Shown here: positions 1-64,000 of the stretch, piece by piece
Layout: each line of letters starts with the position of its first letter
Numbering within the stretch: position 1 is the stretch's first letter
Source of the DNA: a virus
IMG/VR virus record: IMGVR_UViG_3300047564_001181
Coordinates: 1 to 64,000 of that record
Length of the DNA stretch: 64,000 nt
Direction: 5' to 3' (one strand)
The notes under the pieces: model-generated
What the model was told of the DNA's origin: nothing
Seen by the model: the letters and a program-made list of their open reading frames with translations, nothing else
Databases searched by the model: none
Position numbers and translations under genes: made by a program

Positions 1-57
1 ATTTATATATTTAATATATTTATATATATAATATATATATTATATATAATATATATA
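1..57. repeat. AT-only low-complexity tract
   Basis: The first 57 bases are almost entirely alternating A and T. No gene is visible in them. The tract lies just beyond the terminator of the leftmost minus-strand operon, so it may be a spacer or an easily melted region. Confidence 0.7.
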
Positions 58-86
58 AAAAAATCAAGGCTACCCGAAAGTAGCCA
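56..86 (-). terminator. Rho-independent terminator of the left fibre operon
   Basis: A 6-bp stem GGCTAC/GTAGCC (68-73 with 80-85) around a CCGAAA loop is followed, on the minus strand, by a run of six T. It lies 23 bp after the stop of the last minus-strand gene. Confidence 0.85.
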
Positions 87-108
87 AGAAATTGTTATAA
101 AAATGTTA

Positions 109-447
109 TTAAGAAGTTACATCTGCAGTTACTAGGATAGGACCTTTGAGGATTGTTGAAATAACTCCATCATTGTCCATTTGAATATCGTAGTCATAAG
201 TTTTACCGCCACTTAACTTTGCAGACTCTGTAGCAGTTAGAGTACAACGAATAATACCCTGATTTTCGTCAATGATTTGAATTGAAAAAGAAGCAACGGT
301 TGTTGTCTTATTCTTCTCTTTAATCTGACCAGTAAATGTATATGTTTCAGAATCCAGTGTGTAGGCTTCTCCTCCGCTTTCCAAAGTCATCTGAAAAACG
401 AAAGTGTCTCCACGATAGATTCGGAAGGATTTAAAGCCTGGAAGCAT
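109..447 (-). CDS. Fibre-associated beta-rich structural protein, hypothetical
   Basis: 112 aa with no signal peptide or membrane segment. The alternating polar/hydrophobic pattern and the N-terminal phrase IYRGDTFVF resemble the Ig-like N-domain of BppU-type baseplate and fibre proteins, but I cannot assign the family with confidence. It is the last gene before the terminator. Its ATG overlaps the stop of the preceding fibre gene in TAATG, so the two are translationally coupled. A role in the tail appendage is inferred from position only. Confidence 0.6.
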   Translation of the reverse strand: MLPGFKSFRIYRGDTFVFQMTLESGGEAYTLDSETYTFTGQIKEKNKTTTVASFSIQIIDENQGIIRCTLTATESAKLSGGKTYDYDIQMDNDGVISTILKGPILVTADVTS

Positions 448-1910
448 TAGCCAATCACTACCACTCTAATATTTGCAGTGTTAGCGTTTGTTGTAACTGT
501 AATTCGGCTTGTGGATGAGATATCAATATCTGCATCTACTAAGCTACTTCCAACATATGTCTGAACAATAACATCTGTTGTTCCAAGATTATGGTCAACA
601 TTGTAGGCAGTTCCACCAGTTGTTGAAATTGTTTCTGCGTATGTACGAGCAATTGGCTTTTCAGAACCAGCAAGACCAGCGGTCCAGAATTCACTTGTTT
701 CATTCCAAGTGATAGAAGCATTTGTAGCATCTCCACGCTCGATTTCAATACCAGCATTAGCAGAGGGAGTTCCAGTAACATTCTTATTAAGAACGATAAT
801 GTTATCTTCAACTAGAAGTGTAGCAACATCAAGAGTTACTGTATTTCCACTAACTGTTAGGTCGCCATCAATAACAACGCTTCCAGTAAATGTTTTAGCA
901 CCAGCGAATGACTGAGTTGTTGTAGTTACAACACCAGAAGCCGTAGATGAAGCAGATGGGATAGCAACTGGAGTGATATCTGGAGCACCAGAACCTTGCA
1001 TTGTAAGGTCTAATGTAGGACCAGCCGTAGTTCCACCAGTGAATACAATTGTATCTGGATAGTAGTTTGTATCTGTATCGGTGCTGGAAATTGTAATCGC
1101 ACCAGTAGTATGAGATACGCTAGTAGCACCAGAACCTGTAATTGTTACAGAGTCTGTATCACCAGAGCTTGGAACTAAATTGATTGACGCAGTGGTTGTT
1201 CCAGTAGATGTCAAATCATAAGTAGTATTTGTATCGGTTACAGAGTTTGTAATGGTGATTGTTCCTGAAGACTGACCTAGTGTAATACCTGTGCCAGCAG
1301 AAAATGTAACCGTATCAGTTGTTGAATCATTACCAGTCAAACTGATTGTTGGGCTAGTTGTTCCACCAGCAGCCAAATCGTATGTAGTGTTTGTGTCAGT
1401 TCCAGTAATTGTAATTGTGTTTGCGTCTGTCTGGGCAACGCTAACTGCACCTGAACCTGCGAACTTAACATCATCTGTTGTTGAGTCAGAGCCACTTAAA
1501 CGAAGGTTTGCCCCACCTGTTTCGGTAGTTGCACTAACTGCATATGTTGTGTTAGTGTCAGACACTGTGTTGGTAATTGTAATTGTACCAGTAGACTGCG
1601 AGAGCGAAATGCCAGTGCCTGATGAGAAAGTAACCGTATCTGTTGTTGAATCACTGCCAGTAAGTGTGATTGTTGGACTTGAAGTACCACCAGCTGCAAG
1701 GTCATAGGTTGTTCCTGCAACAACATCATCTGTATATGCTAAACTCTTCCATGCCGAACCAGTGTAAACCTTTAATCTTGGAGTTCCACTTGTATTAAAA
1801 TAAACACGACCTGTGGCATTTGTTGGGTCGCTTGAAAAATCTTCGAATACGAATTGTTTAGCCTTATTTAGTCCAAGGTCTAAATCAACCGCAAATAATC
1901 TAGATGCCAT
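447..1910 (-). CDS. Repetitive tail-fibre protein
   Basis: 487 aa. After an N-terminal stretch that ends in a tail-fibre-like phrase (TPRLKVYTGSAWKSL), residues about 65-280 are near-identical units of roughly 45 residues. Each holds TYDLAAGGT, LTGSDSTTDTVTF and GTITITN phrases. This Ser/Thr/Gly-rich beta-repeat is typical of trimeric fibre shafts. The C-terminal part (VDHNLGTTDVIVQTYVG) is a small beta domain common at fibre tips. The repeats probably change in number by recombination. The likely role is host recognition or a side fibre; the receptor is unknown. Confidence 0.8.
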   Translation of the reverse strand: MASRLFAVDLDLGLNKAKQFVFEDFSSDPTNATGRVYFNTSGTPRLKVYTGSAWKSLAYTDDVVAGTTYDLAAGGTSSPTITLTGSDSTTDTVTFSSGTGISLSQSTGTITITNTVSDTNTTYAVSATTETGGANLRLSGSDSTTDDVKFAGSGAVSVAQTDANTITITGTDTNTTYDLAAGGTTSPTISLTGNDSTTDTVTFSAGTGITLGQSSGTITITNSVTDTNTTYDLTSTGTTTASINLVPSSGDTDSVTITGSGATSVSHTTGAITISSTDTDTNYYPDTIVFTGGTTAGPTLDLTMQGSGAPDITPVAIPSASSTASGVVTTTTQSFAGAKTFTGSVVIDGDLTVSGNTVTLDVATLLVEDNIIVLNKNVTGTPSANAGIEIERGDATNASITWNETSEFWTAGLAGSEKPIARTYAETISTTGGTAYNVDHNLGTTDVIVQTYVGSSLVDADIDISSTSRITVTTNANTANIRVVVIG

Positions 1911-1924
1911 TTGTTACCGTCCTT

Positions 1925-2407
1925 TTAGGTGAGATATGCAGTACCAGACAGTGCCACATTCATAACTATTCTAACACTGTTTGTATTTAAATACTGAGTA
2001 TCCGCCTCTATGATTCTATTAGCATTATCCAACACGGTAACATTCGGGAAAAACCCTAAATTATGTGTAATATTCCACTGGGTCGAAGCAGTGCTTTGGG
2101 TATGCACATACTTGACATGATTTACGGGGTCAACATTGATATCTGGGTAGTCAATAACGACATTTCCAGTCTTTCCATTTACCGATAATACCCCTGTCAC
2201 ATTATCGACAACTGACAGTTCTACCTGCAATCCTTCAACTGTTTGTTCTAGTACAACAGTATCCACATTTTGGGTATTATCAATAGTGATATTTGTTTGT
2301 TCAGCCACGGTATTGACATCTACCGAATCGACTTGTGTTACAGGTGAGATTGTAATTTGGTCGATTTCGTCAATAATAGTAATTGCGATAGAGTCTGGAT
2401 TTGGCAT
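1925..2407 (-). CDS. Fibre-tip-like structural protein
   Basis: 160 aa from the ATG at 2407, which lies 7 nt after the stop of the glycosyltransferase gene; an earlier ATG at 2446 would force a 32-nt overlap. The N-terminal 80 residues are Ile/Val/Asp-rich. The C-terminal 60 (phrases HTQSTASTQWNITHNLGFFP and VRIVMN) match the compact C-terminal fold seen in many phage fibres, also found at the end of the 447-1910 product. Probably a second adhesin or a fibre connector. Confidence 0.7.
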   Translation of the reverse strand: MPNPDSIAITIIDEIDQITISPVTQVDSVDVNTVAEQTNITIDNTQNVDTVVLEQTVEGLQVELSVVDNVTGVLSVNGKTGNVVIDYPDINVDPVNHVKYVHTQSTASTQWNITHNLGFFPNVTVLDNANRIIEADTQYLNTNSVRIVMNVALSGTAYLT

Positions 2408-2414
2408 ATCTAAA

Positions 2415-3359
2415 TTATACCACCAAGCGAGCCTCAACAGAGTCAAAATGCTCTGAAATTACCTTTTCCCAGTTATAGTCTTTGTGAACATAATTTGCAT
2501 TTTCGTAATACTCATTTAAGAAAAGCTCAAGGTTTCTAGAAGTATAAATCATTCTATTCTTAAGGCTTTCATAATTAGGCTTAAACATTTTCCCAGGATG
2601 TAAAAGTTGCCATGGGCTATGCCGTATCTCAGAGTCAATTAGTAAGTCATAAGCATATGACTCATAGTCTGCCCAGCCCTTTGTCATAATTACGGGCATA
2701 CCACTAGCCAATGCTTGAAGCGGAATAAGACCAAAGCCCTCTCCCCAGGACGGATAGAGAAGGACATGGTGGTCATACATAATCTGAACTAGCTCATCAT
2801 ACTTGACTGTTTTATTAATAAAAGTAACATTGTCTGCATCCACAGTTGGGATAACTGCATCTTCATATGTTTTGATTGTTAGATGATACTTAGGATTGTT
2901 CCTATAAAGGTCTAGAAAGGCATCTAGAGCCAAGTCCATGCCTTTTCGGTATGCTGGATGCCCAATATGTAAAAACCTCGTCACGCCATCGTAGTGACGC
3001 TTCTGAGGGCTAAACACATTATCCACACCATGTGGAAAAATATAAATTTCTTTATCAAAATACTTAGACATTACATCTTTACAAAAACTATTGGGAACCC
3101 AAAGCTCATCAATCTGAGAAAGTCCATCTTTCCACTTTTCTGGAATCTCTGTAGATTCCCAAGCAGTATATCCAATCTTGTAAGAGTCTGGATTATTAAA
3201 TTTATAGTAAATTGGGTGAGAGAAGGTAAGTTCGATATCAGACGGTCTATCAAGAATAACACTATGCTTGGTTTTAGCTAGGTTAGAGATTAACTTAAGG
3301 GTTACATGCCCATGACCAGTCCAAACGGTTGAGTCTCCGTTGTTAATACTGATTTTCAT
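2415..3359 (-). CDS. GT4-type glycosyltransferase
   Basis: 314 aa. The C-terminal Rossmann half carries FLHIGHPAYRKGMD and, near residues 200-225, YPSWGEGFGLIPLQALASG. This is the GT-B nucleotide-sugar motif, with Gln where the second Glu of EX7E usually sits. The same phrase occurs in the product of 48178-49206, so the two are paralogues. It would transfer a sugar from an NDP-sugar donor. Lying among fibre genes, it may glycosylate virion proteins or modify host surface glycans. The acceptor is unknown. Confidence 0.85.
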   Translation of the reverse strand: MKISINNGDSTVWTGHGHVTLKLISNLAKTKHSVILDRPSDIELTFSHPIYYKFNNPDSYKIGYTAWESTEIPEKWKDGLSQIDELWVPNSFCKDVMSKYFDKEIYIFPHGVDNVFSPQKRHYDGVTRFLHIGHPAYRKGMDLALDAFLDLYRNNPKYHLTIKTYEDAVIPTVDADNVTFINKTVKYDELVQIMYDHHVLLYPSWGEGFGLIPLQALASGMPVIMTKGWADYESYAYDLLIDSEIRHSPWQLLHPGKMFKPNYESLKNRMIYTSRNLELFLNEYYENANYVHKDYNWEKVISEHFDSVEARLVV

Positions 3360-3363
3360 TTAG

Positions 3364-3678
3364 TTACCTTTTACGAGTTAGGTGGTCTTCAATAACCACA
3401 ATACGCTCATGATTGACTTTTTGAAAGTCTTCTATCCTTCTTACAGCGTCTTTAAGTGATGTACCTGAGTTATAGGTTACTTCTTTATGGACTTCATTTA
3501 AGTCCTTTTCAATTCTTTTTACTCTTTCAGCGAATCCTGGCTCTTCTTCAGTTCCAAGCCATTCGTCAAAGAAACGAACGGTCTTACGAACTATTCCAGC
3601 TACCTGCTTAACAAAAATGGCAATGGCGGTAATTGCTACCAATAAACCAGCCACTGCCATGATTGTTTCGTTTGTCAT
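3364..3678 (-). CDS. Small membrane-anchored coiled-coil protein
   Basis: 104 aa. One transmembrane helix spans residues about 6-28 (AVAGLLVAITAIAIFV). A charged segment follows, then a heptad-rich helix (residues 50-104). The architecture resembles DUF2746-like proteins found near lysis genes of actinobacteriophages. On the minus strand a TATAAT lies 10 nt before the ATG, so the transcript would have almost no leader. A role as holin partner is possible but unproven. Confidence 0.65.
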   Translation of the reverse strand: MTNETIMAVAGLLVAITAIAIFVKQVAGIVRKTVRFFDEWLGTEEEPGFAERVKRIEKDLNEVHKEVTYNSGTSLKDAVRRIEDFQKVNHERIVVIEDHLTRKR

Positions 3679-3712
3679 GATAAAGACAATTATACAACAA
3701 TTTGTATTTTAT

Positions 3713-3976
3713 TTACTTAACTATTTTCTTTACAGCTGTTTTCTTTGCAACCTTTTTCGGTGCTTCAAGGACAACTTCAATTTCTGGAGTTGACTTCTTC
3801 AAATTCTTAACAAGTGGACCGACAACTGCTGCGAGTCCTGCGTTAAGCATAACCTTCAATGTTTCGACATCAAATAGGTTCTCAATTGAAAGACCCTTTG
3901 CTGTCCATACTGCAATTGCAGCAACCAAGAAGTGTCGTGCATATGATTCTAGAATTTTTTTATTCTTTTCTGACAT
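3713..3976 (-). CDS. Small membrane protein with Lys-rich tail, holin-like
   Basis: 87 aa. Two hydrophobic stretches (about 14-26 and 42-58: LVAAIAVWTA, MLNAGLAAVVGPLV) are followed by a Lys/Ala/Val-rich tail. Size, topology and the charged end fit a holin-like protein. It is the first gene of the left minus-strand operon. Its start faces thyX across a 65-bp divergent gap, and GAAAGG lies upstream of the ATG as ribosome-binding site. Confidence 0.6.
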   Translation of the reverse strand: MSEKNKKILESYARHFLVAAIAVWTAKGLSIENLFDVETLKVMLNAGLAAVVGPLVKNLKKSTPEIEVVLEAPKKVAKKTAVKKIVK

Positions 3977-4041
3977 TGCTTTTTTGTTTCCTTTCCGCTA
4001 TAATAGCGTCTTGAGTAACTAAGTATAGTAGAAAGATTATT

Positions 4042-4734
4042 ATGATTCAAGTTTTAGACAAAGGTTATGTAAAACTAATTAATAACATGGGTAGCGATTT
4101 AGAGGTTGTAAACGCTGCCAGAGCCTCGTTCGAGAAAGAAAGCTCCGAGCTGACAGAAAGAGATTCTAAATTAATAGACTTCCTCATTCGTGACAAACAC
4201 GACAGTACGCTACGACATTGCGTTATGACCTTCGAGGTCTACGCTCCGCTAATGGTAGCTCGCCAGTGGTATAAACACGCAGTTGCAAGTACACACCTAG
4301 ATGACCAAATGGGTTGGAATGAATCTTCTCGCCGCTATATAACAGAAAATGAAGAGTTCTATTTGCCATTGCCCCAGCATTGGCGTTCGGCGGCGGAGAA
4401 TAAAAAACAAGGTTCTGGGCTACCTGTAGAAACCCTCATCGGTGCTGAATACACGCAAAAGCTTCGACATCTTACAGATGAAGGCTATACAGCCTATAAA
4501 GAAGCATTAGAAGCAGGAATTGCACCTGAACAAGCACGATTGCTGCTTCCTGCATATGCAATGTATGTTCGATGGCGTTGGACTACTTCGCTAAATGGAG
4601 CTTTACACTTTTTGGCATTACGGCTAAAAAATGACTCGCAATATGAGATTAGAGAATATGCAAAAGCGGTGGAGGAATTGATTGCTCCCCATTATCCAGT
4701 AAGTATTAACGCATGGAAGGAATACAGAGTATAA
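4042..4734 (+). CDS. thyX: Flavin-dependent thymidylate synthase ThyX
   Basis: 230 aa. ThyX makes dTMP from dUMP using FAD, NADPH and methylenetetrahydrofolate. Recognisable are LRHCVMTFEV (residues 57-66), RQWYKHAVAS (74-83) and NESSRRY (93-99). In most ThyX proteins the signature is RHR-x7-S; here the site reads KHA, with an insertion before NESSRRY. The position and surroundings leave little doubt about the family, but activity should not be assumed. It is the first gene of the plus-strand arm, followed by a gene whose ATG overlaps its stop (TAATG). A TATAGT at 4024-4029 may be its -10 box. Confidence 0.92.
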   Translation: MIQVLDKGYVKLINNMGSDLEVVNAARASFEKESSELTERDSKLIDFLIRDKHDSTLRHCVMTFEVYAPLMVARQWYKHAVASTHLDDQMGWNESSRRYITENEEFYLPLPQHWRSAAENKKQGSGLPVETLIGAEYTQKLRHLTDEGYTAYKEALEAGIAPEQARLLLPAYAMYVRWRWTTSLNGALHFLALRLKNDSQYEIREYAKAVEELIAPHYPVSINAWKEYRV

Positions 4735-5111
4735 TGGCTAAATATGGTAAAGAAGATGTCTATGTTACAGCATCAGATGGAAATAGAGTATTGAGAGAAA
4801 GACTGTCTGAATATGAGAAGACTATAGCCAATATGCCTAAGTCAGAAGACTTAGACACTACCCCGAAAAATAAGAAAGAAGATATTATGGAAGAAACGAA
4901 TGTTGAAGACAACATTGAGATTTCAAAAGTTCAAGATGATGCTATTGTTATCAACTATATTATGTTAGGTCGAATTTATGACCTTTTATGTGTAATAGGT
5001 GATTCATTAGGTAAAGGTGAAGATATTATGAAGATTATGGATTTACATAAGTCAGGACAACTTATGTCACCACCTCCGATTTTACAGACTATGGAAAATA
5101 ATGAAGACTAG
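4734..5111 (+). CDS. Hypothetical protein, acidic helical
   Basis: 125 aa from the ATG at 4734, which overlaps the thyX stop and has GGAAGGAA upstream. Residues 1-60 are charged and probably flexible; 80-125 form a helical segment (MLGRIYDLLCVIGDSL). No known family recognised. Translational coupling with thyX suggests co-expression. Confidence 0.65.
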   Translation: MAKYGKEDVYVTASDGNRVLRERLSEYEKTIANMPKSEDLDTTPKNKKEDIMEETNVEDNIEISKVQDDAIVINYIMLGRIYDLLCVIGDSLGKGEDIMKIMDLHKSGQLMSPPPILQTMENNED

Positions 5112-5226
5112 ATTCAAACTCTATATCTTTGCTGTTTTAGTTCTGTATTTTGGATTTAGAATGACATCTATGATTATAGATAAGCTACACCTAGACTTTT
5201 CAGATGTAGTACTTACTGAAGACTAA
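5101..5226 (+). CDS. Single-helix membrane microprotein
   Basis: 41 aa. The start overlaps the end of the preceding gene by 11 nt. The hydrophobic helix IFAVLVLYFGF (residues 9-19) follows a basic N-terminus (MKTRFK), giving an expected N-in topology, and the tail is acidic. It is the last gene before the terminator at 5237. Function unknown. Confidence 0.55.
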   Translation: MKTRFKLYIFAVLVLYFGFRMTSMIIDKLHLDFSDVVLTED

Positions 5227-5236
5227 TATATTAATA

Positions 5237-5285
5237 TTTCCCCCAGCCGACATCTTGTCTAACGCTAGGGGAAATTTTTTTATTC
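5237..5285 (+). terminator. Rho-independent terminator after the thyX operon
   Basis: The stem TTTCCCC(C)AGC / GCTAGGGGAAA is followed by T7. It resembles the hairpin at 27906-27930 in sequence (CCCCCAGC/GCTAGGGG). Confidence 0.85.
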
Positions 5286-5536
5286 CCAAGGATAAAAATT
5301 TATTCCCAAAAACTAAAAAATATGTTACTTAGTAGTATATATTATTGTTTATTGGATATTTTATAATTGACAAAAATGTTAATAAAATTTTATCTTGTAT
5401 GATGCGTGTTTTCTGAACTCCTTATCAAAAAATGTAGTGAGCACATCACAAATAGTTCTATTTTGGGACAAAAGGTACATTCGTTATCAAACTGTTATCA
5501 AAGTTGTCCTATTTGTACGCATTTCTAACTTGCAAA
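5282..5536 (+). other. Gene-free regulatory region before the small-gene island
   Basis: No open reading frame of merit. It contains a TTGACA/TATCTT promoter (5367-5396), a degenerate CRP-like dyad (GTGA-N5-TCAC near 5431), two GTTATCAAA copies near 5480-5500, and GGGACAAAA, a phrase that recurs before the promoter at 12946. Confidence 0.6.
5367..5396 (+). promoter_or_regulatory. Sigma-A-type promoter
   Basis: TTGACA at 5367-5372 and TATCTT at 5391-5396 with an 18-bp spacer. It lies about 190 bp before the first island gene, so it would give a long leader or an overlapping transcript. Confidence 0.5.
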
Positions 5537-5558
5537 TGTGAGACCTATCCTGTATCTT
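5537..5558 (+). promoter_or_regulatory. RecA-NDp/PafBC-like promoter 1
   Basis: TGTGAGAC, 8 nt, TATCTT. This is the most divergent left element of the set (G for C at position 4). The ATG of the next gene is 25 nt after the -10 box, preceded by AAAGGAAG. Confidence 0.65.
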
Positions 5559-5583
5559 TGGACACATAAGAAAGGAAGTTTCA

Positions 5584-5730
5584 ATGTTTGAAATGGAACT
5601 ATTAGATGAACTACTAGATGTAGATGTCAATGAATGCTCTGTATGTAATGCCCTCTCTGTTCCTCGTGAATGTAAGTCTTGTGGAATGGATACTTGTGCT
5701 ATCTGTGTTAGTTGCGAATACTGCGACTAA
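5584..5730 (+). CDS. Cys-rich zinc-ribbon microprotein
   Basis: 48 aa. An acidic helix (residues 2-14) is followed by four CxC/CxxC knuckles (CSVC, CKSC, CAIC, CEYC), i.e. eight cysteines, enough for two zinc ions. The ribosome-binding site GAAAGGAAG lies before the ATG. Probably a metal-binding adaptor that docks on a host protein; target unknown. It belongs to a scattered family of Cys-rich products in this island. Confidence 0.65.
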   Translation: MFEMELLDELLDVDVNECSVCNALSVPRECKSCGMDTCAICVSCEYCD

Positions 5731-5752
5731 TGTCAGACCTATCTGCTACACT
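5731..5752 (+). promoter_or_regulatory. RecA-NDp/PafBC-like promoter 2
   Basis: TGTCAGAC, ctatctgc, TACACT. It starts at the base right after the stop of the preceding gene; TGC before the -10 gives an extended -10. Confidence 0.75.
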
Positions 5753-5780
5753 CTCCCTACCTACTAAAGAAAGAAACAAA

Positions 5781-5981
5781 ATGGATAAGCAAATCTGCAC
5801 CCTTGAAATCGTAATTGATAATACGCCTTACTACTATGAGGCTCATTCATACCAGCGTGTTGCCGAAATCTTGCACGGGCAAATTGAAACTCTAAATAAA
5901 CTAAATGAACTTTATCCGCAAACCTATGGTAAAAAGTCAATTGACACTTTCACAATTCACTACTTTCAGGAAGTAAAATAA
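5781..5981 (+). CDS. Hypothetical phage protein
   Basis: 66 aa from ATG 5781 with AAAGAAAGA upstream; a longer reading frame from 5712 would run through the promoter and is rejected. Mixed alpha/beta, with a phrase TLEIVIDNTPYYYEAHS. No family recognised. First gene of a four-gene unit ending at the GC palindrome at 6482. Confidence 0.65.
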   Translation: MDKQICTLEIVIDNTPYYYEAHSYQRVAEILHGQIETLNKLNELYPQTYGKKSIDTFTIHYFQEVK

Positions 5982-6299
5982 TTGTTTGACTTATCTTTCA
6001 TAACTGACCCATTAGCAACTATTGCTCAATGGGTTGGCTATGGTCTAATCGGTATCTTTATTGTTGGCTCACTATTCCTATTAGTTGTTGTGCCTGTAAT
6101 GTTCAAGATGGCAGCCGTATCGTTTGCTCGTGTGTTAGTTGTAGAGACTAGCAATCTACTAAGCAAATCAGGATTAGCAAATCAATTTAGCAATGCTGTT
6201 GATAGTGTTAGCAAGGCAAGCAATGAACTAACAAAGGCAATGCAAAAGCAAAACACTTATCAAGTTATCAAGTTAGATGAGGAGAAGATAAATGCTTGA
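5982..6299 (+). CDS. Membrane protein with long cytoplasmic helix
   Basis: 105 aa, TTG start directly after the previous stop, with AGGAAG at a good distance. A strong transmembrane helix spans residues about 19-42 (YGLIGIFIVGSLFLLVVVPV). The C-terminal half is a polar helix rich in Ser/Asn/Ala (FSNAVDSVSKASNELTKAM). Topology suggests a membrane anchor for an oligomeric coiled coil. Confidence 0.6.
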   Translation: MFDLSFITDPLATIAQWVGYGLIGIFIVGSLFLLVVVPVMFKMAAVSFARVLVVETSNLLSKSGLANQFSNAVDSVSKASNELTKAMQKQNTYQVIKLDEEKINA

Positions 6300-6390
6300 G
6301 ATACTATTCCTAATCATAGGCTTTGCAATGGGACATCTATTTGCAACTAATAAATCATTGACACAAAAACTAAATGAATTAGATAGATAA
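6292..6390 (+). CDS. Single-helix membrane microprotein
   Basis: 32 aa. The start overlaps the preceding gene by 8 nt and has GAGGAGA upstream, an excellent ribosome-binding site. The hydrophobic helix LEILFLIIGFAMGHLF is followed by a short polar tail. Resembles the MEI-type microproteins at 6391, 10720 and 11505. Confidence 0.55.
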   Translation: MLEILFLIIGFAMGHLFATNKSLTQKLNELDR

Positions 6391-6456
6391 ATGGAAATAG
6401 TAATTCTAACAGTGTTAGTTCTATTTGCAATTGCTGTAATGACTAACCATAAGTAA
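6391..6456 (+). CDS. 21-aa MEI-type membrane microprotein
   Basis: Starts at the base after the preceding stop. Sequence begins MEIVILTVLVLFAIA and ends TNHK: one hydrophobic helix and a four-residue polar tail. Near-identical in design and length to the products of 10720-10785 and 11505-11570. All three are last in their unit, with a GC palindrome 25-35 nt further on. Confidence 0.5.
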   Translation: MEIVILTVLVLFAIAVMTNHK

Positions 6457-6481
6457 CACCCGCCCAGGGCGACATGCCCGA

Positions 6482-6495
6482 GCGGGGTCCCCCGC
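6482..6495. repeat. GC palindrome 1
   Basis: GCGGGGTCCCCCGC. It is preceded by a second hairpin, GGGC-GACAT-GCCC (6468-6479), so the element is bipartite. A DnaA-box-like TGTGGATAA follows at 6497. Confidence 0.8.
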
Positions 6496-6496
6496 C

Positions 6497-6505
6497 TGTG
6501 GATAA
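6497..6505 (-). other. Isolated DnaA-box-like site
   Basis: TGTGGATAA, the reverse complement of the consensus TTATCCACA, directly after GC palindrome 1. The same pairing is seen at 8929. Confidence 0.4.
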
Positions 6506-6573
6506 CTCTTGTCAAATCGTGTCCACCATTTGGACGGCGTGTCTTGCTTATTGCGAATACTTTGCAAGTAGTA

Positions 6574-6588
6574 TCTCATTATTTGGAA
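6574..6588. promoter_or_regulatory. Operator-like dyad, copy 1
   Basis: TCTCATTATTTGGAA: imperfect dyad of the form TCTCA-N5-TGRGA shared with 7412, 11722 and 11861. It lies 16 bp before a -35 box. Confidence 0.35.
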
Positions 6589-6603
6589 TAACGGCGTGTC
6601 AAG

Positions 6604-6632
6604 TTGAAATCTATCTCTAAATAGTGTATCTT
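6604..6632 (+). promoter_or_regulatory. Sigma-A-type promoter
   Basis: TTGAAA (6604-6609), 17 bp, TATCTT (6627-6632). The ATG at 6660 follows with GAAAGGAAG. It is the only unit before 11.5 kb in the island whose promoter is of the classic type. Confidence 0.65.
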
Positions 6633-6659
6633 TAGCCATAGATAGAAAGGAAGTTCCAA

Positions 6660-6815
6660 ATGCACGGAAACTCAAAGTTCAAACTCACTCAGCAACTGAT
6701 TGACGCTCAGCGTGGATTAGAAATGCAATTAGAGCGTGACCCTTCAAATGATAGAATGGTTGAATACTACAAGAAAGAAATCTCTCGCCTGACCAAGCGT
6801 GTCTATGGCGTGTAA
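6660..6815 (+). CDS. Small basic helical protein
   Basis: 51 aa, all helix-forming and rich in Lys/Arg/Gln (LTQQLIDAQRGLEMQLERD ... YYKKEISRLTKRV). Good ribosome-binding site GAAAGGAAG. Similar short amphipathic proteins are common in actinobacteriophages. Possibly binds nucleic acid or a host complex. Confidence 0.6.
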   Translation: MHGNSKFKLTQQLIDAQRGLEMQLERDPSNDRMVEYYKKEISRLTKRVYGV

Positions 6816-6837
6816 TGTCAGACCCTTGTGCTACACT
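6816..6837 (+). promoter_or_regulatory. RecA-NDp/PafBC-like promoter 3
   Basis: TGTCAGAC, ccttgtgc, TACACT, starting at the base after the previous stop; ATG 26 nt after the -10. Confidence 0.75.
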
Positions 6838-6863
6838 CTCACCCTAACGAAAGGAAAACTAAG

Positions 6864-7034
6864 ATGAACTTAGAAAAACAAAATCAAATCAAAGACTTAC
6901 TGAAAGTCTGTTATTCAAATGAAAAAGAAATTGTATTAGACGCAAGATTTTTTGGAATGTGTCAGGCTATGCTTACTGATGAGCAAGCAGACACTATGAT
7001 TTCATACATACAAAAATGGATTGAGGAAAAATAA
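6864..7034 (+). CDS. Hypothetical small helical protein
   Basis: 56 aa from ATG 6864 (CGAAAGGAAAAC upstream). Two helices (KQNQIKDLLKVCY; LTDEQADTMISYIQKWI). No family recognised. Followed without a gap by the Cys-rich gene at 7035. Confidence 0.6.
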   Translation: MNLEKQNQIKDLLKVCYSNEKEIVLDARFFGMCQAMLTDEQADTMISYIQKWIEEK

Positions 7035-7190
7035 ATGGGTGCAGTAAAAAATGCTCTAATTGAAATTCTAGAATGTAAATTGTGTTATGGTAAAGGTTAC
7101 TCAGGTTGGGCTAATACCGAAGGTGACTATGAGTTTGAATGGTGCGAATGCAACCCCTACGAGTTTGATGTAAGTGAATGGAGTAACTAA
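7035..7190 (+). CDS. Zinc-ribbon microprotein (DnaJ-like knuckles)
   Basis: 51 aa. CKLCYGKGYSGW and CECNPYEF resemble one CxxCxGxG repeat of DnaJ-type zinc domains. The ATG is right after the preceding stop, and its own stop overlaps the next ATG (TAATG). May imitate a DnaJ/DnaK-type zinc module; that is inference. Confidence 0.55.
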   Translation: MGAVKNALIEILECKLCYGKGYSGWANTEGDYEFEWCECNPYEFDVSEWSN

Positions 7191-7399
7191 TGGGATACAT
7201 AGAAATAATTTCATTTGATGAAAATGGAGTAACTAAAAAAAATCTTAATGAATTAAATTTTGATGAAAGAGTTTCATTAGAGGTTGATGTAGATTTAGCA
7301 TTATCAGGATTTGAAAAAGTGCAACTGCTCTGCGTAAATTGTTTAGTTGAAATTCCTAGTGGCTCAGGATTTTATTGCAAAAAACATTTACCCAAGTAG
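7190..7399 (+). CDS. Hypothetical protein with C-terminal CxxC...CxxH
   Basis: 69 aa. N-terminal 45 residues acidic and mixed; C-terminal CVNC-x12-CKKH would bind one metal. Coupled to the previous gene by TAATG. Last gene of its unit; an operator-like dyad and GC palindrome 2 follow. Confidence 0.6.
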   Translation: MGYIEIISFDENGVTKKNLNELNFDERVSLEVDVDLALSGFEKVQLLCVNCLVEIPSGSGFYCKKHLPK

Positions 7400-7411
7400 T
7401 GAGATGAGCTG

Positions 7412-7426
7412 TCTCACCATTTGAAA
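7412..7426. promoter_or_regulatory. Operator-like dyad, copy 2
   Basis: TCTCACCATTTGAAA, abutting GC palindrome 2. Confidence 0.3.
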
Positions 7427-7438
7427 CGGGGGACCCCG
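7427..7438. repeat. GC palindrome 2
   Basis: CGGGG-GA-CCCCG, followed after 3 nt by the CRP-like site at 7442. Confidence 0.75.
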
Positions 7439-7441
7439 CCG

Positions 7442-7457
7442 TGTGATGCACATCACA
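7442..7457. promoter_or_regulatory. CRP/GlxR-like site 1
   Basis: TGTGA-TGCACA-TCACA, a perfect match to the TGTGA-N6-TCACA consensus of the CRP/FNR family. It lies 71 bp before promoter 4, and AAAA follows the right half-site. Confidence 0.6.
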
Positions 7458-7528
7458 AAAATAGTTATACTCACAAGTAACTAAACTGCCTAAAAATAGG
7501 TACAAAATAGGACATATTCAATTTCCAA

Positions 7529-7550
7529 TGTCAGACCCCCTATGTATACT
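7529..7550 (+). promoter_or_regulatory. RecA-NDp/PafBC-like promoter 4
   Basis: TGTCAGAC, cccctatg, TATACT. Drives a 93-nt leader that contains the folded element at 7567-7623. Confidence 0.75.
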
Positions 7551-7566
7551 CAGACCTATAAACACC

Positions 7567-7623
7567 GAGAGTGTGAGCCTCGCAAATAATCCCGAAAGGG
7601 TGAGCCGAGCAAATAAAACTCTC
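7567..7623 (+). ncRNA. Structured leader RNA, copy 1
   Basis: Outer helix GAGAGT/ACTCTC (7567-7572 with 7618-7623), inner helix CTCG/CGAG (7579-7582 with 7606-7609), and apical CCC-GAAA-GGG (7591-7600). Two internal loops have the same pair of strands, GTGAGC opposite CAAATAA(A/T). Copy 2 at 9054 keeps the loops and changes the helices. It ends 19 nt before the ATG at 7643. A regulatory leader (riboswitch-like or protein-binding) is the likeliest role. Confidence 0.7.
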
Positions 7624-7642
7624 ACTAAAGAAAGGTAATCAG

Positions 7643-7786
7643 ATGATTGCACTAGAAGTAATAGAAAGTGCAGAAACTATTTTCTGCGAAATTCATTCAG
7701 ACTATGTTCATAGTGCTGAGTGTGTTGATTGCGAAATGAGTTCGTGTGCCGATTGCTTACGCTCATTCGGTTGCGATAACTGCTAA
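7643..7786 (+). CDS. Zinc-ribbon microprotein behind leader RNA 1
   Basis: 47 aa. CEIH, CVDC, CADC and CDNC knuckles in residues 15-47 follow a short N-terminal helix. It resembles the product of 5584-5730 in its C-terminal pattern (SCADC ... GCDNC versus TCAIC ... YCD). AAAGAAAGG upstream. Expression may be gated by the leader RNA. Confidence 0.65.
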   Translation: MIALEVIESAETIFCEIHSDYVHSAECVDCEMSSCADCLRSFGCDNC

Positions 7787-7824
7787 CCATAACTAAATAA
7801 ATTTTACTAAGAAAGGAAGTCACT

Positions 7825-8022
7825 ATGACTAACTCAATAACTATCACCCTTGAAGGTCAGTATGCTGGCTGGAATGTAACCTACTTTGAAGGTTGCACCG
7901 TTTGCGAAAATGCAAAGGCTGAAAATAAGCCTCCGTTTATCTATCACAATAACTGTCTCTATGGTGGACGCAAAGTCGGTCACTCATCTGACGGTCACTG
8001 CACCGCTGACGCTTGCTACTAA
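7825..8022 (+). CDS. Cys/His-rich small protein
   Basis: 65 aa. N-terminal beta strands (ITITLEGQYAGWNVTYF) then CTVCENA, HNNC, GHSSDGHC and CY. Probable single zinc site with His ligands. AAGAAAGGAAG upstream. No promoter of its own is clear; 38 nt after the preceding gene. Confidence 0.65.
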   Translation: MTNSITITLEGQYAGWNVTYFEGCTVCENAKAENKPPFIYHNNCLYGGRKVGHSSDGHCTADACY

Positions 8023-8037
8023 AATAGCAAGTTTCAA

Positions 8038-8059
8038 TGTCAGACCCCCCTGCTATACT
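8038..8059 (+). promoter_or_regulatory. RecA-NDp/PafBC-like promoter 5
   Basis: TGTCAGAC, ccccctgc, TATACT. The spacer ends in TGC, giving an extended -10. ATG 30 nt after the -10. Confidence 0.8.
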
Positions 8060-8089
8060 AATCCCATAACCAAACGAAAGGAAAACTCT

Positions 8090-8215
8090 ATGAATCTCCA
8101 AGAGTTTCAAGCCAAAGTCCAAGCAGACCGCTTGGCACAAGCGGAACAACTCCGCAAAGAAAACCTTGCAAAGTCTGCAAAGTTTCTCGCTACTCTAACT
8201 AAGGAAGGAAAGTAA
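8090..8215 (+). CDS. Short amphipathic helical protein
   Basis: 41 aa, almost wholly helical with alternating Lys/Glu/Ala (FQAKVQADRLAQAEQLRKE). Longer upstream starts would pass through promoter 5 and are rejected. Similar in length and style to the product of 9806-9937. CGAAAGGAAAAC upstream. Confidence 0.6.
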   Translation: MNLQEFQAKVQADRLAQAEQLRKENLAKSAKFLATLTKEGK

Positions 8216-8216
8216 A

Positions 8217-8393
8217 ATGTCATCACTCTTTTACTTTGATTTTTATTTTGATACAATCAACGGATTGATTATCGAATTCCCATTTCTGAATCTGCAAATT
8301 GCTCCGTCAGTTATTTATCTTTTTATTTTGACAATTATCGCTTTGCGAATTCGTAAAGTTTATTTTCTAGATAGAAAGCGTGGTCGCAGATAA
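8217..8393 (+). CDS. Small membrane protein
   Basis: 58 aa. Aromatic N-terminus (LFYFDFYFD), then one transmembrane helix (IAPSVIYLFILTIIAL, residues 31-46) and a strongly basic tail (RKVYFLDRKRGRR). Stop overlaps the next ATG (TAATG). Confidence 0.55.
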   Translation: MSSLFYFDFYFDTINGLIIEFPFLNLQIAPSVIYLFILTIIALRIRKVYFLDRKRGRR

Positions 8394-8557
8394 TGATGAC
8401 TAGAAAAGACTATGTGCGAACCGCTGAAATTCTAAACACATTCAAAGATGAAATTGATAAAACAATTTTTGAAGATTTGATTTTCAACTTTGGCGAAATG
8501 TTTGCAATTGATAATCCAAATTTTGACCCTGCAAGATTTTCTCAGGCTTGCAAATAA
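8393..8557 (+). CDS. Phage TRKDYV-family protein, copy 1
   Basis: 54 aa. MTRKDYVRTAEILN at the start and NPNFDPARFSQAC at the end define a short helical family that is widespread in phages. A paralogue is encoded at 10469-10645 with the same start and end motifs. Function unknown. ATGATG allows starts one codon apart. Confidence 0.7.
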   Translation: MMTRKDYVRTAEILNTFKDEIDKTIFEDLIFNFGEMFAIDNPNFDPARFSQACK

Positions 8558-8596
8558 TCTAAACCCGCAGGGCGTGTCGGATTGACACGCCCGAGG

Positions 8597-8610
8597 GCGG
8601 GGGACCCCGC
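8597..8610. repeat. GC palindrome 3
   Basis: GCGGGG-GA-CCCCGC, preceded by a second hairpin GGCGTGTC-ggatt-GACACGCC. Confidence 0.8.
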
Positions 8611-8693
8611 ATAACGATTTAATAACAAAAAGATACACCCTATAGGATAAGCTTGAATTATCTACCCAAAATAGGGCAATCACCTATTTTCAA

Positions 8694-8715
8694 TGTCAGA
8701 CCCCCTCGCTAGTAT
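8694..8715 (+). promoter_or_regulatory. RecA-NDp/PafBC-like promoter 6
   Basis: TGTCAGAC, cccctcgc, TAGTAT. The transcript start region can fold (TTGGGTTTCCAACCCA), unlike most others. Confidence 0.7.
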
Positions 8716-8746
8716 TGGGTTTCCAACCCACTACGAAAGGTTCACT

Positions 8747-8860
8747 GTGAGCAACTACTATGATGATGACTACTACGAGCAGGAAGGTTCGGTCACCTAC
8801 ATTGGTGACTGCTCCTGCTATGACAACTACATCTGTCGGAGTTGTTTGCAAAAGTGGTAA
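8747..8860 (+). CDS. Short Cys-rich protein, GTG start
   Basis: 37 aa. Asp/Tyr-rich N-terminus (SNYYDDDYYEQEG) then CSC and CRSC. CGAAAGG lies upstream of the GTG at a proper distance. A single zinc knuckle is plausible. The coding call rests mainly on the promoter, ribosome-binding site and family resemblance. Confidence 0.5.
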   Translation: MSNYYDDDYYEQEGSVTYIGDCSCYDNYICRSCLQKW

Positions 8861-8912
8861 GGGGCTAATTGGTAGGGCGACCAAAACATTTGGCTGCCCT
8901 ACCAAATCCAAA

Positions 8913-8927
8913 GGCGGGGGACCCCCC
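8913..8927. repeat. GC palindrome 4
   Basis: GGCGGGGGACCCCCC; the right arm lacks the final GC. A DnaA-box-like site follows at 8929. Confidence 0.7.
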
Positions 8928-8928
8928 T

Positions 8929-8937
8929 TGTGGATAA
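8929..8937 (-). other. Isolated DnaA-box-like site
   Basis: TGTGGATAA, overlapping the end of the region of GC palindrome 4 and 4 nt before the CRP-like site at 8942. Confidence 0.4.
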
Positions 8938-8941
8938 CTCG

Positions 8942-8957
8942 TGTGACGGACATCACA
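8942..8957. promoter_or_regulatory. CRP/GlxR-like site 2
   Basis: TGTGA-CGGACA-TCACA, perfect half-sites, 50 bp before promoter 7. Confidence 0.6.
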
Positions 8958-9007
8958 AAAAAAATATTTATCCACAGCCCATTTTGTCCCGATTTTAGGG
9001 CTTCCAA

Positions 9008-9029
9008 TGTCAGACCCCCCTTGTATAAT
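9008..9029 (+). promoter_or_regulatory. RecA-NDp/PafBC-like promoter 7
   Basis: TGTCAGAC, cccccttg, TATAAT, the best -10 hexamer of the set. Leads into structured leader RNA copy 2. Confidence 0.8.
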
Positions 9030-9053
9030 TCTACTATGAAAATTAAATAGTGA

Positions 9054-9115
9054 GCGTTTAGGTGAGCCTAGCAAATAAGTCAGAAATGAATGAGCCTAGC
9101 AAATAAACTAAACGC
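9054..9115 (+). ncRNA. Structured leader RNA, copy 2
   Basis: Outer helix GCGTTTAG/CTAAACGC (9054-9061 with 9108-9115), inner helix CTAG/CTAG (9068-9071 with 9096-9099), and apical TCA-GAAA-TGA (9080-9089). The internal-loop strands GTGAGC and CAAATAAA are identical to copy 1, while all three helices differ by compensatory changes. It ends 33 nt before the ATG at 9149. Confidence 0.7.
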
Positions 9116-9148
9116 CACAAAATAAACTTACTAAAGAAAGGTTCTTAA

Positions 9149-9271
9149 ATGAATACTGAAAATGAAAATAAAGAAATCACTTGTGAAATGTGTTTAATCT
9201 TTGGTGAATACACTCACATTGCTTATGTAAATGGTCACGGATACCATTGCACTTGTGACCGCTGTTTCTAA
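9149..9271 (+). CDS. Zinc-ribbon microprotein behind leader RNA 2
   Basis: 40 aa. CEMC (residues 12-15) and HCTCDRC (34-40) with a short beta segment between, consistent with one zinc ribbon. AAAGAAAGG upstream. Like the gene at 7643, it is the first gene after the folded leader. Confidence 0.6.
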   Translation: MNTENENKEITCEMCLIFGEYTHIAYVNGHGYHCTCDRCF

Positions 9272-9276
9272 CAGCG

Positions 9277-9298
9277 TGTCATACCCCTATGCTACAAT
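9277..9298 (+). promoter_or_regulatory. RecA-NDp/PafBC-like promoter 8
   Basis: TGTCATAC, ccctatgc, TACAAT. T replaces G at position 6 of the left element. Confidence 0.65.
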
Positions 9299-9324
9299 TT
9301 CTCCCATAACGAAAGGTAAACTAA

Positions 9325-9450
9325 ATGTTTTGTAATGTATGTAATGATTTTATTGATAGTGCATTTGATGAAGAGGTAACTTGCATAGATTGTGCGTTGT
9401 CTGATTTTGATTTAGAAATTGAAGAGATTGAATTGGAAGAGGTATTCTAA
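9325..9450 (+). CDS. Cys-rich protein with acidic tail
   Basis: 41 aa. CNVC and CIDC, 18 residues apart, then a Glu/Ile/Leu-rich helix (FDLEIEEIELEEV). CGAAAGG upstream. Zinc ribbon plus an acidic docking helix, as in the product of 5584-5730 with the order reversed. Confidence 0.6.
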   Translation: MFCNVCNDFIDSAFDEEVTCIDCALSDFDLEIEEIELEEVF

Positions 9451-9594
9451 ATGATGTTCTACAATGGATTTAATTTACTTATTGATTTAATTTTGATTAG
9501 CGTTACTGCGTTATGGTTTCACGGCGTTGGATATCGTAAGGCTAAGCACTACTATCAGAATAAATTCAAGGGATATTTCAAACCCCCGTTCTAG
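9451..9594 (+). CDS. Small membrane protein
   Basis: 47 aa, starting at the base after the previous stop. One hydrophobic helix (LLIDLILISVTALWF) and a basic aromatic tail (YRKAKHYYQNKFKGYF). Last gene before GC palindrome 5. Confidence 0.55.
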   Translation: MMFYNGFNLLIDLILISVTALWFHGVGYRKAKHYYQNKFKGYFKPPF

Positions 9595-9606
9595 CGACAC
9601 GCCCGA

Positions 9607-9621
9607 GCGGGGTCCCCCCGC
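9607..9621. repeat. GC palindrome 5
   Basis: GCGGGGTCCCCCCGC, preceded by GCGACACGCCC and followed 22 nt later by GACACGCC. Confidence 0.75.
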
Positions 9622-9759
9622 CAGCTCCGCTGTCAAATCGACACGCCGTAAATCCTAAAATTGTTATCAAATGTTTACCAAAATCGGACAAATGCCTTAT
9701 TCGAGTGTGGCGAAGGTCACAAACTAAATTCGGACAAATGCGACTTTCGAGTTGCCGAA

Positions 9760-9781
9760 TGTCAGACCCCTATGGTATCTT
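9760..9781 (+). promoter_or_regulatory. RecA-NDp/PafBC-like promoter 9
   Basis: TGTCAGAC, ccctatgg, TATCTT; ATG 24 nt after the -10. Confidence 0.75.
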
Positions 9782-9805
9782 TAGCACATAAAGAAAGGAA
9801 GTCTA

Positions 9806-9937
9806 ATGACAAACTCATTCAAGTCACTTGATGAACTCAAGCAATTCGTGCTTGCTGAAAAAATTGCTAACTATGAACAACAAAAATTAGTTGAGCAAAA
9901 ATTGTTCGCTTCACTACAAAAGAAAGGTAACAACTAA
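9806..9937 (+). CDS. Short amphipathic helical protein
   Basis: 43 aa, a single long helix (LDELKQFVLAEKIANYEQQK ... LFASLQKK). AAAGAAAGGAAG upstream. TAATG couples it to the next gene. Similar style to the 8090-8215 product. Confidence 0.6.
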   Translation: MTNSFKSLDELKQFVLAEKIANYEQQKLVEQKLFASLQKKGNN

Positions 9938-10089
9938 TGTTAGATTGCGATTGGTGCGAAAAATATTTCGCTATGCAAGATTTATTCAATGTAGACTACT
10001 TAGGTGGTTTCGCTAATGTGTTATGTGCAAAGTGTGTTGATGAGGCACACAAAATGTTTGCAGATACACTAGAAGGAGTGTGGCAGTAA
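9937..10089 (+). CDS. Zinc-ribbon microprotein
   Basis: 50 aa. CDWC at residues 4-7 and CAKC at 33-36, then an acidic helix. Coupled at both ends by TAATG overlaps (9937, 10089), so it belongs to a tight three-gene set. Confidence 0.65.
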   Translation: MLDCDWCEKYFAMQDLFNVDYLGGFANVLCAKCVDEAHKMFADTLEGVWQ

Positions 10090-10241
10090 TGTTGCTAAAC
10101 ACTTATGCTAAAACTCAACTAATGTGTTGCTATTGCGAAGGCTTATTGCCTAGTGATGCAAAATGGTGCGAGAGTTGCCAAGAATACAAAGGCGTAATGA
10201 CTATCGCAAACTTTCAAGAAATCTATGGAGAGGAATACTAG
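10089..10241 (+). CDS. Zinc-ribbon microprotein
   Basis: 50 aa. CCYC and CESC separated by 13 residues, then a helical tail (YKGVMTIANFQEIYGEE). Same length and position in the operon as the previous product, but little sequence identity beyond the metal ligands. Confidence 0.65.
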   Translation: MLLNTYAKTQLMCCYCEGLLPSDAKWCESCQEYKGVMTIANFQEIYGEEY

Positions 10242-10242
10242 A

Positions 10243-10455
10243 ATGTATCCAATTACTGAATTGCTAAAAGGTGGCTCAATGTACACTATCAAAAGTGGAG
10301 TGTTCATTGAAGACATTGACCGAGTAGAATTTGACGCTTGGGGTAAGTTGCGAATTCGTGGCTATCACACCGAATGGTATGGAATACTTAGCCATTCACC
10401 AAAGCGTGAGCGTTGGACTATTCTTGACCCTAACGACATTGACCTAAGTGCATAA
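10243..10455 (+). CDS. Hypothetical beta-rich protein
   Basis: 70 aa from ATG 10243 (GGAGAGGA upstream). Strand pattern FIEDIDRVEFDAWGKLRIRG and a conserved-looking C-terminal block (REREWTI-like, here KRERWTILDPNDI). No family recognised. Confidence 0.6.
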   Translation: MYPITELLKGGSMYTIKSGVFIEDIDRVEFDAWGKLRIRGYHTEWYGILSHSPKRERWTILDPNDIDLSA

Positions 10456-10468
10456 GGAGAAATAAAAA

Positions 10469-10645
10469 ATGATGACACGCAAAGACTATGTAGCAACTGC
10501 AGAAATTCTAAATGGAAATAGAATTTTTATTCACCCTGCAACATTCGCAGAATTAGTAAATGAATTTGGAAATTATTTTGAAAATGATAATCCACGATTT
10601 GATTTTGCAAGATTTGAAAATGCTTGCAACGGAAAGGAAAAATAA
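10469..10645 (+). CDS. Phage TRKDYV-family protein, copy 2
   Basis: 58 aa. MTRKDYVATAEILNG and NPRFDFARFENAC match the 8393-8557 product at both ends, with a different middle. AAGGAGA upstream. Confidence 0.7.
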   Translation: MMTRKDYVATAEILNGNRIFIHPATFAELVNEFGNYFENDNPRFDFARFENACNGKEK

Positions 10646-10646
10646 A

Positions 10647-10715
10647 ATGGATTTATTAGCATTAGCAATAATTATGGCAATTGCAATTCCGTTTTTTATT
10701 CACTTGGAAAAATAA
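10647..10715 (+). CDS. 22-aa membrane microprotein
   Basis: MDLLALAIIMAIAIPFFIHL plus EK: a single hydrophobic helix. GGAAAGGAAA upstream is a good ribosome-binding site. Next to the MEI-type peptide at 10720. Confidence 0.45.
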   Translation: MDLLALAIIMAIAIPFFIHLEK

Positions 10716-10719
10716 TAAA

Positions 10720-10785
10720 ATGGAAATTGTAATTTTATTTTTTGTTTTACTTTTTATTTTTGCAATTGGAACTAATTCAAAATAA
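10720..10785 (+). CDS. 21-aa MEI-type membrane microprotein
   Basis: MEIVILFFVLLFIFAIGTN then SK. Same start, length and polar tail as the 6391 and 11505 peptides. Ribosome-binding site weak (GGAAAAATAATAAA). GC palindrome 6 follows 32 nt later. Confidence 0.45.
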   Translation: MEIVILFFVLLFIFAIGTNSK

Positions 10786-10817
10786 AAAAGTGTATCGCAA
10801 CACGAGCAGCTGCGAGG

Positions 10818-10832
10818 GCGGGGGACCCCCGC
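10818..10832. repeat. GC palindrome 6
   Basis: GCGGGGG-A-CCCCCGC, a perfect 7-bp-arm palindrome. Confidence 0.8.
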
Positions 10833-10868
10833 AAGCCCTGGATGTCAAGCCGACACTCCGATAAATTT

Positions 10869-10884
10869 TGTGAGATTAATCACA
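10869..10884. promoter_or_regulatory. CRP/GlxR-like site 3
   Basis: TGTGA-GATTAA-TCACA, perfect half-sites, 38 bp before promoter 10. Confidence 0.6.
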
Positions 10885-10922
10885 AAAGTCGTGTCCGAAT
10901 TGGTAGGATTCTGAGTTGTGGA

Positions 10923-10944
10923 TGTCAGTGGCTTATGGTATCTT
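10923..10944 (+). promoter_or_regulatory. RecA-NDp/PafBC-like promoter 10 (closest to consensus)
   Basis: TGTCAGTG, gcttatgg, TATCTT. It matches TGTCRGTG-N8-TANNNT at every fixed position. Confidence 0.8.
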
Positions 10945-10968
10945 TAGACCCTAACGAAAGGGGTCTTA

Positions 10969-11505
10969 ATGACTAACTACTTTGAAAAATACTTAGCAAT
11001 TGCTAAGAGTGCAACACTATCTCAGGTTGAACAAGCAACGCAATGGTATGCAGACGCAGAATTATTAGCGAATGATGTAATGCGAATTCTAAACTCTCGT
11101 GGCGTTGAATGTAATCTTGAACAAGCCTCGTCAATTGTATCCTCATTCTCACCTCGTAATCGTTGGTCACGCAATGTAGTGCAAGCATTAGAATTTGCGA
11201 ATGGTGGATTGCCTAATGGATTGCAAAATAATTTGCGAATGGCACAATACTCACTCGTGCAAGGTTTCAGTGCGTTGCGTGGAATGAAAACTAATGCATT
11301 CGCTCGTGCAATTGCAGGTGATGATAGTGCAGTTACAATTGATGTGTGGATGATAAAATCTGCTGAACTAAATAAAAATTCTGTAAATAAAACTGAATAC
11401 GCAGAATTAGTTAGTGCAGTTAATTTAGTTGCGGATGAATTAAAATTAACTCCACGAGTAACGCAAGCGTTAATCTGGATTGTGTTTAGAGGTAGTGCAT
11501 ACTAA
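10969..11505 (+). CDS. Helical phage protein with HhH-like region (DUF7178-like)
   Basis: 178 aa, the largest product between thyX and the DUF932 gene apart from the 18.3-kb protein. Residues about 55-125 contain SIVSSFSPRNRW and KTNAFARAIAGDDSAVTIDV. The second phrase recalls the helix-hairpin-helix and catalytic-Asp region of HhH-GPD DNA glycosylases. I recognise the protein type from actinobacteriophages but not a proven activity. It sits behind the promoter that best matches the DNA-damage consensus, which fits a DNA-repair role. CGAAAGGGG upstream of ATG 10969; stop overlaps the next ATG (TAATG). Confidence 0.7.
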   Translation: MTNYFEKYLAIAKSATLSQVEQATQWYADAELLANDVMRILNSRGVECNLEQASSIVSSFSPRNRWSRNVVQALEFANGGLPNGLQNNLRMAQYSLVQGFSALRGMKTNAFARAIAGDDSAVTIDVWMIKSAELNKNSVNKTEYAELVSAVNLVADELKLTPRVTQALIWIVFRGSAY

Positions 11506-11570
11506 TGGAAATTTTATTTTTACTAATTGCATTATTATTTTTAATTGCAAAATTAACAAACACAAAATAA
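11505..11570 (+). CDS. 21-aa MEI-type membrane microprotein
   Basis: MEILFLLIALLFLIAKLTN then TK. Coupled by TAATG to the preceding gene. Third member of the family; GC palindrome 7 follows 23 nt later. Confidence 0.5.
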   Translation: MEILFLLIALLFLIAKLTNTK

Positions 11571-11593
11571 AAAAGCTAGGGCGACACGCCCAA

Positions 11594-11622
11594 GCGGGGG
11601 GACCCCCGTATCGGGTCCCCCG
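11594..11622. repeat. GC palindrome 7, double
   Basis: GCGGGGGGACCCCCG followed at once by CGGGTCCCCCG, i.e. two palindromes in tandem, the only doubled copy. Confidence 0.75.
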
Positions 11623-11637
11623 CCCCTTTTGTACTAA

Positions 11638-11674
11638 TTTACGAGAGGCTAATTTTATTCACTGGAATTTTACG
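11638..11674 (+). repeat. TTACGA / ATCACTGGAA-type repeat
   Basis: TTTACGA (11638-11644), then TTCACTGGAATTTTACGA. Divergent copy of the repeat that is tandem in the putative origin (23550-23655). Confidence 0.5.
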
Positions 11675-11684
11675 ATAGGCAAAC

Positions 11685-11713
11685 AAAAAGGCTGGAACTT
11701 GTCCAGCCTTTAA
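11685..11713 (+). terminator. Rho-independent-like terminator
   Basis: AAAGGCTGG-aacttgt-CCAGCCTTT, 9-bp stem, then TAAGATTTCT. It closes the 10969-11570 unit. Confidence 0.6.
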
Positions 11714-11721
11714 GATTTCTG

Positions 11722-11736
11722 TCTCACTATTTGGGA
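11722..11736. promoter_or_regulatory. Operator-like dyad, copy 3
   Basis: TCTCACTATTTGGGA, inverted relative to copy 4 at 11861 with 124 bp between them. Confidence 0.35.
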
Positions 11737-11860
11737 TTTGTCAACAAAGCGATAATGAAACAAAATAATAACAAAATGATAACAATTTCCAAACTATCCC
11801 TTTCGCCCTATTTTTATTAGTAGCCAATTTTACCAAAAAGTAACCAAATTGTCAAGGGTG

Positions 11861-11874
11861 TCCAAATAGTGAGA
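11861..11874. promoter_or_regulatory. Operator-like dyad, copy 4
   Basis: TCCAAATAGTGAGA, reverse complement of TCTCACTATTTGGA, 15 bp before the -35 box of the next promoter. Confidence 0.35.
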
Positions 11875-11889
11875 TTATTCTAAATTATC

Positions 11890-11919
11890 TTGACAAGCAT
11901 AGGCTCTATGGTGTAAGGT
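11890..11919 (+). promoter_or_regulatory. Promoter of a leaderless gene
   Basis: TTGACA (11890-11895), 18 bp, TAAGGT (11914-11919), then AGCCCT and the ATG at 11926. Confidence 0.75.
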
Positions 11920-11925
11920 AGCCCT

Positions 11926-12066
11926 ATGAAACCAATACTCTCACCCAAAGCAACGCCTGAGCAATTACAGGCACGACTTGAACTACGCCGTTCAGGTGCG
12001 TCAGGCTTGCATAAAAATAAGAAAGCATACTCCCGAAAGGAAAAGCACAAGAATAATGAATACTAA
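11926..12066 (+). CDS. Basic small protein, leaderless
   Basis: 46 aa, 14 Lys/Arg, with no ribosome-binding site and only 6 nt between -10 box and ATG. Phrase TPEQLQARLELRRSGASGLH then a Lys-rich tail (HKNKKAYSRKEKHKN). Such short basic tails are common in phage proteins that bind nucleic acid. Overlaps the next gene by 11 nt. Confidence 0.65.
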   Translation: MKPILSPKATPEQLQARLELRRSGASGLHKNKKAYSRKEKHKNNEY

Positions 12067-12241
12067 GTCATACTTTCTATCAGAGTTAGATTACTCAACC
12101 ATAGTTTCTGCACTTGCAAAACTTGCAGACTTTCACTTTGAAAAGTCAAAGACTTTGAAGCGTGAACAAGATGTTCAATTTCACTATGAACAATTTCAAA
12201 AAGTAATGGAAGTAAAGTTCAACCTACGGGAGCAAAAATGA
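12056..12241 (+). CDS. Hypothetical helical protein
   Basis: 61 aa from ATG 12056; GAAAGGAAAAG lies inside the end of the preceding gene. Two helices (YSTIVSALAKLADFHF; REQDVQFHYEQFQKVME). Overlaps the next start by 4 nt (ATGA). Confidence 0.6.
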   Translation: MNTKSYFLSELDYSTIVSALAKLADFHFEKSKTLKREQDVQFHYEQFQKVMEVKFNLREQK

Positions 12242-12579
12242 CATATGCACTAAAAGTAACTACAAGTGGTGAGCGTATCGGTATCAACTATGACGCTGAC
12301 GAATCCTATGAAACTATCTCACAAGCAGTTGGTGGTTGGATTGAATGTGTTCGCCTTACACCTACGCTTGATATGTGGGTAAATGAGGAAGGCAAGTTAG
12401 ACGGGTTAGACTACAACCCTGACGCTACTGCTATCTTTTGGTCACACTTTGGCTTGATGTCAGATGTGATTGTCGGTGATGTTATTTTTACTTCACACGA
12501 TGATGAGGGAAATACAACCTCTCTTGAAAATGAACAAATGGAATATTTACAAAAACACATAGGAGCATTCAGTGAATGA
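12238..12579 (+). CDS. DUF3846-like protein
   Basis: 113 aa. The pattern AVGGWIECVRLT, MWVNEEGKLDGLDYNPDAT and VIVGDVIF matches DUF3846, a small phage and actinobacterial domain of unknown function that begins with an order like yIqaiVGGyIE. Full length for the family. Coupled to both neighbours by overlaps. Confidence 0.8.
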   Translation: MTYALKVTTSGERIGINYDADESYETISQAVGGWIECVRLTPTLDMWVNEEGKLDGLDYNPDATAIFWSHFGLMSDVIVGDVIFTSHDDEGNTTSLENEQMEYLQKHIGAFSE

Positions 12580-12781
12580 TTTTTGGAGACAATACTATTC
12601 AAGTCTTGAAGGTGCAACAATTACCAAATTCGCAGGTATGAACGATGCGGAAATGGGAGACGGATTCCCAGCCTTTATGGTGCGTTTCGCAAATGGTGAT
12701 GAAGGTATCATTGAGATTTCTCGTGACCCTGAAGGTAATGGTGGCGGATTTATTTTCGGATTAAATATGCCGCAGCAATAA
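12572..12781 (+). CDS. Hypothetical protein, GTG start
   Basis: 69 aa. GTG at 12572 overlaps the DUF3846 gene by 8 nt with AGGAG upstream. Beta-rich, with GFPAFMVRFANGDEGIIEIS, a pattern that suggests a small sheet domain. Last gene before a 216-nt regulatory gap. Confidence 0.6.
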   Translation: MNDFWRQYYSSLEGATITKFAGMNDAEMGDGFPAFMVRFANGDEGIIEISRDPEGNGGGFIFGLNMPQQ

Positions 12782-12840
12782 TTTTTTAAATTATTTTTTA
12801 AATTTAATTTAAATTATTTCTAAATTTTATTTAGAAAGCT

Positions 12841-12851
12841 GGGGGTCCCCC
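12841..12851. repeat. GC palindrome 8
   Basis: GGGGG-T-CCCCC, 8 nt before the CRP-like site at 12860, after an AT-only stretch. Confidence 0.75.
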
Positions 12852-12859
12852 GCCCGCTT

Positions 12860-12875
12860 TGTGATTTTAATCACA
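12860..12875. promoter_or_regulatory. CRP/GlxR-like site 4
   Basis: TGTGA-TTTTAA-TCACA, 70 bp before promoter 11. The sequence that follows (CACAAAAATA...AGTAACTAAA...GGACAAAATAGGACAT) is shared with the region after site 1. Confidence 0.6.
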
Positions 12876-12945
12876 AAAATATTTCTACCAAGTAGTAACT
12901 AAACCCCATAAAATTGGGACAAAATAGGACATTCTCAAAAGGTGA

Positions 12946-12967
12946 TGTCAGACCCCCCTGCTAGTAT
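12946..12967 (+). promoter_or_regulatory. RecA-NDp/PafBC-like promoter 11
   Basis: TGTCAGAC, ccccctgc, TAGTAT; ATG 30 nt after the -10. Confidence 0.75.
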
Positions 12968-12997
12968 TGGGCTATGCCCAAACGAAAGGAAATGCAA

Positions 12998-13132
12998 ATG
13001 ATTATTTGCTCAAAATGTGATGAAGTTCTTTACACCGACACTATGCCCGAAGGCTTTGACGAAAATGTATTTGTAATGTGTGCCTCTTGTGCATACGATT
13101 ACACAATGTCAGACCCTAATGGTATTCTCTAA
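12998..13132 (+). CDS. Zinc-ribbon microprotein; its 3' end encodes the next promoter
   Basis: 44 aa. CSKC (4-7) and CASC (29-32). The last codons (MSDPNGIL) are written by promoter 12: TGTCAGAC and TATTCT lie inside the reading frame, with TAA overlapping the -10 region. ACGAAAGGAAAT upstream. Confidence 0.6.
   Translation: MIICSKCDEVLYTDTMPEGFDENVFVMCASCAYDYTMSDPNGIL
13107..13128 (+). promoter_or_regulatory. RecA-NDp/PafBC-like promoter 12
   Basis: TGTCAGAC, cctaatgg, TATTCT; drives the WhiB gene, ATG 26 nt after the -10. Confidence 0.7.
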
Positions 13133-13154
13133 CCACTAACCCGAAAGGAAAAAA

Positions 13155-13379
13155 ATGTTCTCACTCCCCGTTGATGTAGCAACCCCTTGCTCAACTATTC
13201 CACTTGCCGAAGCCGACAAGTTATTTTTTAGCGAAAGCCCAAAGCGTATCGCTGTTGCAAAAAATCTCTGTGCCTCTTGCCCTATCACCTCAAAATGTTT
13301 GCAGTTCGCACTTGATGAGGAAATTGAGTTTGGCATTTTTGGTGGCACAACTCCACAAGAAAGAAAGGTAATGCTCTAA
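13155..13379 (+). CDS. WhiB-like Fe-S transcription factor, short form
   Basis: 74 aa. Four Cys of the [4Fe-4S] cluster: C12, then CASCPITSKC (C39, C42, C48), followed by the GIFGG turn (residues 60-64) and QERK. WhiB proteins bind the sigma-A region 4 and change promoter choice. This one lacks most of the basic C-terminal DNA-binding tail, as in several phage WhiB proteins that act as anti-activators. CCGAAAGG upstream. Stop overlaps the next ATG (TAATG). Confidence 0.9.
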   Translation: MFSLPVDVATPCSTIPLAEADKLFFSESPKRIAVAKNLCASCPITSKCLQFALDEEIEFGIFGGTTPQERKVML

Positions 13380-13501
13380 TGGAATACCAAGTTACAAAAG
13401 TAGTCACCTATTGGGTGCAAGCAGAAAGCCGAGACGAAGCATTAGCAAAAGTCAAAGCAGGAAAAGTAAAACCAAGCGAACAGTATTTGGAGGCTAACTG
13501 A
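13379..13501 (+). CDS. Small protein with VxAxSxDEAL motif
   Basis: 40 aa. YWVQAESRDEALAKVKAG is the first half of a small alpha/beta domain found in several longer island products (17517, 21601, 21968), so this is a minimal version. TGATG overlap with the next gene. Confidence 0.6.
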   Translation: MEYQVTKVVTYWVQAESRDEALAKVKAGKVKPSEQYLEAN

Positions 13502-13701
13502 TGTATCGCTCACAAGTTGATTTGATTTTGAATTTTGTAGACAACAGCACAATGTTGTTTGCTGATGTTCACCCTGATAACACTTACAAAGTTGTAGACG
13601 GGCTAATTACTTTTGAAAGTAATGACGGCGAACAAATCCATTACCTGCCAGCAGTAAATGTAAAAAACTTTTTTACTGTTGCAACCGAACCACACGATTA
13701 G
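13501..13701 (+). CDS. Hypothetical beta-rich protein
   Basis: 66 aa; VDLILNFVDNSTMLFADVHP, then ESNDGEQIHYLPAVNVKNFF. Looks like a compact beta sandwich. No family recognised. Preceded by TTGGAGG. Confidence 0.6.
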   Translation: MYRSQVDLILNFVDNSTMLFADVHPDNTYKVVDGLITFESNDGEQIHYLPAVNVKNFFTVATEPHD

Positions 13702-13711
13702 GAGAAACAGA

Positions 13712-13924
13712 ATGACTGAAGAATTAACAGCATACCGATACCACCGAGACGGACTAATTTTTTCTTGGCTTGGTGGTGCATACATAGAAATTTATTTTGA
13801 AGGTAATGCAATCCCCTATGATGTTTTGAATGTGTGGAACTATGAAAAAGATGAGCCAACAATTGAACGCTCTATGCGTGGGCTAGTTGATTTCATAGAT
13901 GCAGAAATGGAATTGGAAGAGTAG
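13712..13924 (+). CDS. Hypothetical protein
   Basis: 70 aa from ATG 13712 with AGGAGAAA upstream. LIFSWLGGAYIEIYFEGN, DVLNVWNYEKD and an acidic helix at the end. No family recognised; GC palindrome 9 follows 6 nt after the stop. Confidence 0.65.
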   Translation: MTEELTAYRYHRDGLIFSWLGGAYIEIYFEGNAIPYDVLNVWNYEKDEPTIERSMRGLVDFIDAEMELEE

Positions 13925-13930
13925 CGACAA

Positions 13931-13948
13931 GGGCGGGGGACCCCGCCC
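13931..13948. repeat. GC palindrome 9
   Basis: GGGCGGGG-GA-CCCCGCCC, the longest arms in the set (8 bp). Confidence 0.8.
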
Positions 13949-13970
13949 CTGGACTGGCAGCTTTCACCCT

Positions 13971-13998
13971 TTACGACTATGCAAAAAAAATCACGGAA
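13971..13998 (+). repeat. TTACGA...AAAAATCAC repeat
   Basis: TTACGA (13971-13976), 7 nt, AAAAAAAATCACGGAAAT; a second TTTTACGA follows at 14003. Ends 18 bp before a -35 box. Confidence 0.55.
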
Positions 13999-14015
13999 AT
14001 TCTTTTACGATACAC

Positions 14016-14044
14016 TTGACAAATCGCTGAAAATCGTGTATGTT
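14016..14044 (+). promoter_or_regulatory. Sigma-A-type promoter
   Basis: TTGACA (14016-14021), 17 bp, TATGTT (14039-14044). The early transcript begins with TGCCTAGTAAAT, a phrase that recurs after the promoter at 19095. Confidence 0.8.
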
Positions 14045-14080
14045 TGCCTAGTAAATCCAACCACTATCAAAGGAAATCAA

Positions 14081-14410
14081 ATGGGAAGTAATCTCTCAAA
14101 TGAAATGACAGACGGAACACTCGAAGACTTGGGTATTAGTTTGTCACTAGAAGACCAAATCACTATTCAACTACGCTCTAATCACTATCCACCCGTTCCT
14201 TATTCTATGGTGCAACCTTGCATTGACGCTATCTTGGCTTGCAACGAAGATGAGAGTAACCGACAAATTGAACTGCCTGAAGGTGTGCTATGGCGTAATC
14301 AAACTACTGCACCTGCATACGCTATCGTTGAAGGTCACCACCTTGACGCTTGGGTAGACTATGGTGATGTCTACGAATACGAAGACTATGATGTAAGTGA
14401 GGATTACTAA
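14081..14410 (+). CDS. Hypothetical acidic protein
   Basis: 109 aa from ATG 14081 (AAAGGAAATC upstream); the frame continues upstream through the promoter without a better start. IELPEGVLWRNQ and a Tyr/Asp/Glu-rich C-terminus (YGDVYEYEDYDVSEDY). First gene of a five-gene overlapping unit. Confidence 0.65.
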   Translation: MGSNLSNEMTDGTLEDLGISLSLEDQITIQLRSNHYPPVPYSMVQPCIDAILACNEDESNRQIELPEGVLWRNQTTAPAYAIVEGHHLDAWVDYGDVYEYEDYDVSEDY

Positions 14411-14411
14411 A

Positions 14412-14618
14412 ATGGAAGATGAAGTAATCAACCGCTATGCTGTAAAGGTTATTGTTGAATACTACTATGATGTAGAGGCAAAGACTAAAGAAGAAGCAGA
14501 AGAAGAAGGTTGGAAGTATGAAGACTATCCTTATTCTGCCGAAGTCTATTCAATAGATGTAGACTTATTGGAAGAAGACATTTATGGAGAAGAGCCTGAA
14601 GATGAAGATGTGGACTAA
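14412..14618 (+). CDS. Small protein with VxAxTxEEA motif, acidic tail
   Basis: 68 aa from ATG 14412 with GTGAGGA upstream. YAVKVIVEYYYDVEAKTKEEAEEE is the strand-helix unit also seen in 13379 and 17517 products; C-terminus EEPEDEDVD. Overlaps the next start by 11 nt. Confidence 0.6.
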   Translation: MEDEVINRYAVKVIVEYYYDVEAKTKEEAEEEGWKYEDYPYSAEVYSIDVDLLEEDIYGEEPEDEDVD

Positions 14619-14748
14619 TGAGACTTGTCTCAACTGCCCTAATCTAATGAAAAATGAATGGTATGCATTCGCAGATGATGACATTCAGTTATGCCACGCT
14701 TGTTACAATAATGAAAATCTAAGGAAACATTCTTATGCCAAAATCTAA
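14608..14748 (+). CDS. Zinc-ribbon microprotein
   Basis: 46 aa. CLNC (residues 7-10) and CHAC (32-35), the second followed by a basic helix. Overlaps both neighbours. Probably a single zinc site. Confidence 0.6.
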   Translation: MWTNETCLNCPNLMKNEWYAFADDDIQLCHACYNNENLRKHSYAKI

Positions 14749-14842
14749 GACTGTGTATCGTTGTGCAAATGGACACACATCTACTAACTCAAAAGACGCT
14801 CTATTGCAATTCTTCTGCAAATCCTGTTTAGAAGAAAAATGA
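14735..14842 (+). CDS. Zinc-ribbon microprotein
   Basis: 35 aa. RCANGH (Cys/His pair) then CKSC, giving a CxxxH-x17-CxxC zinc site. AAGGAAAC upstream. Ends in TGATG shared with the next gene. Confidence 0.55.
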   Translation: MPKSKTVYRCANGHTSTNSKDALLQFFCKSCLEEK

Positions 14843-15054
14843 TGTATTATTCTTACATGAAGAAAGCATGGCACATTGACGGCTACACATTCAATGGGGA
14901 GATTTATTGCCGCTCCTGTGTAGCAGAAACACTTGAAGACCCCGACTTCAATGACCCTTACACTCTAGATGAACACCCACAGTTCAAACCAATCTTTGCA
15001 TCTGATAATGATGATGAACTGATGTGTGACTACTGCTTCGCAGAGTTGGACTAA
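14839..15054 (+). CDS. Cys-rich protein with two CxxC pairs
   Basis: 71 aa. CRSC at 24-27 and CDYC at 63-66 flank an acidic, Pro-rich middle. ATGATG gives two possible starts. Last gene before GC palindrome 10. Confidence 0.65.
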   Translation: MMYYSYMKKAWHIDGYTFNGEIYCRSCVAETLEDPDFNDPYTLDEHPQFKPIFASDNDDELMCDYCFAELD

Positions 15055-15063
15055 TCCAGCTCT

Positions 15064-15078
15064 GCGGGGGTCCCCCGC
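15064..15078. repeat. GC palindrome 10
   Basis: GCGGGGG-T-CCCCCGC, perfect; the next 25 bases (AAATATTTATAAAAAATATTT) form a second AT-rich hairpin. Confidence 0.8.
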
Positions 15079-15124
15079 CTCCAAATATTTATAAAAAATA
15101 TTTGGATTTTTATCCGATTTCCTA

Positions 15125-15153
15125 TTGACAATTTTCAGATTTTGGTGTATCTT
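15125..15153 (+). promoter_or_regulatory. Sigma-A-type promoter
   Basis: TTGACA (15125-15130), 17 bp, TATCTT (15148-15153). ATG at 15191 with AAGGAGAAA. Confidence 0.85.
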
Positions 15154-15190
15154 TGCCCTGTAAATAAAACCCCACTACTAAGGAGAAAAA

Positions 15191-15685
15191 ATGGGATTAG
15201 ATATGTATCTCTATGCAGATAAGTATGTAAGCCGTAAGTCAAACACTCGCATTGAAGGAACTGACTATGACTACTACGACAATGAAGCATTTGCAACTAT
15301 TGTTTCGGCTCTCAATGCAGATAAGTTGATTGACAACGAATGGTCTGGTATGACTGTTTCTTTGCCTATCGGTTATTGGCGTAAGGCTAATGCTATCCAT
15401 TCTTGGATTGTTGATAATTGTGCAGACGGCGTTGATGAATGTCAGCGTATCTACATCTCTAAGGATAAGGCTGAGGAGTTAGTCTCTATCTGCAAAGAGG
15501 TTATCAAAAATAAGTCTAAGGCTACCGAACTCTTGTCTCCACGAGCAGGATTTTTCTTTGGTTCATTAGACATTGACGAATACTACATTCACGACCTCAA
15601 GCGTACTGTTGAAATCTTTGAGAAAGTTCTCAGGGCTTCCGAGCGTGGCGAGATTGAAAGTGTAGTCTACCAAGCAAGTTGGTAA
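15191..15685 (+). CDS. Conserved phage/bacterial protein of unknown function
   Basis: 164 aa. MGLDMYLYADKY at the N-terminus and PIGYWRKANAIHSWIVDN near residues 60-77 are hallmarks of a conserved family that phages and bacteria share, starting MGLDMY and containing YWRK.N.IH.W. The middle has VDECQRIYISKDKAEEL. The function of the family is not known to me. Single-gene unit. Confidence 0.75.
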   Translation: MGLDMYLYADKYVSRKSNTRIEGTDYDYYDNEAFATIVSALNADKLIDNEWSGMTVSLPIGYWRKANAIHSWIVDNCADGVDECQRIYISKDKAEELVSICKEVIKNKSKATELLSPRAGFFFGSLDIDEYYIHDLKRTVEIFEKVLRASERGEIESVVYQASW

Positions 15686-15694
15686 AACTTGGTT

Positions 15695-15718
15695 GGGTGG
15701 GCTTGACAAAGCCCACCC
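15695..15718 (+). terminator. Terminator-like hairpin that holds the next -35 box
   Basis: GGGTGGGCTT-GACA-AAGCCCACCC, a perfect 10-bp stem with a 4-nt loop. The -35 hexamer TTGACA (15703-15708) is made of the last two stem bases plus the loop. Confidence 0.6.
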
Positions 15719-15732
15719 ACCTATGATACACT
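15703..15732 (+). promoter_or_regulatory. Sigma-A-type promoter within a hairpin
   Basis: TTGACA (15703-15708), 18 bp, TACACT (15727-15732). Confidence 0.75.
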
Positions 15733-15768
15733 TCCCCCGTAATACAAACCCACTAACAAAGGAAAACT

Positions 15769-16203
15769 ATGGAAAACACATTCAACTTTGAACAAGCAAG
15801 TTATGTAGATTTGCTTGCAGAAGCACAACGCCTAAACGGATTAGTTGCAGACCTTCACGGAACTGCTACAACCGCCAGCAACAAACTTATGTATGTTGAA
15901 AAGGCATTTGCTAATCGTGACCGACAATACGCACTAGCAAAAGAAATTCTTACAACTCTCATTGAAGAAAATGAGATTGAAAATGAAGAAGCCGTAAAGC
16001 AACTCATTGAAATCTTTGACATTGAGATTCTAAAGTCTGTTGAGTTCACCTTGACTATTGAAGTCACAGGAACTATTGAACTTCCAATGGGTTCAGAACT
16101 AGATGAATACTCATTCACCCTTGAGAGTCTTTCTTACAATGGAGATGATGTAAGTATTGACCACGAAAGCATTAGCATTGACGATTGGAACTTTACTGAA
16201 TAA
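15769..16203 (+). CDS. Coiled-coil plus acidic beta protein
   Basis: 144 aa. Residues 5-85 are helical and coiled-coil-like (LLAEAQRLNGLVADLHGTA ... LTTLIEENEIENEEAVKQL); 90-144 form an acidic beta region (EFTLTIEVTGTIELP). Known phage proteins of this design exist, function unknown. CAAAGGAAAAC upstream. Confidence 0.65.
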   Translation: MENTFNFEQASYVDLLAEAQRLNGLVADLHGTATTASNKLMYVEKAFANRDRQYALAKEILTTLIEENEIENEEAVKQLIEIFDIEILKSVEFTLTIEVTGTIELPMGSELDEYSFTLESLSYNGDDVSIDHESISIDDWNFTE

Positions 16204-16220
16204 TAGTGGGTGAGATGTGC

Positions 16221-16243
16221 TGGGCATCACTTAAAACTGCCCA
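16221..16243 (+). ncRNA. TGAGCA-type hairpin, copy a (covarying stem)
   Basis: TGGGCA-TCACTTAAAAC-TGCCCA. The A-to-G and T-to-C changes keep all six pairs. It lies 18 nt after the stop of the preceding gene. Confidence 0.55.
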
Positions 16244-16307
16244 CTTAATAATTTGTCTCTGATAAGCACTTGGCTTAATTGCTAGGTTATTCCTGAGATA
16301 AGACTCC

Positions 16308-16331
16308 TGAGCAAGAGTTCTAAACTGCTCA
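16308..16331 (+). ncRNA. TGAGCA-type hairpin, copy b
   Basis: TGAGCA-AGAGTTCTAAAC-TGCTCA, 12-nt loop. The 30 nt before it (TTGCTAGGTTATTCCTGAGATAAG, partly) resemble those before copy d at 17367. Confidence 0.55.
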
Positions 16332-16347
16332 TTTACCCCCGCAAAAC

Positions 16348-16357
16348 GGGGGACCCC
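16348..16357. repeat. GC palindrome 11
   Basis: GGGGGACCCC, shortest copy, 3 nt before the CRP-like site at 16361. Confidence 0.65.
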
Positions 16358-16360
16358 AGC

Positions 16361-16376
16361 TGTGACGCATGTCACA
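16361..16376. promoter_or_regulatory. CRP/GlxR-like site 5
   Basis: TGTGA-CGCATG-TCACA. Its centre is about 63 bp before the predicted start of the leaderless transcript, close to the class I spacing of CRP-type activators. Confidence 0.6.
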
Positions 16377-16396
16377 GTATTTCTTTACGAACACCC

Positions 16397-16425
16397 TTGA
16401 CAAACCCTGTAATCTGTGATAGATT
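16397..16425 (+). promoter_or_regulatory. Promoter of a leaderless gene
   Basis: TTGACA (16397-16402), 17 bp, TAGATT (16420-16425), then TTCCCT and ATG 16432. TTTACGA occurs at 16384. Confidence 0.8.
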
Positions 16426-16431
16426 TTCCCT

Positions 16432-16581
16432 ATGGAAAACAACAAATCACCCCTAGAAATTGTAATGGAATGGTATCCTGACGGAAACTTCACAGAAGAA
16501 GACCTTTGGGAAGCAATAGGCGAAAGTGACGGCTGGAAGCAAGATTACTACGCAGACGGAGACTTAGCAGAATGGCTCTAA
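16432..16581 (+). CDS. Small acidic protein, leaderless
   Basis: 49 aa without ribosome-binding site. ENNKSPLEIVMEWYPDG, then Glu/Asp/Trp-rich (EEDLWEAIGESDGWKQDYY). No family recognised. Overlaps the next gene by 10 nt. Confidence 0.65.
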   Translation: MENNKSPLEIVMEWYPDGNFTEEDLWEAIGESDGWKQDYYADGDLAEWL

Positions 16582-16706
16582 AGTTTGACCCACTAGATGA
16601 CATTGAAGTATGCTCTAAGTGCTTTGATGATGAGGAATATGACTTTGGACTATGCATTGCTTGTGTAGAAGAAATGTTGGAGGACGAACTTGAATCTGTT
16701 CGATAA
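16572..16706 (+). CDS. Zinc-ribbon microprotein
   Basis: 44 aa. CSKC at 14-17 and CIAC at 29-32, then an acidic helix that carries the ribosome-binding site of the next gene. Confidence 0.6.
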   Translation: MALKFDPLDDIEVCSKCFDDEEYDFGLCIACVEEMLEDELESVR

Positions 16707-16785
16707 TGTAATTGACGAAAAAGTCATTGAATCATTAGATAAAGAGACATTAGAACAACTCCTAAATATTTTGGAAAAAATCTAA
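16690..16785 (+). CDS. 31-aa acidic helical peptide, TTG start
   Basis: NLFDNVIDEKVIESLDKE then LEQLLNILEKI. TTG at 16690 has a very strong GGAGG 8 nt upstream, which decides the start. Overlaps the preceding gene by 17 nt. Confidence 0.5.
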   Translation: MNLFDNVIDEKVIESLDKETLEQLLNILEKI

Positions 16786-16793
16786 AAATACCC

Positions 16794-16822
16794 TTGACTT
16801 TCTTGCCGAGATACGGTAAGAT
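16794..16822 (+). promoter_or_regulatory. Sigma-A-type promoter
   Basis: TTGACT (16794-16799), 17 bp, TAAGAT (16817-16822). The leader contains TAGTAATCAAATTGGTTACTA, an imperfect hairpin (GTAATC/GGTTAC). Confidence 0.75.
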
Positions 16823-16871
16823 TACCTAGTAATCAAATTGGTTACTAAAACTACAAAAGAAAGAAGCAAAA

Positions 16872-17021
16872 ATGATTGAAATCGGTTCAAGTTTCACAAC
16901 TGCTAAATCAGGTGTTGTTGGAACTGTTCAAGAAGTAATCAAAAACGCAAATGGCTCTTTGCGTGTTCGCCTTGATGTCAATGGTGCAGACCGTTGGACT
17001 ACTGTAAAGGAAGGCAAGTAA
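16872..17021 (+). CDS. SH3-like small protein, first of a tandem pair
   Basis: 49 aa. IGSSFTTAKSGVVGTVQEVI ... RVRLDVNGADRWTTV. The next gene encodes the same pattern (VGDTFTTLKSKVTGVIKEIT ... RILLDVNGKDRYTTY), so the pair arose by duplication. Strand-turn pattern suggests a KOW/SH3-type barrel. AAGAAAGAAG upstream. Confidence 0.7.
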   Translation: MIEIGSSFTTAKSGVVGTVQEVIKNANGSLRVRLDVNGADRWTTVKEGK

Positions 17022-17179
17022 TGTCTAAGCCTATGTACAAAGTCGGTGACACTTTCACCACGCTCAAGTCTAAAGTTACAGGAGTTATCAAAGAAATTAC
17101 TCCTGTGAACTCAAACACAGTTCGCATTCTGCTTGATGTAAACGGCAAAGACCGTTACACTACATACAAAGCAGACTAA
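17021..17179 (+). CDS. SH3-like small protein, second of a tandem pair
   Basis: 52 aa from the ATG that overlaps the previous stop (TAATG); a longer frame from 16994 is rejected. About half of the aligned residues match the neighbour. The hairpin TTTCCAC-aaagg-GTGGAAA, 17181-17199, follows the stop. Confidence 0.7.
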   Translation: MSKPMYKVGDTFTTLKSKVTGVIKEITPVNSNTVRILLDVNGKDRYTTYKAD

Positions 17180-17215
17180 TTTCCACAAAGGGTGGAAAAC
17201 CTAAATGATAGGGTA

Positions 17216-17270
17216 GTTACGGCTCGCAATGATACACGAGTAAGAATACCGTAGTCGGTATCGCCGTAAC
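17216..17270 (+). ncRNA. Three-way-junction RNA candidate
   Basis: Closing helix GTTACGGC/GCCGTAAC (17216-17223 with 17263-17270), arm CTCG/CGAG (17223-17226 with 1737-40 of the same block, i.e. 17237-17240), and arm ATACCG-TAGT-CGGTAT (17246-17261). Eight plus four plus six pairs in 55 nt is far more than expected by chance. C17223 can join either the closing helix or the first arm. Confidence 0.55.
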
Positions 17271-17301
17271 CGTTCTCGCATAACGCAAATTGCGAAACAC
17301 C

Positions 17302-17323
17302 TGAGCAAGTGTCAAAACTGCTC
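17302..17323 (+). ncRNA. TGAGCA-type hairpin, copy c
   Basis: GAGCA-AGTGTCAAAAC-TGCTC, with a terminal T-T mismatch; the loop is the family consensus. Confidence 0.5.
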
Positions 17324-17366
17324 TCTTGCTAAAGCAATTCCCAGAGATAAGTGGGATATGCACACC

Positions 17367-17389
17367 TGAGTAAGTGTTAAAACTGCTCA
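17367..17389 (+). ncRNA. TGAGCA-type hairpin, copy d
   Basis: TGAGTA-AGTGTTAAAAC-TGCTCA with one G-T pair; followed by TTTTTTAA, so this copy may also terminate transcription. Confidence 0.55.
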
Positions 17390-17408
17390 TTTTTTAATGA
17401 GCAGAGCT

Positions 17409-17421
17409 GGGGTCCCCCCGC
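17409..17421. repeat. GC palindrome 12
   Basis: GGGGTCCCCCCGC, left arm shortened. Confidence 0.65.
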
Positions 17422-17429
17422 TTGGATTC

Positions 17430-17452
17430 CCCAAAACTTTATGAGTTTTGGG
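17430..17452 (+). terminator. Hairpin abutting a -35 box
   Basis: CCCAAAACT-ttatg-AGTTTTGGG, 9-bp stem; the -35 hexamer starts 2 nt later and the T-run (ACTTTTTG) overlaps it. Confidence 0.55.
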
Positions 17453-17453
17453 C

Positions 17454-17482
17454 TTGACTTTTTGATTACGATAGTGTAGGTT
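17454..17482 (+). promoter_or_regulatory. Sigma-A-type promoter
   Basis: TTGACT (17454-17459), 17 bp, TAGGTT (17477-17482). Confidence 0.75.
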
Positions 17483-17516
17483 TAGCCCTGTAAATAACCC
17501 ACGAAAGGAAATACAA

Positions 17517-17720
17517 ATGGCAAGATACGAAGTAGAAGTTATCGGACACTTCTCGTCTGTTGTAGAAGTAGAAGCAGATTCATACGAAGAAGCAGAAATG
17601 GTTGCAGTGCAAGACTTTGAGCAAGACTATTCTCCATACTCATCTAAAAATGGTTGGACAGATTCTTGGGGTCATACGGAAATAGAGATGTGCCGTAATC
17701 TTGATGAAGAAGAATACTAA
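17517..17720 (+). CDS. VxVEADSYEEAE-type small alpha/beta protein
   Basis: 67 aa. YEVEVIGHFSSVVEVEADSY then EEAEMVAVQDFEQDY: the strand-helix unit common to several island products. CCACGAAAGGAAAT upstream. Confidence 0.65.
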   Translation: MARYEVEVIGHFSSVVEVEADSYEEAEMVAVQDFEQDYSPYSSKNGWTDSWGHTEIEMCRNLDEEEY

Positions 17721-17721
17721 A

Positions 17722-17892
17722 ATGCAACTTGCATACTTTGCTGGTGACGGCAACTACGGATTAGAAAATGGTAACTTTGTTCTCGTAGATGTATCTAAGT
17801 GGACAGAAGAAGATTGGGAGCGTATTGAAATGGCTTCTGATTATCAACGACCAATGATGGCTATGTCTATCTCCGCAGTTTATGAGGGATAA
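17722..17892 (+). CDS. Hypothetical protein
   Basis: 56 aa from ATG 17722. QLAYFAGDGNYGLENGNFVL and EDWERIEMASDYQRPMMA. No family recognised. GAAGAAG upstream inside the previous gene's end. Confidence 0.6.
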   Translation: MQLAYFAGDGNYGLENGNFVLVDVSKWTEEDWERIEMASDYQRPMMAMSISAVYEG

Positions 17893-17893
17893 A

Positions 17894-18040
17894 GTGAAGA
17901 ATAGTCAAGACAGTTTCTACTGGTCAGAACTGGCAGAACTAACACACGAAACACAAGTAGGTATCTTTGGCTGGTGTTCTTGTGAAGACAACGAAGACAA
18001 CGATAATCCATTTGGTGATTGTCCTAAAGATGAAGGATAA
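17894..18040 (+). CDS. Cys-containing small protein, GTG start
   Basis: 48 aa. GTG 17894 is chosen because GAGG lies 7 nt upstream; the in-frame ATG at 17882 has no ribosome-binding site. CSCED near the middle and one further Cys (GDCPKDEG). Confidence 0.5.
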   Translation: MKNSQDSFYWSELAELTHETQVGIFGWCSCEDNEDNDNPFGDCPKDEG

Positions 18041-18042
18041 TA

Positions 18043-18276
18043 ATGTCTGATAACTTAGAGTTTCATTATGTAGTTTCATACCGAGAAGGCTACGGCTGGG
18101 GCATTGCAATAGATGTTGAACAGGCTGTAATGACTGACGGAACTATCTATGATTGGACACAAGGAAATGGTTGGACTTTCCCATTAGAAGGTGAACTATC
18201 CGACCTTGACTTACATCACTATCGTATGCTAAACTCCGCACTAAACCTACTAAATGAAGGAGCAATAAATGCCTAA
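18043..18276 (+). CDS. Hypothetical protein
   Basis: 77 aa. YVVSYREGYGWGIAIDVEQA then DWTQGNGWTFPLEGELSDLD. The sequence reads like a small conserved domain but I do not recognise it. GAAGGA upstream; overlaps the next start by 8 nt. Confidence 0.65.
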   Translation: MSDNLEFHYVVSYREGYGWGIAIDVEQAVMTDGTIYDWTQGNGWTFPLEGELSDLDLHHYRMLNSALNLLNEGAINA

Positions 18277-19003
18277 CTGGGTATTCAATACAGTTGTTGT
18301 TTCAGGTGACAAACTTGAACTAGACAAACTACAAGCACAACTAAATCAGCCATTTGAAAAGCATTTCCCTGATAGCAACTTCAATCAGGAAACTAAAGAA
18401 TGGGAACACACACCTTCAACTCAGGTCTATTCTAATCCTGTATTTGCTTTCTGGAATGTTGTTCGTCCTACCGACCTTGAAGCCTACTATGGTGAAGAAA
18501 AGGAAAAGGTTGGACTAGATAACTTTATGGCAGATTTCAATAATGCTATTGCAACTGGAGAGTCTTGGTATTATTGGAACTTGCGTAACTGGGGAACAAA
18601 GTGGGATGTCTCTGTTACAGATGGAGAGAAGTATTCAGACACATCTCTTGAAGTAATGGATGATGAGACTATTCTGTATCGTTTCCATACTGCTTGGTCT
18701 CCTGTTCACGAAATCTTCAACATTCTTTCAGAACAGTATCCTAGTTTAGAGTTTGACTATGAATACGAAGAAGAACAAGGTTGGGGTGGAAGTGCATTAT
18801 GGGTAGATGGTTACTTAGTTGGTGAAGAACAATACGACATTCCAAACTCACACTATGACTATGAAAAACGAGACAGAGAATGTCATTGTTCAGAAGGTGA
18901 AGCCGTAGATTGGGCTTACTCAGACTGTCCTGTTGATACTGAAAAGTATGAATGGAACAGCGATAACCATAACTGGGTTGAGAAGCAAGGGGTGGAGGCT
19001 TAG
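18269..19003 (+). CDS. YubB/DUF1281-type ferredoxin-like protein
   Basis: 244 aa. MPNWVFNTVVVSG at the start, YYWNLRNWGTKWDV near residue 100, FHTAWSPVHEIFNILSEQYP near 130-150 and YEEEQGWGGSALWV near 165. This is the order of the Api92/YubB ferredoxin-like family found on plasmids and phages. The tail adds two Cys pairs (CHCSEG, DCPVD). Role unknown. GAAGGAGCA upstream. Confidence 0.85.
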   Translation: MPNWVFNTVVVSGDKLELDKLQAQLNQPFEKHFPDSNFNQETKEWEHTPSTQVYSNPVFAFWNVVRPTDLEAYYGEEKEKVGLDNFMADFNNAIATGESWYYWNLRNWGTKWDVSVTDGEKYSDTSLEVMDDETILYRFHTAWSPVHEIFNILSEQYPSLEFDYEYEEEQGWGGSALWVDGYLVGEEQYDIPNSHYDYEKRDRECHCSEGEAVDWAYSDCPVDTEKYEWNSDNHNWVEKQGVEA

Positions 19004-19018
19004 CCTCCCCCCCAAGCT

Positions 19019-19031
19019 CGGGGGTCCCCCG
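19019..19031. repeat. GC palindrome 13
   Basis: CGGGGG-T-CCCCCG, 16 nt after the stop; the stop itself lies in a second palindrome (GGAGGCTTAGCCTCC). Confidence 0.8.
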
Positions 19032-19094
19032 CCTTCCCCGATTTGTCAAGTGCCAAATCGGAAATGTCCGAAATAAATATTTATTTATTTAGAC

Positions 19095-19124
19095 TTGACA
19101 AATGCCTATCTAATCGTGTATCCT
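19095..19124 (+). promoter_or_regulatory. Sigma-A-type promoter
   Basis: TTGACA (19095-19100), 18 bp, TATCCT (19119-19124), then TGCCTAGTAAATAA as at 14045. Confidence 0.75.
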
Positions 19125-19160
19125 TGCCTAGTAAATAAAAAACTAACTAAGGAGAAAAAA

Positions 19161-20138
19161 TTGCCCGCTGAAATTGAAAGTTTCGCTTCGTATCGTGAAC
19201 CTGCTTGGCACAATCTAGGAACAGTATTTGACCACGAAGTTACTTCGTCTCGTGAAATGCTAAACCTTGCTGGACTTGCAGGTTGGAATGTTCGCTTGGA
19301 GGAAGTCACCTATCCTGAAGGATACACAACTTCACTTCCACAATCATTCAATGTTGTTCGCAATCACCCAACAGACGGAAATCCTGATGTGCTTGGTGTT
19401 GTAGGCTCACGCTACAAAGTTTATCAAAATGAAGAAATGTATGACTTTGCTGATGGCTTGCTTGATGGTGCAAGGTGGGAAACAGGTGGTTCGCTAAAGA
19501 GCGGAACAGTTGTATTCGGTTCACTTGCATTAGAGCGTGAAACTGTGCTTGACCCTAATGGCGTTGCAGATGTTGTCAAGAATTACATCTTGGTTTCATC
19601 TAGTCATAATGGTACAACTTCACTTCAGGCTTCCGTAACACCTACTCGTGTTGTGTGTGCAAATACGCTTGCAGTTGCATTACAAGGTGCAAAGCAATCG
19701 TTCAAAATCCGTCACACTCAATCTATGGACGGCAAAGTTGCTCAGGCTCGTGAGGCGTTAGGTCTAACCCACCAATACCTAGATGAGTTTGATAAACTTG
19801 CTAAGGCTATGATTGAAAAAGAAATCAACGATAAGGTATGGCTTGACATTATCAAGACCGCTTACCCTAAGCCTGAAACAGATGCAAAGGGTTCATTCGT
19901 CAAGTGGGATAACAAGGTTATGGAATTGGAAAGTATCTATCGTGGTGACACCAATTTTATGATTGCTGATACCGCTTGGGGTGCATACAACGCTTTGACA
20001 GAACGCTTGGATTGGTATCGCCCTGTCCGTAGTGGTAATGAAGAAAATGTTTATGCTTCCGCTTCAGGCTTTGATGTTGCAACTCAAAATGAAAAAAATC
20101 GTTTGTTGCAAATTGTAAGCAAAGTTGTTTCGGTCTAA
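19161..20138 (+). CDS. DUF932 phage/plasmid-like protein
   Basis: 325 aa with a TTG start at 19161; AAGGAG 6 nt before it decides this start over the open frame that continues into the promoter. AWHNLGTVFDHEVTS, VVGSRYKVYQNEEMYDFAD, TLDPNG-like (here VLDPNGVADV) and LVSSSHNGTTSLQASVTPTR are hallmarks of the DUF932/TIGR03299 family, which phages and conjugative plasmids share. Function unproven; some members are linked to counter-defence or replication of mobile DNA. Single-gene unit, followed by hairpin e and tRNA-Asp. Confidence 0.9.
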   Translation: MPAEIESFASYREPAWHNLGTVFDHEVTSSREMLNLAGLAGWNVRLEEVTYPEGYTTSLPQSFNVVRNHPTDGNPDVLGVVGSRYKVYQNEEMYDFADGLLDGARWETGGSLKSGTVVFGSLALERETVLDPNGVADVVKNYILVSSSHNGTTSLQASVTPTRVVCANTLAVALQGAKQSFKIRHTQSMDGKVAQAREALGLTHQYLDEFDKLAKAMIEKEINDKVWLDIIKTAYPKPETDAKGSFVKWDNKVMELESIYRGDTNFMIADTAWGAYNALTERLDWYRPVRSGNEENVYASASGFDVATQNEKNRLLQIVSKVVSV

Positions 20139-20149
20139 CTCTAGCAACC

Positions 20150-20172
20150 TGAGCAAGTTGTAAAACTGCTCA
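20150..20172 (+). ncRNA. TGAGCA-type hairpin, copy e
   Basis: TGAGCA-AGTTGTAAAAC-TGCTCA, 12 nt after the DUF932 stop and 8 nt before tRNA-Asp. Confidence 0.55.
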
Positions 20173-20179
20173 CCTATTT

Positions 20180-20256
20180 GGTTCTGTAGCTCAGTTGGTT
20201 AGAGCGTTGCCCTGTCACGGCAAAGGTCACGAGTTCAAGTCTCGCCAGAATCGCCA
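20180..20256 (+). tRNA. tRNA-Asp (GTC)
   Basis: Acceptor GGTTCTG/CAGAATC (one G-T pair), D-loop TAGCTCAGTTGGTTAGAGC, anticodon loop CTGTCAC with GTC, T-loop TTCAAGT, discriminator G and an encoded CCA. The T-stem has one A-C mismatch. It is the only tRNA on the plus strand and the only one with encoded CCA. Confidence 0.93.
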
Positions 20257-20259
20257 GCG

Positions 20260-20273
20260 GCGGGGGACCCCGC
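20260..20273. repeat. GC palindrome 14
   Basis: GCGGGG-GA-CCCCGC, 3 nt after the tRNA CCA; it could end the tRNA transcript. Confidence 0.8.
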
Positions 20274-20316
20274 ACTCGGGCGTGTCTATTCATATGAATA
20301 GTCATCTATAAATAGA

Positions 20317-20348
20317 TTACGAGCTTCCAAAAAAAATCACTGGAATTT
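20317..20348 (+). repeat. TTACGA...AAAAATCACTGGAA repeat
   Basis: TTACGA (20317-20322), then AAAAAAAATCACTGGAATTTT ending just before TTGACA at 20354. Confidence 0.55.
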
Positions 20349-20353
20349 TGGGC

Positions 20354-20382
20354 TTGACAAATCCGTGCTTATGGTATAGGGT
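20354..20382 (+). promoter_or_regulatory. Promoter of a leaderless gene
   Basis: TTGACA (20354-20359), 17 bp, TAGGGT (20377-20382), then GTGCCT and ATG 20389. Confidence 0.75.
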
Positions 20383-20388
20383 GTGCCT

Positions 20389-20595
20389 ATGGAAAAAAAC
20401 AACCCTATGATGGAAAAGTATGTAACTATCTCTTGGTGTCCTGCTGATATTAAAGCAGTACGAGAGGAATGGTCTGACGAGAAATGTATGGAAGTATTGT
20501 TAGATGTAGGCGGTTGGCTAGAAGACCGTTCAATTGAATTAGGTTGGGAAGTTCTAGAAACCCTCCTTTTAGACTATGATGAGGAAGAAGAATAA
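20389..20595 (+). CDS. Hypothetical protein, leaderless
   Basis: 68 aa. VTISWCPADIKAVREEWSDE, MEVLLDVGGWLEDRSIELGW: a pattern I have seen in small phage proteins of unknown role. First gene of a long overlapping chain (20389-23270). Stop overlaps next ATG (TAATG). Confidence 0.7.
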   Translation: MEKNNPMMEKYVTISWCPADIKAVREEWSDEKCMEVLLDVGGWLEDRSIELGWEVLETLLLDYDEEEE

Positions 20596-20798
20596 TGTTA
20601 CAAGTTTATGAGTTTGACGGAAGTGTAATTCCAGGTAGTTACACTAATTGGTTTGAGGTCTATGAAGCAGAAGATATCCTTAAGCCAATTTACTTTTCAG
20701 ATAGTATTGACAAAGTGGTTAAATACTGTTATGATTCGGGACAGAACTTTGAAATAAATACCCTACAAGCCTACTACAACGAGCACGGAGAAGAATAG
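20595..20798 (+). CDS. Hypothetical protein
   Basis: 67 aa, mixed alpha/beta, acidic, rich in Tyr (GSYTNWFEVYEAEDILKPIY). No family recognised. Ends where the next GTG begins. Confidence 0.6.
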   Translation: MLQVYEFDGSVIPGSYTNWFEVYEAEDILKPIYFSDSIDKVVKYCYDSGQNFEINTLQAYYNEHGEE

Positions 20799-21043
20799 TG
20801 ATTAACCTACAGTTCTACACAGTAAGAGAGTTTGACATTGTTTATGATGTTAAACTTGATGAGAAAGACCCAATTGTCCTTAAGTTCCTTGAAGATAATG
20901 AATTATCAGTTAAAGACTTATATGAACTAGACTTTAATCAAAGTTTAGAATTATGGTCAGAGATTATCGGTGACGGAAGTGTTCCACTAGAAGAAGAAAT
21001 CCTAGAAGGCAATGAACGCTTTGTAGACTTGGAGGTTAAGTAA
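20798..21043 (+). CDS. Hypothetical acidic protein, GTG start
   Basis: 81 aa. GTG overlaps the previous stop (TAGTG) and has GGAGAAG upstream. Acidic helices (LKFLEDNELSVKDLYEL). No family recognised. Confidence 0.6.
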   Translation: MINLQFYTVREFDIVYDVKLDEKDPIVLKFLEDNELSVKDLYELDFNQSLELWSEIIGDGSVPLEEEILEGNERFVDLEVK

Positions 21044-21474
21044 TGATAGTTAGATATTGCCACTACTATGATGAGACTCGTGATGACCCCGCCTTTTACA
21101 CATGGGATACGCCTGAATTTGTAGCAAGTGTTTCAGATGGTGTTCGACAACTAGAAGCGTGGACAGTTGGTGAAATGGTTATCTATTTACCCAATGATGT
21201 TACTATTCGTTATGCAGATGATTTAGAAAATGCTGATATCTATTCAGATACACAGTTACACGAAATCGGAAGAACTGATGAAACCCTAAATGCTTGGGAA
21301 CATAACTCATGGATAGAACTCCGTGATTATGAAGGACAATGGATAGGTGATATATTTTCAGGACATGTCTACCATAGCGTTAAAGAAGCCGTAGAAGCCA
21401 TGAAGGAACTTCTAAATAATTCAGAATTTTTATCAGAATACCCTTGTTTAATTTCAGAAAATGTGGTAGGTTAG
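21043..21474 (+). CDS. Hypothetical acidic protein
   Basis: 143 aa, TAATG overlap at the start, TTGGAGG upstream. IVRYCHYYDETRDDPAFYTW, then GEMVIYLPNDVTIRYADDL. No family recognised. The last codons (NVVG stop) contain the -10 box of the next leaderless promoter. Confidence 0.65.
   Translation: MIVRYCHYYDETRDDPAFYTWDTPEFVASVSDGVRQLEAWTVGEMVIYLPNDVTIRYADDLENADIYSDTQLHEIGRTDETLNAWEHNSWIELRDYEGQWIGDIFSGHVYHSVKEAVEAMKELLNNSEFLSEYPCLISENVVG
21444..21472 (+). promoter_or_regulatory. Promoter of a leaderless gene inside a coding end
   Basis: TTGTTT (21444-21449), 17 bp, TAGGTT (21467-21472), then AGCCCT and ATG 21479. Confidence 0.55.
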
Positions 21475-21478
21475 CCCT

Positions 21479-21604
21479 ATGAATTTGGATAATTTACAAG
21501 CACGGCTACAAGACAATTTAATTACTTACTTATCAGACCTTCCAGATAGTTTAATTGACGGAGTTTGCCAAGTTGTAGTAGATACCTTTAAGGAGAACAA
21601 GTGA
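21479..21604 (+). CDS. Short helical protein, leaderless
   Basis: 41 aa. NLDNLQARLQDNLITYLSDL then VCQVVVDTFKENK. No ribosome-binding site. Overlaps the next GTG by 4 nt. Confidence 0.55.
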   Translation: MNLDNLQARLQDNLITYLSDLPDSLIDGVCQVVVDTFKENK

Positions 21605-21768
21605 AGTATTCAGTAGAAGCCCGACAAATTAACTATGGTCGCTTTGAGATAGAAGCAGACAGCGTAGAAGAAGCACAAGCAATCCTTGATGAATTAATCG
21701 AAGATGATTTCATTAGAGACACAGCAGAGTGGGAAATTGGAGAAATTGAATTGGTAGGTTTACGATAA
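21601..21768 (+). CDS. VEARQI/EADSVEEAQ-type small alpha/beta protein, GTG start
   Basis: 55 aa. YSVEARQINYGRFEIEADSV then EEAQAILDELIEDDF, the same strand-helix unit as 13379 and 17517. AAGGAGAAC upstream of GTG. Confidence 0.6.
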   Translation: MKYSVEARQINYGRFEIEADSVEEAQAILDELIEDDFIRDTAEWEIGEIELVGLR

Positions 21769-21968
21769 TGTTACCAGACACAATTAACGCTATGAAGATT
21801 ATTACCTATGATGTTAAGAACATTGTAGAAAGTCTTACAGAGAATGATGAACAGCCACGAGAAGTAGATTTAGAAGAAGTTATGGAAGTTGTCAGAGCGT
21901 GGGCTATTGACGACTTTGGAGATAATTGGAATGTCTTTTACCAGACAGATGATGGAGATGAACTCTAA
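21768..21968 (+). CDS. Hypothetical acidic protein
   Basis: 66 aa. DTINAMKIITYDVKNIVESL and VDLEEVMEVVRAWAIDDFGD. TAATG overlaps at both ends. No family recognised. Confidence 0.6.
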   Translation: MLPDTINAMKIITYDVKNIVESLTENDEQPREVDLEEVMEVVRAWAIDDFGDNWNVFYQTDDGDEL

Positions 21969-22192
21969 TGACATACTACCCAATTCAAGTAAATGTAATT
22001 GTAGATGCAGAGACATTAGAAGAAGCACAACTTAAAGCCACCTTATTTATGCCGTGGACGACATCAGGCAGCGATTGGCATTTGACAGGTCACAAGTATC
22101 TTGCTCAGCCGTGGAAGATTGACCAATGGAATATTGAAGGCACAGACAGTGATGAGATGGACGGCTTGCTGCAACGATTGGGTTACAGATGA
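21968..22192 (+). CDS. VDAETLEEAQLKA-type small alpha/beta protein
   Basis: 74 aa. IQVNVIVDAETLEEAQLKAT then a Trp-rich C-terminus (WKIDQWNIEGTDSDEMD). Fourth island product with the strand-helix V.V.A.t.EEA unit. Confidence 0.6.
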   Translation: MTYYPIQVNVIVDAETLEEAQLKATLFMPWTTSGSDWHLTGHKYLAQPWKIDQWNIEGTDSDEMDGLLQRLGYR

Positions 22193-22389
22193 ACGCCATC
22201 TTTAGCCCAGTAACAAACAAAGCCTATTTTAAGAAACATGGCAAACTCTACGAAGCCCCGTTTGATATAGACACAAAAAACATTGACTTTATGGAGGTCG
22301 CTGTGGTAGACTACTTTTTTCTTACTCCTTTGGAGTTTGAGAACGCTATGGAAATGTTAAATGCATTGGAGGAATATGAAGTACAGTAA
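22189..22389 (+). CDS. Hypothetical protein
   Basis: 66 aa; ATGA overlap with the previous stop. Aromatic beta segment (AYFKKHGKLYEAPFDI) and a C-terminal helix (TPLEFENAMEMLNALEEYE). No family recognised. Confidence 0.55.
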   Translation: MNAIFSPVTNKAYFKKHGKLYEAPFDIDTKNIDFMEVAVVDYFFLTPLEFENAMEMLNALEEYEVQ

Positions 22390-22696
22390 GCAAGACATCG
22401 GAGTGTTTATTCCAGGTGTAACAGAGAATGACAGCGTAGAGCAAAACTTCAAGATTATTGACTTTGCTATCACTAATGGATTTGAGATAGATATCCAGGA
22501 ATTGTCTTATGCCAAAGACGAGTATGCAAACGATAAAGACGAACTCGGCTGGGGCTGGTTTGAAGACATTGGTTATGTAACTGAAGAAGCATTAGAGTAT
22601 CTAAATACAAAGTGTGTAGAGCAGGGGGTAGTGTTTACATTTGTAGATACTGACTTTGTTCTACTTGACAGCAACTATGAGAGTGTGGTAGGATAG
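22376..22696 (+). CDS. Hypothetical acidic protein
   Basis: 106 aa from ATG 22376 with TTGGAGGAAT. DIGVFIPGVTENDSVEQNFK, DELGWGWFEDIGYVTEEALE. No family recognised. Its 3'-terminal codons hold the next leaderless promoter. Confidence 0.65.
   Translation: MKYSKQDIGVFIPGVTENDSVEQNFKIIDFAITNGFEIDIQELSYAKDEYANDKDELGWGWFEDIGYVTEEALEYLNTKCVEQGVVFTFVDTDFVLLDSNYESVVG
22665..22694 (+). promoter_or_regulatory. Promoter of a leaderless gene inside a coding end
   Basis: TTGACA (22665-22670), 18 bp, TAGGAT (22689-22694), then AGGGCT and ATG 22701. Confidence 0.7.
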
Positions 22697-22700
22697 GGCT

Positions 22701-23033
22701 ATGGAAAGACGACTTTATGAATTTGAACCACTATTTAGGCTAACTGATGTTGGCACACACGCACAGGGTAATCCTTTTACCCTACTACAAAGCGTTTATG
22801 AAATGGCTATCTTCAACGGATACTCAGGCGGATTTGTAGATGAAGAAACAGACGAGCCATTAGACACTTGGGAAGGTCTTACTGATGACAACTACCAAGA
22901 ACTGCTAGATAGTGTCCTTGATTACCTGAATACATACAACTGCGTAGATGTAAGGCTTGTGGTAAAAGATGATACCATTCAAGTTGTAGAGGACATTGGC
23001 AACGGATTTGACCCATACTATCGGGAGGAATAA
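22701..23033 (+). CDS. Hypothetical acidic protein, leaderless
   Basis: 110 aa, no ribosome-binding site. LYEFEPLFRLTDVGTHAQGN, DYLNTYNCVDVRLVVKDDTI. No family recognised. Followed directly by a TTG-start gene. Confidence 0.65.
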   Translation: MERRLYEFEPLFRLTDVGTHAQGNPFTLLQSVYEMAIFNGYSGGFVDEETDEPLDTWEGLTDDNYQELLDSVLDYLNTYNCVDVRLVVKDDTIQVVEDIGNGFDPYYREE

Positions 23034-23270
23034 TTGCCCCAGAGCAGAGAAGAATCAGGTGCAAAGAAAATTGCAGATATCTTCGCTGACGAAAGACTCA
23101 ATGTGGTACAACTCGGTTATCACTCGTCACTAACATTCACACCTAACATTATTGAAAAGATAAAAGGTTGGATACATTGGCACGAGCAGGTCAGCGAAAA
23201 CATTGAAGTGAGAGATGACGGGGGAATGAATTACATCGATGGGGATTACCTTCAATATATAAAAAGATAA
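23034..23270 (+). CDS. Hypothetical protein, TTG start
   Basis: 78 aa. GGGAGGAA upstream and the absence of another start decide TTG 23034. GAKKIADIFADERLNVVQLG, KIKGWIHWHEQVSENIEVRD. Last gene before the putative origin. Confidence 0.6.
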   Translation: MPQSREESGAKKIADIFADERLNVVQLGYHSSLTFTPNIIEKIKGWIHWHEQVSENIEVRDDGGMNYIDGDYLQYIKR

Positions 23271-23283
23271 TTAAAATGTTATT

Positions 23284-23307
23284 GCTGCAAGCCTACGGGC
23301 TTGCAGC
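23284..23307 (+). terminator. Hairpin at the end of the 20.4-23.3 kb chain
   Basis: GCTGCAAGCC-tacg-GGCTTGCAGC, perfect 10-bp stem, followed by only three T, so termination may be weak. Confidence 0.6.
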
Positions 23308-23403
23308 TTTGGCATACCCAAAAAACGGGGACCATGCCAGGGTCCAGCAAATTGTCGACATATCTCTATATACACATATCCTTATATATCTAAACATACA
23401 TAC

Positions 23404-23525
23404 TTATCCACAATGTTATCCACATATAAATTAGGACAAATTGGTATATATCCACATATTATCCACAAGTTATACACATAGTTATCCACATACTTATACA
23501 CAGGTGTGGATAAACCTGTGGAAAA
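23404..23525. repeat. DnaA-box cluster
   Basis: TTATCCACA at 23404, 23416, 23459 and 23482; TATATCCACA at 23447; TTATACACA at 23470 and 23494; TGTGGATAA at 23505; TGTGGAAAA at 23517. Seven point one way, the last two the other. Confidence 0.75.
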
Positions 23526-23549
23526 CTTTTATACCTATTTAAAAAAAGA

Positions 23550-23656
23550 TTACGATGGACTCAAAAAATCACGGGGAACTTTTTCATCAGGAATATATTA
23601 CGAAGGCGTGAAAAAATCACTGGAAAGTTATTACGAAGGTGATTAAAAATCACGGG
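23550..23656 (+). repeat. Three tandem TTACGA...AATCAC repeats (iteron-like)
   Basis: Units begin at 23550, 23598 and 23631: TTACGA(T/A)GG, 6-8 nt, AAAAATCAC(G/T)GG(G/A)A. Spacing 48 and 33 bp. Degenerate units follow at 23772 and 23904. Single copies lie at 13971 and 20317 just upstream of promoters. Confidence 0.65.
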
Positions 23657-23989
23657 GAGTAATCAGAAGATACTCTGATATAACTTATACTATAGGTAAG
23701 AATACATTAGCTTAAAACCTCCCCAAAATATCTTAAAATCTAGAATTTACATATATGTTTAAATAGAAATACATTACGAATATTCCAAAATATCACAGAA
23801 TATATGGGGAATTTTTGCCTTGTCAATGTCTGTTTATATAAGGATATATACATATGTAAAGGATGTACAAGGATATTTTTATATATATGTAAATAAAGAA
23901 ACATTACGATGGGGGCTGGAAATCACATTATTACTACTTATAATGACTATTTAAACCATATTACATATTTATTTCCTTTTATTACTAAG

Positions 23990-24020
23990 TTATCCACAGT
24001 TTGGGGGTAATTGTGGATAA
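23990..24020. repeat. Facing pair of perfect DnaA boxes
   Basis: TTATCCACA (23990-23998) and TGTGGATAA (24012-24020), inverted with 13 bp between, 35 bp before a promoter. Confidence 0.7.
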
Positions 24021-24054
24021 CTTTCTCTGATTAAATATAGGACATATCAGACAT

Positions 24055-24083
24055 TTGACTTGTAGTCATAATTCTGATATACT
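24055..24083 (+). promoter_or_regulatory. Sigma-A-type promoter
   Basis: TTGACT (24055-24060), 17 bp, TATACT (24078-24083); start codon at 24110 with AGGAGGA. Confidence 0.85.
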
Positions 24084-24109
24084 CGTATCAGGTAAATCTA
24101 GGAGGATAA

Positions 24110-24643
24110 GTGACTTGTATAGCTATATTGAGACAAGATGATAAGGTATTTATATCAGGGGAAAGAGCTGTATCTAATGATAGTGAGATTCACTACCTCT
24201 CCACCCCGAAAATTTGGAGAGCTGGAGAGTATCTTATTGGATACGCTGGACACTTATCTGCATTAAGTGTATATCATTCATTTGCTCCTCCACAACCTAG
24301 AGGTTTGCGTGGTAAGGACTTAGATAAGTTTATGTACACGCATTTCCTAGATTATCTAATAAATTTCTACGATAGTAAAGGTATAAAGACCGATGGTCTG
24401 GATTTACTCATTGCGGTAGGAGACCGTATTTACGAGCACTCCTCAGACAATATGTCTTTGTATGTTTACGACACGAATTACAACTCAATTGGTTCAGGTT
24501 CTTCATATGTAATGGCAAGTCTTTTCTCTACCGCCGACTTCGAGCTTTCTGGTCGAGAGCGAGTCAAACTTGCTATGGAATCTGCCTGTAAATTTTCGCC
24601 TTCTTGTGGTGGAAAAATCGATATCTTATCTATGGGAATATAG
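24110..24643 (+). CDS. Proteasome-beta-like Ntn hydrolase
   Basis: 177 aa, GTG start with AGGAGGATAA. After Met removal the chain begins TCIAILRQDD; the pattern T-x-(I/V)-A-(I/V), KVFISGERAVS, YLIGYAGH and SYVMASLFS matches the HslV/20S-beta fold. Thr2 would be the N-terminal nucleophile, and K/R and G47-like positions are present (GERA, GYAGH). Phage homologues exist but their substrates are unknown. No propeptide is needed because Thr follows the start. It stands alone, next to the putative origin, with its own strong promoter and a shared terminator. Confidence 0.85.
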   Translation: MTCIAILRQDDKVFISGERAVSNDSEIHYLSTPKIWRAGEYLIGYAGHLSALSVYHSFAPPQPRGLRGKDLDKFMYTHFLDYLINFYDSKGIKTDGLDLLIAVGDRIYEHSSDNMSLYVYDTNYNSIGSGSSYVMASLFSTADFELSGRERVKLAMESACKFSPSCGGKIDILSMGI

Positions 24644-24647
24644 TAAA

Positions 24648-24693
24648 AAATCTGATAAATTGTCTAATTATTTTTAGATTTTTTATCAGATTT
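24648..24693. terminator. Bidirectional terminator between converging arms
   Basis: AAATCTGATAAA (24648-24659) pairs with TTTATCAGATTT (24682-24693), 12 bp, flanked by A-runs and T-runs on both sides, so it can work on both strands. The 80 nt that follow are T-rich with four TTTTTAGATT repeats. Confidence 0.8.
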
Positions 24694-24771
24694 ATTTTTA
24701 GATTTTTTTCAAATTTTATTTCAATTTTTAATTAGATTTTTATTTAAAAATCCTATCTAAATATTTTTAGA

Positions 24772-24987
24772 TTATTCGTCTCTTTTCCAATGGATATAGG
24801 ACCTAATATAGACTGCAGCATAGGCTAAGGCAGATATAATGAACCCGTATTGTTCTGTATTAATAGCATAGGCAATCCAGATAAACTCATTGCATAATAG
24901 AATGAGCCAACCCCATACTGTTTTCTTACCAACAAAGAAAATCCCTATTATACCGATTGCCGCAAGAATCCATGACCAATATTCCAT
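24772..24987 (-). CDS. Three-helix membrane protein, PnuC-like
   Basis: 71 aa. Three hydrophobic helices (about 5-20, 25-43, 48-64) with GKKTVWGWLILLCNEFIWIA and YAVYIRSYIHW-like ends. The spacing of Trp and Asn residues recalls half of a PnuC nicotinamide-riboside transporter, a type seen in actinobacteriophages. NAD-precursor uptake is possible but unproven for such a short form. Last gene of the 27.9-24.8 kb minus-strand chain; it starts at the stop of the previous gene. Confidence 0.6.
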   Translation of the reverse strand: MEYWSWILAAIGIIGIFFVGKKTVWGWLILLCNEFIWIAYAINTEQYGFIISALAYAAVYIRSYIHWKRDE

Positions 24988-25298
24988 TATTGTTCCTCTG
25001 GTCTAGTAACTGGATGGTCTAACGGATTCCATTCACCATCTAATGCTTTGATAGTGGGGCATGGGTATTCGATATAGATTGGCTCTTCTATTCCGTCAGA
25101 GCAGATATTTGCATACTCAGTGCATGCTTCACATGCTAGGTCGTCATATGGACCATTTACTGCATTATGTAGGTTATAAACACTTTGAATAGCCGTTACT
25201 AATCTTCCTATAGCATCTTCATCATGCTTGCTTAAAACCGCCTCAATAGCGATATACTTCTTTGTATCGCAAATGCTACACATCTTCTTGCTCTTCAT
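24987..25298 (-). CDS. Zinc-binding phage protein
   Basis: 103 aa. CSICDTKK at residues 7-10 and CEACTEYANIC near 56-66. Middle helix IGRLVTAIQSVYNLHNAV. Probably one zinc site made of the two CxxC pairs. Function unknown. Confidence 0.65.
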   Translation of the reverse strand: MKSKKMCSICDTKKYIAIEAVLSKHDEDAIGRLVTAIQSVYNLHNAVNGPYDDLACEACTEYANICSDGIEEPIYIEYPCPTIKALDGEWNPLDHPVTRPEEQ

Positions 25299-25482
25299 CT
25301 ACTTCTTCTCTGGCATAGAATCCAAAGATATGCAGCATAACCTTTTCACGAATATATTCCATTTCTTCCTTGGAAGCTGGTCTACCATACTTTTCCGCAA
25401 AGTTATCCACAATACTATTAAACATCCCCACAGCCTCATCTGAGAGCTGTTCTGGTGTCTTTTCTATATTAATTTCCGTCAT
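25276..25482 (-). CDS. Hypothetical acidic helical protein
   Basis: 68 aa. LSDEAVGMFNSIVDNFAEKY, ASKEEMEYIREKVMLHIFG; acidic end. Overlaps both neighbours (23 and 14 nt). No family recognised. Confidence 0.6.
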   Translation of the reverse strand: MTEINIEKTPEQLSDEAVGMFNSIVDNFAEKYGRPASKEEMEYIREKVMLHIFGFYAREEVDEEQEDV

Positions 25483-25834
25483 CTAAATACCTATCTATTT
25501 TATCAAACATATCTTCGGTATCTATCATACCAAATCTAAATCTAAGAGCCTGTAAGACATACTTATCTATGGTGTCTAAATGCCCCTGTAAGGCATCCTG
25601 GAGGCTTGTATATCGGTTTACCCACACTTCTTCACCTATGCTGTTAAAAGCCATTGTCTCAAAGATGTAGGGGTTTCCTTCATCGTCCGTTCCATGCCTG
25701 AGACCAAGCCAGACTGTAGATACCATAACTCCATCAATCTCTGATTTACCAATGATTCTAGAGTTATCTTCAAATCTCTCCAACCACTGTGTATATGTGA
25801 TTGGAAGACCATGCATATCAAAGTATTTACTCAT
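25469..25834 (-). CDS. Conserved phage protein of unknown function
   Basis: 121 aa. ITYTQWLERFEDNSRIIG, VSTVWLGLRHG, YIFETMAF and RYTSLQDALQGH. The phrase TVWLGLDH/RHG...ETM is recurrent in phage proteins of unknown function. Overlaps its neighbours by 8-14 nt. Confidence 0.7.
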   Translation of the reverse strand: MSKYFDMHGLPITYTQWLERFEDNSRIIGKSEIDGVMVSTVWLGLRHGTDDEGNPYIFETMAFNSIGEEVWVNRYTSLQDALQGHLDTIDKYVLQALRFRFGMIDTEDMFDKIDRYLDDGN

Positions 25835-25958
25835 CAGAATCAGACTCTTCAGAGTCCTTTTCTTGTAATTTCTGTAGTTTTGCCTTAGTCATTTCAAGGT
25901 CTTTTTCAAGCTTTTCAATCTTATTCTGATAATAAGTTTCTGTAGCGTATGTAAACAT
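25827..25958 (-). CDS. Short coiled-coil protein
   Basis: 43 aa. YYQNKIEKLEKDLEMTKAKL then QKLQEKDSEESDSDE: a heptad helix with acidic tail. TAATG coupling with the gene upstream. Confidence 0.55.
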   Translation of the reverse strand: MFTYATETYYQNKIEKLEKDLEMTKAKLQKLQEKDSEESDSDE

Positions 25959-26122
25959 TATTTCTTTACTCTCTTTCCATTAGAAACCTTTGCACTAGCC
26001 TTAAGGTTATCAATTTCATCATTAAGTTCTCGAATCTTATCTGAGACCATAAGGACAGCAATAAACCATCCAATCATTACACCTATTGCAAGCATTAAGT
26101 ATAAGGCAAATAGCGTACTCAT
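25958..26122 (-). CDS. Membrane-anchored short coiled-coil protein
   Basis: 54 aa from ATG 26122 (AAGGAGTGAA upstream). Transmembrane helix LFALYLMLAIGVMIGWFIAV, then a heptad helix (DKIRELNDEIDNLKASAKV). Might pair with the 25827 product. Confidence 0.6.
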   Translation of the reverse strand: MSTLFALYLMLAIGVMIGWFIAVLMVSDKIRELNDEIDNLKASAKVSNGKRVKK

Positions 26123-26289
26123 TTCACTCCTTTGTGACAAGAGCAGTTGCATTCCTGCTCTATATTATTCCAGTCTGTGTACTTAGTTCTACATGTGTCG
26201 TGATGACCTGTAGTACACCAACCAAACTTGCTGTTTGACTTGGTGGCATTAGGATTAATCCTGTCTGCTGTTTTCTTTCTTTTCGGCAA
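26119..26289 (-). CDS. Cys/His-rich microprotein with CxCxCH tail, TTG start
   Basis: 56 aa. Basic start (PKRKKTADR), then WCTTGHHDTC, and CNCSCHKG at the end. Overlaps ATGA with the next gene. TTG 26289 is the only start giving the whole domain; AGGGG lies upstream. The CxCxCH end resembles that of the 41409 peptide. Confidence 0.55.
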   Translation of the reverse strand: MPKRKKTADRINPNATKSNSKFGWCTTGHHDTCRTKYTDWNNIEQECNCSCHKGVK

Positions 26290-26446
26290 GTCTTAGCCCC
26301 TTTACATCCTCTTGAACTAGGAGTAAAGCATACACGAAACCTTCTAAAAAGTCAAGGTTAAAGTTCTCGTGTTTGCCAGCATTTTTAATATGCTCATCAA
26401 TTCTCTTATATAACCAAGAAAGATTATTTGAAGTATCTTCCATCAT
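26255..26446 (-). CDS. Hypothetical helical protein
   Basis: 63 aa. NLSWLYKRIDEHIKNAGK, FLEGFVYALLLVQEDVKGLR. Two helices; no family recognised. Overlaps both neighbours. Confidence 0.55.
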   Translation of the reverse strand: MMEDTSNNLSWLYKRIDEHIKNAGKHENFNLDFLEGFVYALLLVQEDVKGLRLAEKKENSRQD

Positions 26447-26603
26447 CTACCTTCATCATATATAAATCTACATCATTTAATGCACCATTGTAAGTCCATG
26501 TCCACCCAACCATACAGGGTCCGTCAACTTCATCATAGACAACCCAGTAGTAGGACTTTTTCCAAAATGGTTTTTTAGTATCTCTAAAAATTTTATACTT
26601 CAA
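26424..26603 (-). CDS. Small aromatic beta protein, TTG start
   Basis: 59 aa from TTG 26603 (AAAGG 8 nt upstream); upstream ATGs would need overlaps of more than 80 nt with the glycosylase gene. KYKIFRDTKKPFWKKSYYWV, CMVGWTWTYNGALNDVD. No family recognised. Confidence 0.55.
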   Translation of the reverse strand: MKYKIFRDTKKPFWKKSYYWVVYDEVDGPCMVGWTWTYNGALNDVDLYMMKVDDGRYFK

Positions 26604-27093
26604 CCGTTTGCCTTTGTTCGTGTGTACTCCAGAAATATGTACATCCTTTATCTGGGCAACAAACATATTCCATAAAGATATGACCTTCAGCTTCATATTC
26701 AGCATAGTGGGCTGGGTCTTTTTCCCATAAGCGACCACGATGTGTAATCATAACTCGGTTATGCATATCTTCATCTTCCATCCAGAATGGTCTTTCGTAT
26801 GGCTGGTCAACAAAGTGACGCTTATAGGTATCCTTAATTACTTCCCAATTATTTTCCCACTTATATCCACGCTGTTCCATCTCTGTACGAATAGCCTTTA
26901 AGTAGAAATATAGGTCGTGCTCATAGCCCTTAAACATTTTAACTGCTGGATGATTACGCCATGCATTGCTAGGAGACTCTCCAGCCAGCACAGTCATAAT
27001 CTGACGACCCTCTAGTAATTGTTTAACTAAGCGTTTATAGTCTAAAACTTCTGCACAATGCTTAAAGTTTGCTTCTGGTAAAAATACTTGCAT
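26593..27093 (-). CDS. Pyrimidine-dimer DNA glycosylase family protein (DenV-like)
   Basis: 166 aa. MQVFLPEANF, VLDYKRLVKQLLEGRQIM (residues 17-34), WRNHPAVKMFKGYE (45-58) and IRTEMEQRGY (68-77) follow the layout of the PF03013 pyrimidine-dimer glycosylase family. Such enzymes excise UV-induced dimers. T4 endonuclease V uses the amino group of Thr2; here residue 2 is Gln, so catalysis may differ or be lost. The C-terminal 60 residues add CCPDKGCTYFW, a possible zinc site. Confidence 0.8.
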   Translation of the reverse strand: MQVFLPEANFKHCAEVLDYKRLVKQLLEGRQIMTVLAGESPSNAWRNHPAVKMFKGYEHDLYFYLKAIRTEMEQRGYKWENNWEVIKDTYKRHFVDQPYERPFWMEDEDMHNRVMITHRGRLWEKDPAHYAEYEAEGHIFMEYVCCPDKGCTYFWSTHEQRQTVEV

Positions 27094-27101
27094 TTTGTTC
27101 C

Positions 27102-27278
27102 TTATGGTTGGTTTGCAATAAAGGCTGACACTGCTTCGGTATAAGCCTCTGTTGAATAAATTAAATCTTCAATATGAGTATTATAGCCCTCTTTGAAGGT
27201 ATTGTCAAGGTATTGTTGCAAACCTTTTGAGAACCAATCTACAAAATAATCGTTAGAAAAGTGTCGAGTGGTCTTCAT
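27102..27278 (-). CDS. Hypothetical protein
   Basis: 58 aa from ATG 27278 (GGAGAT upstream). KTTRHFSNDYFVDWFSKGLQ, YSTEAYTEAVSAFIAN. Helical; no family recognised. Confidence 0.55.
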   Translation of the reverse strand: MKTTRHFSNDYFVDWFSKGLQQYLDNTFKEGYNTHIEDLIYSTEAYTEAVSAFIANQP

Positions 27279-27516
27279 TGCTATCTCCAACATAAACATC
27301 CGCTATTCCTGCATTTTTAAGAAACGCAAATGTAGCCATTAGCCACTCACGAGACTCACAGGTAAAACATCCACAGTAGGCATCGAATGGCTGCCAACCT
27401 TCTGGAAGTTCACTTTCATCTGCATGAAGAGACTCAAAGCAATTAGACATATGAAACTCTAAATATGCTTCCAGTTCTTTTGCTAAATTTTCAGGTATTA
27501 CAATTTCTGGTATCAT
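27253..27516 (-). CDS. Hypothetical protein with a Cys motif
   Basis: 87 aa from ATG 27516, which overlaps the DUF732-like gene's stop by 4 nt. Helical N-terminal half (ENLAKELEAYLEFHMSNCFE), then PEGWQPFDAYCGCFTCESRE. Overlaps the next gene by 26 nt. Confidence 0.6.
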   Translation of the reverse strand: MIPEIVIPENLAKELEAYLEFHMSNCFESLHADESELPEGWQPFDAYCGCFTCESREWLMATFAFLKNAGIADVYVGDSNEDHSTLF

Positions 27517-27863
27517 TTTACCCACGATTCTGTTTGATATGTGTACTGTGGACAAAAATGTTCTACGCTTTCCTTTACAATAATTGCTCCATAAATAAAG
27601 GTAGAATCATTTCGCTTTTGTTGGTCAAAGACTACTGCGAATATTGCATCATCCGCACTCTGACCGCTATCTAGAATTCCGCATACGAACTCTGATAGAC
27701 TTAGGAGCTTTTCATCATTTTGTAATTCAACAATCTTATGATTAATTTCTCTTAGCTCCTGTATATATTTATCTTTAGCTAGTTTTTCTTCGAACTTATA
27801 TGTAGTTCCAATAGTTGCTGTGGTTGCAATTACGATTGCAAGACCAATAAAAAAGTTTTTCAT
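27513..27863 (-). CDS. DUF732-like exported protein, leaderless
   Basis: 116 aa. An N-terminal hydrophobic helix (FFIGLAIVIATTATIGTTY) acts as signal or anchor. The remainder has FVCGILDSGQSADDA and EHFCPQYTYQ: the paired Cys and CP.Y end are typical of DUF732, a secreted actinobacterial domain. The ATG is 6 nt after TAATAT, with TTGACA 17 bp upstream, so the transcript has no leader. Confidence 0.7.
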   Translation of the reverse strand: MKNFFIGLAIVIATTATIGTTYKFEEKLAKDKYIQELREINHKIVELQNDEKLLSLSEFVCGILDSGQSADDAIFAVVFDQQKRNDSTFIYGAIIVKESVEHFCPQYTYQTESWVK

Positions 27864-27869
27864 AGGAGA

Positions 27870-27898
27870 ATATTACCATATCTCTCTGGGTTTGTCAA
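27870..27898 (-). promoter_or_regulatory. Promoter of a leaderless gene
   Basis: On the minus strand TTGACA (27898-27893), 17 bp, TAATAT (27875-27870), TCTCCT, ATG 27863. Confidence 0.85.
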
Positions 27899-27905
27899 TA
27901 GGAAA

Positions 27906-27930
27906 TCCCCCAGCCGTAGCTAGGGGGAAA
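27906..27930 (-). terminator. Terminator-like hairpin of the lysis operon
   Basis: TCCCCCTAGC...GCTGGGGGA on the minus strand, 8 nt before the -35 box at 27898. T-run is short. Confidence 0.6.
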
Positions 27931-27948
27931 TCCGTAAGTATAATTATA

Positions 27949-28182
27949 CTATCTTTTAGCTCTCTTGTCAACCTTAACGAAAGCCTCATTTATTTCATCT
28001 TTAGATAGTTTACCATCTTGTAGGTATGCTCTAGCTAGAGACTCTACAACTGTTGCAACGCCCAAGCCACCAGCCAATACTGCTGCTTGCCAAACCTCAA
28101 TGCCAACCAAAGAGCCAGCACCAATAACGCCTAGACCATTTGCAGCAAAGACAGCAACTATTCTCAATAGAATATTATTCAT
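27949..28182 (-). CDS. Two-helix membrane protein, holin-like
   Basis: 77 aa from ATG 28182 (a GTG at 28194 is also possible). Two hydrophobic helices (NNILLRIVAVFAANGLGVIG; VWQAAVLAGGLGVATVV) and a charged C-terminus with an EF-hand-like phrase (LQDGKLSKDEINEAF). It fits a class II holin. Overlaps its upstream neighbour by 8 nt. Confidence 0.65.
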   Translation of the reverse strand: MNNILLRIVAVFAANGLGVIGAGSLVGIEVWQAAVLAGGLGVATVVESLARAYLQDGKLSKDEINEAFVKVDKRAKR

Positions 28183-28369
28183 CTTTGTCACCACCCTCTC
28201 TTATGTATAGAGTAAGTAGCCAAATTGCCAATGAAAATAAAATTGCATTTCCAATAACTGTTTTAGCACTTCCCTCAAGAACGCACCATGCGGTGAACAT
28301 TCCAAGCAGAGTCCAAATCTGATTTAATGTCTCAATGAATGAGTCTTTAATCCATTTTAGTAGTTTCAT
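28175..28369 (-). CDS. Two-helix membrane protein, holin-like
   Basis: 64 aa. Helices LLGMFTAWCVLEG and VIGNAILFSLAIWLLTLY, with acidic tail GGDKDE. ATGA overlap with the 413-aa gene; GGAGTACAAG upstream. Two small membrane genes in a row suggest a holin/antiholin pair. Confidence 0.65.
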   Translation of the reverse strand: MKLLKWIKDSFIETLNQIWTLLGMFTAWCVLEGSAKTVIGNAILFSLAIWLLTLYIREGGDKDE

Positions 28370-29607
28370 CTTGTACTCCTAACTAGCGTAATTGCTGTTG
28401 TAGAGCCAACAATCTGTGTAACAATAATTGCTGGAATAACAGCTTTTTGTGCCTGTTTTCTTTGTTCTCTTGTCATGTCTGCACCAATATTCATAATCGC
28501 AGTAGCCACCTGACCAGGATTTGTAAAGATAGCATTGATTAAATCTGAAGGGCTTTCAAACAGTTCTAGTGCCTGAGCAACTGTGACTGTCAATTCCACT
28601 CCATTCTCTAATACAATAATGCCATCAACATTATCTAGGTTAGGGTCTGTGCTATTACAAATTTCTGTTGCAGAACCAATGTCTTCTTCTCTTCCGTCCC
28701 AATATAGTTTATATTGCTGAATTGCTGTCCATCTAACCTCTGAGTTATCTATGGGTGAGTTTCCAATACAGTTTATATTTTTATTTCTAATTTCTGGTAG
28801 TGGTTCTGGGAAGTTTGGTTTGTATGCATTGCATGCTTCTTCAACCGTATCGATATTTTCTGTGTTTCCATTCCAATATAAGTAGTATCTTTGATATGCT
28901 TGCCAAGTTTCTGTGACTTGTGTATATGGATTTGGTCCAGTGCAAGTTAGTGTCCTTGATTCAATAGTAGGCTGCGGCTCTTCTGCACACTGCTCTGTAA
29001 CTGGAATAACTGCACCATTCCAACATTCTTTTGTTTCTACTGGTATTCCACCATCTCCAACTTGAAATGTGGAATCAATTGCAACTACAGATTCATTAGC
29101 TTGATACCTAATTCCTCTTCTTAGATTTTCTGGAAGCCAGCCCTCAGATGTTACTTCTCCGACCCAAGTTCCATTATCGTATCTAAGAATTCTTAATTCA
29201 ATATATGTTAAGTCTCCTGTAGATTGTGGGTATGGTCTTACTGCCCATTTAATACATAGCGTATTTGCAGTTACTCCATACTTTAAGTAAGCCCCATCGC
29301 CCCAAGTTACCCAGTCATATCCTGCTACGGAAATGCTAGGGGTATTTGGGTAGTCCCAATATGTGGTATCAGAGACACCGAAGGATAGTACGCCATTTGT
29401 GCTTACGAATACCTGCTCATACTCTGTCTGACCCAACTTAAGACTAAACGGCAGATTCATCTGAAATGATGAGTCGTCTGCCGCAGGGAATGTTGTTGTA
29501 TTACATACATACTCTACGCTATTGTTTGCCATAACGATTGGAATATTAATTGATATCACTCCAAGAATTGTTGCGATAATAGCGAATAGTTTTATTTTTC
29601 TATTCAT
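28366..29607 (-). CDS. Large exported protein with C-terminal membrane helix
   Basis: 413 aa. Signal peptide at residues 5-27 (IKLFAIIATILGVISINIPI). Residues 40-165 include VFVSTNGVLSFG, a phrase typical of nidogen/PA14-like beta domains. Two repeats with YYLYWNG(N/R)-E(N/E)I and paired Cys occupy 215-325. A C-terminal hydrophobic helix (VIPAIIVTQIVGSTTAITLV) ends in RSTR. Exported and surface-exposed in the infected cell, perhaps involved in lysis of the envelope or superinfection exclusion. GGAGAAAGG upstream. Confidence 0.65.
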   Translation of the reverse strand: MNRKIKLFAIIATILGVISINIPIVMANNSVEYVCNTTTFPAADDSSFQMNLPFSLKLGQTEYEQVFVSTNGVLSFGVSDTTYWDYPNTPSISVAGYDWVTWGDGAYLKYGVTANTLCIKWAVRPYPQSTGDLTYIELRILRYDNGTWVGEVTSEGWLPENLRRGIRYQANESVVAIDSTFQVGDGGIPVETKECWNGAVIPVTEQCAEEPQPTIESRTLTCTGPNPYTQVTETWQAYQRYYLYWNGNTENIDTVEEACNAYKPNFPEPLPEIRNKNINCIGNSPIDNSEVRWTAIQQYKLYWDGREEDIGSATEICNSTDPNLDNVDGIIVLENGVELTVTVAQALELFESPSDLINAIFTNPGQVATAIMNIGADMTREQRKQAQKAVIPAIIVTQIVGSTTAITLVRSTR

Positions 29608-29646
29608 TCACCTTTCTCCTATGCAGAACAAATGTCTGCTTAGTTA

Positions 29647-29652
29647 ATTATA
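29647..29652 (-). promoter_or_regulatory. Probable -10 box
   Basis: TATAAT on the minus strand, 40 nt before the ATG at 29607; no good -35 hexamer, though TTCAAT is 13 bp upstream. Confidence 0.4.
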
Positions 29653-29675
29653 CTTTATAATTGAACTAAATACGA

Positions 29676-29704
29676 AAAGGGGACAGGAAAAATCCTGTCC
29701 CCTA
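29676..29704 (-). terminator. Rho-independent terminator
   Basis: AGGGGACAGGA-tttt-TCCTGTCCCCT with TTTT after it on the minus strand; ends the 33.3-29.7 kb chain. Confidence 0.9.
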
Positions 29705-29725
29705 TTCTTTGGGTTACAAATTAAA

Positions 29726-30256
29726 TTAATACCAATTTTTTAATTTAAAATGTGAATAAGCATCACAAGGAGTGCCATATCGTAAATCGATATACTTTGC
29801 ACCCCATTCAATTTGTGTTGCTGGGTTAGTCATCCAATCGTCTCCTGCACTTGCCATTTTATTTGCAGGTAGTGATTGAGGAATTCCGTAAGCACCAGAT
29901 GATGAATTCTTAGCAAGATGATTCCATCCGCTTTCACGAGTCCAAAGAGTACTTAAACAGGAAAATTGTTTTTGTTCCCATCCATATTTCTCTTTAATAT
30001 ACCATTCAGCGTACATCTTATTACTTTTAGGATTTCCTAAAACAATTTGAATAGAAACTTCGTTTTTCTTATTTCTATCTACTTTTGTCTTAAAAGACTT
30101 ACTAGCAAGGGTCTTGTCCTGACCCTTCAGCTCTTTCAGTTTAGCTTCCGACAGGATTACTGTGGAGCCGTTTGTAAGAGCTAGAGCAGGGTCTTGACTT
30201 GTGTTTGACCCTACTACGGCTAGAGTTACTACAACGAGTGTTGTTGCTATTTTCAT
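29726..30256 (-). CDS. Exported lytic transglycosylase-like protein
   Basis: 176 aa. N-terminal signal (TTLVVVTLAVVGSNTSQDPA). From residue 98: CLSTLWTRESGWNHLAKN, SGAYGIPQSLPANKMASAG and QIEWGAKYIDLRYGTPCDAY. This is the SLT/Rpf-like lysozyme fold, with Glu of RESGW as catalytic acid; it cleaves peptidoglycan. The signal suggests Sec export. It lies with holin-like genes, so a lysis role is likely, in addition to the CHAP endolysin at 42.5 kb. Confidence 0.85.
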   Translation of the reverse strand: MKIATTLVVVTLAVVGSNTSQDPALALTNGSTVILSEAKLKELKGQDKTLASKSFKTKVDRNKKNEVSIQIVLGNPKSNKMYAEWYIKEKYGWEQKQFSCLSTLWTRESGWNHLAKNSSSGAYGIPQSLPANKMASAGDDWMTNPATQIEWGAKYIDLRYGTPCDAYSHFKLKNWY

Positions 30257-30295
30257 AGCCTTACCACCTTTCGCAACCGCCCTCGTAGGACAGCT

Positions 30296-31327
30296 TTATT
30301 TTATTGCATGTGGAATAGACTCACCTTTTGCGAGACTACTTACTTCCACATACATACATTCTACACTAAGGTCAGACAGTTTGTCAATCCCAGAGTAAGA
30401 AATGCCCGATTTAATACCATTTTCAAAAGAAATTAATGTATTTACTACTGTTCCTTTATACGGAATTACAGTTGATACACCCTCTACAACAGAAACATAT
30501 CCTCGTGAATGTTGTGCATCTGCACTTGCCATTCCACGAAATTCCTTACTGATTGGATTACCATTGCTATCATAGTGAGTTTCTCCTGGACTTTCATCAT
30601 GACCAGCAAGAACTGAGCCGAGCATAACTGCATGAGCACCTGCAGCAAATGCCTTTACAGCATCACCACTATTACGAATACCACCATCAGCAATGATTGA
30701 GGCATCGGTGTCCTTCCTATGCTCTACAATATCCATAATTGATGCTAGTGTTGGAATGCCGTGACCAGTAACAATACGAGTAGTACAGGCTGAGCCTCCA
30801 CCGATTCCTACACGAATTGAGTCTGCCCCAGCATCTGAAAGACGCTTAAAACCTTCCCAAGTAGAAACATTGCCCGCCATGATATGTACAGGAAGCTCTC
30901 TAAGCCTTTCTACAGCCCTAATAGCAATTTCGCTATGCCCATTAGCCGTATCTACAATAAGGCAGCTAACGCCCTCTCCTACAAGTTTTTGGGCATGTTC
31001 AAAGAAGTCTCCAGTTGCACCTATTGCAAAGAAGTTGTTAATATATCCATCTTCTCTAAGATTTCTTGCAATGTTTATCTGTTGTTCATTTGACATATAT
31101 CTATGAATTGAGCCAGTAGCACCCATATTTGCAAGAACAACTGACATGTATTCATCACATACTGTATCCATTGGTGCAGCAATAATTGGTAATCCTAAAT
31201 TAATTAATCTATTATCTCTACCAATATTCATTACTAAATCAACATTTTTTCTACTTTTTACATCCGAGTGCTGTGGCACAAGAAGGATATCATCGAAGGA
31301 CAAAGCCTTCTCAATATATTTTTTCAT
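30296..31327 (-). CDS. guaB: IMP dehydrogenase / GMP reductase homologue
   Basis: 343 aa. [15 protein letters not shown] (residues 9-23), [41 protein letters not shown] with catalytic Cys about residue 181, [14 protein letters not shown] and FRGMAS complete the TIM-barrel pattern. No CBS pair, and the length is that of GMP reductase. Whether it makes XMP from IMP or IMP from GMP cannot be told from sequence. It would alter guanine-nucleotide pools of the host. Starts 4 nt after the FkbM gene. Confidence 0.92.
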
Positions 31328-31330
31328 TAA

Positions 31331-32035
31331 TTATCTATTCCAACATTCTGTGTTATTAATTGCTAATTCTTTATTAATCCAAATTTGGTCTTCAATATCC
31401 CATCCCCATTCGTATGAAATATCGGCAAGATAGAAACCATTATCTTCCATAAATTTTTGGACTTCAAGGTTATTCCTATGGTTGTTATGTGTTGGCTTCT
31501 TTTCTGTTTCTAGGTGTAGTAACTTGACATTACGAAGGTTCTCTTTAAATCCCTGTAAAACTTGCCAACTATATCCTTCGGTATCAACCTTTACAATGTC
31601 AATAATTCCTTCTGTCAATCCAACAGAGTTGAGGAAAAAGTCCATAGTTAAAACAAATACTGGGATTTCTTCAATATGTCCTTGCAAGTCTTGTTGGTTA
31701 GCAATCCTAGATGAATATAAAGACGAACACCCCTGATAGTCTTCTCTATCATGATTTACCTTCATGAACATATCTGTACCGTTAAAGTCGGAGATTGCGT
31801 TCTGATAAACTTCCATAAAGCCATAAAACTTTTTAGTCTTCTCTACAGCACTAGGATTAGCATCAATTGCAATAAGTCTATTTACTCTATCCTTCCCTAG
31901 TTTATTTGATAAATAAGCTAAATCATGACCGTCACGAGTTCCAACATCAATAAGAATCTTTGCACCTTCACCAAAGAACTTTCTAAAGTTAGTTACTACT
32001 GGTTCTAATGGATTTACATTAACTAGATGTCCCAC
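31331..32035 (-). CDS. FkbM-family methyltransferase
   Basis: 234 aa. ILIDVGTRDGHDLAYLS (SAM-binding loop, residues 25-41), AIDANPSAVEKTKKFYG and IIDIVKVDTEGYSWQVLQGF are the FkbM pattern. These enzymes O-methylate sugars and secondary metabolites. Overlaps the glycosyltransferase gene by 17 nt. A glycan that is built and then methylated is the likeliest product. Confidence 0.9.
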   Translation of the reverse strand: MGHLVNVNPLEPVVTNFRKFFGEGAKILIDVGTRDGHDLAYLSNKLGKDRVNRLIAIDANPSAVEKTKKFYGFMEVYQNAISDFNGTDMFMKVNHDREDYQGCSSLYSSRIANQQDLQGHIEEIPVFVLTMDFFLNSVGLTEGIIDIVKVDTEGYSWQVLQGFKENLRNVKLLHLETEKKPTHNNHRNNLEVQKFMEDNGFYLADISYEWGWDIEDQIWINKELAINNTECWNR

Positions 32036-33185
32036 TAATACCCCTTAAATAATCTTTCAATGTTTCTGTTGTACCTTTCCAAGTTAATCTCTCTGAACCT
32101 TGTCTATGTATAGTTGGAATTTTAAACCTGCAAGCCTCCGCCACAAACTCTTTGAATTGAGATTCTGAATCTGTAACTCTAACAAAATCTGCTAAAGCAA
32201 AGTCCTCAAACCCTCTAAATGAAACAGATGTACCCACCACTGGTCTTCCAGATACAAGTGCTTCTGCTGTTTTTAGATTTGAGCCGCCGCCATATGGAAT
32301 AGGAAGTGCAATAACATTTGCAGACTCAAGTAGTTGATTTAATTCTTTATCTGTACGCTTTCCAAGAAAACGAATTGTAGTGTCGTGATACTCGTTTCTT
32401 TCTGGACCTAATTTTCCACGAAGACCATCACACATTGTGCCAACAAAGATTAAATCTGTATGGTCTGGTAGCCAATCAACCGCATTATAAAGATACTTGA
32501 TTGAACCTTCAATGTTTGGTGGATGTCCAGAACCTACAACAAGAGCATAGGTATGTGCAGATTTAACATCGCTTAGACTGGCATTAGTTCCATTATTAAC
32601 TGCAACTACATTTTTAGCACCATTTTTTCTAAACCATTCAGCATCTCGTTCTGTAACACAAATAACCAAATCTGAATTTTCAGCAATTTCAATTTCAGTA
32701 TCTTCTAGAAAATCAATTGCTGCATTCATATGCTTTGGCTCAAGACCTTCTAATAGTTCTGGCTTTAACATAAACTCGATATTGTGACTAGAATGAATAA
32801 CCTTAACTTCTGGATAACGCTTCTTTAGCTTCTTTACTTCAGTCCACATCCAAGGATGGTCGAATATGATAGCGTCTGGAACTCCATTCAAGAATCCCTC
32901 TATTCCCATATCCTTAAATAGCATAGCAATATCATCTAATTGAGGATGATTACTCTTCATAAACTCTGGCATAGGAAGCCAGGCAAAATGCAAATTATTG
33001 CAATTAACTACATAGGAATTAGGAAATACTTCCTTGACTGCCTTACTAATTTCTCTAGACCTAATTGCACCACCCCACTCACCATCTGCAGGAAATGGAG
33101 ATAGAGATACAATAGTTGCATCTTCTGGAAGACTAAACCCAGAATCTGAGTATGCCCTAATCTTTTTCATTATCAAATCTTTCAT
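32019..33185 (-). CDS. Glycosyltransferase (GT4-like)
   Basis: 388 aa (or 383 from the second Met). N-half ATIVSLSPFPADGEWGGAIR; C-half ALVVGSGHPPNIEGSIKYL, IRFLGKRTDKELNQLLES and PIPYGGGSNLKTAEALVSG, which is the donor-binding end of GT-B enzymes. Not closely similar to the other two glycosyltransferases of the window. Donor and acceptor unknown. Confidence 0.85.
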   Translation of the reverse strand: MKDLIMKKIRAYSDSGFSLPEDATIVSLSPFPADGEWGGAIRSREISKAVKEVFPNSYVVNCNNLHFAWLPMPEFMKSNHPQLDDIAMLFKDMGIEGFLNGVPDAIIFDHPWMWTEVKKLKKRYPEVKVIHSSHNIEFMLKPELLEGLEPKHMNAAIDFLEDTEIEIAENSDLVICVTERDAEWFRKNGAKNVVAVNNGTNASLSDVKSAHTYALVVGSGHPPNIEGSIKYLYNAVDWLPDHTDLIFVGTMCDGLRGKLGPERNEYHDTTIRFLGKRTDKELNQLLESANVIALPIPYGGGSNLKTAEALVSGRPVVGTSVSFRGFEDFALADFVRVTDSESQFKEFVAEACRFKIPTIHRQGSERLTWKGTTETLKDYLRGISGTSS

Positions 33186-33330
33186 ACTCTGAAAATTCTG
33201 TATGTTCTAAATATTCTTCATGAACAATTCCATCTTTTTCCCAAGTAACAAGCGAGAAAAAAGTACCATGCTGAATAACAGTTCCAATACAACTATCATC
33301 AAATATCCAGACTTTATCTCCAGAACTCAT
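33157..33330 (-). CDS. Small SH3-like protein
   Basis: 57 aa. SSGDKVWIFDDSCIGTVIQH, LVTWEKDGIVHEEYLEHTEF: strand pattern of a KOW/tudor-like barrel. Overlaps the next gene by 29 nt and the previous by 4 nt (ATGA). Confidence 0.55.
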   Translation of the reverse strand: MSSGDKVWIFDDSCIGTVIQHGTFFSLVTWEKDGIVHEEYLEHTEFSEYERFDNEKD

Positions 33331-33596
33331 CTCATTCCCCTTCCAGGTGGGTCTCCAACAGCACCATCAAAGTATACCTTAGTTGCTCCCATAGACAAAA
33401 GAATATTTCTTAACCTATGTAAGTATTCAATGATTGAAACCTTTTGTCCATCCGACAAAGCCATGATTTGATTCTCATATACCCTAATGGCAATGTAGTC
33501 AGGAAACTCTACGAAATCAACTGCTAATCCAGAATAAGGTGGCTTAACCGTTCTAACGGCAGTCATCATTTCTGGGGTATACTTATGCTTCTTCAC
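33327..33596 (-). CDS. Hypothetical phage protein
   Basis: 89 aa. YSGLAVDFVEFPDYIAIRVY, MALSDGQKVSIIEYLHRLRN, VYFDGAVGDPPGRGMR. Helix plus strands; similar short proteins occur in actinobacteriophages. Overlaps WhiB by 14 nt. Confidence 0.6.
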   Translation of the reverse strand: MKKHKYTPEMMTAVRTVKPPYSGLAVDFVEFPDYIAIRVYENQIMALSDGQKVSIIEYLHRLRNILLSMGATKVYFDGAVGDPPGRGMR

Positions 33597-33885
33597 TCTG
33601 TACCGCTGCTAAAATTTCTTCCCATATTTCTTGTGTTTTATGTGCATTGCGAGATTTGCTTATTTCTCCATCAACAAAATACACACCGCCAAATACGCCG
33701 TTAGCCCGATAAGGCTCTTGCATTTGGGTAGCATACTCAAAGCAGTCTTTAATGACTGGGCAATGTAAGCATACTGTTGTGTCAATTGTAAGTGCAAGCT
33801 TTGGGTCTTCTTCATATTTTTCAAAAAATAAGTTAACATCTAGACCTGCACATTTAGCTTTTTTTCTCCACTCATCATCGAACAT
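33583..33885 (-). CDS. WhiB-like Fe-S transcription factor
   Basis: 100 aa from ATG 33885, chosen because WRKKAKCAGLDVNLFF starts the domain as in WhiB; earlier ATGs (33909, 33993) overlap the upstream gene. Cluster ligands: KCAGL, then CLHCPVIKDC; GVFGG turn; basic C-terminal part (SKSRNAHK) followed by an acidic helix. Longer than the 13.2-kb WhiB and with a tail, so it may bind DNA. Lies in a chain of small regulatory-looking genes. Confidence 0.85.
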   Translation of the reverse strand: MFDDEWRKKAKCAGLDVNLFFEKYEEDPKLALTIDTTVCLHCPVIKDCFEYATQMQEPYRANGVFGGVYFVDGEISKSRNAHKTQEIWEEILAAVQSEEA

Positions 33886-34084
33886 ATCTTTGCGGAACCT
33901 TCCAGCCATCACTGTCTGGAGAGAATCGCTTTTCAAAACCCCAACGGTTTTTATATCTAACCCCACGCTTATCATATTCTGCGTTGGCATCAAACTTAAA
34001 GTCTACGATATCCCAGCCATCCCAATGCAAGAACTTATTGTTCTTGACAACATTGTGTGCTTGTTCGTAATTAATTGTAATCAT
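33875..34084 (-). CDS. Hypothetical protein
   Basis: 69 aa. FLHWDGWDIVDFKFDANAEY, RYKNRWGFEKRFSPDSDGW then VPQRYV. Basic and aromatic; reads like a conserved actinobacteriophage protein. Overlaps WhiB by 11 nt. Confidence 0.6.
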   Translation of the reverse strand: MITINYEQAHNVVKNNKFLHWDGWDIVDFKFDANAEYDKRGVRYKNRWGFEKRFSPDSDGWKVPQRYVR

Positions 34085-34096
34085 TTTATCTTTCTG

Positions 34097-34465
34097 TTAG
34101 TATTTATAAATTGCTGTTTTAACGCCGAATCCATCTGCTTTATGAATCAGAGAATCCCAGGACATAATGATATCATCTTTGTTGGCAAATAACAAGACCT
34201 CGTTGATATCATGTTTTTCAAAGTTGCTCATAATATCATTATACGCAACCTTAGAAAACTTAATTTTAATTTTCTTTTGCTTAAAATACTGTTGAGTTTT
34301 ATTACAAAACTCCGCAGTAAAACTATTAACCTTGTACGGACCAGCAGTGAGCAATTCAACTGTTTTAGTTGCATCATTTATTTGACTATCAATTGCTACT
34401 ACTATTCCACGCATGAATGTATTATAGTCATCAAACTTATGACTACCATAAACAAGAATTTTCAC
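34097..34465 (-). CDS. SLOG/DUF2493-like nucleotide-binding protein
   Basis: 122 aa. KILVYGSHKFDDYNTFMRGI at the N-terminus (Rossmann-like first strand and loop), VELLTAGPYKVNSFTAEFC near 38-56 and EVLLFANKDDIIMSWDSLIH near 88-107 match the order of the YspA/DUF2493 SLOG fold. Members bind nucleotides or nucleotide-derived ligands. GAAAGGTAAG upstream. Confidence 0.65.
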   Translation of the reverse strand: MKILVYGSHKFDDYNTFMRGIVVAIDSQINDATKTVELLTAGPYKVNSFTAEFCNKTQQYFKQKKIKIKFSKVAYNDIMSNFEKHDINEVLLFANKDDIIMSWDSLIHKADGFGVKTAIYKY

Positions 34466-34490
34466 TTTCTTACCTTTCGATTAGGTATAA

Positions 34491-34519
34491 ATTATATCAA
34501 TTTATAATGATATTGTCAA
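34491..34519 (-). promoter_or_regulatory. Sigma-A-type promoter
   Basis: TTGACA (34519-34514), 17 bp, TATAAT (34496-34491) on the minus strand; it overlaps the stop of the gene at 34516. Confidence 0.85.
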
Positions 34520-34695
34520 GGGGTTTCTGGTGCTGACCATACACCATCAATTAAAATCCAGCCGATATTCATACCTTCTGGAGAAGATTCATATTCAATT
34601 GCAGATAAACCTGTAACTTCTTCTGCAATTTCTTTTGTATCAGCTAGGATGAAGTTCACAATTTGTGAGCCATTAGAAATAAAATAACTAGGCAT
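34516..34695 (-). CDS. Small fibre-associated protein
   Basis: 59 aa. SYFISNGSQIVNFILADTKE, NIGWILIDGVWSAPET. It is the last gene of the fibre chain, and its ATG overlaps the stop of the Gly-rich fibre (TAATG). Could be a fibre-assembly chaperone, from position. Confidence 0.6.
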   Translation of the reverse strand: MPSYFISNGSQIVNFILADTKEIAEEVTGLSAIEYESSPEGMNIGWILIDGVWSAPETP

Positions 34696-35591
34696 TATAC
34701 ATCTCCTGTGTTAGTAGAAGGATATGCTCTACCAGAACCCCAAATAATTCTAACAGCTCCAGATGCTCCACCTAAAGCACCAGTTGAAGGGGCAGAATTG
34801 TCATCAATAGCACCGCCACCTCCGCCATAGAGACCTCCTCTACCAGAAGTAGTAACAGTCCCACCAAGAGTTCCACTATCACCACCAGAACCACCTCCGC
34901 CACCATTTGCAGTAGTTCCACTTCCAGTGCCAGCAGTTCCAGCAGTTCCTCCAAGACCAGACGAGCCTTCTCCTAAAAGACCGACACCACCGCCGCCTCC
35001 TGAATCTGCTCCATCTGAACCACCTCCGCCAGCTCCGCCGCCAGAACCAGGGTCTCCATTTACTCCAGTAGTTGATGGTGAAACTCTACCATTTCCACCA
35101 TTACCAGAATATCCACCAGCACCTCCACCACCTCCTGGGTTAGTTGTGTCAGCTTCAGAACCGCCACCATTTCCACCACCTATAGTGCCACCAACAGAAG
35201 AGCCAGTTCCACCAGAAATAGTTCCAGAACCAGAGGTTCCTCCAGTTCCGCCACCTGCAGTTAGTAATGGTGTGCCTCCTCTGGATATTGAAGAATCCCC
35301 ACCAGATGTTGCAACAGAAACGGCTCTTACTCCGCCAGCACCAACAGTAACACTTAAAGATTCTCCAGGAGTTACAGATAAAGATGTTATATATCTAAGA
35401 CCTCCACCGCCACCGCCTTTTGCACCTCCAGTGTTATAAACTCCACCTCCACCACCACCTACACATACTGCAGAAATAGATGTTACGCCTGTTGGTACAG
35501 TAAATGTTCCAGATGTTGTAAATACTTGCTGACCTGATGGACCGCCACCAGACTCAAAGTAGCTAGATGAAATTGTTCCAATAATTGGCAT
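34695..35591 (-). CDS. Glycine-rich tail-fibre tip protein
   Basis: 298 aa from ATG 35591, which overlaps the preceding stop. N-terminal QQVFTTSGTFTVPTGVTSIS, then about 220 residues of polyglycine-like sheet (GGGGG blocks). This fold packs as polyglycine-II helices in receptor-binding tips such as those of T-even gp38-like adhesins. The loops between Gly blocks would decide specificity. The same module ends the 37042-38373 product. Confidence 0.75.
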   Translation of the reverse strand: MPIIGTISSSYFESGGGPSGQQVFTTSGTFTVPTGVTSISAVCVGGGGGGVYNTGGAKGGGGGGLRYITSLSVTPGESLSVTVGAGGVRAVSVATSGGDSSISRGGTPLLTAGGGTGGTSGSGTISGGTGSSVGGTIGGGNGGGSEADTTNPGGGGGAGGYSGNGGNGRVSPSTTGVNGDPGSGGGAGGGGSDGADSGGGGGVGLLGEGSSGLGGTAGTAGTGSGTTANGGGGGSGGDSGTLGGTVTTSGRGGLYGGGGGAIDDNSAPSTGALGGASGAVRIIWGSGRAYPSTNTGDV

Positions 35592-36706
35592 TATGCACTC
35601 AAATCTCCGAGTAGTAGCCATGAATCAGTTCCGATTTTAACAAGAGTGGCAGATGAATATGCGGCTCTAAAGTTTTTTCCTGGGGTTGCGTTAACAGTAA
35701 CACCTACAGATTGTGTAACAGACGCACCAGTAGTTAATGCTACAAGGTTAATCTGTGTGCCAATTGGATATGGAACTACTGAGTTAAGTGGAACAGTAAA
35801 AGCAAAAGCACCGTTCATCTGAACTAAAGTATTTGCATCTGCTGCAGCCAATGTATACGCACCAGTTTTAGCAGTTGTGTTAACTCTAAATGTTGGAACC
35901 AATGTAAGGTTTGTGCCGTCTCCAATATATCCATGATGATATGTTGTATCCCAAGCTATTCTACCGTCAGATGTGCTTGAGGTTGTGCTTAAAGTTAAAG
36001 TTGGGGTAGTAATAGTTGGAGAAGAACCTGTAATATATGCACCACTAACAGCAATTGTAATTGTGTCTGTGCTTGCATCTCCAGTAACAGAAATACCAGT
36101 TCCACCAGACAATGTTAATGTATCTGTAGAACTCTCTGCCTCAACATTGCTTCCAGAAGAAGGAACAATAATGGTAAATGAGTTTCCAGAGCCACCAGCA
36201 CCTGTTGCATCACTTCCATTTATCCAGTTCGTTCCATCATATTTTAATACTTGACCAGAAGCAAGTGTGCCAGATGTGATAACAACATCTGAAAGATTGT
36301 CTAAAGTATGAGTGTGAGAAGTTGTAGAATATGATGCAGTGTCTAATTCCCAAGTATCTGCTGCAGTCTTTTTAAGAAAGCCAGATGTTCCTGCTAATGC
36401 TTCAATTGCTTGAAGGTCTGCACCAGCAGAAAATGTCATTCTCTGATTTCCTTCATCCCATGAAATAACTAATCCAGAGCCTTGTCTAAACTCAATTGTA
36501 TCGGTAACAGAATCGCTACCTATTAGTTGTAAGTCAGCACCGCTGGCATTAGTTGCACCTTCTAGATGGTATGTTGTATTAGCGTCTGTTAATGAATAAC
36601 TATCAAGTTCTGTATCAATAGCTTCTGCTAGAGCTTGAAAATCCGCAGGAATATTTGGATTGTCAGAACTCGATGGGTACGGAAACCCTTTAGTTGTTGT
36701 TGGCAT
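35591..36706 (-). CDS. Tail-fibre protein
   Basis: 371 aa. GFPYPSSSDNPNIPADFQAL at the start is a common fibre N-terminus. Then LDNLSDVVIT, LKYDGTNWING and SSTDTLTLSGGTGISVT repeat phrases; the C-terminal domain FAFTVPLNSVVPYPIGTQIN ... TDSWLLLGDLSA is shared with the 38386-40314 product (ISFVRGG..., EWILVGDISA). GAGAAG upstream and its own promoter. Confidence 0.8.
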   Translation of the reverse strand: MPTTTKGFPYPSSSDNPNIPADFQALAEAIDTELDSYSLTDANTTYHLEGATNASGADLQLIGSDSVTDTIEFRQGSGLVISWDEGNQRMTFSAGADLQAIEALAGTSGFLKKTAADTWELDTASYSTTSHTHTLDNLSDVVITSGTLASGQVLKYDGTNWINGSDATGAGGSGNSFTIIVPSSGSNVEAESSTDTLTLSGGTGISVTGDASTDTITIAVSGAYITGSSPTITTPTLTLSTTSSTSDGRIAWDTTYHHGYIGDGTNLTLVPTFRVNTTAKTGAYTLAAADANTLVQMNGAFAFTVPLNSVVPYPIGTQINLVALTTGASVTQSVGVTVNATPGKNFRAAYSSATLVKIGTDSWLLLGDLSA

Positions 36707-36725
36707 TACTTCTCCTTTTCACCTA

Positions 36726-36754
36726 ATTATACCTTATTATACTACCCGATTCAA
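36726..36754 (-). promoter_or_regulatory. Sigma-A-type promoter
   Basis: TTGAAT (36754-36749), 17 bp, TATAAT (36731-36726) on the minus strand; a second TATAAT lies within the spacer. Confidence 0.75.
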
Positions 36755-37045
36755 GATATACTCGTGATATCCCTGTTCTCCATATAGGTCAGGAGACCAA
36801 CCATAATAAATCTCTGGATTCATTTCTTCATCTGGTAGTTGATAATATACTTGATTTACTGAATCCCAGTGCCAACCAAGTCCTGGCATATATCCTAGAT
36901 TACAGCAACATTCTACTTTATCTCCTTGCATCATCAATAATAAGTCTTGAAATATTGAGTCATCATGTTCATTAAATGTTCCAGTCCAAACAACAATGCC
37001 ATTTTTAATAATAGCGTGTGGGTGACTATCTAAATGCTCTATCAT
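36737..37045 (-). CDS. Hypothetical fibre-cluster protein
   Basis: 102 aa. HPHAIIKNGIVVWTGTFNEH, CCCNLGYMPGLGWHWDSVN, YHEYILNRVV. Looks like a small appendage or chaperone protein. The CCC run is unusual. Start overlaps the previous stop by 4 nt. Confidence 0.6.
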   Translation of the reverse strand: MIEHLDSHPHAIIKNGIVVWTGTFNEHDDSIFQDLLLMMQGDKVECCCNLGYMPGLGWHWDSVNQVYYQLPDEEMNPEIYYGWSPDLYGEQGYHEYILNRVV

Positions 37046-38373
37046 ACAGGATACCTCACAATTACCATTCCGCTACCTCCAGTTCCTCCAGTTCCAGAAC
37101 TTGAGTTCAATCCAGCACCACCGTTTCCAGTATTTGATGTTCCAGAACCACCTCCAGAGATACTGCCACCAACACCAATTGTTCCAACCGTTGTACCAGC
37201 AGCCCGATACCAAGTCGTATATGATGAACCAGTTGAGCCAATAGTTCCAGCAGCAATACCTGCACCACCACCAGCACCAGCACCACCAGTTGTACCATTA
37301 CCACCATTACCGCCCTGAGAACCAGTTCCACCACTTACTGTTCCTCCAGAGCTAGCACCAGCACCACCACCACAAGAGCCATTACCACCTGCAGTAAAGT
37401 AGATTGCACCATAGCCTCCACCAGTTCTAGATGAACCATTAAATGAAGATGTTGAGCCAGCACTTCCGTTAACACCAGCACCACCAGAACCTCCATTGCC
37501 AACCACTACAGTATAGTTTCCAGCAGTTAAGGTTGTAGCGGCAACTGTGATAGAGTCGCTAGCCCCACCACCACCTCCACCACCACCTGAACCAGTAGAC
37601 CTAGCTCCTCCGCCTCCACCGCCAACTATTAGTGCTTCAACATTTGTTTGTGAAGCACCACTGACTGAAAGAGTTCCTCCGTTTGTAAACACATGATATT
37701 TGTATGAACCTTGTGTAAATGTTGAGTTTCCACCAGTAACTGTTGCAACAGGATTTGGTGTCACGGAAGCAGTTGCCGTAGATGCTGTTCCAGTTCCATT
37801 GGCATTAATTGCTGCAAGGGTAAATGTGTATGCAGTATTAGCTGTAAATGTACCAGTTACAGAAATAGGACTTGTAACATCAGTGCCACTGTAAGATAGC
37901 GATATCGATGGACTAGATACAATGTTATATCCAGTAATAGTTTTACCACCTGTATTTGGTGCTCCTGTCCAGGCAACGCTAACTGTTGTTGAGTTTGTTA
38001 CAGTTGCAGTAACGCCAGTAGGAGCAGATGGTGTAGATGTAATTAAAACTGAAGATGAAGCAGAAGATGTTCCACTATTTCCAATTGCATTTGTAGCTCT
38101 AACTGTAAAAGTATGGTTTGTTCCAGATGGTGATGTGTCAAGACCTGTTACTGTTGTTGGTGACCCATTTAAATCACTCTGAGAACCGCCTGGAGAACCT
38201 GTAACTAAATAAGAACTTATTGGAAGTTTTCCATCGAATGGTTCTGTGTATGTTACGGTTGCAGAACCGTTGTCGTATGCTCTATTTGTTCCAACATCTG
38301 TTGCAGATGGAGCAGCTGGTGTATTTGGAACTGTTCTAGTTGAAGAAGGAACTGCTACTACTGGTAAAACCAT
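37042..38373 (-). CDS. Fibronectin-III and glycine-rich adhesin
   Basis: 443 aa. Two Fn3 domains (residues about 20-115 and 115-215; SAPTGVTATVTNSTTVSVAW is the clearest strand), then TQGSYKYHVFTNGGTLSVSG, and a C-terminal half of GGGGGG-rich sheet ending SGMVIVRYPV. A typical phage adhesin architecture: Fn3 spacers carrying a Gly-rich tip domain. Confidence 0.8.
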   Translation of the reverse strand: MVLPVVAVPSSTRTVPNTPAAPSATDVGTNRAYDNGSATVTYTEPFDGKLPISSYLVTGSPGGSQSDLNGSPTTVTGLDTSPSGTNHTFTVRATNAIGNSGTSSASSSVLITSTPSAPTGVTATVTNSTTVSVAWTGAPNTGGKTITGYNIVSSPSISLSYSGTDVTSPISVTGTFTANTAYTFTLAAINANGTGTASTATASVTPNPVATVTGGNSTFTQGSYKYHVFTNGGTLSVSGASQTNVEALIVGGGGGGARSTGSGGGGGGGGASDSITVAATTLTAGNYTVVVGNGGSGGAGVNGSAGSTSSFNGSSRTGGGYGAIYFTAGGNGSCGGGAGASSGGTVSGGTGSQGGNGGNGTTGGAGAGGGAGIAAGTIGSTGSSYTTWYRAAGTTVGTIGVGGSISGGGSGTSNTGNGGAGLNSSSGTGGTGGSGMVIVRYPV

Positions 38374-38385
38374 AACAAATCACTC

Positions 38386-40314
38386 CTAAGCACTAATATC
38401 ACCGACTAGAATCCATTCATCAGTTGCAGCATCTACAATCTTGATTAATGTAGCCATAGAATATCTTGCACGAAGATTTTGACCTGGTGTTGCATTAACT
38501 ATAGCAGTTCCGTCAGCAATATTTAAGGCACCTGTTCCCCCACGAACAAAGCTGATTTGAGAGCCAACAGGGATTGTTGTATCGTTGTTAATTGTAACAG
38601 TACATGTACCTGTATTATTTGCATAAATTGTTTTACCAAGATGAGTAGTATCACTAATTGTAAGGGTTGTCGTTCCAGAAGCAATTGTGGCTGTGTCTAA
38701 ATTTAATGCAGTAAGTGCGACTGTTCCGCTTGCATCTGGTAGTGTAATAGTTCTATCTGCTGTTGGATTCACTACTGTTAAAGTAGTTTCATTTGCATCG
38801 TCAGATGAGCCTTCAAATACTAAAACATCGGATGTTCCTAAAGTTAGATTTCCATTAAGTTGAATACTATGATTAAATGTTGTAGTACCTGTACCAGCAC
38901 CAATTGAAATTGCAGTAGCAGTACCACCAATGTTTAGGGTAGTAACACCAGTATTTAGTAGGTTAAATGTCGATGAAGCAGAGCCAACACTGCTGCCATT
39001 AATATTAAAATCTCCGCTGGTATTTAGTGTAGCAGCAGTTATTGAAATTGTTCCACCGCCAACTGAGCCAGTTCCACCAGAAGCAAGAATTCTAGAGTCA
39101 TAATCTACTGCAGTTGCTCCAGAGTGGAAGTCTAAAAATGGAGTTGAAGATGTACCATCTGTTCTTCCAATTTCAATGCTATTGTTGTGAGCACTATCAA
39201 TTGTAATCTTAGTAGAAAATGTTGGGTTTGTTGCAAAGACAAGAGAGCCTGTTCCAGTTTCATCGGAAACTACTCCTGCTAGTTGTGAGGATGTGGTAGA
39301 TGCAAATTGTGCAAGGGTTCCAGATGTTACTGCAAGACCAGCTTCAGATGCGGTTTGATTTTTCCAAAGCCCAGAAGCATCGTCCCAAGCAAGAACTTCA
39401 TTATCGGCAATGTCATCATCTGCCTCAATTTGAACTCCATGAAGTTCATTTAGTTCATATCCATTTTGAACACTAACAAAAATTTCACCAGCACTAATAC
39501 TTGCTTTAACTACATACCCAAGAAATACGGAGTGTGCTGGTTCTGCAGGAATAGTTGTTGTATAGCCACCAGCAGTAGATGATAACCATAATGCAGCACC
39601 TTCTGTAAGTCCGTCAGTATTTACTCCTCGTAATATACCAAATGTCGTAACAAAGCCTTCTGCTGTATCGGCAATTGTTTCCGCTGTTAATCCTAGTGTT
39701 TTAGAAGATGTTGCTTCTGTATCTGCGTCTGACAGTGCAATTGTTGGTCTTTGACCAGCAGCACCGTTAATATAAACAACGCTACCTTTAGGGATTGATG
39801 AACCAGTTGCATTTTTACATAGTGCTACCTGCTCTTGCCCAAGACCAAGCTCAACATTTGCATTTAAAATTACTTTTGGAAGACCATCCCCAGAATCCCA
39901 AAACATTGTTCCAGTTTCAGTACTAGAAGCCTCTGGTGTGGTATCAAAAGTGATATAGTCTGGGTAAACAATAGAATCTACTGATGTAAAGTTTCCAGTA
40001 GAGTTAATTGTAATTGAATCGGCTGCGGCATTTGTAGTTATAGAAACATTTGTGCCATTTACAAGTGTAAGTGTATCTGTAGATGAATCTGCTACAACAT
40101 TGTCTTGTCCAGATACTGAAATAGTGCTAAAAGAATCTGATGCTGAACCACCACTGCTAGTGGCATTTACCCAACTTGTTCCATTATATTGTAAAATTTG
40201 ATTTGTACTTGGAGATGTTATTACAACATCACTAAGGTCATCTATTGATGTTGTAGATGGTCCAAGAATAGACACCCAAGAAGAACCGTCCCAAATATAT
40301 GCTGGCTTAGCCAT
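38386..40314 (-). CDS. Large tail-fibre protein
   Basis: 642 aa, the largest fibre here. Begins AKPAYIWDGSSWVSILGPST, contains LSDVVITSPSTNQILQYNG, a domain ALCKNATGSSIPKGSVVYIN...GFVTTFGILRGVNTDGLTEG (residues 165-240) found in many marine and freshwater phage fibres, then TLNIGGTATAISIGAG repeats and the EWILVGDISA end. Likely a long side fibre. Confidence 0.8.
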   Translation of the reverse strand: MAKPAYIWDGSSWVSILGPSTTSIDDLSDVVITSPSTNQILQYNGTSWVNATSSGGSASDSFSTISVSGQDNVVADSSTDTLTLVNGTNVSITTNAAADSITINSTGNFTSVDSIVYPDYITFDTTPEASSTETGTMFWDSGDGLPKVILNANVELGLGQEQVALCKNATGSSIPKGSVVYINGAAGQRPTIALSDADTEATSSKTLGLTAETIADTAEGFVTTFGILRGVNTDGLTEGAALWLSSTAGGYTTTIPAEPAHSVFLGYVVKASISAGEIFVSVQNGYELNELHGVQIEADDDIADNEVLAWDDASGLWKNQTASEAGLAVTSGTLAQFASTTSSQLAGVVSDETGTGSLVFATNPTFSTKITIDSAHNNSIEIGRTDGTSSTPFLDFHSGATAVDYDSRILASGGTGSVGGGTISITAATLNTSGDFNINGSSVGSASSTFNLLNTGVTTLNIGGTATAISIGAGTGTTTFNHSIQLNGNLTLGTSDVLVFEGSSDDANETTLTVVNPTADRTITLPDASGTVALTALNLDTATIASGTTTLTISDTTHLGKTIYANNTGTCTVTINNDTTIPVGSQISFVRGGTGALNIADGTAIVNATPGQNLRARYSMATLIKIVDAATDEWILVGDISA

Positions 40315-40501
40315 TATTTCCTCCTATTCCTAATGCCTGTTTAATAGCATCCAATGTTTCTTGTGGAAGTTGTGACAATACATCAGCAATAGCCTGAACA
40401 TCTGAAACCTGTTCATCTTCAAATTCTATAATCTCTACGATATTATTATTTGGCTTAGATTCATCATACCCGCCAATTCCGTATGTAACTATTTGAGACA
40501 T
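40307..40501 (-). CDS. Small fibre-cluster protein
   Basis: 64 aa from ATG 40501 (TAATG with the previous stop). QIVTYGIGGYDESKPNNNIV, ADVLSQLPQETLDAIKQALG. Overlaps the large fibre start by 8 nt. Possibly a structural connector. Confidence 0.6.
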   Translation of the reverse strand: MSQIVTYGIGGYDESKPNNNIVEIIEFEDEQVSDVQAIADVLSQLPQETLDAIKQALGIGGNNG

Positions 40502-41409
40502 TATTCCTTCCTTAACCAAACTGTAGGCGTGTTATAACTAGCACCGCTAACCGAAGCGGTAGCAAAAGCACCACTTACGCCGCTCTGAGTCCAACCAATA
40601 GCCTGACCACCACCACCAGTATTTGTACCGTGGGCAGTCTGATAATAAGCAGTGATTGAAGTTCTGTAGTTATTTGTTGTAGCGTTTGTCTGAGATACAA
40701 AAGCAAGCCAATAAATACCAGCACTTAAAGTTTGACTGATAGTTATTTCATAAGCAGTGTTAGATGCAGATGTAGCAACAGTTCCAGCATCTAAAACAAC
40801 AGTAGAAGGTTGCCCACCTGAGTCATCATAAATACCAAGTCTAACTACCCCACTACCAGAGAATGATGCACCAGTACGAGTAGCGATGCGGTCAAAAGTA
40901 GTTGTTTCCGCCACTATTAGAGGTAGGAAATAAACCAAGTTCAGTGTTGCTGCAACGCTAGAGTTACTTCCAGGAGCAGTGTAATAGTAAGTGCTGACCA
41001 TAGAAAGTGCAGGTGGGATACCATTAACTTCTGCTGTAGACCCATCTGAATCTATCCAAACATCTCCTGTTGATGGTGTAGATGGTTCTGTAGTTTGATA
41101 TGAAATCTTATTTGTACCAACACCAGCAACTAATCCTGCTTCTGATGCTGTTTGATTAATCCAAGTAGATGTTCCATTATCATATGCTAAAACTTCATTG
41201 TCTGTAGTAGATGTTATTGTTACATCTGTGAGTCCATCTAGGGTGCTAGAGCCACCACCAGAACCAATAGTTGTCCAAGCACCATTAGCATAAACTCTTA
41301 CAACATCATCAGTTGTGTTGTAATAAATATCACCCTCGTCAGCTGATGCTGGGTCAGATGATAAATTTAATAGATTAATTGGTACATTAAACTTACGATT
41401 ACTAGCCAT
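40501..41409 (-). CDS. Tail-fibre protein
   Basis: 302 aa. Starts SNRKFNVPINLLNLSSDPAS, then GDIYYNTTDDVVRVYANGAW, the standard attachment region also seen in 447-1910 (VYFNTSGTPRLKVYTGSAW). C-terminal 150 residues are a jelly-roll-like beta domain (ATLNLVYFLPLIVAETTTFD ... YNTPTVWLRKE) that fits carbohydrate binding. TAATG coupling upstream. Confidence 0.75.
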   Translation of the reverse strand: MASNRKFNVPINLLNLSSDPASADEGDIYYNTTDDVVRVYANGAWTTIGSGGGSSTLDGLTDVTITSTTDNEVLAYDNGTSTWINQTASEAGLVAGVGTNKISYQTTEPSTPSTGDVWIDSDGSTAEVNGIPPALSMVSTYYYTAPGSNSSVAATLNLVYFLPLIVAETTTFDRIATRTGASFSGSGVVRLGIYDDSGGQPSTVVLDAGTVATSASNTAYEITISQTLSAGIYWLAFVSQTNATTNNYRTSITAYYQTAHGTNTGGGGQAIGWTQSGVSGAFATASVSGASYNTPTVWLRKE

Positions 41410-41480
41410 TAATCTTCACTCCAATGACATTGACATAGACATAATTTAAAAGAATATGTTGAGTTACATAGCTCGTGCAT
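41409..41480 (-). CDS. 23-aa Cys-rich peptide
   Basis: MHELCNSTYSFKLCLCQCHW then SED. The CxCxCH arrangement resembles the end of the 26119 product. The start lies 2 nt after the preceding stop; ribosome-binding site weak; the stop overlaps the next ATG (TAATG), which supports translation. Confidence 0.4.
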   Translation of the reverse strand: MHELCNSTYSFKLCLCQCHWSED

Positions 41481-41481
41481 A

Positions 41482-41688
41482 TCACTCTGACAGCTTAGGC
41501 TTTCCTCTTTTTGGAATGATTTTTCCTTGCCAGAGTTTTGATGACTTGTCTGCTTCTGAGGCATAAAGTGCTTGCTGATGGTTGAGGGCAGAGCCACGAG
41601 TACTGTGACACCCAACCACTTCACCATTTTCTTTAACAACAGCATATCCTTTGCACCCACCATAGTTTCTTCTTATGTCCCAAGGCAT
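41482..41688 (-). CDS. Conserved small phage protein (GCH motif)
   Basis: 68 aa. MPWDIRRNYGGCKGYAVVKE, GEVVGCHSTRGSALNHQQAL then YASE. The pattern GyaVVk...GevvGCH.t...A...q.ALYasE is widespread at the start of phage prohead proteins and as a stand-alone gene. Function unknown. Confidence 0.75.
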   Translation of the reverse strand: MPWDIRRNYGGCKGYAVVKENGEVVGCHSTRGSALNHQQALYASEADKSSKLWQGKIIPKRGKPKLSE

Positions 41689-41700
41689 AATCTTATTTTA

Positions 41701-41985
41701 TCACAAGTCGAGGTCTTTTGCGAGAGCATATTTAGGCTTAGCACCTACGATTTGCTTCAAAACTTGACCATTTTCAACGACCATGATTACAGGGATTGAA
41801 GAAATACCAAATTCTGTGGCTAGGTCTTGTTGTTCATCCACATTAATCTTAATTAATTCTATATTTGATTCGTCTGCAAGCTCTTGTAGAACTGGACCTA
41901 CCATTTTGCATGGTCCACACCACTCAGCCCAGAAATCAACAATTGCTTTACCTTTAATTCCATCAAGGAATTCTTGCTTACTCAT
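41701..41985 (-). CDS. Thioredoxin
   Basis: 94 aa from ATG 41985 (GGAGGAAGT upstream; an earlier ATG would extend into the RNA fold). IVDFWAEWCGPCKMVGPVLQ with active site WCGPC, GISSIPVIMVVENG with cis-Pro. Reduces protein disulfides; could supply reductant to ribonucleotide reductase or regulate replication proteins. Its leader is the structured RNA at 42004-42148. Confidence 0.95.
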   Translation of the reverse strand: MSKQEFLDGIKGKAIVDFWAEWCGPCKMVGPVLQELADESNIELIKINVDEQQDLATEFGISSIPVIMVVENGQVLKQIVGAKPKYALAKDLDL

Positions 41986-42003
41986 ACTTCCTCCAAGTTT
42001 AGT

Positions 42004-42148
42004 GAAAGGGTAGACTAGCAAAATATCCAACTGCACACAATAGCGTAACGGAATTCAGCCTTTTACGCTGTCGCTTATGTCCATAGACTCTAGCGAATGT
42101 CGGGATATCGGATTGTAACTACACCATCCTAAGATTGTCTACCCTTTC
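42004..42148 (-). ncRNA. Structured RNA between tRNA-Asn and thioredoxin
   Basis: A perfect 12-bp closing helix, GAAAGGGTAGAC (42004-42015) with GTCTACCCTTTC (42137-42148). Inside: ATATCC/GGATAT (42023-42028 with 42103-42108), AGCGTAA/TTACGCT (42042-42048 with 42063-42069) and TCGCT/AGCGA (42071-42075 with 42092-42096). The 5' end is 1 nt from the tRNA-Asn 3' end. Not a tRNA, tmRNA or RNase P pattern I know. Confidence 0.65.
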
Positions 42149-42149
42149 G

Positions 42150-42221
42150 CTGGAATGATAGGATTCGAACCTATAGCCCGCCGATTAACAGTCGGCTGCT
42201 CTGCCATTGAGCTACACTCCA
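42150..42221 (-). tRNA. tRNA-Asn (GTT)
   Basis: Acceptor TGGAGTG/CATTCCA (one G-T pair), TAGCTCAATGGCAGAGC D-arm, anticodon loop CTGTTAA with GTT, T-loop TTCGAAT, discriminator G. CCA not encoded. Confidence 0.93.
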
Positions 42222-42260
42222 AAAGTGGATAGGTGGATTGCTTTTTACCACCACGGATAA

Positions 42261-42363
42261 GCCAGCAATACATCTAAGTACCGCTTTCATCCGACCAGAC
42301 CTTTGTTCCGCTAAGAACAGAGACGCTAATCTCAGACCTGTGCTTTACTCTCCCCTTGCTGGC
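42261..42363 (-). ncRNA. Second structured RNA candidate between tRNAs
   Basis: Closing helix GCCAGCAA (42261-42268) with TTGCTGGC (42356-42363), 8 bp. Inside are two adjacent hairpins with the same 6-nt loop (plus-strand CGCTAA): TGTTC/GAACA (42304-42319) and GAGA/TCTC (42320-42333). Flanked by AGACC repeats. Confidence 0.5.
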
Positions 42364-42387
42364 AAAGAGATTCGTTCAGCCATATCC

Positions 42388-42409
42388 CAAATTCTTCGTC
42401 AAGAATTTG
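42388..42409 (-). terminator. Hairpin after tRNA-Thr
   Basis: CAAATTCTT-gacg-AAGAATTTG on the minus strand, 9 perfect pairs; no T-run, so it may be a processing signal instead. Confidence 0.45.
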
Positions 42410-42413
42410 TTTG

Positions 42414-42485
42414 AGCCTTCTATCCGATTTGAACGGATGACCCTCGCATTACAAGTGCGATGCTCTACCACTGAGCTAAGAAGGC
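42414..42485 (-). tRNA. tRNA-Thr (TGT)
   Basis: Acceptor GCCTTCT/AGAAGGC, TAGCTCAGTGGTAGAGC, anticodon loop CTTGTAA with TGT, T-loop TTCAAAT, discriminator T. CCA not encoded. Confidence 0.93.
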
Positions 42486-42532
42486 GAACTCCATAAAGCA
42501 AATATACCCTATGGAGAACGATTTGTCAAGAG

Positions 42533-43327
42533 TTACTTGACTTTATTTGCAAGTTTTTTAAACTCTGCGAATGTCTTTGGACCAACTACAGCATCAGCAG
42601 TTCCAAACTTTGGATTTGCTTTTTGCCAAGCAACTACTGCTTTTCTAGTTACAGGACCATACTGACCATCTACTGCTTTACCAGTAAATCCAAGAGCCTT
42701 CTGAATAACCTTAATGTATTCTCCAACCTCGCCTGGCTGAATTGGGTCATTTGGATATGCTGCTGGGTCATGTGGCTTTTCAGCCTTTGGCTTAATTGCC
42801 TTTACTGGACCTGGGAACTTAGGACGACCAAAGCCAACAATGCTGACCTGAACGCCCTTCTTGTTCTTTTTGTATCCACGAATCTTCTTTAGAACCATAC
42901 CACCATTTCTTTGGTCTCCAGTAACACCAGCAGTGTTACCTTCAACAGTAGTTACGGTTCCATCGCCATTGTCTTTAATAACAATACCGACATGAGAAAT
43001 CCTCTCAACGCCATCTCCAGGAAAATTGAAATAAGCGACATCTCCTGGTTGTGGCTTTGCATCATCTGCATCAGACCATGCTTTTGCCTTTTCAAATGCT
43101 GCTGCACCGTTAGGAGTATAGATTGTTGCTTTATCTCCAGGAAGTTTAAATCCTGCCTGATTTGCACACCAAATTACGAATGAACCACACCATGCAACAA
43201 AGTTAGCACCAGTGAATGCACCGTATTTAGTTTGATTATCTTTTGGACCTTCAACAACGCCGACTTCTTTGAGAGCAACCTCAACAAATTTTTCGGCAGT
43301 GCCAAGTTCCGCTGGTTTCTTAGCCAT
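42533..43327 (-). CDS. CHAP endolysin with peptidoglycan-binding domain
   Basis: 264 aa from ATG 43327 (AGAGGTAAA upstream). Residues 5-150: CHAP amidase/endopeptidase domain, catalytic Cys in FVAWCGSFVIWCANQAGF, His in ISHVGIVI, and GDVAYFNFPGDG before it. A Pro/Lys linker (about 165-195), then a PG_binding_1 domain (GEYIKVIQKALGFTGKAVDG, YGPVTRKAVVAWQKAN). No signal peptide, so export depends on a holin. It lies between tRNA genes, away from the holin-like genes at 28 kb. Confidence 0.93.
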   Translation of the reverse strand: MAKKPAELGTAEKFVEVALKEVGVVEGPKDNQTKYGAFTGANFVAWCGSFVIWCANQAGFKLPGDKATIYTPNGAAAFEKAKAWSDADDAKPQPGDVAYFNFPGDGVERISHVGIVIKDNGDGTVTTVEGNTAGVTGDQRNGGMVLKKIRGYKKNKKGVQVSIVGFGRPKFPGPVKAIKPKAEKPHDPAAYPNDPIQPGEVGEYIKVIQKALGFTGKAVDGQYGPVTRKAVVAWQKANPKFGTADAVVGPKTFAEFKKLANKVK

Positions 43328-43372
43328 ATATTTTTTACCTCTTCTAATTAGATTTGATAGCTTGGCTATCAG

Positions 43373-43445
43373 CACCCTATACGAGATTCGAACTCGTGGT
43401 CTCTTCCGTGAGAGGGAAGCGTCCTTACCGCTAGACCAATAGGGC
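43373..43445 (-). tRNA. tRNA-Glu (CTC)
   Basis: Acceptor GCCCTAT/ATAGGGT (G-T at the end), D-arm TGGTCTAGCGGTAAGGA, anticodon loop CTCTCAC with CTC, T-loop TTCGAAT, discriminator G. CCA not encoded. GAG is the less usual Glu codon in AT-rich genomes. Confidence 0.93.
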
Positions 43446-43469
43446 TTGGATATAGATTATATCATTTAG

Positions 43470-43727
43470 TGGAGCATATGGGAATTGAACCCATGTCCAA
43501 ATAGTTTCTGTCTAAACGGAATTACAGCAATTTGTTTTTATTACGGTTTGTTTTTTCTTTTTGTTTTGCAACTTTCTGTTCCCAAGGAGTTGCCCCTCGG
43601 CACTGCTATGCAGCTAGTGCGAGAGCGTTTTGTGTTACGCCGTTTATTATTTTGTGTCGTTTTAGAAGTCTACACAACTTCTGCTGCCGTGTTAGATTTC
43701 GGCTATCTGTCGAAACCTGTATGCCCC
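43470..43727 (-). ncRNA. ssrA: tmRNA
   Basis: 258 nt. 5' end GGGGCAT with ACAGGTTTCGACAG and 3' end ATGCTCC plus A form a tRNA-like domain (7-bp acceptor with one G-T, T-arm ATGGG-TTCAATT-CCCAT). A pseudoknot (AGAAGT stem; TTGTGT pairing with ACACAA) precedes the tag frame at 43641-43606: GVTQNALALAA then TAG, with the resume codon most likely GGC, 10 nt after the pseudoknot. CCA is not encoded. It rescues stalled ribosomes. Its 5' end is 1 nt from the tRNA-Arg 3' end. Confidence 0.93.
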
Positions 43728-43728
43728 G

Positions 43729-43800
43729 CACCCCTGGCAGGATTCGAACCTGCGACCAATAGCTTAGAAGGCTACTGCTCTTCCACTGAGCTACAGAGGT
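43729..43800 (-). tRNA. tRNA-Arg (TCT)
   Basis: Acceptor ACCTCTG/CAGGGGT (one T-G pair), TAGCTCAGTGGAAGAGC, anticodon loop CTTCTAA with TCT, T-loop TTCGAAT, discriminator G. Decodes AGA, common in AT-rich phage genes. It must be cut from the same transcript as the tmRNA. Confidence 0.93.
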
Positions 43801-43806
43801 ATTCTA

Positions 43807-44040
43807 TTAATTCGATGCTGGGGAAGGCTTTGAATTAATAAACTCTCTATCGTCAATGATTTCAAATGCATATTCACGAATCTTTGCTTCGTGTTTGCTA
43901 AAGTGATGACCACAAAAATATAGGTCTCCAGTAATTCCATTTACCCATACAAATGCTTCAGCACTGCATGAGTCGCATCTGTCAGATGTTTTGGTCTGTC
44001 TCTGCTTAACTTCTTCTGTTTCTACTATTTCTGTTGTCAT
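43807..44040 (-). CDS. DUF7455-type zinc protein, leaderless
   Basis: 77 aa. RCDSCSAEAFVWVNGITGDL then YFCGHHFSKHEAKI: the CxxC...FCgHH pattern of a small actinobacterial zinc-finger family. The ATG at 44040 is 6 nt after TATAAT with TTGACA 18 bp before it, hence no leader. The RNA genes follow in the same direction and may share the transcript. Confidence 0.85.
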   Translation of the reverse strand: MTTEIVETEEVKQRQTKTSDRCDSCSAEAFVWVNGITGDLYFCGHHFSKHEAKIREYAFEIIDDREFINSKPSPASN

Positions 44041-44046
44041 AGGATA

Positions 44047-44076
44047 ATTATACCCTGTTTACCAGCATATTGTCAA
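44047..44076 (-). promoter_or_regulatory. Promoter of a leaderless gene (and perhaps of the RNA cluster)
   Basis: TTGACA (44076-44071), 18 bp, TATAAT (44052-44047), TATCCT, ATG 44040 on the minus strand. Confidence 0.85.
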
Positions 44077-44080
44077 GAGA

Positions 44081-44761
44081 TTAAAGAAATTTTTTAAGGT
44101 CAAATGGGGAATTGTCCCATTTCTTCATATTTTGAATTTGCTTCCATTTCTTAGTCGACCAAGAAAATCCTGCATCTCCACCCCATAAATCCCATGCAAC
44201 ACGACCAGGACTTGGGAAGCCATTTTCTCCAGAGTTAAATCCTTCTGCTTGTTTGTCAACTTCATGACGAGAAAAGAATGAATACATTCTTGCAACTGTT
44301 GAAGGTGAAAGATTTGTTCCATTTACAATTTGATTAGCACGAGCCAAACCAACTCTAGTTCCTCCACGCTTACCTTCAGACTTCCACTGCAAAGCTCTAC
44401 GGGCTGCAGATTTCATTCCATCTGTTGGTCTTAAATCAATGTCTGCTTTATAAACATTGTCAATCATGTCGTCATCCATATCATCTTCGTTATCCATAGA
44501 GTGACCTTCAAGTGTGTCTAGTCTTTCTGCATCATTATGCATCATACCAATGCTATATGGTGTTGGTAGCCACTGACCGTTTTCCTCTTCATAGATTCTT
44601 ACAGACATTGCTGGGTTATCTGGTGGCATAGACTCTAATGCGTACTGGTCTCCTGGAGTTCCAAGAGTTCCACCCTCAATCATAATATGCTCTACACGAC
44701 CATGAACAATACCAGCAGCAGTTCTGCCCATAACATAGTCGCCTTCTTTAATGTGTGCCAT
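44081..44761 (-). CDS. Conserved head-associated phage protein
   Basis: 226 aa. N-terminal tudor/KOW-like domain (KEGDYVMGRTAAGIVHGRVE). Middle acidic linker. C-terminal domain TRVGLARANQIVNGTNLSPS, MYSFFSRHEVDKQAEGF and FPSPGRVAWDLWGGDAG is a well-conserved actinobacteriophage module often fused to capsid or portal proteins. Lies next to the terminase, supporting a head-assembly role. Confidence 0.8.
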   Translation of the reverse strand: MAHIKEGDYVMGRTAAGIVHGRVEHIMIEGGTLGTPGDQYALESMPPDNPAMSVRIYEEENGQWLPTPYSIGMMHNDAERLDTLEGHSMDNEDDMDDDMIDNVYKADIDLRPTDGMKSAARRALQWKSEGKRGGTRVGLARANQIVNGTNLSPSTVARMYSFFSRHEVDKQAEGFNSGENGFPSPGRVAWDLWGGDAGFSWSTKKWKQIQNMKKWDNSPFDLKKFL

Positions 44762-44764
44762 ATC

Positions 44765-45130
44765 CTAATTATATCCTTCTTTTGCCTGTAATTCATTGAA
44801 CACCTGAATAAACAGAATAAACTCATCTTCCTCAAGCTCTTTTTTGGCTAATTCATGGTTCATACTCTTTTCATTTAGGGCTATATTCCAGTCTCCATCT
44901 ACATTGACAGGGTTCATTTCAATAAATCCCTTGTTCCAAATAGTGAATAAAATATCGTTTGTGATAGACTCGTGAACCTCTATGAACTCTGGCATATCCA
45001 TAAGCTCCTGTGAAAACTTATACAAAGGCTCTCCGTCTTCTGATATCCCCACAATAGTCAAATATCCCTCTTCTAGCATTACCCTTAAAATTTCTGTAAT
45101 GTCTTCTGGGGTAATTTCTTCCTCATCCAT
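44765..45130 (-). CDS. Hypothetical acidic protein
   Basis: 121 aa, strongly acidic. ITPEDITEILRVMLEEGYLT looks like a winged-helix start; then LYKFSQELMDMPEFIEVHES. 7 nt after the terminase stop. Role unknown. Confidence 0.6.
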   Translation of the reverse strand: MDEEEITPEDITEILRVMLEEGYLTIVGISEDGEPLYKFSQELMDMPEFIEVHESITNDILFTIWNKGFIEMNPVNVDGDWNIALNEKSMNHELAKKELEEDEFILFIQVFNELQAKEGYN

Positions 45131-45137
45131 ACTTCTC

Positions 45138-46922
45138 CTAAATCATTCCAATATTAATTAAATAATCTTTCATGTTATCTGGCATAGTTCTTTTAGGTGC
45201 ATAAATAACATTATTTTCTTCTTGCTCTAACCTATCTTGTCTACCAAGAGAAGCGTAGGTATGAATTTCAATCTCTCTCAACCCCGTGTTCTTGGGAGTT
45301 CCAGAGATTGCATTATATATAGAACCACACACAGCATCTGAAAGGTCTTTAGAACCTTTGCGTGGATGGTCTACTTTATCTCTAAGTATACGCAATTGTA
45401 CCAATTCTTCTTTAAGTAAGTCAATAGAAGGACCGATAATTCTTTCTTCTGATACCAACATTTTCATATCTTCATAGTGCTTTTTAGCAACGGAAAGGGT
45501 CTCAGTATTGATTCCATATGCTCTAAGTTCATTCATAATATCAAATGAATTCCATCGGTCAAAGGTTACTTTCTTTAACTTGAATCCACGATTTCTTAGT
45601 TCAAGGACATAGTTTTTAACATCTGTAAAGTTAACTGCTTTATCTGCTGTTGGTGTCCACCATCTAACAGCATCAACTACAACAACTGGAACTACAATAT
45701 CTACATCGTTAATTGTATGTGTCTTTACCCATTTCTCAACATGTGCAAGAGATACCGCACAGTGGTCGTGTTTTTGTGCAAGGTCAACATGTACAAAATA
45801 AACCTTATCTTCATCTGGGGTAAACCATTCTGCAAACTGCCCTTTGTCATCTACCGCAAATTGATTTTGATTGAAGCAAATATCAATCTTTTCCCTTGAA
45901 GGGAAGAATGCATCTACTGCATCTGGTGGCATACAGGCAAAGCGAGATAAAGCGTCTGTAGGGTTTGTTAAAAACTGAATCTTAAAGTCTGTAATCTTAC
46001 GAGTAGGGTTAACCTCCCATGTAGGTCTACGCAAAGCAAATACTTTTGGAACCTTGTAAGAAGTAATGTGGTCTTCTTCCCAGTGGATACTAAACCTATT
46101 CATTTCATCAAAGACATCTCCGTCTTCATCTATTACAAACTCATGCTCTCTAACTACAACATCTTTATCTGCAACAACGGCATTGTATCTTTGCTGAATA
46201 TAGTCATTCTTATATCGGGGAAATGAAAGAAGAATTAGCTTACCAAAGTCTGGGAAACGAGAGTCTACAGATGCACGATACATATCATAGATTGCACCTG
46301 CTGTTTTAGCTTGGTCATGCCCTGATGTACTGTCAATGGCAAAGCCAGAAATCTCATCGAGAATTACGCAGATAACATTGTAACCTTCAAATGCTTCTCT
46401 TTCTGAGTGACCAGAATAGCAATTTACATACTTGTCAAACTCAATAACATTTTGTTTTGGATTGTATTTTCCAGCAAACCATGGACAGTTATCAATACGC
46501 TTTTTAAAGTTATCGAAGAATACCCGCTTTGCTTGGTCAGCGTTGATAGCGATGTTGATGATATCAATTGAGTCTCCTGGTGGCTTTCCAAAGTATTTTG
46601 CAGGGTCTTTTAGGCACAGTAATAAATACACAATATAAGCAACAGCAATTGTTGACATATAGTCCTTACCAGAACCCTTGCCTAATTGAAGAATTACCTC
46701 GTTCATCGTCTGTTTCCAGCGTTTTAATCCAGCTTCTTCTCCATAAAGATGGATTAATGTTTCTTTTTTATAAATCTGAGACATAGCACGAATAGCCGTA
46801 TATTGATGTTCTGATAGTGGTGGTAGTCCAAGGTATTCTTTACTGGTTACAAACTCTTCAATAGTTACTGGTCTCTCTTCAAAATCCTCGCCACCGAGCA
46901 TATCCAGAATGTCATCAAACAT
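45138..46922 (-). CDS. terL: Terminase large subunit
   Basis: 594 aa. ATPase: LGKGSGKD Walker A (residues 80-87), a hydrophobic VICVILDEISGF Walker B near 180. RNase H-like nuclease: VYFVHVDLAQKHDHCAVSLA near 375, further acidic residues in VVVDAVRWWTP and KDLSDAVCGSIYNA near 545. Packages DNA into the head. Starts on the stop of the small-subunit gene (TAATG). Confidence 0.93.
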   Translation of the reverse strand: MFDDILDMLGGEDFEERPVTIEEFVTSKEYLGLPPLSEHQYTAIRAMSQIYKKETLIHLYGEEAGLKRWKQTMNEVILQLGKGSGKDYMSTIAVAYIVYLLLCLKDPAKYFGKPPGDSIDIINIAINADQAKRVFFDNFKKRIDNCPWFAGKYNPKQNVIEFDKYVNCYSGHSEREAFEGYNVICVILDEISGFAIDSTSGHDQAKTAGAIYDMYRASVDSRFPDFGKLILLSFPRYKNDYIQQRYNAVVADKDVVVREHEFVIDEDGDVFDEMNRFSIHWEEDHITSYKVPKVFALRRPTWEVNPTRKITDFKIQFLTNPTDALSRFACMPPDAVDAFFPSREKIDICFNQNQFAVDDKGQFAEWFTPDEDKVYFVHVDLAQKHDHCAVSLAHVEKWVKTHTINDVDIVVPVVVVDAVRWWTPTADKAVNFTDVKNYVLELRNRGFKLKKVTFDRWNSFDIMNELRAYGINTETLSVAKKHYEDMKMLVSEERIIGPSIDLLKEELVQLRILRDKVDHPRKGSKDLSDAVCGSIYNAISGTPKNTGLREIEIHTYASLGRQDRLEQEENNVIYAPKRTMPDNMKDYLINIGMI

Positions 46923-47437
46923 TAGAATGCCTCTGCTTTATCTGTCACTTCACTAAGTCTAGCCATAACCTTTGGCTTACAATGCTCACACTGAGATACA
47001 ACATCCCTAATAATTGACGCAAGAATCTGTTGCTTTTCTTCTGTAGCAATAATCTTTTCAGCCATCTCATTATTCTCAAGGACACCAGCCTTTTGAAGCA
47101 TATCAATTTGTTTTTGCTGAATATCTGCAACAAGTTTAACCGCAGCAGTTCTTTGTGCAAGATTAGATGTATTTGTTGCCTCTTCGATGATATCCCATGC
47201 CTCTTTAATTAGCATAGAATAGTGTTGGTCTGCTGCACCTAAAGCTTCTCGTGCTCGCATCTGAACTTGTCTGTCAGACTGAACGACTCCACGCCACTCA
47301 TTTAGATACTCAATCACATCTTTACGAGTAAAGCCTGTTATCTTTGCAATCTTTGTAGGGTCAGTATTGCCTTTTAAAAATTCATTTACGACAATATTAA
47401 TTCTTGCCCAGTGGTCTGCTAATTCTAAATCAGACAT
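46922..47437 (-). CDS. Terminase small subunit-like protein
   Basis: 171 aa. KGNTDPTKIAKITGFTRKDV then IEYLNEWRG is a helix-turn-helix; central helices AVKLVADIQQKQIDMLQKAG as in oligomeric small terminases; a CEHC pair near the C-terminus. Direct coupling to terL makes the call likely. Confidence 0.75.
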   Translation of the reverse strand: MSDLELADHWARINIVVNEFLKGNTDPTKIAKITGFTRKDVIEYLNEWRGVVQSDRQVQMRAREALGAADQHYSMLIKEAWDIIEEATNTSNLAQRTAAVKLVADIQQKQIDMLQKAGVLENNEMAEKIIATEEKQQILASIIRDVVSQCEHCKPKVMARLSEVTDKAEAF

Positions 47438-47708
47438 TCTTTTTCACATACTTTCTCTTTGGTTTTACAAGACACTTAAGTCTATCGATATAAAATGCCC
47501 GATATCCAGAGCGACTATAGCAATCAACCCACATAACATCTTTTTCTTTATGATGAACTACACGCTGGAAAATAAATTCCCCATGTTCACTTTTAATCTT
47601 AATCTTCATTCCTGGCTTAATTAAATCTTTTCCATGTTGATACTCATAAGATATTTCCCAGTTTGGATTAACATAAGGTTCTTTAGTGAACTTTTTCCTT
47701 CTAGACAT
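47430..47708 (-). CDS. Basic SH3-like phage protein
   Basis: 92 aa, Lys-rich. PNWEISYEYQHGKDLIKPGM then KIKIKSEHGEFIFQRVVHH: strand pattern of a KOW-like barrel, with WVDCYSRSGYRAF. Conserved in actinobacteriophages; unknown role. Overlaps the next gene by 8 nt. Confidence 0.65.
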   Translation of the reverse strand: MSRRKKFTKEPYVNPNWEISYEYQHGKDLIKPGMKIKIKSEHGEFIFQRVVHHKEKDVMWVDCYSRSGYRAFYIDRLKCLVKPKRKYVKKNV

Positions 47709-47884
47709 TATCCACCCGTACTATAAAATCCAGACCCCTTGAACTGAATTTGTGGAGCAGCAAAAGACCTGCTCATGGTATATCCACATTTTTCACAAAT
47801 GACAACATCGTCTCTTTCTTCTACAGTTCTCGATAAGTCTCTAGATAAATCACATTCTATACATGTATACTGGTAAGTAGGCAT
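47708..47884 (-). CDS. FmdB-type zinc-ribbon protein
   Basis: 58 aa. MPTYQYTCIECDLSRDLSRT, then VVICEKCGYTMSRSFAAPQI and QFKGSGFYSTGG. The order MP.Y.Y.C..C...C..C and the FKG.GFY.T end are those of FmdB-family regulatory zinc ribbons, full length. TAATG with the next gene. Confidence 0.85.
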   Translation of the reverse strand: MPTYQYTCIECDLSRDLSRTVEERDDVVICEKCGYTMSRSFAAPQIQFKGSGFYSTGG

Positions 47885-47896
47885 AAGATTATTATA

Positions 47897-48178
47897 TCAG
47901 TAGTTCCCTTCAAGACGCTTAATTTCGTCCTGAATGTAGAAGATAGCCTTTTTTAAGTCTTCAATATGTTTTTCTTCATTTTTTAGACCAGCTCTCCAAA
48001 GATATTTGATTGCATTTCCAATGTTGTAGTTTCGATGCCTCACAACTTGGATACATTCAATGCCACTTGGGTCACTTGTATAGTGCTGCGGATGGTTTAC
48101 CATGTCTGACACATACACTTCTGTGTATCTTTCTGGCTCAGCACCCTTCTGTGAATACCAATTTTTATATTCTTCCAT
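47897..48178 (-). CDS. DUF3310 protein
   Basis: 93 aa. MVNHPQHYTSDPSGIECIQV, NYNIGNAIKYLWRAGLKNEE, HIEDLKKAIFYIQDEIKRLE: complete DUF3310 pattern, common in tailed phages and sometimes called nucleotide-kinase-like. Starts on the stop of the glycosyltransferase gene. Confidence 0.9.
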   Translation of the reverse strand: MEEYKNWYSQKGAEPERYTEVYVSDMVNHPQHYTSDPSGIECIQVVRHRNYNIGNAIKYLWRAGLKNEEKHIEDLKKAIFYIQDEIKRLEGNY

Positions 48179-49206
48179 TATATTTTCCCTTCAATTTCTT
48201 TAAGTCTAGGTAGAGCGTACTTGGCAATAACATCTTCCCAATTCCACTCTTTGTGTATTTTGATTGCTTTTGTAGCAGATTCTTTAAACTCTTCTTCGTG
48301 GTTTTGATAAACCTCACGCATTAGTTTTTTAATAGAGTCTTTTCTAGCCATATAAACCTCGCCAAGATATGACTCTTTTAGGTATGATGGAATTCGTTCT
48401 GGAACTGGAACTAGGTCACTATCAATCTTATGTTTGATATCATCCTTGTACTCAGCCCATTCCCAAGTAGAGATTACTGGCATACCGCTTGCCATAGCTT
48501 CTAATGGCATCATTCCAAATCCTTCGCCCCATGATGGGTAAACTAGGCAGTGTGTATTGTGTAACATCTTAAGATAATCACTAAATGACAATGACTCTCT
48601 AATTGTAATAATATTCTTGTATAAAGTTTCTGGAGCAACTAAATTTCCATCTTTATCTGGAATTCTAATTGTGTGTCCCTGCGGATATGATTTAATCAGA
48701 AGTAGCACATCTTCGTTATCACCAAACTCTTCAATAAATGCTTCTACAGTTACTTGTCCACCTTTACGAATATAGGGTTCTCCTAAGTGTAGGAAAATAA
48801 ACTTTCCGTCCTGAAGTTTTCTTTTTGCAGGAATAAACTTTCCAGATACTCCATGCGGAACTACATAAACAGGATTGTTTACTTTAGCCCTATATACATC
48901 TGCAATCCAAGATGATGTTGCCCAAACCTCATCACCTTTATCTAAGCACTTAGCCCATCTCTCACAAAGCTCTGTAGTTTCATGTGCGGAGTACAAAACA
49001 TTGTAGGCATTTGCTAACAATATATGATGTTGAGGAACTGCAAATGAAATATTGATTACAGATTCTTGGCTTAATTTTTGAACATCGTATCCAGCTTCAT
49101 ACAGTTGATTGTATATACTATTACTTGCTGTAGCATAGCCACTATCATTAGTTGAATAGTCAGAGTACATGGTTGCACCAGTGACATTAATCTTTACTTT
49201 TTCCAT
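48178..49206 (-). CDS. GT4-type glycosyltransferase
   Basis: 342 aa. N-half INVTGATMYSDYSTNDSGYA; C-half FIFLHLGEPYIRKGGQVTVE and YPSWGEGFGMMPLEAMASGM with both Glu of EX7E. Close relative of the 2415-3359 product (which has Gln at the second Glu). Located between DUF3310 and a helix-turn-helix gene, far from the fibre genes. Confidence 0.9.
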   Translation of the reverse strand: MEKVKINVTGATMYSDYSTNDSGYATASNSIYNQLYEAGYDVQKLSQESVINISFAVPQHHILLANAYNVLYSAHETTELCERWAKCLDKGDEVWATSSWIADVYRAKVNNPVYVVPHGVSGKFIPAKRKLQDGKFIFLHLGEPYIRKGGQVTVEAFIEEFGDNEDVLLLIKSYPQGHTIRIPDKDGNLVAPETLYKNIITIRESLSFSDYLKMLHNTHCLVYPSWGEGFGMMPLEAMASGMPVISTWEWAEYKDDIKHKIDSDLVPVPERIPSYLKESYLGEVYMARKDSIKKLMREVYQNHEEEFKESATKAIKIHKEWNWEDVIAKYALPRLKEIEGKI

Positions 49207-49355
49207 GACCGTTGATTCCTAATCAATCCGTGCTTTTCGAGTGCTCTTTGGATAGTCATGTGACTAACACCAGCCTCTTCAGCCATCTCTTTGATGTTCT
49301 TTCTTTCGACTACATATCTTTTTTGTAGCCAAACTTTTGACTCATAAAGTTTCAC
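49194..49355 (-). CDS. Helix-turn-helix DNA-binding protein, GTG start
   Basis: 53 aa. Basic N-helix (KVWLQKRYVVERK), then IKEMAEEAGVSHMTIQRALE, a resolvase/LacI-like helix-turn-helix. GTG 49355 overlaps the last base of the RuvC-like gene. Not distinguishable by position from a regulator or a resolvase fragment. Confidence 0.65.
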   Translation of the reverse strand: MKLYESKVWLQKRYVVERKNIKEMAEEAGVSHMTIQRALEKHGLIRNQRSWKK

Positions 49356-49915
49356 TATTTTACCCTATTCTTATATACATAATAGGCAATACCACAAGCA
49401 TCTCCAACATCGTTATCATCAATATCAATATCATACTTCTTAAAGAAATCCATAGTCTTTTGCTTTCTAATATCTCTAATGCGAGCTTTAATAAAAGCTT
49501 CACCTTTCCCTGGATATTGAGACTTTACTTCTTCCTTCATTGCCTTTGTAAAGTTATTATTTCCAATATATGATTGCCATTGAATTGGAGTTATTGTAAC
49601 TACCTCTGTCTTCTTATCTAGTAGATTAGTAAGTAGAGCACCAACTACCATTGCAATCTTTAGACCTGCATCCGCAGATTTTACCATAATAGCCTGTTCG
49701 ATTGCAACATAATCGGGAGAAGTTATTTTTTTTAATGCTTTTGCTTTAGTTCCAGCATCTTTAATCTTGTCATAAATAGTCATTCCAACAACTGGAAGCT
49801 TACCTATTTTAGTAATCTTTCCATCTTCAATCAGACAAAATGCTACTGATGCTGTTGAAGCGTCAATTCCTAGAACTCTTTTTGCGTTTGTTCTTTTCAA
49901 TTCCGCTAATGACAT
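49355..49915 (-). CDS. RuvC-like Holliday junction resolvase
   Basis: 186 aa. VLGIDASTASVAFCLIEDG (first catalytic Asp, about residue 17), YVAIEQAIMVKSADAGLKIA (Glu about 72), and DIDDNDVGDACGIAYYVYKN near the C-terminus (last Asp pair). RNase H fold of RuvC type, resolving four-way junctions before packaging. Its start lies inside the end of the zinc-finger gene (53-nt overlap). Confidence 0.88.
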   Translation of the reverse strand: MSLAELKRTNAKRVLGIDASTASVAFCLIEDGKITKIGKLPVVGMTIYDKIKDAGTKAKALKKITSPDYVAIEQAIMVKSADAGLKIAMVVGALLTNLLDKKTEVVTITPIQWQSYIGNNNFTKAMKEEVKSQYPGKGEAFIKARIRDIRKQKTMDFFKKYDIDIDDNDVGDACGIAYYVYKNRVK

Positions 49916-50180
49916 TTCTTATATCTCCAATTACTTTTACTGTATCATTTTTTGTATTCTTTGATTCACACCAAGCACAAACCTCTGACGGGTTATGTTT
50001 GCTTAAAATGGTATCGCATTGAATGCATACCCTGTGTTTACCAGCAAGTCTTTCTCTTTTTTCATAGTACTTCTGCATAATCCTTTTATTAGTTGCAACC
50101 CTGCAACATTGATTAGAGCAATACTTTTGATTATGAGTTTTAAACTCAAATTCTTTTCCACACTCTGCACAGATTTTCAT
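49863..50180 (-). CDS. Zinc-finger protein
   Basis: 105 aa. MKICAECGKEFEFKTHNQKY then CSNQCCRVATNKR is an HNH/McrA-like zinc finger without visible HNH triad; a second one, CIQCDTILSKHNPSEVCAWC. Basic C-terminus (KNKRKKSSRN). Possibly DNA-binding. Confidence 0.7.
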   Translation of the reverse strand: MKICAECGKEFEFKTHNQKYCSNQCCRVATNKRIMQKYYEKRERLAGKHRVCIQCDTILSKHNPSEVCAWCESKNTKNDTVKVIGDIRNVISGIEKNKRKKSSRN

Positions 50181-50965
50181 AGCTTCCTGACCTGTAGTGG
50201 TTCAATCTTGGTACGACCATCTGGAGCCTCCTGACACGCATCAAAAATAGGACAGTACTTACATTGGTAAGAACTCTTTGTATATCCACGCTTTACATTT
50301 TTCTTTTCTTCCCAAGCCTGACGAACTTCACGCATCCAGTCAAAGATGTAGTCTGCATATTCTTGATTGTCTTCTGTCATAAGAATTGGGAATGTAGAAA
50401 TCTCATGTGTGTTTTTATTTTCATAAAGGAAGAAGCCTTCTTGTGCTCCTGTACCCTTCATATAAATAAGAATTTGAACTAGATGTGACTCGGATGGTGT
50501 CTGTGTCATTTTACGAATGTCGTACTGTTCAGACTTAATGGTTTTAATTTCGCCAATGATTTCTTCTCCGTCAACATCCATTACGACATCGATAAAGCCA
50601 CGAATAGGTGGGTCAGAAAGTTTTAATTCTCTTTCTACCTCTTTAACTGTAGCAACCTGAGTTACTTTCTTTAAAGCTTTTTGAATGCGGTCATGGCTTG
50701 CTGTGCCATTTTCCATAGCAGCCATACCCTCTGCGGTGAATGAGTCTTTCATCACTACACCATTAAATGCAAATTGCCAATATCTAGGGCAAGTTCCAAA
50801 ACCATATCCTACTGTAGATGGTGAAAATGAATATTTGGTTTGAACACCATCTCTTTGCTTTCCTTCTAGACTTGCTACCTTTAATTCTTTTTGTAGCTTC
50901 TTATGGTCTATCTTTGTTTCTCTCTTGCGATTCTTTAACGCACTAATATGGTTAGTTGGTGACAT
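50177..50965 (-). CDS. Cas4/RecB-like PD-(D/E)XK exonuclease
   Basis: 262 aa. FSPSTVGYGFGTCPRYWQFA (first Fe-S Cys), GTASHDRIQKALKK, RGFIDVVMDVDGEEIIGEIK (PD-(D/E)XK: Asp and E-x-K), QILIYMKGTGAQEGFFLYEN, and the trailing CKYCPIFDAC giving three more Cys. That is the Cas4/AddB-like nuclease with an Fe-S cluster. Probably 5'-3' resection for recombination with the adjacent RecA. No CRISPR locus in the window. Confidence 0.88.
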   Translation of the reverse strand: MSPTNHISALKNRKRETKIDHKKLQKELKVASLEGKQRDGVQTKYSFSPSTVGYGFGTCPRYWQFAFNGVVMKDSFTAEGMAAMENGTASHDRIQKALKKVTQVATVKEVERELKLSDPPIRGFIDVVMDVDGEEIIGEIKTIKSEQYDIRKMTQTPSESHLVQILIYMKGTGAQEGFFLYENKNTHEISTFPILMTEDNQEYADYIFDWMREVRQAWEEKKNVKRGYTKSSYQCKYCPIFDACQEAPDGRTKIEPLQVRKL

Positions 50966-50973
50966 TTCTTCTC

Positions 50974-51300
50974 CTAGTAAATCTTTGTCGTGTATTTCAA
51001 TGCTCCTACAAGCTTGTCTATTGTATCAGACATTGTGTAGTAAACATTCTTTTTGGTATGATTTACCGACCCACTTGGACCTTTAGCCACTGTAGTATAC
51101 CAAGTCGCTAGAATCTGGAACTTAGCAGACATAGCCTGAAGCTTTGTAATTAATGCAATCGCTTGCATTGCTGGCACATCTGGCTTTACGAGTAATTTTA
51201 CAATAATACCCAACGCCTCATCTAAATCCTCATCCTTCATAAACTCATGAAGGTCATTAAACTCTGTAATCTTATTAATCTGGTCAAGAGTTGTTTCCAT
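50974..51300 (-). CDS. Hypothetical helical protein
   Basis: 108 aa, all helix. LDQINKITEFNDLHEFMKDE, VPAMQAIALITKLQAMSAKF, MSDTIDKLVGALKYTTK. A type found in the replication operons of actinobacteriophages. Role unknown. Confidence 0.65.
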   Translation of the reverse strand: METTLDQINKITEFNDLHEFMKDEDLDEALGIIVKLLVKPDVPAMQAIALITKLQAMSAKFQILATWYTTVAKGPSGSVNHTKKNVYYTMSDTIDKLVGALKYTTKIY

Positions 51301-51589
51301 TTGCTCTCCTTACTAAATCCTCTAACATAGCCCACTCAATTACGGCTAATCTTGTTTTATATTTGTCTCCCAATACAACCATAAGTGCTGGAGACTTTTC
51401 TTTATCTGTTCTAAGGGCATCGGTTACAATCTTTGCCCAATTGTCTTGTGATATAGAATATGACTTTTCATACTCTTTAATATCTATTACAAACTCTTCC
51501 CAGCTTGCATCACCCTTTTGGTACTGTCCACGCCCAGAGTTCTTATGTGCCTTAGCACCAATCTTTTTAATCTCTCCACGCTCACTCAT
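51284..51589 (-). CDS. PD-(D/E)XK nuclease-like protein
   Basis: 101 aa from ATG 51589 (GGAAGGAAAG-type site upstream). KKIGAKAHKNSGRGQYQKGD, SWEEFVIDIKEYEKSYSISQ, SPALMVVLGDKYKTRLAVIE. GD...D-x-K fits a minimal PD-(D/E)XK core, like Holliday-junction-resolvase-type or RNase-type nucleases of phage replication operons. Inference from motif spacing. Confidence 0.65.
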   Translation of the reverse strand: MSERGEIKKIGAKAHKNSGRGQYQKGDASWEEFVIDIKEYEKSYSISQDNWAKIVTDALRTDKEKSPALMVVLGDKYKTRLAVIEWAMLEDLVRRANGNNS

Positions 51590-51774
51590 AACTTTCCTTC
51601 CGATTGATGATTGCTGCTGCACTTCCAAATAAGTTTTCTTTTTTCTTCATTTAATCTAGCAGACTTTACAGTTTCAGAGCATTCCTGACACATGAATGTT
51701 CCAGAGATTTCAATATACTCCTCAACATCCTCTTCTGTATTTTCTTTATTAAGAAAATCTTTAGGGTTTATCAT
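51586..51774 (-). CDS. Zinc-ribbon protein
   Basis: 62 aa. Acidic N-terminus, then FMCQECSETVKSARLNEEKR and IWKCSSNHQSEG: C-x2-C...C-x3-(N)H. ATGA overlaps with both neighbours. Part of the recA-nuclease set. Confidence 0.65.
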   Translation of the reverse strand: MINPKDFLNKENTEEDVEEYIEISGTFMCQECSETVKSARLNEEKRKLIWKCSSNHQSEGKL

Positions 51775-52778
51775 ACCTTTTCGTATACCAAAATCTTTAG
51801 TTTGTCAAACATTTCTTTGTTTTCACGAACCATATCTACTACCTTAGCACGACCCTGAACACGCTCTCCTAGAACTGTGTACCAAGCTCCACCTCGTTCG
51901 ATTACACCCATCATTTCAGCTGTATCTACTAGGTCTGCAACCTCGTCTACACCAACATGCTCACCCTGGAAGTAGAAGTCGTACGAGCCTGTAATAAATT
52001 GTGGACCAGTCTTGTTATAGTCAATTGTCCAGTTTACAGGACGACCAACCTTTTGCTCAATTAACTTATCACCGACTGCAACTTTATCCTTGATAGAGTT
52101 TGCCTCAGCTTCTGATGACCAGAGCTTTACAATTGTTGAGCTAAAGAACTTAACAGCCATACCACCTGTTGGGATATGAGTAGCATGCATAGAGCCAAAC
52201 TGGTTACGCTGCTGTGAGATAAGAACCAACAATGTATTCTTATTTGCATAGTTAAGCATCTTAACTGCGTGAGTCATATCTTTTGCTTCTGCACCAATCT
52301 GCTTTGTGTCTTGAAGGTGCTTTAGTTCTTCTCCATCTTTTTCAAAATAGATTGCGGGTAGCAATGCTGAGATTGAGTCAACTACTATTAAGTCGACTCC
52401 TGCGTTCATAAGTTGAACACCAATATCAACCATGTCGTTGATAGTCTTAACTGGAGAATAGATTAGCTTAGATGAATCTACACCTAGTTTTTCTGCCCAC
52501 TCCTGTGAGTAAGACTGCTCAGCGTCAATCCAAGCACATACCTTACCTAACTTCTGTGCCTCAGCAATCATCTGAAGACAGAAGGATGACTTACCTGCTG
52601 ATTTATTTCCCCAGATAAGAACCTGTCGCCCATAGGCGAATCCACCTTTTAGTCCAACATTTAGACTAAGGCTTGGCGTTGCCTGTTTTTCGATTTCGAC
52701 CTCTGTTGCCGACTGAACCCTTTGTCTTGTCTTTGGGTCTAGTCTGGACAGGATGTCCTCTATAGTTATCTCGCTCAT
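51771..52778 (-). CDS. recA: RecA-like recombinase
   Basis: 335 aa. GNKSAGKS Walker A (57-64), LIVVDSISALLPA Walker B (about 130-142), VLISQQRNQFGSMHATHIPT with the Q-R-N switch and loop L2, GGMAVKFFSSTIVKLWSS. Strand exchange and repair; with the Cas4-like nuclease it forms a recombination module. Its first 113 nt also encode the tail of the preceding gene. C-terminal acidic tail of bacterial RecA is missing. Confidence 0.93.
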   Translation of the reverse strand: MSEITIEDILSRLDPKTRQRVQSATEVEIEKQATPSLSLNVGLKGGFAYGRQVLIWGNKSAGKSSFCLQMIAEAQKLGKVCAWIDAEQSYSQEWAEKLGVDSSKLIYSPVKTINDMVDIGVQLMNAGVDLIVVDSISALLPAIYFEKDGEELKHLQDTKQIGAEAKDMTHAVKMLNYANKNTLLVLISQQRNQFGSMHATHIPTGGMAVKFFSSTIVKLWSSEAEANSIKDKVAVGDKLIEQKVGRPVNWTIDYNKTGPQFITGSYDFYFQGEHVGVDEVADLVDTAEMMGVIERGGAWYTVLGERVQGRAKVVDMVRENKEMFDKLKILVYEKV

Positions 52779-52950
52779 AAAAGTGATTCTCCAATATTTC
52801 TGCTAATTGCCGTATGTCATCATTTCTCATTGATGAAAGTTTTTTAATTATTGAGAAGATTAAATCTTCATCGTGGCTCTTGATTACCATTAGGTATTCT
52901 CCCTCTGAGCCTTCTAGGAAATACCCAGAGATATTATCCTTTGACACCAT
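52666..52950 (-). CDS. Hypothetical protein, C-terminus overlaps recA
   Basis: 94 aa. KSHDEDLIFSIIKKLSSMRN, DIRQLAEILENHFYERDNYR; then 30 basic residues (RPKDKTKGSVGNRGRNRKTG) that are encoded in the 113-nt overlap with recA. A flexible, arginine-rich tail could bind nucleic acid. The 155 nt before recA can only be filled by this frame. Confidence 0.6.
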   Translation of the reverse strand: MVSKDNISGYFLEGSEGEYLMVIKSHDEDLIFSIIKKLSSMRNDDIRQLAEILENHFYERDNYRGHPVQTRPKDKTKGSVGNRGRNRKTGNAKP

Positions 52951-53278
52951 GGAGATATGGTCTTTCTCTATTCTTGTTTATCTTTTCTACAAAGACTTCC
53001 TCAAGAGAAGATGTAGTTACTCCATTTGCATCGAGTCCAGCCCATAGGTCAAGAACACGGACAAGAATGTCTGCTAGTTCTTCAACTACTTCTCTTTCTC
53101 CCTTGTCCTTGCGAAGTGCTTCTAATACCTCTGTGGCTTCTGAGTGAATCATTGCAATTTGCTTTGCATAAAATACAAAGGCATCCTGCTCTTGAATTCT
53201 TTTAGTTGGTTCCCAAAAACCTTTATCTTGTGCTGTTCTGTGTAAATCTTTTGCGAGTAAGTCAAAACTTACATTCAT
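52934..53278 (-). CDS. MazG-like nucleotide pyrophosphohydrolase
   Basis: 114 aa. AMIHSEATEVLEALRKDKGE (E-x3-E) and VVEELADILVRVLDLWAGLD (E-x2-D) give the MazG metal-binding set, in a dimeric four-helix fold. Would hydrolyse (d)NTPs or (p)ppGpp-type nucleotides. ATGA overlap with dnaE's stop side. Confidence 0.88.
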   Translation of the reverse strand: MNVSFDLLAKDLHRTAQDKGFWEPTKRIQEQDAFVFYAKQIAMIHSEATEVLEALRKDKGEREVVEELADILVRVLDLWAGLDANGVTTSSLEEVFVEKINKNRERPYLHGVKG

Positions 53279-56200
53279 CGTACAAACTCCTTAATTGTTA
53301 GTGTTCCAGTTCTAGTTTCTTGCAATACTGGCTTACAGCGAGTTCCTGGCTTGGCATTTACCAAAGCATTTGAATACATACCAGAGAACACAGTAGTTGC
53401 AAATAATTCTTTATCATTATTAGCGAAGATGATATTTCCCATCTTATCGCCTTTCTTTGTTTTTCTACCAGAGAATGATACCACATACATTTCATCATCG
53501 ATTAAATTAAGATTCTTCGCTGCAAGGAACTTGGTAAACGGAGTATCCGCTTTCTTAATTTCATCTGTGGTTGCATACTCTGCAATTCTATTATCTCCTA
53601 CTAGAATAAGATACTGCTTACCTGTTTCAATTTCAGTATCTTGCTTATCAAAGACACCGACAGCACCAGTCTTATCTACTAGCTCAACACGAGACCATCC
53701 ATCTCCACGCTTAATTGACTTAACCATAGCCATAACTAAGAATGAACCTATTTCTTCATATTCTTCTAATGGCTTAATAAAGGCTTCCATCCATCTAGGC
53801 AAATCATTAACAAACTCTGGAATGTTTAACATCTCATAGTAGTTCTCCGACTCTTTTCCTGTTCGCTGATTATCATCAAACGCTGCACCACCAATCTTAT
53901 TTAGTGATTCAACTGCACGAGCATTGATGCCAGAACCCTTCTCACGAGTTACCTTACGGAAGTGTTCATATGAAATATATGGTCTACGCTTAATAATTGC
54001 ATTAGCAATGTTTTCAGAAATATACTTAACATTTCCAAGACCAAATCTAATAGCATCACCTTCAAGAGTGAAGTCAATTCCGCCTTCATTAATGTGTGGC
54101 AAGCGAATCTTGATACCCATACGCTTTGCTTCGATTAGATATTCTGTACGAGTATCTTTATCTTTTTCGTTGCGTAAAAGAGAGTACATAAACTCTACAG
54201 GATAGTAACGCTTGAGCCAAGCGGTCCAGTAAGAAAGCATAGAGTAAGCAACTGCATGTGACTTATTAAATGAATAACCTGCGTGTGCTTCGAAGTCGTG
54301 CCAGAGCTTTTGAGCATCGTGAGCATCGATATGCTTACTTGCACCCTTGATGAACTCATCCTTGTACTTATCAAATTCACGAGCATCTTTTTTCTTACCA
54401 ATAATCTTACGAACTTTATCTGCTTCTGCCATTGTCATTCCACCTAGCTTTACGCAAGCGAGCATAACTTGTTCTTGATACAGAATACATCCATAAGTAT
54501 CTTTAGTAAACTCTTCAACAATTGGGTGAACATAGTTAACCTTTTGCTTACCCTTTTTACGCTTAATATAATCAGCACCAATGGTATTCATAGCACCAGG
54601 TCGAACAAGGGCGTTAGAGGCTGCCAATTCGTTAAAGTTGCTTACCCCCATCTTTATCAGCAGGTTAGTGTACGGCACTGTTTCCGCTTGGAATACACCC
54701 TTTGTGTGTCCAGCCGTTAGGTCTAGATACACCTCTGGGTCGGCTAAATCCAATTCTGAGAGGTCAATCTCCTTGTTGTGGCGTAATTTAATGCTGTCCA
54801 GAGTGTCGTGGATTACAGCAAGGGTTTTAAGCCCTAGAGCATCAATCTTAATGAGACCAATCTCTGCAGCCTTTTCCATATCTACAGCCACTACAGGAAT
54901 ACGGTCATCCCCTTGGGTATCCTTACGAGTCTCCATTGGGGCAAACTTGTAAATGTCATCCTTAGCAGTTACGATACCTGCGGCATGCATACCAGTGCCA
55001 CGAATACGACCACGAAGGCGGTCTGCATAGAAAACAATCTCTGGATACTTCTGCCTAAATTCTGCCGTATTTTTACTTGTAATAAAGTCTTCCCAAGTCT
55101 CAACTTGCTTGAGTGCTTTGTTTACTTCTGATAATGGAACATGGAACGCACGAGCAACATCTCGAACAACACCTTTGTCCTTGAATGTAAGAAATGTAGC
55201 AATTGAGGCAACATGTCCATACTTGCTAGTTAAATATTCTTTAACCTCACTTCTTCGGCGGTCTTCATAGTCTGTATCAATATCGGGAAAGTCGTTACGC
55301 TCAGGGTTAATGAATCGGAAGAATAGTAATCCATATTTAATTGGGTCTACTTCTGTAATTCCCAACGCATAACAAACCAAAGAGCCAGCAGCAGAACCAC
55401 GACCAGGACCAACAAGAATTTGATTACTCTTAGACCAGTTAATCATGTCTGCAACAACAAGGAAGTATGAACTAAAGTTTTTGTCTTTAATAATTTCTAA
55501 CTCATCATACAGACGCTTTTTGTATTCTTCATTTACTGCCAGACCTTTTCTTACAAGCCCAGAGTATGCGAGTTTTTCCAGCTCTGCATGTGGGTCGCTA
55601 TATTGGGCTGGTAGAAGGTCTAGGTCTTTCTTTTCTGTGTACGAGCCAATCTTGTCACTAATTGCAACAGAGTTTTCGTATAGGTCTGGTCTATCAATTC
55701 CCTGCTCCTCCATTTTGGATTTAACATCATTGATACCAGAAAGATAAATATCTAGTTCTGAGAACGACATCTGACGGTCTCCATATAGGTAGTCGAGCCT
55801 CTGCATAACATCTTTAATCTTGGTGCTTCCATCGTAAGTTGCTTCCTTACGAATGTTTGGGTGTGTACCCAAGATAAGCATGATTTCTTCTGCTACTCTA
55901 TCCTTTGGGTCTGCGTAGTGGCAGTCAAGAGTTACTGTGCTCTTTACACCCATCTCATCTGCTAACTTAAGCAATGAGTGATTAAGCTCGGCAGGATTGT
56001 GTGGCTGAAGTTCCATATAGAAGTCATCGCCAAAAACTTGTTTAAACCAATCGGTATACGATTTAGCAGCAGACATATTGCCATTCTCAATAGCCTTTGC
56101 AATAATACCGTTCATACATCCAGATAGCACAACAAGACCACTTGAGTGCTTTTCTAGGATATCAAAGTCCATACGAGGCTTCATGAAGAATCCATCGTTC

Positions 56201-56535
56201 CAAGCACTTTCCGACAACTTGCCAAGGTTTTCTAGCCCCTTATCGTCTTTTGCAAGAACAATTAAGTGGTTATAAATTTGGTCTTCTGCTTGTCGGTCTT
56301 TCTTTGCTCGCTTATCAAATCTATCATTTGTAAAGTATGCCTCAATACCGAGGATTGGCTTTACTCCTGTTTCTTTTGCTGCAGCAAGCATATCCATATG
56401 ACCAGATAGAGTTCCGTGGTCGGTAATAGACAACGCAGTCATATCTAGCTCTTTTGCTCGTTGCATTAACTCTAGTGGCGATGAAAAGCCATCTAGTAAA
56501 CTGTAATAAGAATGTGAATGGTGGTTATGAAACAT
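53275..56535 (-). CDS. dnaE: DNA polymerase III alpha subunit
   Basis: 1086 aa. PHP domain at the N-terminus (HNHHSHSYYSLLDG, SITDHGTLSG), polymerase palm with VGPGRGSAAGSLVCYALGIT and NDFPDIDTDYEDRRR (catalytic Asp), YGCILYQEQVMLACVKLGGM, FNKSHAVAYSMLSYWTAWLK, then a helix-hairpin-helix and a short OB-like end. Somewhat shorter than bacterial DnaE1. Main replicative polymerase of the phage. Its promoter at 56567-56596 sits in a hairpin. Confidence 0.96.
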   Translation of the reverse strand: MFHNHHSHSYYSLLDGFSSPLELMQRAKELDMTALSITDHGTLSGHMDMLAAAKETGVKPILGIEAYFTNDRFDKRAKKDRQAEDQIYNHLIVLAKDDKGLENLGKLSESAWNDGFFMKPRMDFDILEKHSSGLVVLSGCMNGIIAKAIENGNMSAAKSYTDWFKQVFGDDFYMELQPHNPAELNHSLLKLADEMGVKSTVTLDCHYADPKDRVAEEIMLILGTHPNIRKEATYDGSTKIKDVMQRLDYLYGDRQMSFSELDIYLSGINDVKSKMEEQGIDRPDLYENSVAISDKIGSYTEKKDLDLLPAQYSDPHAELEKLAYSGLVRKGLAVNEEYKKRLYDELEIIKDKNFSSYFLVVADMINWSKSNQILVGPGRGSAAGSLVCYALGITEVDPIKYGLLFFRFINPERNDFPDIDTDYEDRRRSEVKEYLTSKYGHVASIATFLTFKDKGVVRDVARAFHVPLSEVNKALKQVETWEDFITSKNTAEFRQKYPEIVFYADRLRGRIRGTGMHAAGIVTAKDDIYKFAPMETRKDTQGDDRIPVVAVDMEKAAEIGLIKIDALGLKTLAVIHDTLDSIKLRHNKEIDLSELDLADPEVYLDLTAGHTKGVFQAETVPYTNLLIKMGVSNFNELAASNALVRPGAMNTIGADYIKRKKGKQKVNYVHPIVEEFTKDTYGCILYQEQVMLACVKLGGMTMAEADKVRKIIGKKKDAREFDKYKDEFIKGASKHIDAHDAQKLWHDFEAHAGYSFNKSHAVAYSMLSYWTAWLKRYYPVEFMYSLLRNEKDKDTRTEYLIEAKRMGIKIRLPHINEGGIDFTLEGDAIRFGLGNVKYISENIANAIIKRRPYISYEHFRKVTREKGSGINARAVESLNKIGGAAFDDNQRTGKESENYYEMLNIPEFVNDLPRWMEAFIKPLEEYEEIGSFLVMAMVKSIKRGDGWSRVELVDKTGAVGVFDKQDTEIETGKQYLILVGDNRIAEYATTDEIKKADTPFTKFLAAKNLNLIDDEMYVVSFSGRKTKKGDKMGNIIFANNDKELFATTVFSGMYSNALVNAKPGTRCKPVLQETRTGTLTIKEFVR

Positions 56536-56558
56536 TTTTCTCCAATAATATGTAAGGA

Positions 56559-56580
56559 CAGTAGGAATTATATCCTACTG
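56559..56580 (-). terminator. Hairpin with a -10 box as its loop
   Basis: CAGTAGGA-tataat-TCCTACTG on the minus strand: 8 perfect pairs with TATAAT as exact loop. Ends the SSB unit and lies in the dnaE promoter. Confidence 0.6.
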
Positions 56581-56596
56581 CCCCTACCTTTGTCAA
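56567..56596 (-). promoter_or_regulatory. dnaE promoter
   Basis: TTGACA (56596-56591), 18 bp, TATAAT (56572-56567) on the minus strand; GGAGAAAA lies before ATG 56535. Confidence 0.8.
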
Positions 56597-57247
56597 TTAC
56601 CAATCCAAAGAAGTTGAGGCAGAGGAATCGACATCTAGACCCATGTAAAAATTCTCTTGGTCTGTGTATGCAACCTGACGAGTAGCAACCTTCATCAAAT
56701 CAAATGGTTCAACACCACTGAAGTCGAAAGCGTTTTCATCAATAGCACCTGGAATCAAAACATAGTTTGTTTGTGTTCCAGTTCCATTACGGCGAAGTGA
56801 CCAAACAAGATTGGTAATAGAACCAGTCTCATCATCGTAGTCACTGATAGTGTTTGTTGTAGTTGACTTTGGACCAACTCCCTGTGACCAGATTGCCACA
56901 TAATTTTCTTCATTGTCATATACATAGACATTGGTGTAGAAACGGAGCTTAGCCTTCCAGCCAGCCTTTGGGTCTTTACGATTTTGTTCGCAGCCATAGC
57001 AACGACCTTCATCATCCATAGAGCACAATGCTTTACGGCGATAATCTTTAGGGTTGGTATGTTCTGCAACTACGATAGCCTGACCTAGCTTCTCGTTATA
57101 GTTCTTTGAATCGGCACTAAGTTCGTTTACAAAACGAAGTTTGACCTTTTGTCCATCGTCTAGTTTTAGCCAACGACCTTTTGGACCTTCTGATGCTCTA
57201 GCATCAATTTCATTTTTTGCTTGCTTAAGCGATTTGACAATTGCCAT
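56597..57247 (-). CDS. Single-stranded DNA-binding protein (gp32-like)
   Basis: 216 aa. GRWLKLDDGQKVKLRFVNEL (OB first strands), CSMDDEGRCYGCEQNRKDPK with three or four metal ligands as in gp32-type zinc inserts, LRFYTNVYVYDNEENYVAIW, and an acidic end (LDVDSSASTSLDW) typical of SSB tails that recruit partners. Between primase and polymerase genes, with its own promoter. Confidence 0.8.
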   Translation of the reverse strand: MAIVKSLKQAKNEIDARASEGPKGRWLKLDDGQKVKLRFVNELSADSKNYNEKLGQAIVVAEHTNPKDYRRKALCSMDDEGRCYGCEQNRKDPKAGWKAKLRFYTNVYVYDNEENYVAIWSQGVGPKSTTTNTISDYDDETGSITNLVWSLRRNGTGTQTNYVLIPGAIDENAFDFSGVEPFDLMKVATRQVAYTDQENFYMGLDVDSSASTSLDW

Positions 57248-57298
57248 TATATTTCTTCTTTCTAAATAGTTGAACCTATAGGTGGTTCGTGTAGGATA

Positions 57299-57327
57299 AG
57301 TATATCAGAGTTGGAACAATAAGTCAA
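57299..57327 (-). promoter_or_regulatory. Sigma-A-type promoter of the SSB gene
   Basis: TTGACT (57327-57322), 17 bp, TATACT (57304-57299) on the minus strand. The leader folds GAACC-acctata-GGTTC before the ATG. Confidence 0.8.
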
Positions 57328-58255
57328 GTGTTTTATTGTCCATAGCATCAAGGATTTCTTGCTTGGTCATGTCCCCAATGTCTTTCTTGCCTTCTGGAAT
57401 ATTAATTAAACTAATATCTCTAGACTTAATGTTGTCCATAATTTTCTTTACGAAGGTCTGCCCAGCATCATCGGAATCTGGGGCAAGGATAATTTTAGTT
57501 GCATACTTTTCAAGTAACTTAATCTGCTCTCTGCTTACATTAGCACCTAAAGTTGCAACAGCATTTAAGCCCATTTGATGTAACTTAATTGCATCGAATG
57601 ATGATTCTACAACTATAATCTCTTCAAACTTGCATCTGTTGAGATTAAACAAAACTTTAGAGCGTGGCATATTAGTAGAGTTTTTAAATGATTTGCCTTC
57701 CACAGAACGAGCAACAAATCCAACATACATTCCGTTATCTGCCTGAACAGGAACAGTAACCATATCTTGATTTGTAGAATATCCAAGTTTAAATGTTTCT
57801 ACAGACTCCGCAGTAATTCCACGACCTTGCCAATACTCTTTTGCTCTTTCAGAAGATGTACATTCGCTGTGTAATTTTTTAATTAACTCTATATCGAATG
57901 GTTCTATCTCTTTGCTATTACTAATAGTATTAACAATTTGGTCGGTAAAGTTTATTTCTTTTGCAGCATTACTAATAATTCTGCTTGCTTCAAAGTATGA
58001 ACGCTTTGTTGTTTTCATCACAAAGTCCAATAGAGTGCCATTCTCCTGACATGAAAAACAAATAAAGAGTCCTTTCTCTTTATCTACTTCACAGGCTGGG
58101 GTATTTCTATTATTGTGAAATGGGCAGAAAATTAGGAAGTGGCTGTCTAGCTCTGACCCGATTGTGATGCCACACTGGGCGAGGATTTCTTTGACTTGCC
58201 CTGCTGAGTAGGACTCATTAGTATCAGCTTTGTTCCAATTACGGCTTGATAACAT
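57305..58255 (-). CDS. dnaG: DnaG-type primase
   Basis: 316 aa. N-terminal zinc domain CPFHNNRNTPACEVDKEKGL then FICFSCQENG (CHC2). Core with HSECTSSERAKEYWQGRGIT. TOPRIM: EIIVVESSFDAIKLHQMGLN (Glu) and KIILAPDSDDAGQTFVKKIM (Asp pair). The helicase-binding C-domain of bacterial DnaG is absent. Synthesises primers; works with DnaB. Its first 109 nt overlap the previous gene. Confidence 0.94.
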   Translation of the reverse strand: MLSSRNWNKADTNESYSAGQVKEILAQCGITIGSELDSHFLIFCPFHNNRNTPACEVDKEKGLFICFSCQENGTLLDFVMKTTKRSYFEASRIISNAAKEINFTDQIVNTISNSKEIEPFDIELIKKLHSECTSSERAKEYWQGRGITAESVETFKLGYSTNQDMVTVPVQADNGMYVGFVARSVEGKSFKNSTNMPRSKVLFNLNRCKFEEIIVVESSFDAIKLHQMGLNAVATLGANVSREQIKLLEKYATKIILAPDSDDAGQTFVKKIMDNIKSRDISLINIPEGKKDIGDMTKQEILDAMDNKTLDLLFQL

Positions 58256-58512
58256 CTTGATTTTGCCTTTCCAACATATATTCCATATCTTGTGTACTTA
58301 AAATTATATCCGTGAGTAGTATACTCTATTGTAAAGATTGGGTCAAGGTCGTAGTGTGGAATATATCCTTTATTTCGCATATATTCTTCTGCAATCTGTT
58401 CATATCTCTCTCTGAGACGGATAATGTCTTTATCGTCATTAATCACACCAGAGAAGTCGAAGTTGTGAATCTTCTTATGAATAGCGTATTCCACATATTC
58501 ATTATACCCCAA
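58147..58512 (-). CDS. Hypothetical protein, C-terminus overlaps dnaG
   Basis: 121 aa. YVEYAIHKKIHNFDFSGVIN, RERYEQIAEEYMRNKGYIPH, FTIEYTTHGYNFKYTRYGIY. The last 35 residues (KSKKSSPSVASQSGQS end) are encoded within dnaG. No family recognised. Confidence 0.65.
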   Translation of the reverse strand: MGYNEYVEYAIHKKIHNFDFSGVINDDKDIIRLRERYEQIAEEYMRNKGYIPHYDLDPIFTIEYTTHGYNFKYTRYGIYVGKAKSRCYQAVIGTKLILMSPTQQGKSKKSSPSVASQSGQS

Positions 58513-58518
58513 ATCTGA

Positions 58519-59742
58519 CTAGAAATTAGGGTCTGAAATCTCTTGAAATTGACCTTTATCAAAGTCTGCAAACATTACGAAGTCACCTAAAAACCCATGG
58601 CGATTCTTACGAAATGCACACTCTAGAGCATCCGTATTTTGCTTACGACCAAGTGCTAATACCCAGTCAGCATCGTACGCAATCTGACGAGACCATGCTA
58701 CCTGTCCCAATTGTGGAACAGATTCTAAGTCTGTGGCATCATCTGGCGTAGCAGATGCAATTGCAATAACTGGAATTTGCTCTGCAATAGCCAATAACTT
58801 TAGCTCACGAGATAGGTTCTTAATCTTTACTGTCTCATTTGCATTTGTATTAGAGTTGTCAGTCATCAACTGTAGGTAGTCAATAATAACTAGGTCTGGT
58901 TTATATTGGTCAATCTTGGCTCTAATAACGCTTGGCGTTACTGCTCCTTCTCCATCACCAGAGATAATTTTGAATGGTGCTTTACCAACAACATTGTCTT
59001 CAGCCCATTCTTTAAAATCATTCTCATCTACTTTTCCAGAAGACATAACTCTATGACTAAACTTTCCATCGCCAATAACTGTAAAGATACGATTACGAAC
59101 TTCATTCTCAGTCATTTCAAGCGATAGAATCATTGGCACACGACCTGCTTTCCAAGCCTGTACTGCAAAATACAATGCAAGCCAAGATTTACCAATAGCA
59201 GGGTATGCAAGAAGGATACCTAGTTGTCCTTTGGAGATTCCCATTGGGAGGCAGACATCGAATGATGGGATATTGGTCCTGATTCCAATGTCCCCATTTT
59301 TAGCAGCCTCACGAGTCTTTTCAAAGTACGCCAGAGCATCATCAATGTCTGTAACTTCAACATCTCTCACCTTTGCTGTAATTCTAGACAGGTTAGATAC
59401 AGAGCCATTTACAAAATCAAGTGCTTTGCTTGTTTCTCCATTTTGCAGTAGCTCTGCAGACTGTCTAAGTGTTTTTCTAAGAGATTCATCCAGAAAGGCT
59501 TCTTTTAGTTTATTTACATGATAAACGGTAGGACCAACCTCTACTGAATCAAAATCTCTAAATCTAGTTTCAAGTAGTTCAGCGTTTGGGATTTGTTTTG
59601 TATCATTGTAGTATTCTTTAATAAAGTCCCAAATGTCACCACAAGTAGTCATCATTGGGTCTACACCATTCTCAAATAGAATGTGGATATCTTTATTTTT
59701 ACATACGGCAGAGATTACCTCTACTTCTTCCTTCATACTCAT
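58519..59742 (-). CDS. dnaB: DnaB-type replicative helicase
   Basis: 407 aa. N-terminal helical domain, then GQLGILLAYPAIGKSWLALY (Walker A), PMILSLEMTENEVRNRIFTV, DLVIIDYLQLMTDNSNTNAN (Walker B), NLSRELKLLAIAEQIPVIAI, and the arginine-finger region CAFRKNRHG. RecA-fold hexameric helicase, 5'-3'. Starts on the ATGA of the loader-like gene. Confidence 0.95.
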   Translation of the reverse strand: MSMKEEVEVISAVCKNKDIHILFENGVDPMMTTCGDIWDFIKEYYNDTKQIPNAELLETRFRDFDSVEVGPTVYHVNKLKEAFLDESLRKTLRQSAELLQNGETSKALDFVNGSVSNLSRITAKVRDVEVTDIDDALAYFEKTREAAKNGDIGIRTNIPSFDVCLPMGISKGQLGILLAYPAIGKSWLALYFAVQAWKAGRVPMILSLEMTENEVRNRIFTVIGDGKFSHRVMSSGKVDENDFKEWAEDNVVGKAPFKIISGDGEGAVTPSVIRAKIDQYKPDLVIIDYLQLMTDNSNTNANETVKIKNLSRELKLLAIAEQIPVIAIASATPDDATDLESVPQLGQVAWSRQIAYDADWVLALGRKQNTDALECAFRKNRHGFLGDFVMFADFDKGQFQEISDPNF

Positions 59743-60065
59743 TTATTCATTTCCTTAACAATCTGCTGAGTCATTACTCTTCTTTCGGCTCTAAGTCTAT
59801 CATCTCGTTCTTTGTCTGTCAATGACTTAATCAAAGATTCGCAGTTATTGTAGAACCAATTTAGGGGATGACCTTCTTTATGAAGTGTAAAATAGTAGTC
59901 TATTGCTTTTTCTATATTTTCTTCTGAGAAATCATCAATGATTTGGGACATAGCCCATTTTTCTTTATACTTATTAATTGGTAGTGGCTTGCCATATCTA
60001 TTCTTATACTTATTAGCATAATATGCAAGCATTCCAAATGCTGCACTAGATTGGTCTTTAGTCAC
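59739..60065 (-). CDS. Helicase-loader-like protein
   Basis: 108 aa. YYANKYKNRYGKPLPINKYK, WAMSQIIDDFSEENIEKAID, HPLNWFYNNCESLIKSLTDK. Small helical phage proteins with this pattern are often encoded right before dnaB. Position supports a loader role; the sequence alone does not prove it. Confidence 0.65.
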   Translation of the reverse strand: MTKDQSSAAFGMLAYYANKYKNRYGKPLPINKYKEKWAMSQIIDDFSEENIEKAIDYYFTLHKEGHPLNWFYNNCESLIKSLTDKERDDRLRAERRVMTQQIVKEMNK

Positions 60066-60255
60066 CCAATTCCTCCGTAATTTCGTTTACTTTTTCTTTT
60101 AACTTAGTTTCAACAAACTTATAGACTCGTTCAGTTGCTTGGTCTACAGTCTCGCCTTGTCTTACATAATCTTCAACGCCTATGTCTACATGTAGGCTTT
60201 CGTAATTACCAAGATTACGAACAAACTTTAGACCGACCTTAACTGTGGTACTCAT
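60058..60255 (-). CDS. Hypothetical protein
   Basis: 65 aa. STTVKVGLKFVRNLGNYESL, VEDYVRQGETVDQATERVYK. A beta-then-helix protein of a type frequent next to phage replication genes (coupling by 8- and 17-nt overlaps). Confidence 0.65.
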   Translation of the reverse strand: MSTTVKVGLKFVRNLGNYESLHVDIGVEDYVRQGETVDQATERVYKFVETKLKEKVNEITEELGD

Positions 60256-60493
60256 CCTTATCCTCTACTTCTCTAGTAAACCCAATTGGGAGCTTAACAT
60301 CTTCTTCCCTCTCAAGAATCCTTCCAAGCATGGACCATCTATCAGAGATGGCTACAATTGCATCTAGGTCACGATTAAACCTAGCAATCTTATAAGCTTC
60401 TTTCAAGGCTGCTGCACTATTTTCAAATGCAATGACCGAGGATACCATGTTATAGTCAACCTTGTCAAGTTCTTTTCTTTTCTTTTTAATCAT
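60239..60493 (-). CDS. Hypothetical helical protein
   Basis: 84 aa. VSSVIAFENSAAALKEAYKI, DAIVAISDRWSMLGRILERE. Conserved-looking in actinobacteriophages. Stop of the gene before overlaps its start. Confidence 0.6.
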   Translation of the reverse strand: MIKKKRKELDKVDYNMVSSVIAFENSAAALKEAYKIARFNRDLDAIVAISDRWSMLGRILEREEDVKLPIGFTREVEDKDEYHS

Positions 60494-61029
60494 TAAAAAT
60501 CAACTCTTTTCCAAATTGGGACAAAGTTACCCTTTTTGTCCTTTACATATACCATTTCACGCTTTCCTAGAAGGGCATCTAGTTCTTCAATTGAAGGAAC
60601 ATTGTAGGATGTAATTGTTCCATCTGCTCTTGGTCTTCCTTTATGAATGTTAGCAAAGTAATCTCTTATCTCATAAATATTATCTTCAGAGAAGTAATAA
60701 ATACCAGCTCTACCTACTGCAAACTTTCCTTTTCCAGCTTCTTTTCTGATTGGAAGCATAAATGGCTTTGTTACTTTACCAGCATTAATTGCTTTCCAAA
60801 CTGCCGTAATGTCTCTACCAACAAAATAAGATACATGTTTGATTGTATAAGCTTGCTGCTTAAACTTTTTGTAGTCTGCAATGCTGTATGCAGAAACATT
60901 ATTTGTCGAATAGTTGTATGCACGAATCATACCTGCAGCACGATTTGTGTTTACAATCTCATGAAACTCTCCGTTAAGGAAGAATCTCTTTTTATTAATT
61001 CTTAATGGTTTGTCGTCCACTCGACCCAC
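60493..61029 (-). CDS. DNA-binding-like phage protein
   Basis: 178 aa. FHEIVNTNRAAGMIRAYNYS (N-terminal beta-helix), YTIKHVSYFVGRDITAVWKA then INAGKV (helix-turn-helix, about 77-102), AVGRAGIYYFSEDNIYEIRD, and HKGRPRADG. The double DNA-binding-like motif suggests a role at replication origin or in regulation. Confidence 0.6.
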   Translation of the reverse strand: MGRVDDKPLRINKKRFFLNGEFHEIVNTNRAAGMIRAYNYSTNNVSAYSIADYKKFKQQAYTIKHVSYFVGRDITAVWKAINAGKVTKPFMLPIRKEAGKGKFAVGRAGIYYFSEDNIYEIRDYFANIHKGRPRADGTITSYNVPSIEELDALLGKREMVYVKDKKGNFVPIWKRVDF

Positions 61030-61229
61030 TCCATTTCAACCTTGTGAAGCCATATAATAAAATCCCCGTGTTGACTAGGATAATGATAAATCCATAGTTT
61101 TCCACAAGATAAACAAGATAGCTCTAAGTGAATTTCTGAAAGGTATTGTCTTTCTGACATAACCCTGCCACCACACTTGTCGCAAAACAAGTTCATCCCG
61201 TTGTTTACAGATACTTTTGGAACTTTCAT
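61002..61229 (-). CDS. Zinc-ribbon protein
   Basis: 75 aa. FCDKCGGRVMSERQYLSEIH, LSCLSCGKLWIYHYPSQHG. Classic CxxC...CxxC ribbon. Overlaps neighbours by 28 and 1 nt. Confidence 0.7.
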   Translation of the reverse strand: MKVPKVSVNNGMNLFCDKCGGRVMSERQYLSEIHLELSCLSCGKLWIYHYPSQHGDFIIWLHKVEMEWVEWTTNH

Positions 61230-62038
61230 TAGGCACTAAACTTCTTTCCATCAACATAACATGTGTAGTCTGGGCTAACATGAATTAGGTCGATGTGAGG
61301 GTATTCTCCGTTCTCAATATGTGCAATAGCAAATGCTTTTTGCCAGTTGTGTACATTTGTATAAGCCATACCACTAGACCTTTCGTCAGCCATATGACCA
61401 ATTTCGTAACCACGAAGAATTTCTCCCTTGCCATCATTACGAAGTTCGTATGTTTGAAACATAGCACCAGCACGATGTGAGTGACCACGAATAATTGAAA
61501 CGCCAAAGTTTTCAACATCCTTCTTTACAGATTCACCTGCATTTTGAGAAATAGCCACACCGTGATGGACATGGATATCTCCAAATCGTTTCTTTGGTAA
61601 TTCATTATAATAAATATAATCATATCCAAGAGAATCTAATCTCCAGAGTGCTTCTGGAGTTACAGTCTCTATATAGTCTGGAAGCTTTGCATCTACATAA
61701 TCAAAGATACGGATATCGTGATTTCCTAGTGCCGAAAACAGCTGTGCCTTTGGAGCAAGCTTACGAGTACGCTCATAAAATTCTCTAGCACCCTTTGCTT
61801 CGTGTTGCATTAAAGGTACAATTTCATTTCCTAATTCATCTTTATGCATTTTTAGGAATTCTGCTGAACGACCTTCTGTATACTTACTGTAACATGCTTG
61901 GTCATCTGTATCACCAAGATAATCGACAACATGTGGCTTAAACCACTGCATAACCTTGAACCAAAGTTCAATCATTCTATCATCTTGATAGGGGAATTGC
62001 TGGTCGGATGACAGCATCCACCGTAAATCATTTGACAT
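61229..62038 (-). CDS. Metallophosphoesterase
   Basis: 269 aa. DQQFPYQD (first Asp), VVDYLGDTDDQACYSKYTEG (GD), QLFSALGNHDIRIFDYVDAK (GNHD), IRGHSHRAGAMF (GHSH) complete the binuclear metal site. Phage members next to replication genes may trim DNA or RNA ends. Substrate unknown. Confidence 0.9.
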   Translation of the reverse strand: MSNDLRWMLSSDQQFPYQDDRMIELWFKVMQWFKPHVVDYLGDTDDQACYSKYTEGRSAEFLKMHKDELGNEIVPLMQHEAKGAREFYERTRKLAPKAQLFSALGNHDIRIFDYVDAKLPDYIETVTPEALWRLDSLGYDYIYYNELPKKRFGDIHVHHGVAISQNAGESVKKDVENFGVSIIRGHSHRAGAMFQTYELRNDGKGEILRGYEIGHMADERSSGMAYTNVHNWQKAFAIAHIENGEYPHIDLIHVSPDYTCYVDGKKFSA

Positions 62039-62049
62039 TTTTAGCCTTT

Positions 62050-62535
62050 CTAAGCTGCTTTTTTTGCTCTTAATCTACATATTTTAGAGCAGTACTTATA
62101 ATGCTTTTCTGCGTGTATAGGTACAGAGTACGAATTGTAGCAGAACAAACATTCTTTTTCAACCATTTTTTGCAATCTACATTGTGAATTGCACTTTTTC
62201 TTACGCTTTACAATATGTGGTGGTCCAAAGAACTCTCTCCCACATGTACTACAAAGCCTACTAATCCATTTAGGATGTAATTTTGTAAAGGATACATTCC
62301 TCATATTATGAGCTTTATCGTGTTCCCTGCGAGAACAGACAAATAAGTTTTCAATTCTATTGTCATTCTTTATTTCATTAATATGATGAACTGTTTCCCA
62401 GTCTTTTAGAGGTCTACCCAGATGTGATTCAGCGGTTAGTATGTGTTCAAAATACCAACCGCCAAAAGCCTTGGGATGCTTGGATGGAACCAAGACATAC
62501 CCATTTAAATATCTATACGATAGCTCTCTTTCCAA
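62050..62535 (-). CDS. HNH endonuclease with zinc fingers
   Basis: 161 aa. LNGYVLVPSKHPKAFGGWYF then EHILTAESHLGRPLKDWETV, VHHINEIKNDNRIENLFVCS with the HNH triad (H-H...N...H of EHDKAHN). The C-terminal half has three Cys pairs (LCSTCGREF, CLFCYNSY, YCSKICRL). A free-standing homing endonuclease; its insertion between fibre and phosphoesterase genes would fit mobility. Overlaps the 62513 gene end by 23 nt. Confidence 0.88.
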   Translation of the reverse strand: MERELSYRYLNGYVLVPSKHPKAFGGWYFEHILTAESHLGRPLKDWETVHHINEIKNDNRIENLFVCSRREHDKAHNMRNVSFTKLHPKWISRLCSTCGREFFGPPHIVKRKKKCNSQCRLQKMVEKECLFCYNSYSVPIHAEKHYKYCSKICRLRAKKAA

Positions 62536-62953
62536 TTGCTATGTATTTCACCTCAAACTTTTCATTCTTGATGTCGTTGTCGGCATCAAATACTTGAACT
62601 GTTGCATTGAATTTGGTAGCAGTAATTCCATCAACTGATACCGCTGCTGGATTTGGCTTTGTGCTTCCAGTTACAGAGTGTGTGACCATTGCAACAACCA
62701 CAACCTCTGAATCTTTAAACGATACTGGGAACTTAATGTTTTCTCTTCTAACCTGAATACCCTTTTTATTTGCAGAGATAGAAATATCAATTTTTCCAGT
62801 AACTACCTGAACATCTACATCCTTAACATATCCAGAAACAAGAATGTTGGAGTTGTTCTTATTGTCAACCTCAAGGGCATTGATAGCGTTAGCAACGCTA
62901 TTTAACCATTCAAATGTTAGTGGCGTTCCATCGCTAAGGATTGGTACGGGCAT
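62513..62953 (-). CDS. Structural (fibre/baseplate) protein
   Basis: 146 aa. PVPILSDGTPLTFEWLNSVA then NAINALEVDNKNNSNILVSG, a start found in many phage fibre hinge proteins; then beta strands (VVTGKIDISISANKKGIQVR). Likely a tail appendage or connector. Confidence 0.7.
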   Translation of the reverse strand: MPVPILSDGTPLTFEWLNSVANAINALEVDNKNNSNILVSGYVKDVDVQVVTGKIDISISANKKGIQVRRENIKFPVSFKDSEVVVVAMVTHSVTGSTKPNPAAVSVDGITATKFNATVQVFDADNDIKNEKFEVKYIAIGKRAIV

Positions 62954-63138
62954 TAGTCTTTCTTACCTTTCGCTGGCTCTGTTTGTAAAGCCTTTAGTTC
63001 TTGAATTTCGGCATCTTTAGCAGCAAGTGCTTCAGTAGCCTGAGCCTTCAGTACGGCTAGTTGTGTTTCGTAGTTACTTGTAATTTGACCAATTCTATTC
63101 TGAAGTTCCTGAACTACGAGTTCTAGTGTTGTTGCCAT
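62953..63138 (-). CDS. Coiled-coil protein of the fibre cluster
   Basis: 61 aa. TLELVVQELQNRIGQITSNY then ETQLAVLKAQATEALAAKDA: one continuous heptad helix with a Lys tail. TAATG coupling to the gene below. A trimerisation stalk is plausible. Confidence 0.65.
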   Translation of the reverse strand: MATTLELVVQELQNRIGQITSNYETQLAVLKAQATEALAAKDAEIQELKALQTEPAKGKKD

Positions 63139-63164
63139 TTATTCTCCTATTTTCTCTTGGGTAA

Positions 63165-63193
63165 AGTATAGCATTATCCTTCTAAAATTGCAA
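63165..63193 (-). promoter_or_regulatory. Sigma-A-type promoter
   Basis: TTGCAA (63193-63188), 17 bp, TATACT (63170-63165) on the minus strand, inside the end of the S74 fibre gene. Confidence 0.6.
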
Positions 63194-64000
63194 GCCTATT
63201 TTCAAGTTCTATGACTTTATTATTTAACTCTTGAATAGCTTTAATTGATGGAGCAATTAACTCTTCATATGCTAATGCCTGTGTTGAATCTAAATCATAT
63301 TTATCTATTAAATTCCATATTGATGTATCAATTCCATAAACATCTAAAATAGACTTAATTTCTTGAGCAATAAACCCATAATGCCATCTTGTTCCAGGCA
63401 TATTTTCTATTACATTGCCTTCTTCATCCAATTCTTTTTTGTTTCCATTATTAAATTTAAACTTAACTGGTCTAATAGAATTAATAAACCCTAGCCCTAA
63501 ATCTGAATCCGAAATTGAATTTTTTAGTCTTTCATCTGATGTAGTAACAGAAGCACCACCTTTATATAATTGAGAAAACCATCCCTGATATATATATTTT
63601 GAATTATCACCAATCATTCCATAAAGTCCAGATGCTGGATATGTTAATTTTGGCTCTACACCATCTGCTATGATTCTAAAAGATGTTGATGCGTCTAGTG
63701 GTCTAAAAGTTATATGTCCACCAGAAGTGGCTTGAAAAAGAAAAGTATTTCCATTCCAGGTGTCAGAAGTGTCAGACCTGAGATATTGAGAAGATGTAAA
63801 TCCTCCTAGTCTTTCAGAACTTAGGTTTGTTACTGTTGTTGTTGAAGATACTGTTAGTGGTGCTGTGCCTGTAGCTACAACACTATTAAATCTATTAGCT
63901 TGAACTGTACCATTAACTTCTAAAGCATAGGTTAGCCCACCAGAACCCCTAATGTACAAGTCTCCATAAAGATTGGTATCAGACTCAGTACCAGAATCAC
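63174..64000 (-). CDS. Tail fibre with S74 intramolecular chaperone, partial
   Basis: The reading frame is open to the edge at 64000, so the N-terminal part is missing; the first TTG inside (63959) is not taken as start. Beta-helix-like repeats (LTVSSTTTVTNLSSERLGGF, TFLFQATSGGHITFRPLDAS) lead into TSDERLKNSISDSDLGLGFI, HYGFIAQEIKSILDVYGI and a terminal coiled coil (LNNKVIELENRLAILEG). That is the Peptidase_S74 chaperone, which trimerises the fibre and cuts itself off at the Ser before DERLK. Confidence 0.88.
   Translation of the reverse strand, partial: DSGTESDTNLYGDLYIRGSGGLTYALEVNGTVQANRFNSVVATGTAPLTVSSTTTVTNLSSERLGGFTSSQYLRSDTSDTWNGNTFLFQATSGGHITFRPLDASTSFRIIADGVEPKLTYPASGLYGMIGDNSKYIYQGWFSQLYKGGASVTTSDERLKNSISDSDLGLGFINSIRPVKFKFNNGNKKELDEEGNVIENMPGTRWHYGFIAQEIKSILDVYGIDTSIWNLIDKYDLDSTQALAYEELIAPSIKAIQELNNKVIELENRLAILEG

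Follow-up and report, generated by a model that had tools for sequence, protein, structure and literature searches.

Why does an uncultured phage repeat the same pair of short elements, at one fixed distance, in front of a series of small genes, and what would read them? The locus lies in the virus record IMGVR_UViG_3300047564_001181, of which we analyzed positions 1 to 64,000 (64,000 nucleotides, hereafter the window). The first-pass annotation had described twelve promoters there with the geometry of the mycobacterial RecA-NDp/PafBC class, whose published consensus reads tTGTCRgtg - 8 nt - TannnT (PMC5656591).

Candidate promoters in the window

For all twelve sites, the coordinates, the 8-mers and the exact 8-nt gap before TANNNT were verified. 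Ten sites have a start codon 24-31 nt past the hexamer, mostly with a GAAAGG-type ribosome-binding site, and the remaining two (7529 and 9008) open into structured leaders of 92 and 119 nt. The predicted features are:

5537..5558 (+): doubtful site TGTGAGAC-N8-TATCTT, upstream of gene 5584-5730
5731..5752 (+): -26 element TGTCAGAC and -10 TACACT with extended TGC, driving gene 5781-5981
6816..6837 (+): -26/-10 promoter, driving gene 6864-7034
7529..7550 (+): -26/-10 promoter, leading into structured leader 7559-7640, then gene 7643-7786
7559..7640 (+): structured leader RNA, first copy, downstream of promoter 7529
8038..8059 (+): -26/-10 promoter, driving gene 8090-8215
8694..8715 (+): -26/-10 promoter, driving GTG-start gene 8747-8860
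9008..9029 (+): -26/-10 promoter, leading into structured leader 9045-9125, then gene 9149-9271
9045..9125 (+): structured leader RNA, second copy, downstream of promoter 9008
9277..9298 (+): weak member TGTCATAC-N8-TACAAT with extended TGC, driving gene 9325-9450
9760..9781 (+): -26/-10 promoter, driving gene 9806-9937
10923..10944 (+): canonical-form promoter TGTCAGTG-N8-TATCTT, driving DUF7178 gene 10969-11505
11891..11928 (+): contrasting promoter TTGACA-N18-TAAGGT with a leaderless ATG at 11926, read directly
12946..12967 (+): -26/-10 promoter, driving gene 12998-13132, or leaderless from 12974
13107..13128 (+): -26/-10 promoter, driving WhiB gene 13155-13379

The TGTCAG core is present in 10 of the 12 sites; in this phage it is mostly followed by AC, not TG, and the fully canonical form is confined to 10923. 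Site 12946 has two competing starts, an in-frame leaderless ATG (12974) and the ATG at 12998 that is served by a ribosome-binding site. In the leader RNA, two UGAGCCnnGCAAAUAA strands flank a 4-bp core helix, and the outer stem and inner hairpin covary.

One of the twelve, 5537, is a doubtful member of the class. Relatives show no enrichment of its core, TGTGAG (14 versus 14.4 in the control), and it is the sole site of the twelve with a credible -35, TTGCAA being placed exactly 17 nt before TATCTT. For these two reasons 5537 is probably an ordinary -35/-10 sigma-A promoter for the 5584-5730 gene. The TGTCAT core of 9277 occurs 17 times in relatives versus 2.0 in the control when TGn is required, and this site is plausibly a weak member of the class. 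As the promoter at 11891..11928 indicates, ordinary sigma-A promoters occur in this region of the phage too.

The signal lies in the pair and its spacing

Exact TGTCAGAC-N8-TANNNT occurs nine times on the plus strand and never on the minus strand of the complete 95,186-base record, whereas dinucleotide shuffles predict 0.04 occurrences per genome strand and 0.002 for the 7.7-kb region that holds the sites. A motif scan, the check that the annotation had proposed, placed TGTCAG before TANNNT 10 times in the genome at the predicted spacing of 8, and at most twice at every other spacing from 3 to 15. On its own, TGTCAGAC shows no enrichment in the window when one mismatch is tolerated (54 versus 51 expected), and the signal is therefore the pair together with its spacing.

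Relatives were collected via protein homology, with no use of the motif for retrieval, and they carry the same promoter arrays; the pattern is thus not a quirk of one phage. When hexamers located 16 nt before TGnTAnnnT were ranked de novo, TGTCAG (139 occurrences, 247-fold) and TGTCGG (44, 132-fold) came first, followed by TGTCTG (18), and the top two are both expansions of the TGTCRG core in the RecA-NDp/PafBC consensus. Among 18 single-base variants, TGTCGG was by far the most enriched (94 versus 4.4), and the same count gave 56 for TGTCGGTG and 0 for TGTCGGAC. Sister phages contain the canonical forms TGTCGGTG (285) and TGTCAGTG (124). When the downstream genes were grouped into 67 clusters, 24 of these used both TGTCAGAC and TGTCRGTG promoters, so that one gene can be preceded by TGTCAGAC in one phage and by TGTCRGTG in a sister phage. 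In relatives the motif varies the way PafBC's does: its core is TGTCRG, and sister phages extend this to TGTCRGTG. Surplus counts at spacings 3, 10 and 13 are best explained as the same sites read in a shifted register (TATGCT, TATAAT).

Promoter architecture

Across 657 non-redundant sites, the sequence logo contains no -35 information, and the -35 match is near background (a mean of 2.95 of 6 positions versus 2.73 at other TGnTAnnnT places). Apart from 5537, the sites have no TTGACA-like -35 of the canonical sigma-A promoter. The extended -10 TG is conserved at 85% and 87%, and an initiator, Y(-1)A(+1), lies at the position predicted by the geometry. In 88 sites a leaderless ATG falls at offset 6-7, with about 0-1 at adjacent offsets. 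Two other candidate features were rejected: ATGTCA as a -35 would leave a spacer of 11 bp, which is too short, and a dyad around the -10 (TATGCT-gaa-AGCATA) that is suggestive by eye gave a ratio of 1.03 at that register over the 657 sites.

Distribution among viruses and bacteria

A scan of all viral contigs identified more than 120 stretches with the variant form and more than 120 with the canonical form; control scans with one extra spacer base gave 0 and 8. Judged by these scans, the arrays appear to be a property of a large group of uncultured actinobacterial viruses, situated before small early-type genes. The window encodes a WhiB-family protein (13155..13379, +; PF02467, 1.4e-16), and the closest isolated relatives are Stanwilliamsviridae (DNA polymerase ~55%, capsid protease ~48%); both point to actinobacterial hosts.

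The arrays were absent from 20 isolated actinophage records (0-4 matches each, near control), and the sampled phages of Mycobacterium, Streptomyces, Gordonia, Rhodococcus, Arthrobacter and Microbacterium had none. Since these isolated phages lack arrays, the sampling gave no sign that hosts of the known PafBC-using kinds are exploited like this. Microbacterium phage Savannah has one good intergenic site, TGTCAGACCCCTACGCTAACCT, before an ERF recombination gene, and a match at 55263 in Patience falls within a gene. The 18-base consensus had a single match in the bacterial genome collection (Roseovarius), which we took as chance, so that collection gave no sign of such prophages.

A host activator as the probable reader

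Structural work places PafBC between DNA and sigma-A domain 4, with PafB touching the -26 motif, a PafBC-specific position, and identifies single-stranded DNA (ssDNA) as its activator (PMC11804915). Assignment of the sites to the mycobacterial RecA-NDp/PafBC type is strongly supported by the consensus, the -26 position and the variation in relatives. The further idea that the phage recruits a PafBC/WYL-type protein finds indirect support, via the host; a phage-encoded WYL gene was not found in ~108 phage records, in a search whose control was positive in Corynebacterium glutamicum and others. With no WYL protein found in those records, we infer a host activator, most likely PafBC. We consider it probable that the sites are RecA-NDp/PafBC-type sigma-A promoters served by a host WYL adapter, likely PafBC, and perhaps ssDNA-gated. 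Arrays with this signature suggest that the phages borrow a host DNA-damage activator for their own genes. That the class was copied for early small genes is a reasonable reading, the timing part coming from genome layout.

In the mechanism that we propose, the -26 element (TGTCRG and the short run of G or C after it) would take the place of the -35, coupled to the extended -10, and transcription would start 7 nt beyond the hexamer. A sigma adapter of the host, a WYL-domain protein that is most likely PafBC, would sit between the -26 element and domain 4 of sigma-A, bringing host RNA polymerase to the phage early-type genes. The least certain step is that ssDNA derived from infection, through phage replication or host DNA breakdown, would be the PafBC-activating ligand, thereby making these genes ssDNA-gated. 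For the annotation's idea that the phage may read the host DNA-damage state, ssDNA made by the infection itself would do equally well as the trigger. The broadest form of the proposal, that widespread lytic actinophages run an early-type programme on host PafBC, with ssDNA-bound WYL domains switching on tens of promoters, is one we advance tentatively, as a possibility somewhat short of likely.

The element could instead be read by a phage-encoded, non-WYL activator that adapts sigma-A in the manner of T4 MotA/AsiA; the likeness to PafBC promoters would then be due to convergence, or the activator would be a diverged relative. An unrecognised small DNA-binding protein could be present in every array phage. 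Most of the early proteins belong to no family, and the genome encodes two WhiB proteins and a 53-aa HTH protein. We nevertheless regard this as unlikely: the motif agrees with the host consensus down to the R at position 5, the WYL search was negative in ~108 records, no sigma region 4 was found above the cut-off in 20 records, and the WhiB family and the HTH protein also occur in phages without arrays. Specifically, WhiB was rejected as the reader on account of WhiB-bearing Gordonia and Mycobacterium phages that have no array, and the HTH protein (49194-49355, -) on account of its conservation in Streptomyces and Rhodococcus phages, those sampled being without one.

A host regulator other than PafBC, such as a different WYL activator or ClgR, is a slim prospect. 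Actinobacteria encode about five WYL proteins each (PMC6789036), and ClgR is reported, in work cited within PMC5656591, to recognise the mycobacterial recA P1 motif, but the factor structurally shown at the -26 element with sigma-A is PafBC (PMC11804915). It is very improbable that these are plain extended -10 sigma-A promoters with no need of an activator, TGTCAG reflecting either a preference in the spacer or a repressor site. TGn is present in ~85% of sites and the -35 is highly variable in many actinobacterial promoters (PMC10936776), but TGTCRG is bound to one spacing with few departures, and the -35 match hardly exceeds that at other TGnTAnnnT places.

We found no description of PafBC-type promoters in phages in the open-access literature. 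If the host-PafBC reading is true, a bacterial DNA-damage sigma adapter is tied to large-scale phage gene expression in viruses common in metagenomes, and the host's DNA-damage alarm becomes the phage's own go signal. It predicts that a host without pafBC supports array phages poorly or late, and PafBC, sigma-A and in vitro transcription systems already exist for direct testing. The array also offers a sequence signature for recognising such uncultured actinophages.

Comparison with known systems

Stanwilliamsviridae (Streptomyces phages BillNye, Samisti12 and Annadreamy) share a DUF932 homologue, at the genome ends of several, but unlike the array phages they have no motif array (0-3 matches per genome, near controls). 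T4 middle promoters use a MotA box together with AsiA, an instance of sigma appropriation by a T4-encoded activator. The shared traits are an upstream element nearer than the -35, a good -10, repetition in front of many phage genes and a bypassed normal -35 contact, whereas in the array phages no WYL or sigma gene was found and the element is identical to the motif of a host regulon. SARP/AfsR of Streptomyces likewise bridges DNA and sigma region 4 and so offsets a weak -35, but its site consists of two direct repeats of the afs box, and the phage promoters have one -26 element (PMC10936776). RecA-NDp/PafBC promoters (recA P1 of Mycobacterium; also Streptomyces) share TGTCRG at -26, 8 nt to TANNNT and no -35, and the full TGTCAGTG or TGTCGGTG occurs at a single site of the window and in numerous sister phages. 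The phages differ in holding arrays of ~5-18 copies before small early-type genes, not DNA-repair genes, and the window phage favours TGTCAGAC-CC; an extended TGn -10 is usual, and some starts are leaderless.

Promoter array in the window phage

The virus record is 95,186 bases long, and the window covers its bases 1-64000. All twelve sites between 5537 and 13128 (+ strand), which the first-pass annotation described as an 8-mer, exactly 8 nt and a TANNNT hexamer, were found as it gave them. The exact form TGTCAGAC-N8-TANNNT occurs nine times, always on the + strand within 5731-13128 and nowhere in the rest of the genome; shuffled sequence yields 0.04 for each genome strand and 0.002 in that region. 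A scan of the genome for TGTCAG and a spaced TANNNT, suggested by the same annotation, returned 10 sites at spacing 8 and at most two at each other spacing from 3 to 15; the fixed spacing is a key part of the signal. Between the small operons (6460-12860), G+C-rich inverted repeats of the gggggacccc type recur and are probably terminators. Many of the small genes downstream of the promoters (5584, 7643, 8747, 9149, 9325 and 12998; overall 5584-13379, +) code for very short proteins (37-52 residues) that are Cys-rich and zinc-ribbon-like.

Conservation and spread among viruses

We fetched 19 related viral loci with the DUF7178 protein, encoded behind site 10923, without using the motif. In them TGnTAnnnT follows TGTC[AG]G 183 times at spacing 8 versus 0-5 times at other spacings, and the hexamers ranking highest at this register are TGTCAG (139, 247-fold), TGTCGG (44, 132-fold) and TGTCTG (18). 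Across all viral contigs scanned, the 18-base form TGTCAGACCCNTATGCTANNNT is present in at least 120 stretches versus none with one added spacer base, and the canonical form TGTCGGTGGNNTNTGNTANNAT in at least 120 versus 8; the whole collection of bacterial genomes holds one match to the 18-base form. Among the listed canonical-form matches were 115 new loci, which contain 993 sites at spacing 8 versus 9-16 at spacings 5, 6, 7 and 9; 102 of the 115 have at least three sites, most of them with 35-45% G+C. Since these loci were chosen by motif, only the copies beyond the first match in each count as evidence. In near-complete relatives the sites are gathered mostly in one block of ~5-15 kb.

Two coupled motif forms

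Of the 18 single-base variants of TGTCAG, TGTCGG alone is strongly enriched across the window plus 139 related loci (94 versus 4.4 in the control); most of these read TGTCGGTG (56) and none TGTCGGAC. TGTCAC, TGTCTG and TGTCAT show mild enrichment and TGTGAG none. The motif takes two forms with tightly coupled positions, TGTCAG-ACCC and TGTC(A/G)G-TGG. Over all loci, positions 7-10 vary together and read either ACCC, with a C-run, or TGGG, with a G-run. The forms substitute for one another in front of a given gene: when downstream proteins were grouped into 67 clusters, 24 had both; the DUF7178 promoter reads TGTCAGTG in the window, TGTCGGTG in related loci L015, L022 and L029, and TGTCAGAC elsewhere. 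The L022 and L029 arrays use the TGTCGG form nearly throughout.

Promoter anatomy and leader RNA

A logo of 657 non-redundant sites contains no -35 signal. Its upstream flank is A-rich, and an extended -10 TG (85%, 87%) precedes a TANRNT hexamer; the initiator has Y(-1) in 86%, A(+1) in 79% and T(+2), and +1 falls exactly 7 nt beyond the hexamer. At 88 sites an ATG lies 6 or 7 nt past the hexamer, neighbouring distances being almost empty, as leaderless mRNAs beginning at +1 would give. Initiator bases and leaderless-type ATGs therefore support the start-site position doubly, from sequence.

Promoters 7529 and 9008 are followed by a conserved leader RNA:

7559-7640 and 9045-9125 (+), leader RNA copies, two UGAGCCUAGCAAAUAA strands facing across a 4-bp helix

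There are 33 distinct paired copies in the window and related loci, most of them 42-56 nt downstream of such a promoter. Covariation is seen in the outer stem and the inner hairpin, where 88.8% of cells are paired and 41 double changes occur; 500 shuffles never reached this level and sliding controls were far lower. In the core CUAG/CUAG helix, the window copy at 7574 carries a single compensatory change. This candidate new RNA element has no match among Rfam families.

Phage and host

13155-13379, WhiB gene, with a second copy at ~33.7 kb
26593-27093 (-), pyrimidine-dimer DNA glycosylase (PF03013)
42150-43800 (-), tmRNA (tag GVTQNALALAA) and tRNA genes, the latter with a manA-type RNA motif directly in between

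The phage also encodes ThyX, RecA, a DnaE-type polymerase, DnaB helicase and primase; the glycosylase together with the phage RecA shows that it invests in DNA repair. Its nearest isolated relatives are Streptomyces phages, Stanwilliamsviridae (polymerase ~55%, capsid protease ~48%), which with WhiB indicates an actinobacterial host. The array block consists of small + strand genes, whereas the replication and structural genes run the other way, and many Streptomyces phages carry the homologue of a nearby DUF932 gene twice, at their genome ends; from this layout we infer that the array genes are early.

Sampled isolated actinophages use other promoters (TTGACA-N17-TAAAGT precedes the DUF932 gene of Rhodococcus phage Trina), so the array belongs to an uncultured viral group. 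Since G+C is low and WhiB-bearing phages have been described from lakes (PMC10202952), our guess is that its hosts are Actinomycetota of fresh water or other aquatic habitats. The isolated Microbacterium phage Savannah (ON081330) has one intergenic TGTCAGAC-N8-TAACCT, at 33608-33629 before an ERF recombination gene, and is a handy test case with a known, culturable host.

Candidate reader and relation to PafBC promoters

The first-pass annotation proposed that the phage could recruit a PafBC/WYL-type protein. A search of ~108 distinct phage records, several above 100 kb and many of them fragments in which absence is no proof per record, recovered no WYL domain; run on controls, Corynebacterium among them, it does detect WYL proteins. 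Sigma region 4 gave nothing above cut-off in 20 records. WhiB and a 53-aa HTH protein, the two small DNA-binding kinds examined, were rejected as readers because both also occur in array-less phages. Most simply, the element would be served by an adapter of the host, and we name PafBC because it is the adapter known to read it; a recruited WYL-type protein would then have to be the host's. PafBC is activated by ssDNA (PMC11804915), which we propose infection may supply.

The phage sites share the layout of PafBC promoters, at which the -26 motif is the binding site for PafB and PafC holds on to sigma-A domain 4 (PMC11804915). The published RecA-NDp/PafBC consensus is tTGTCRgtg - 8 nt - TannnT (PMC5656591), and the top two phage hexamers, TGTCAG and TGTCGG, equal both expansions of its core TGTCRG.
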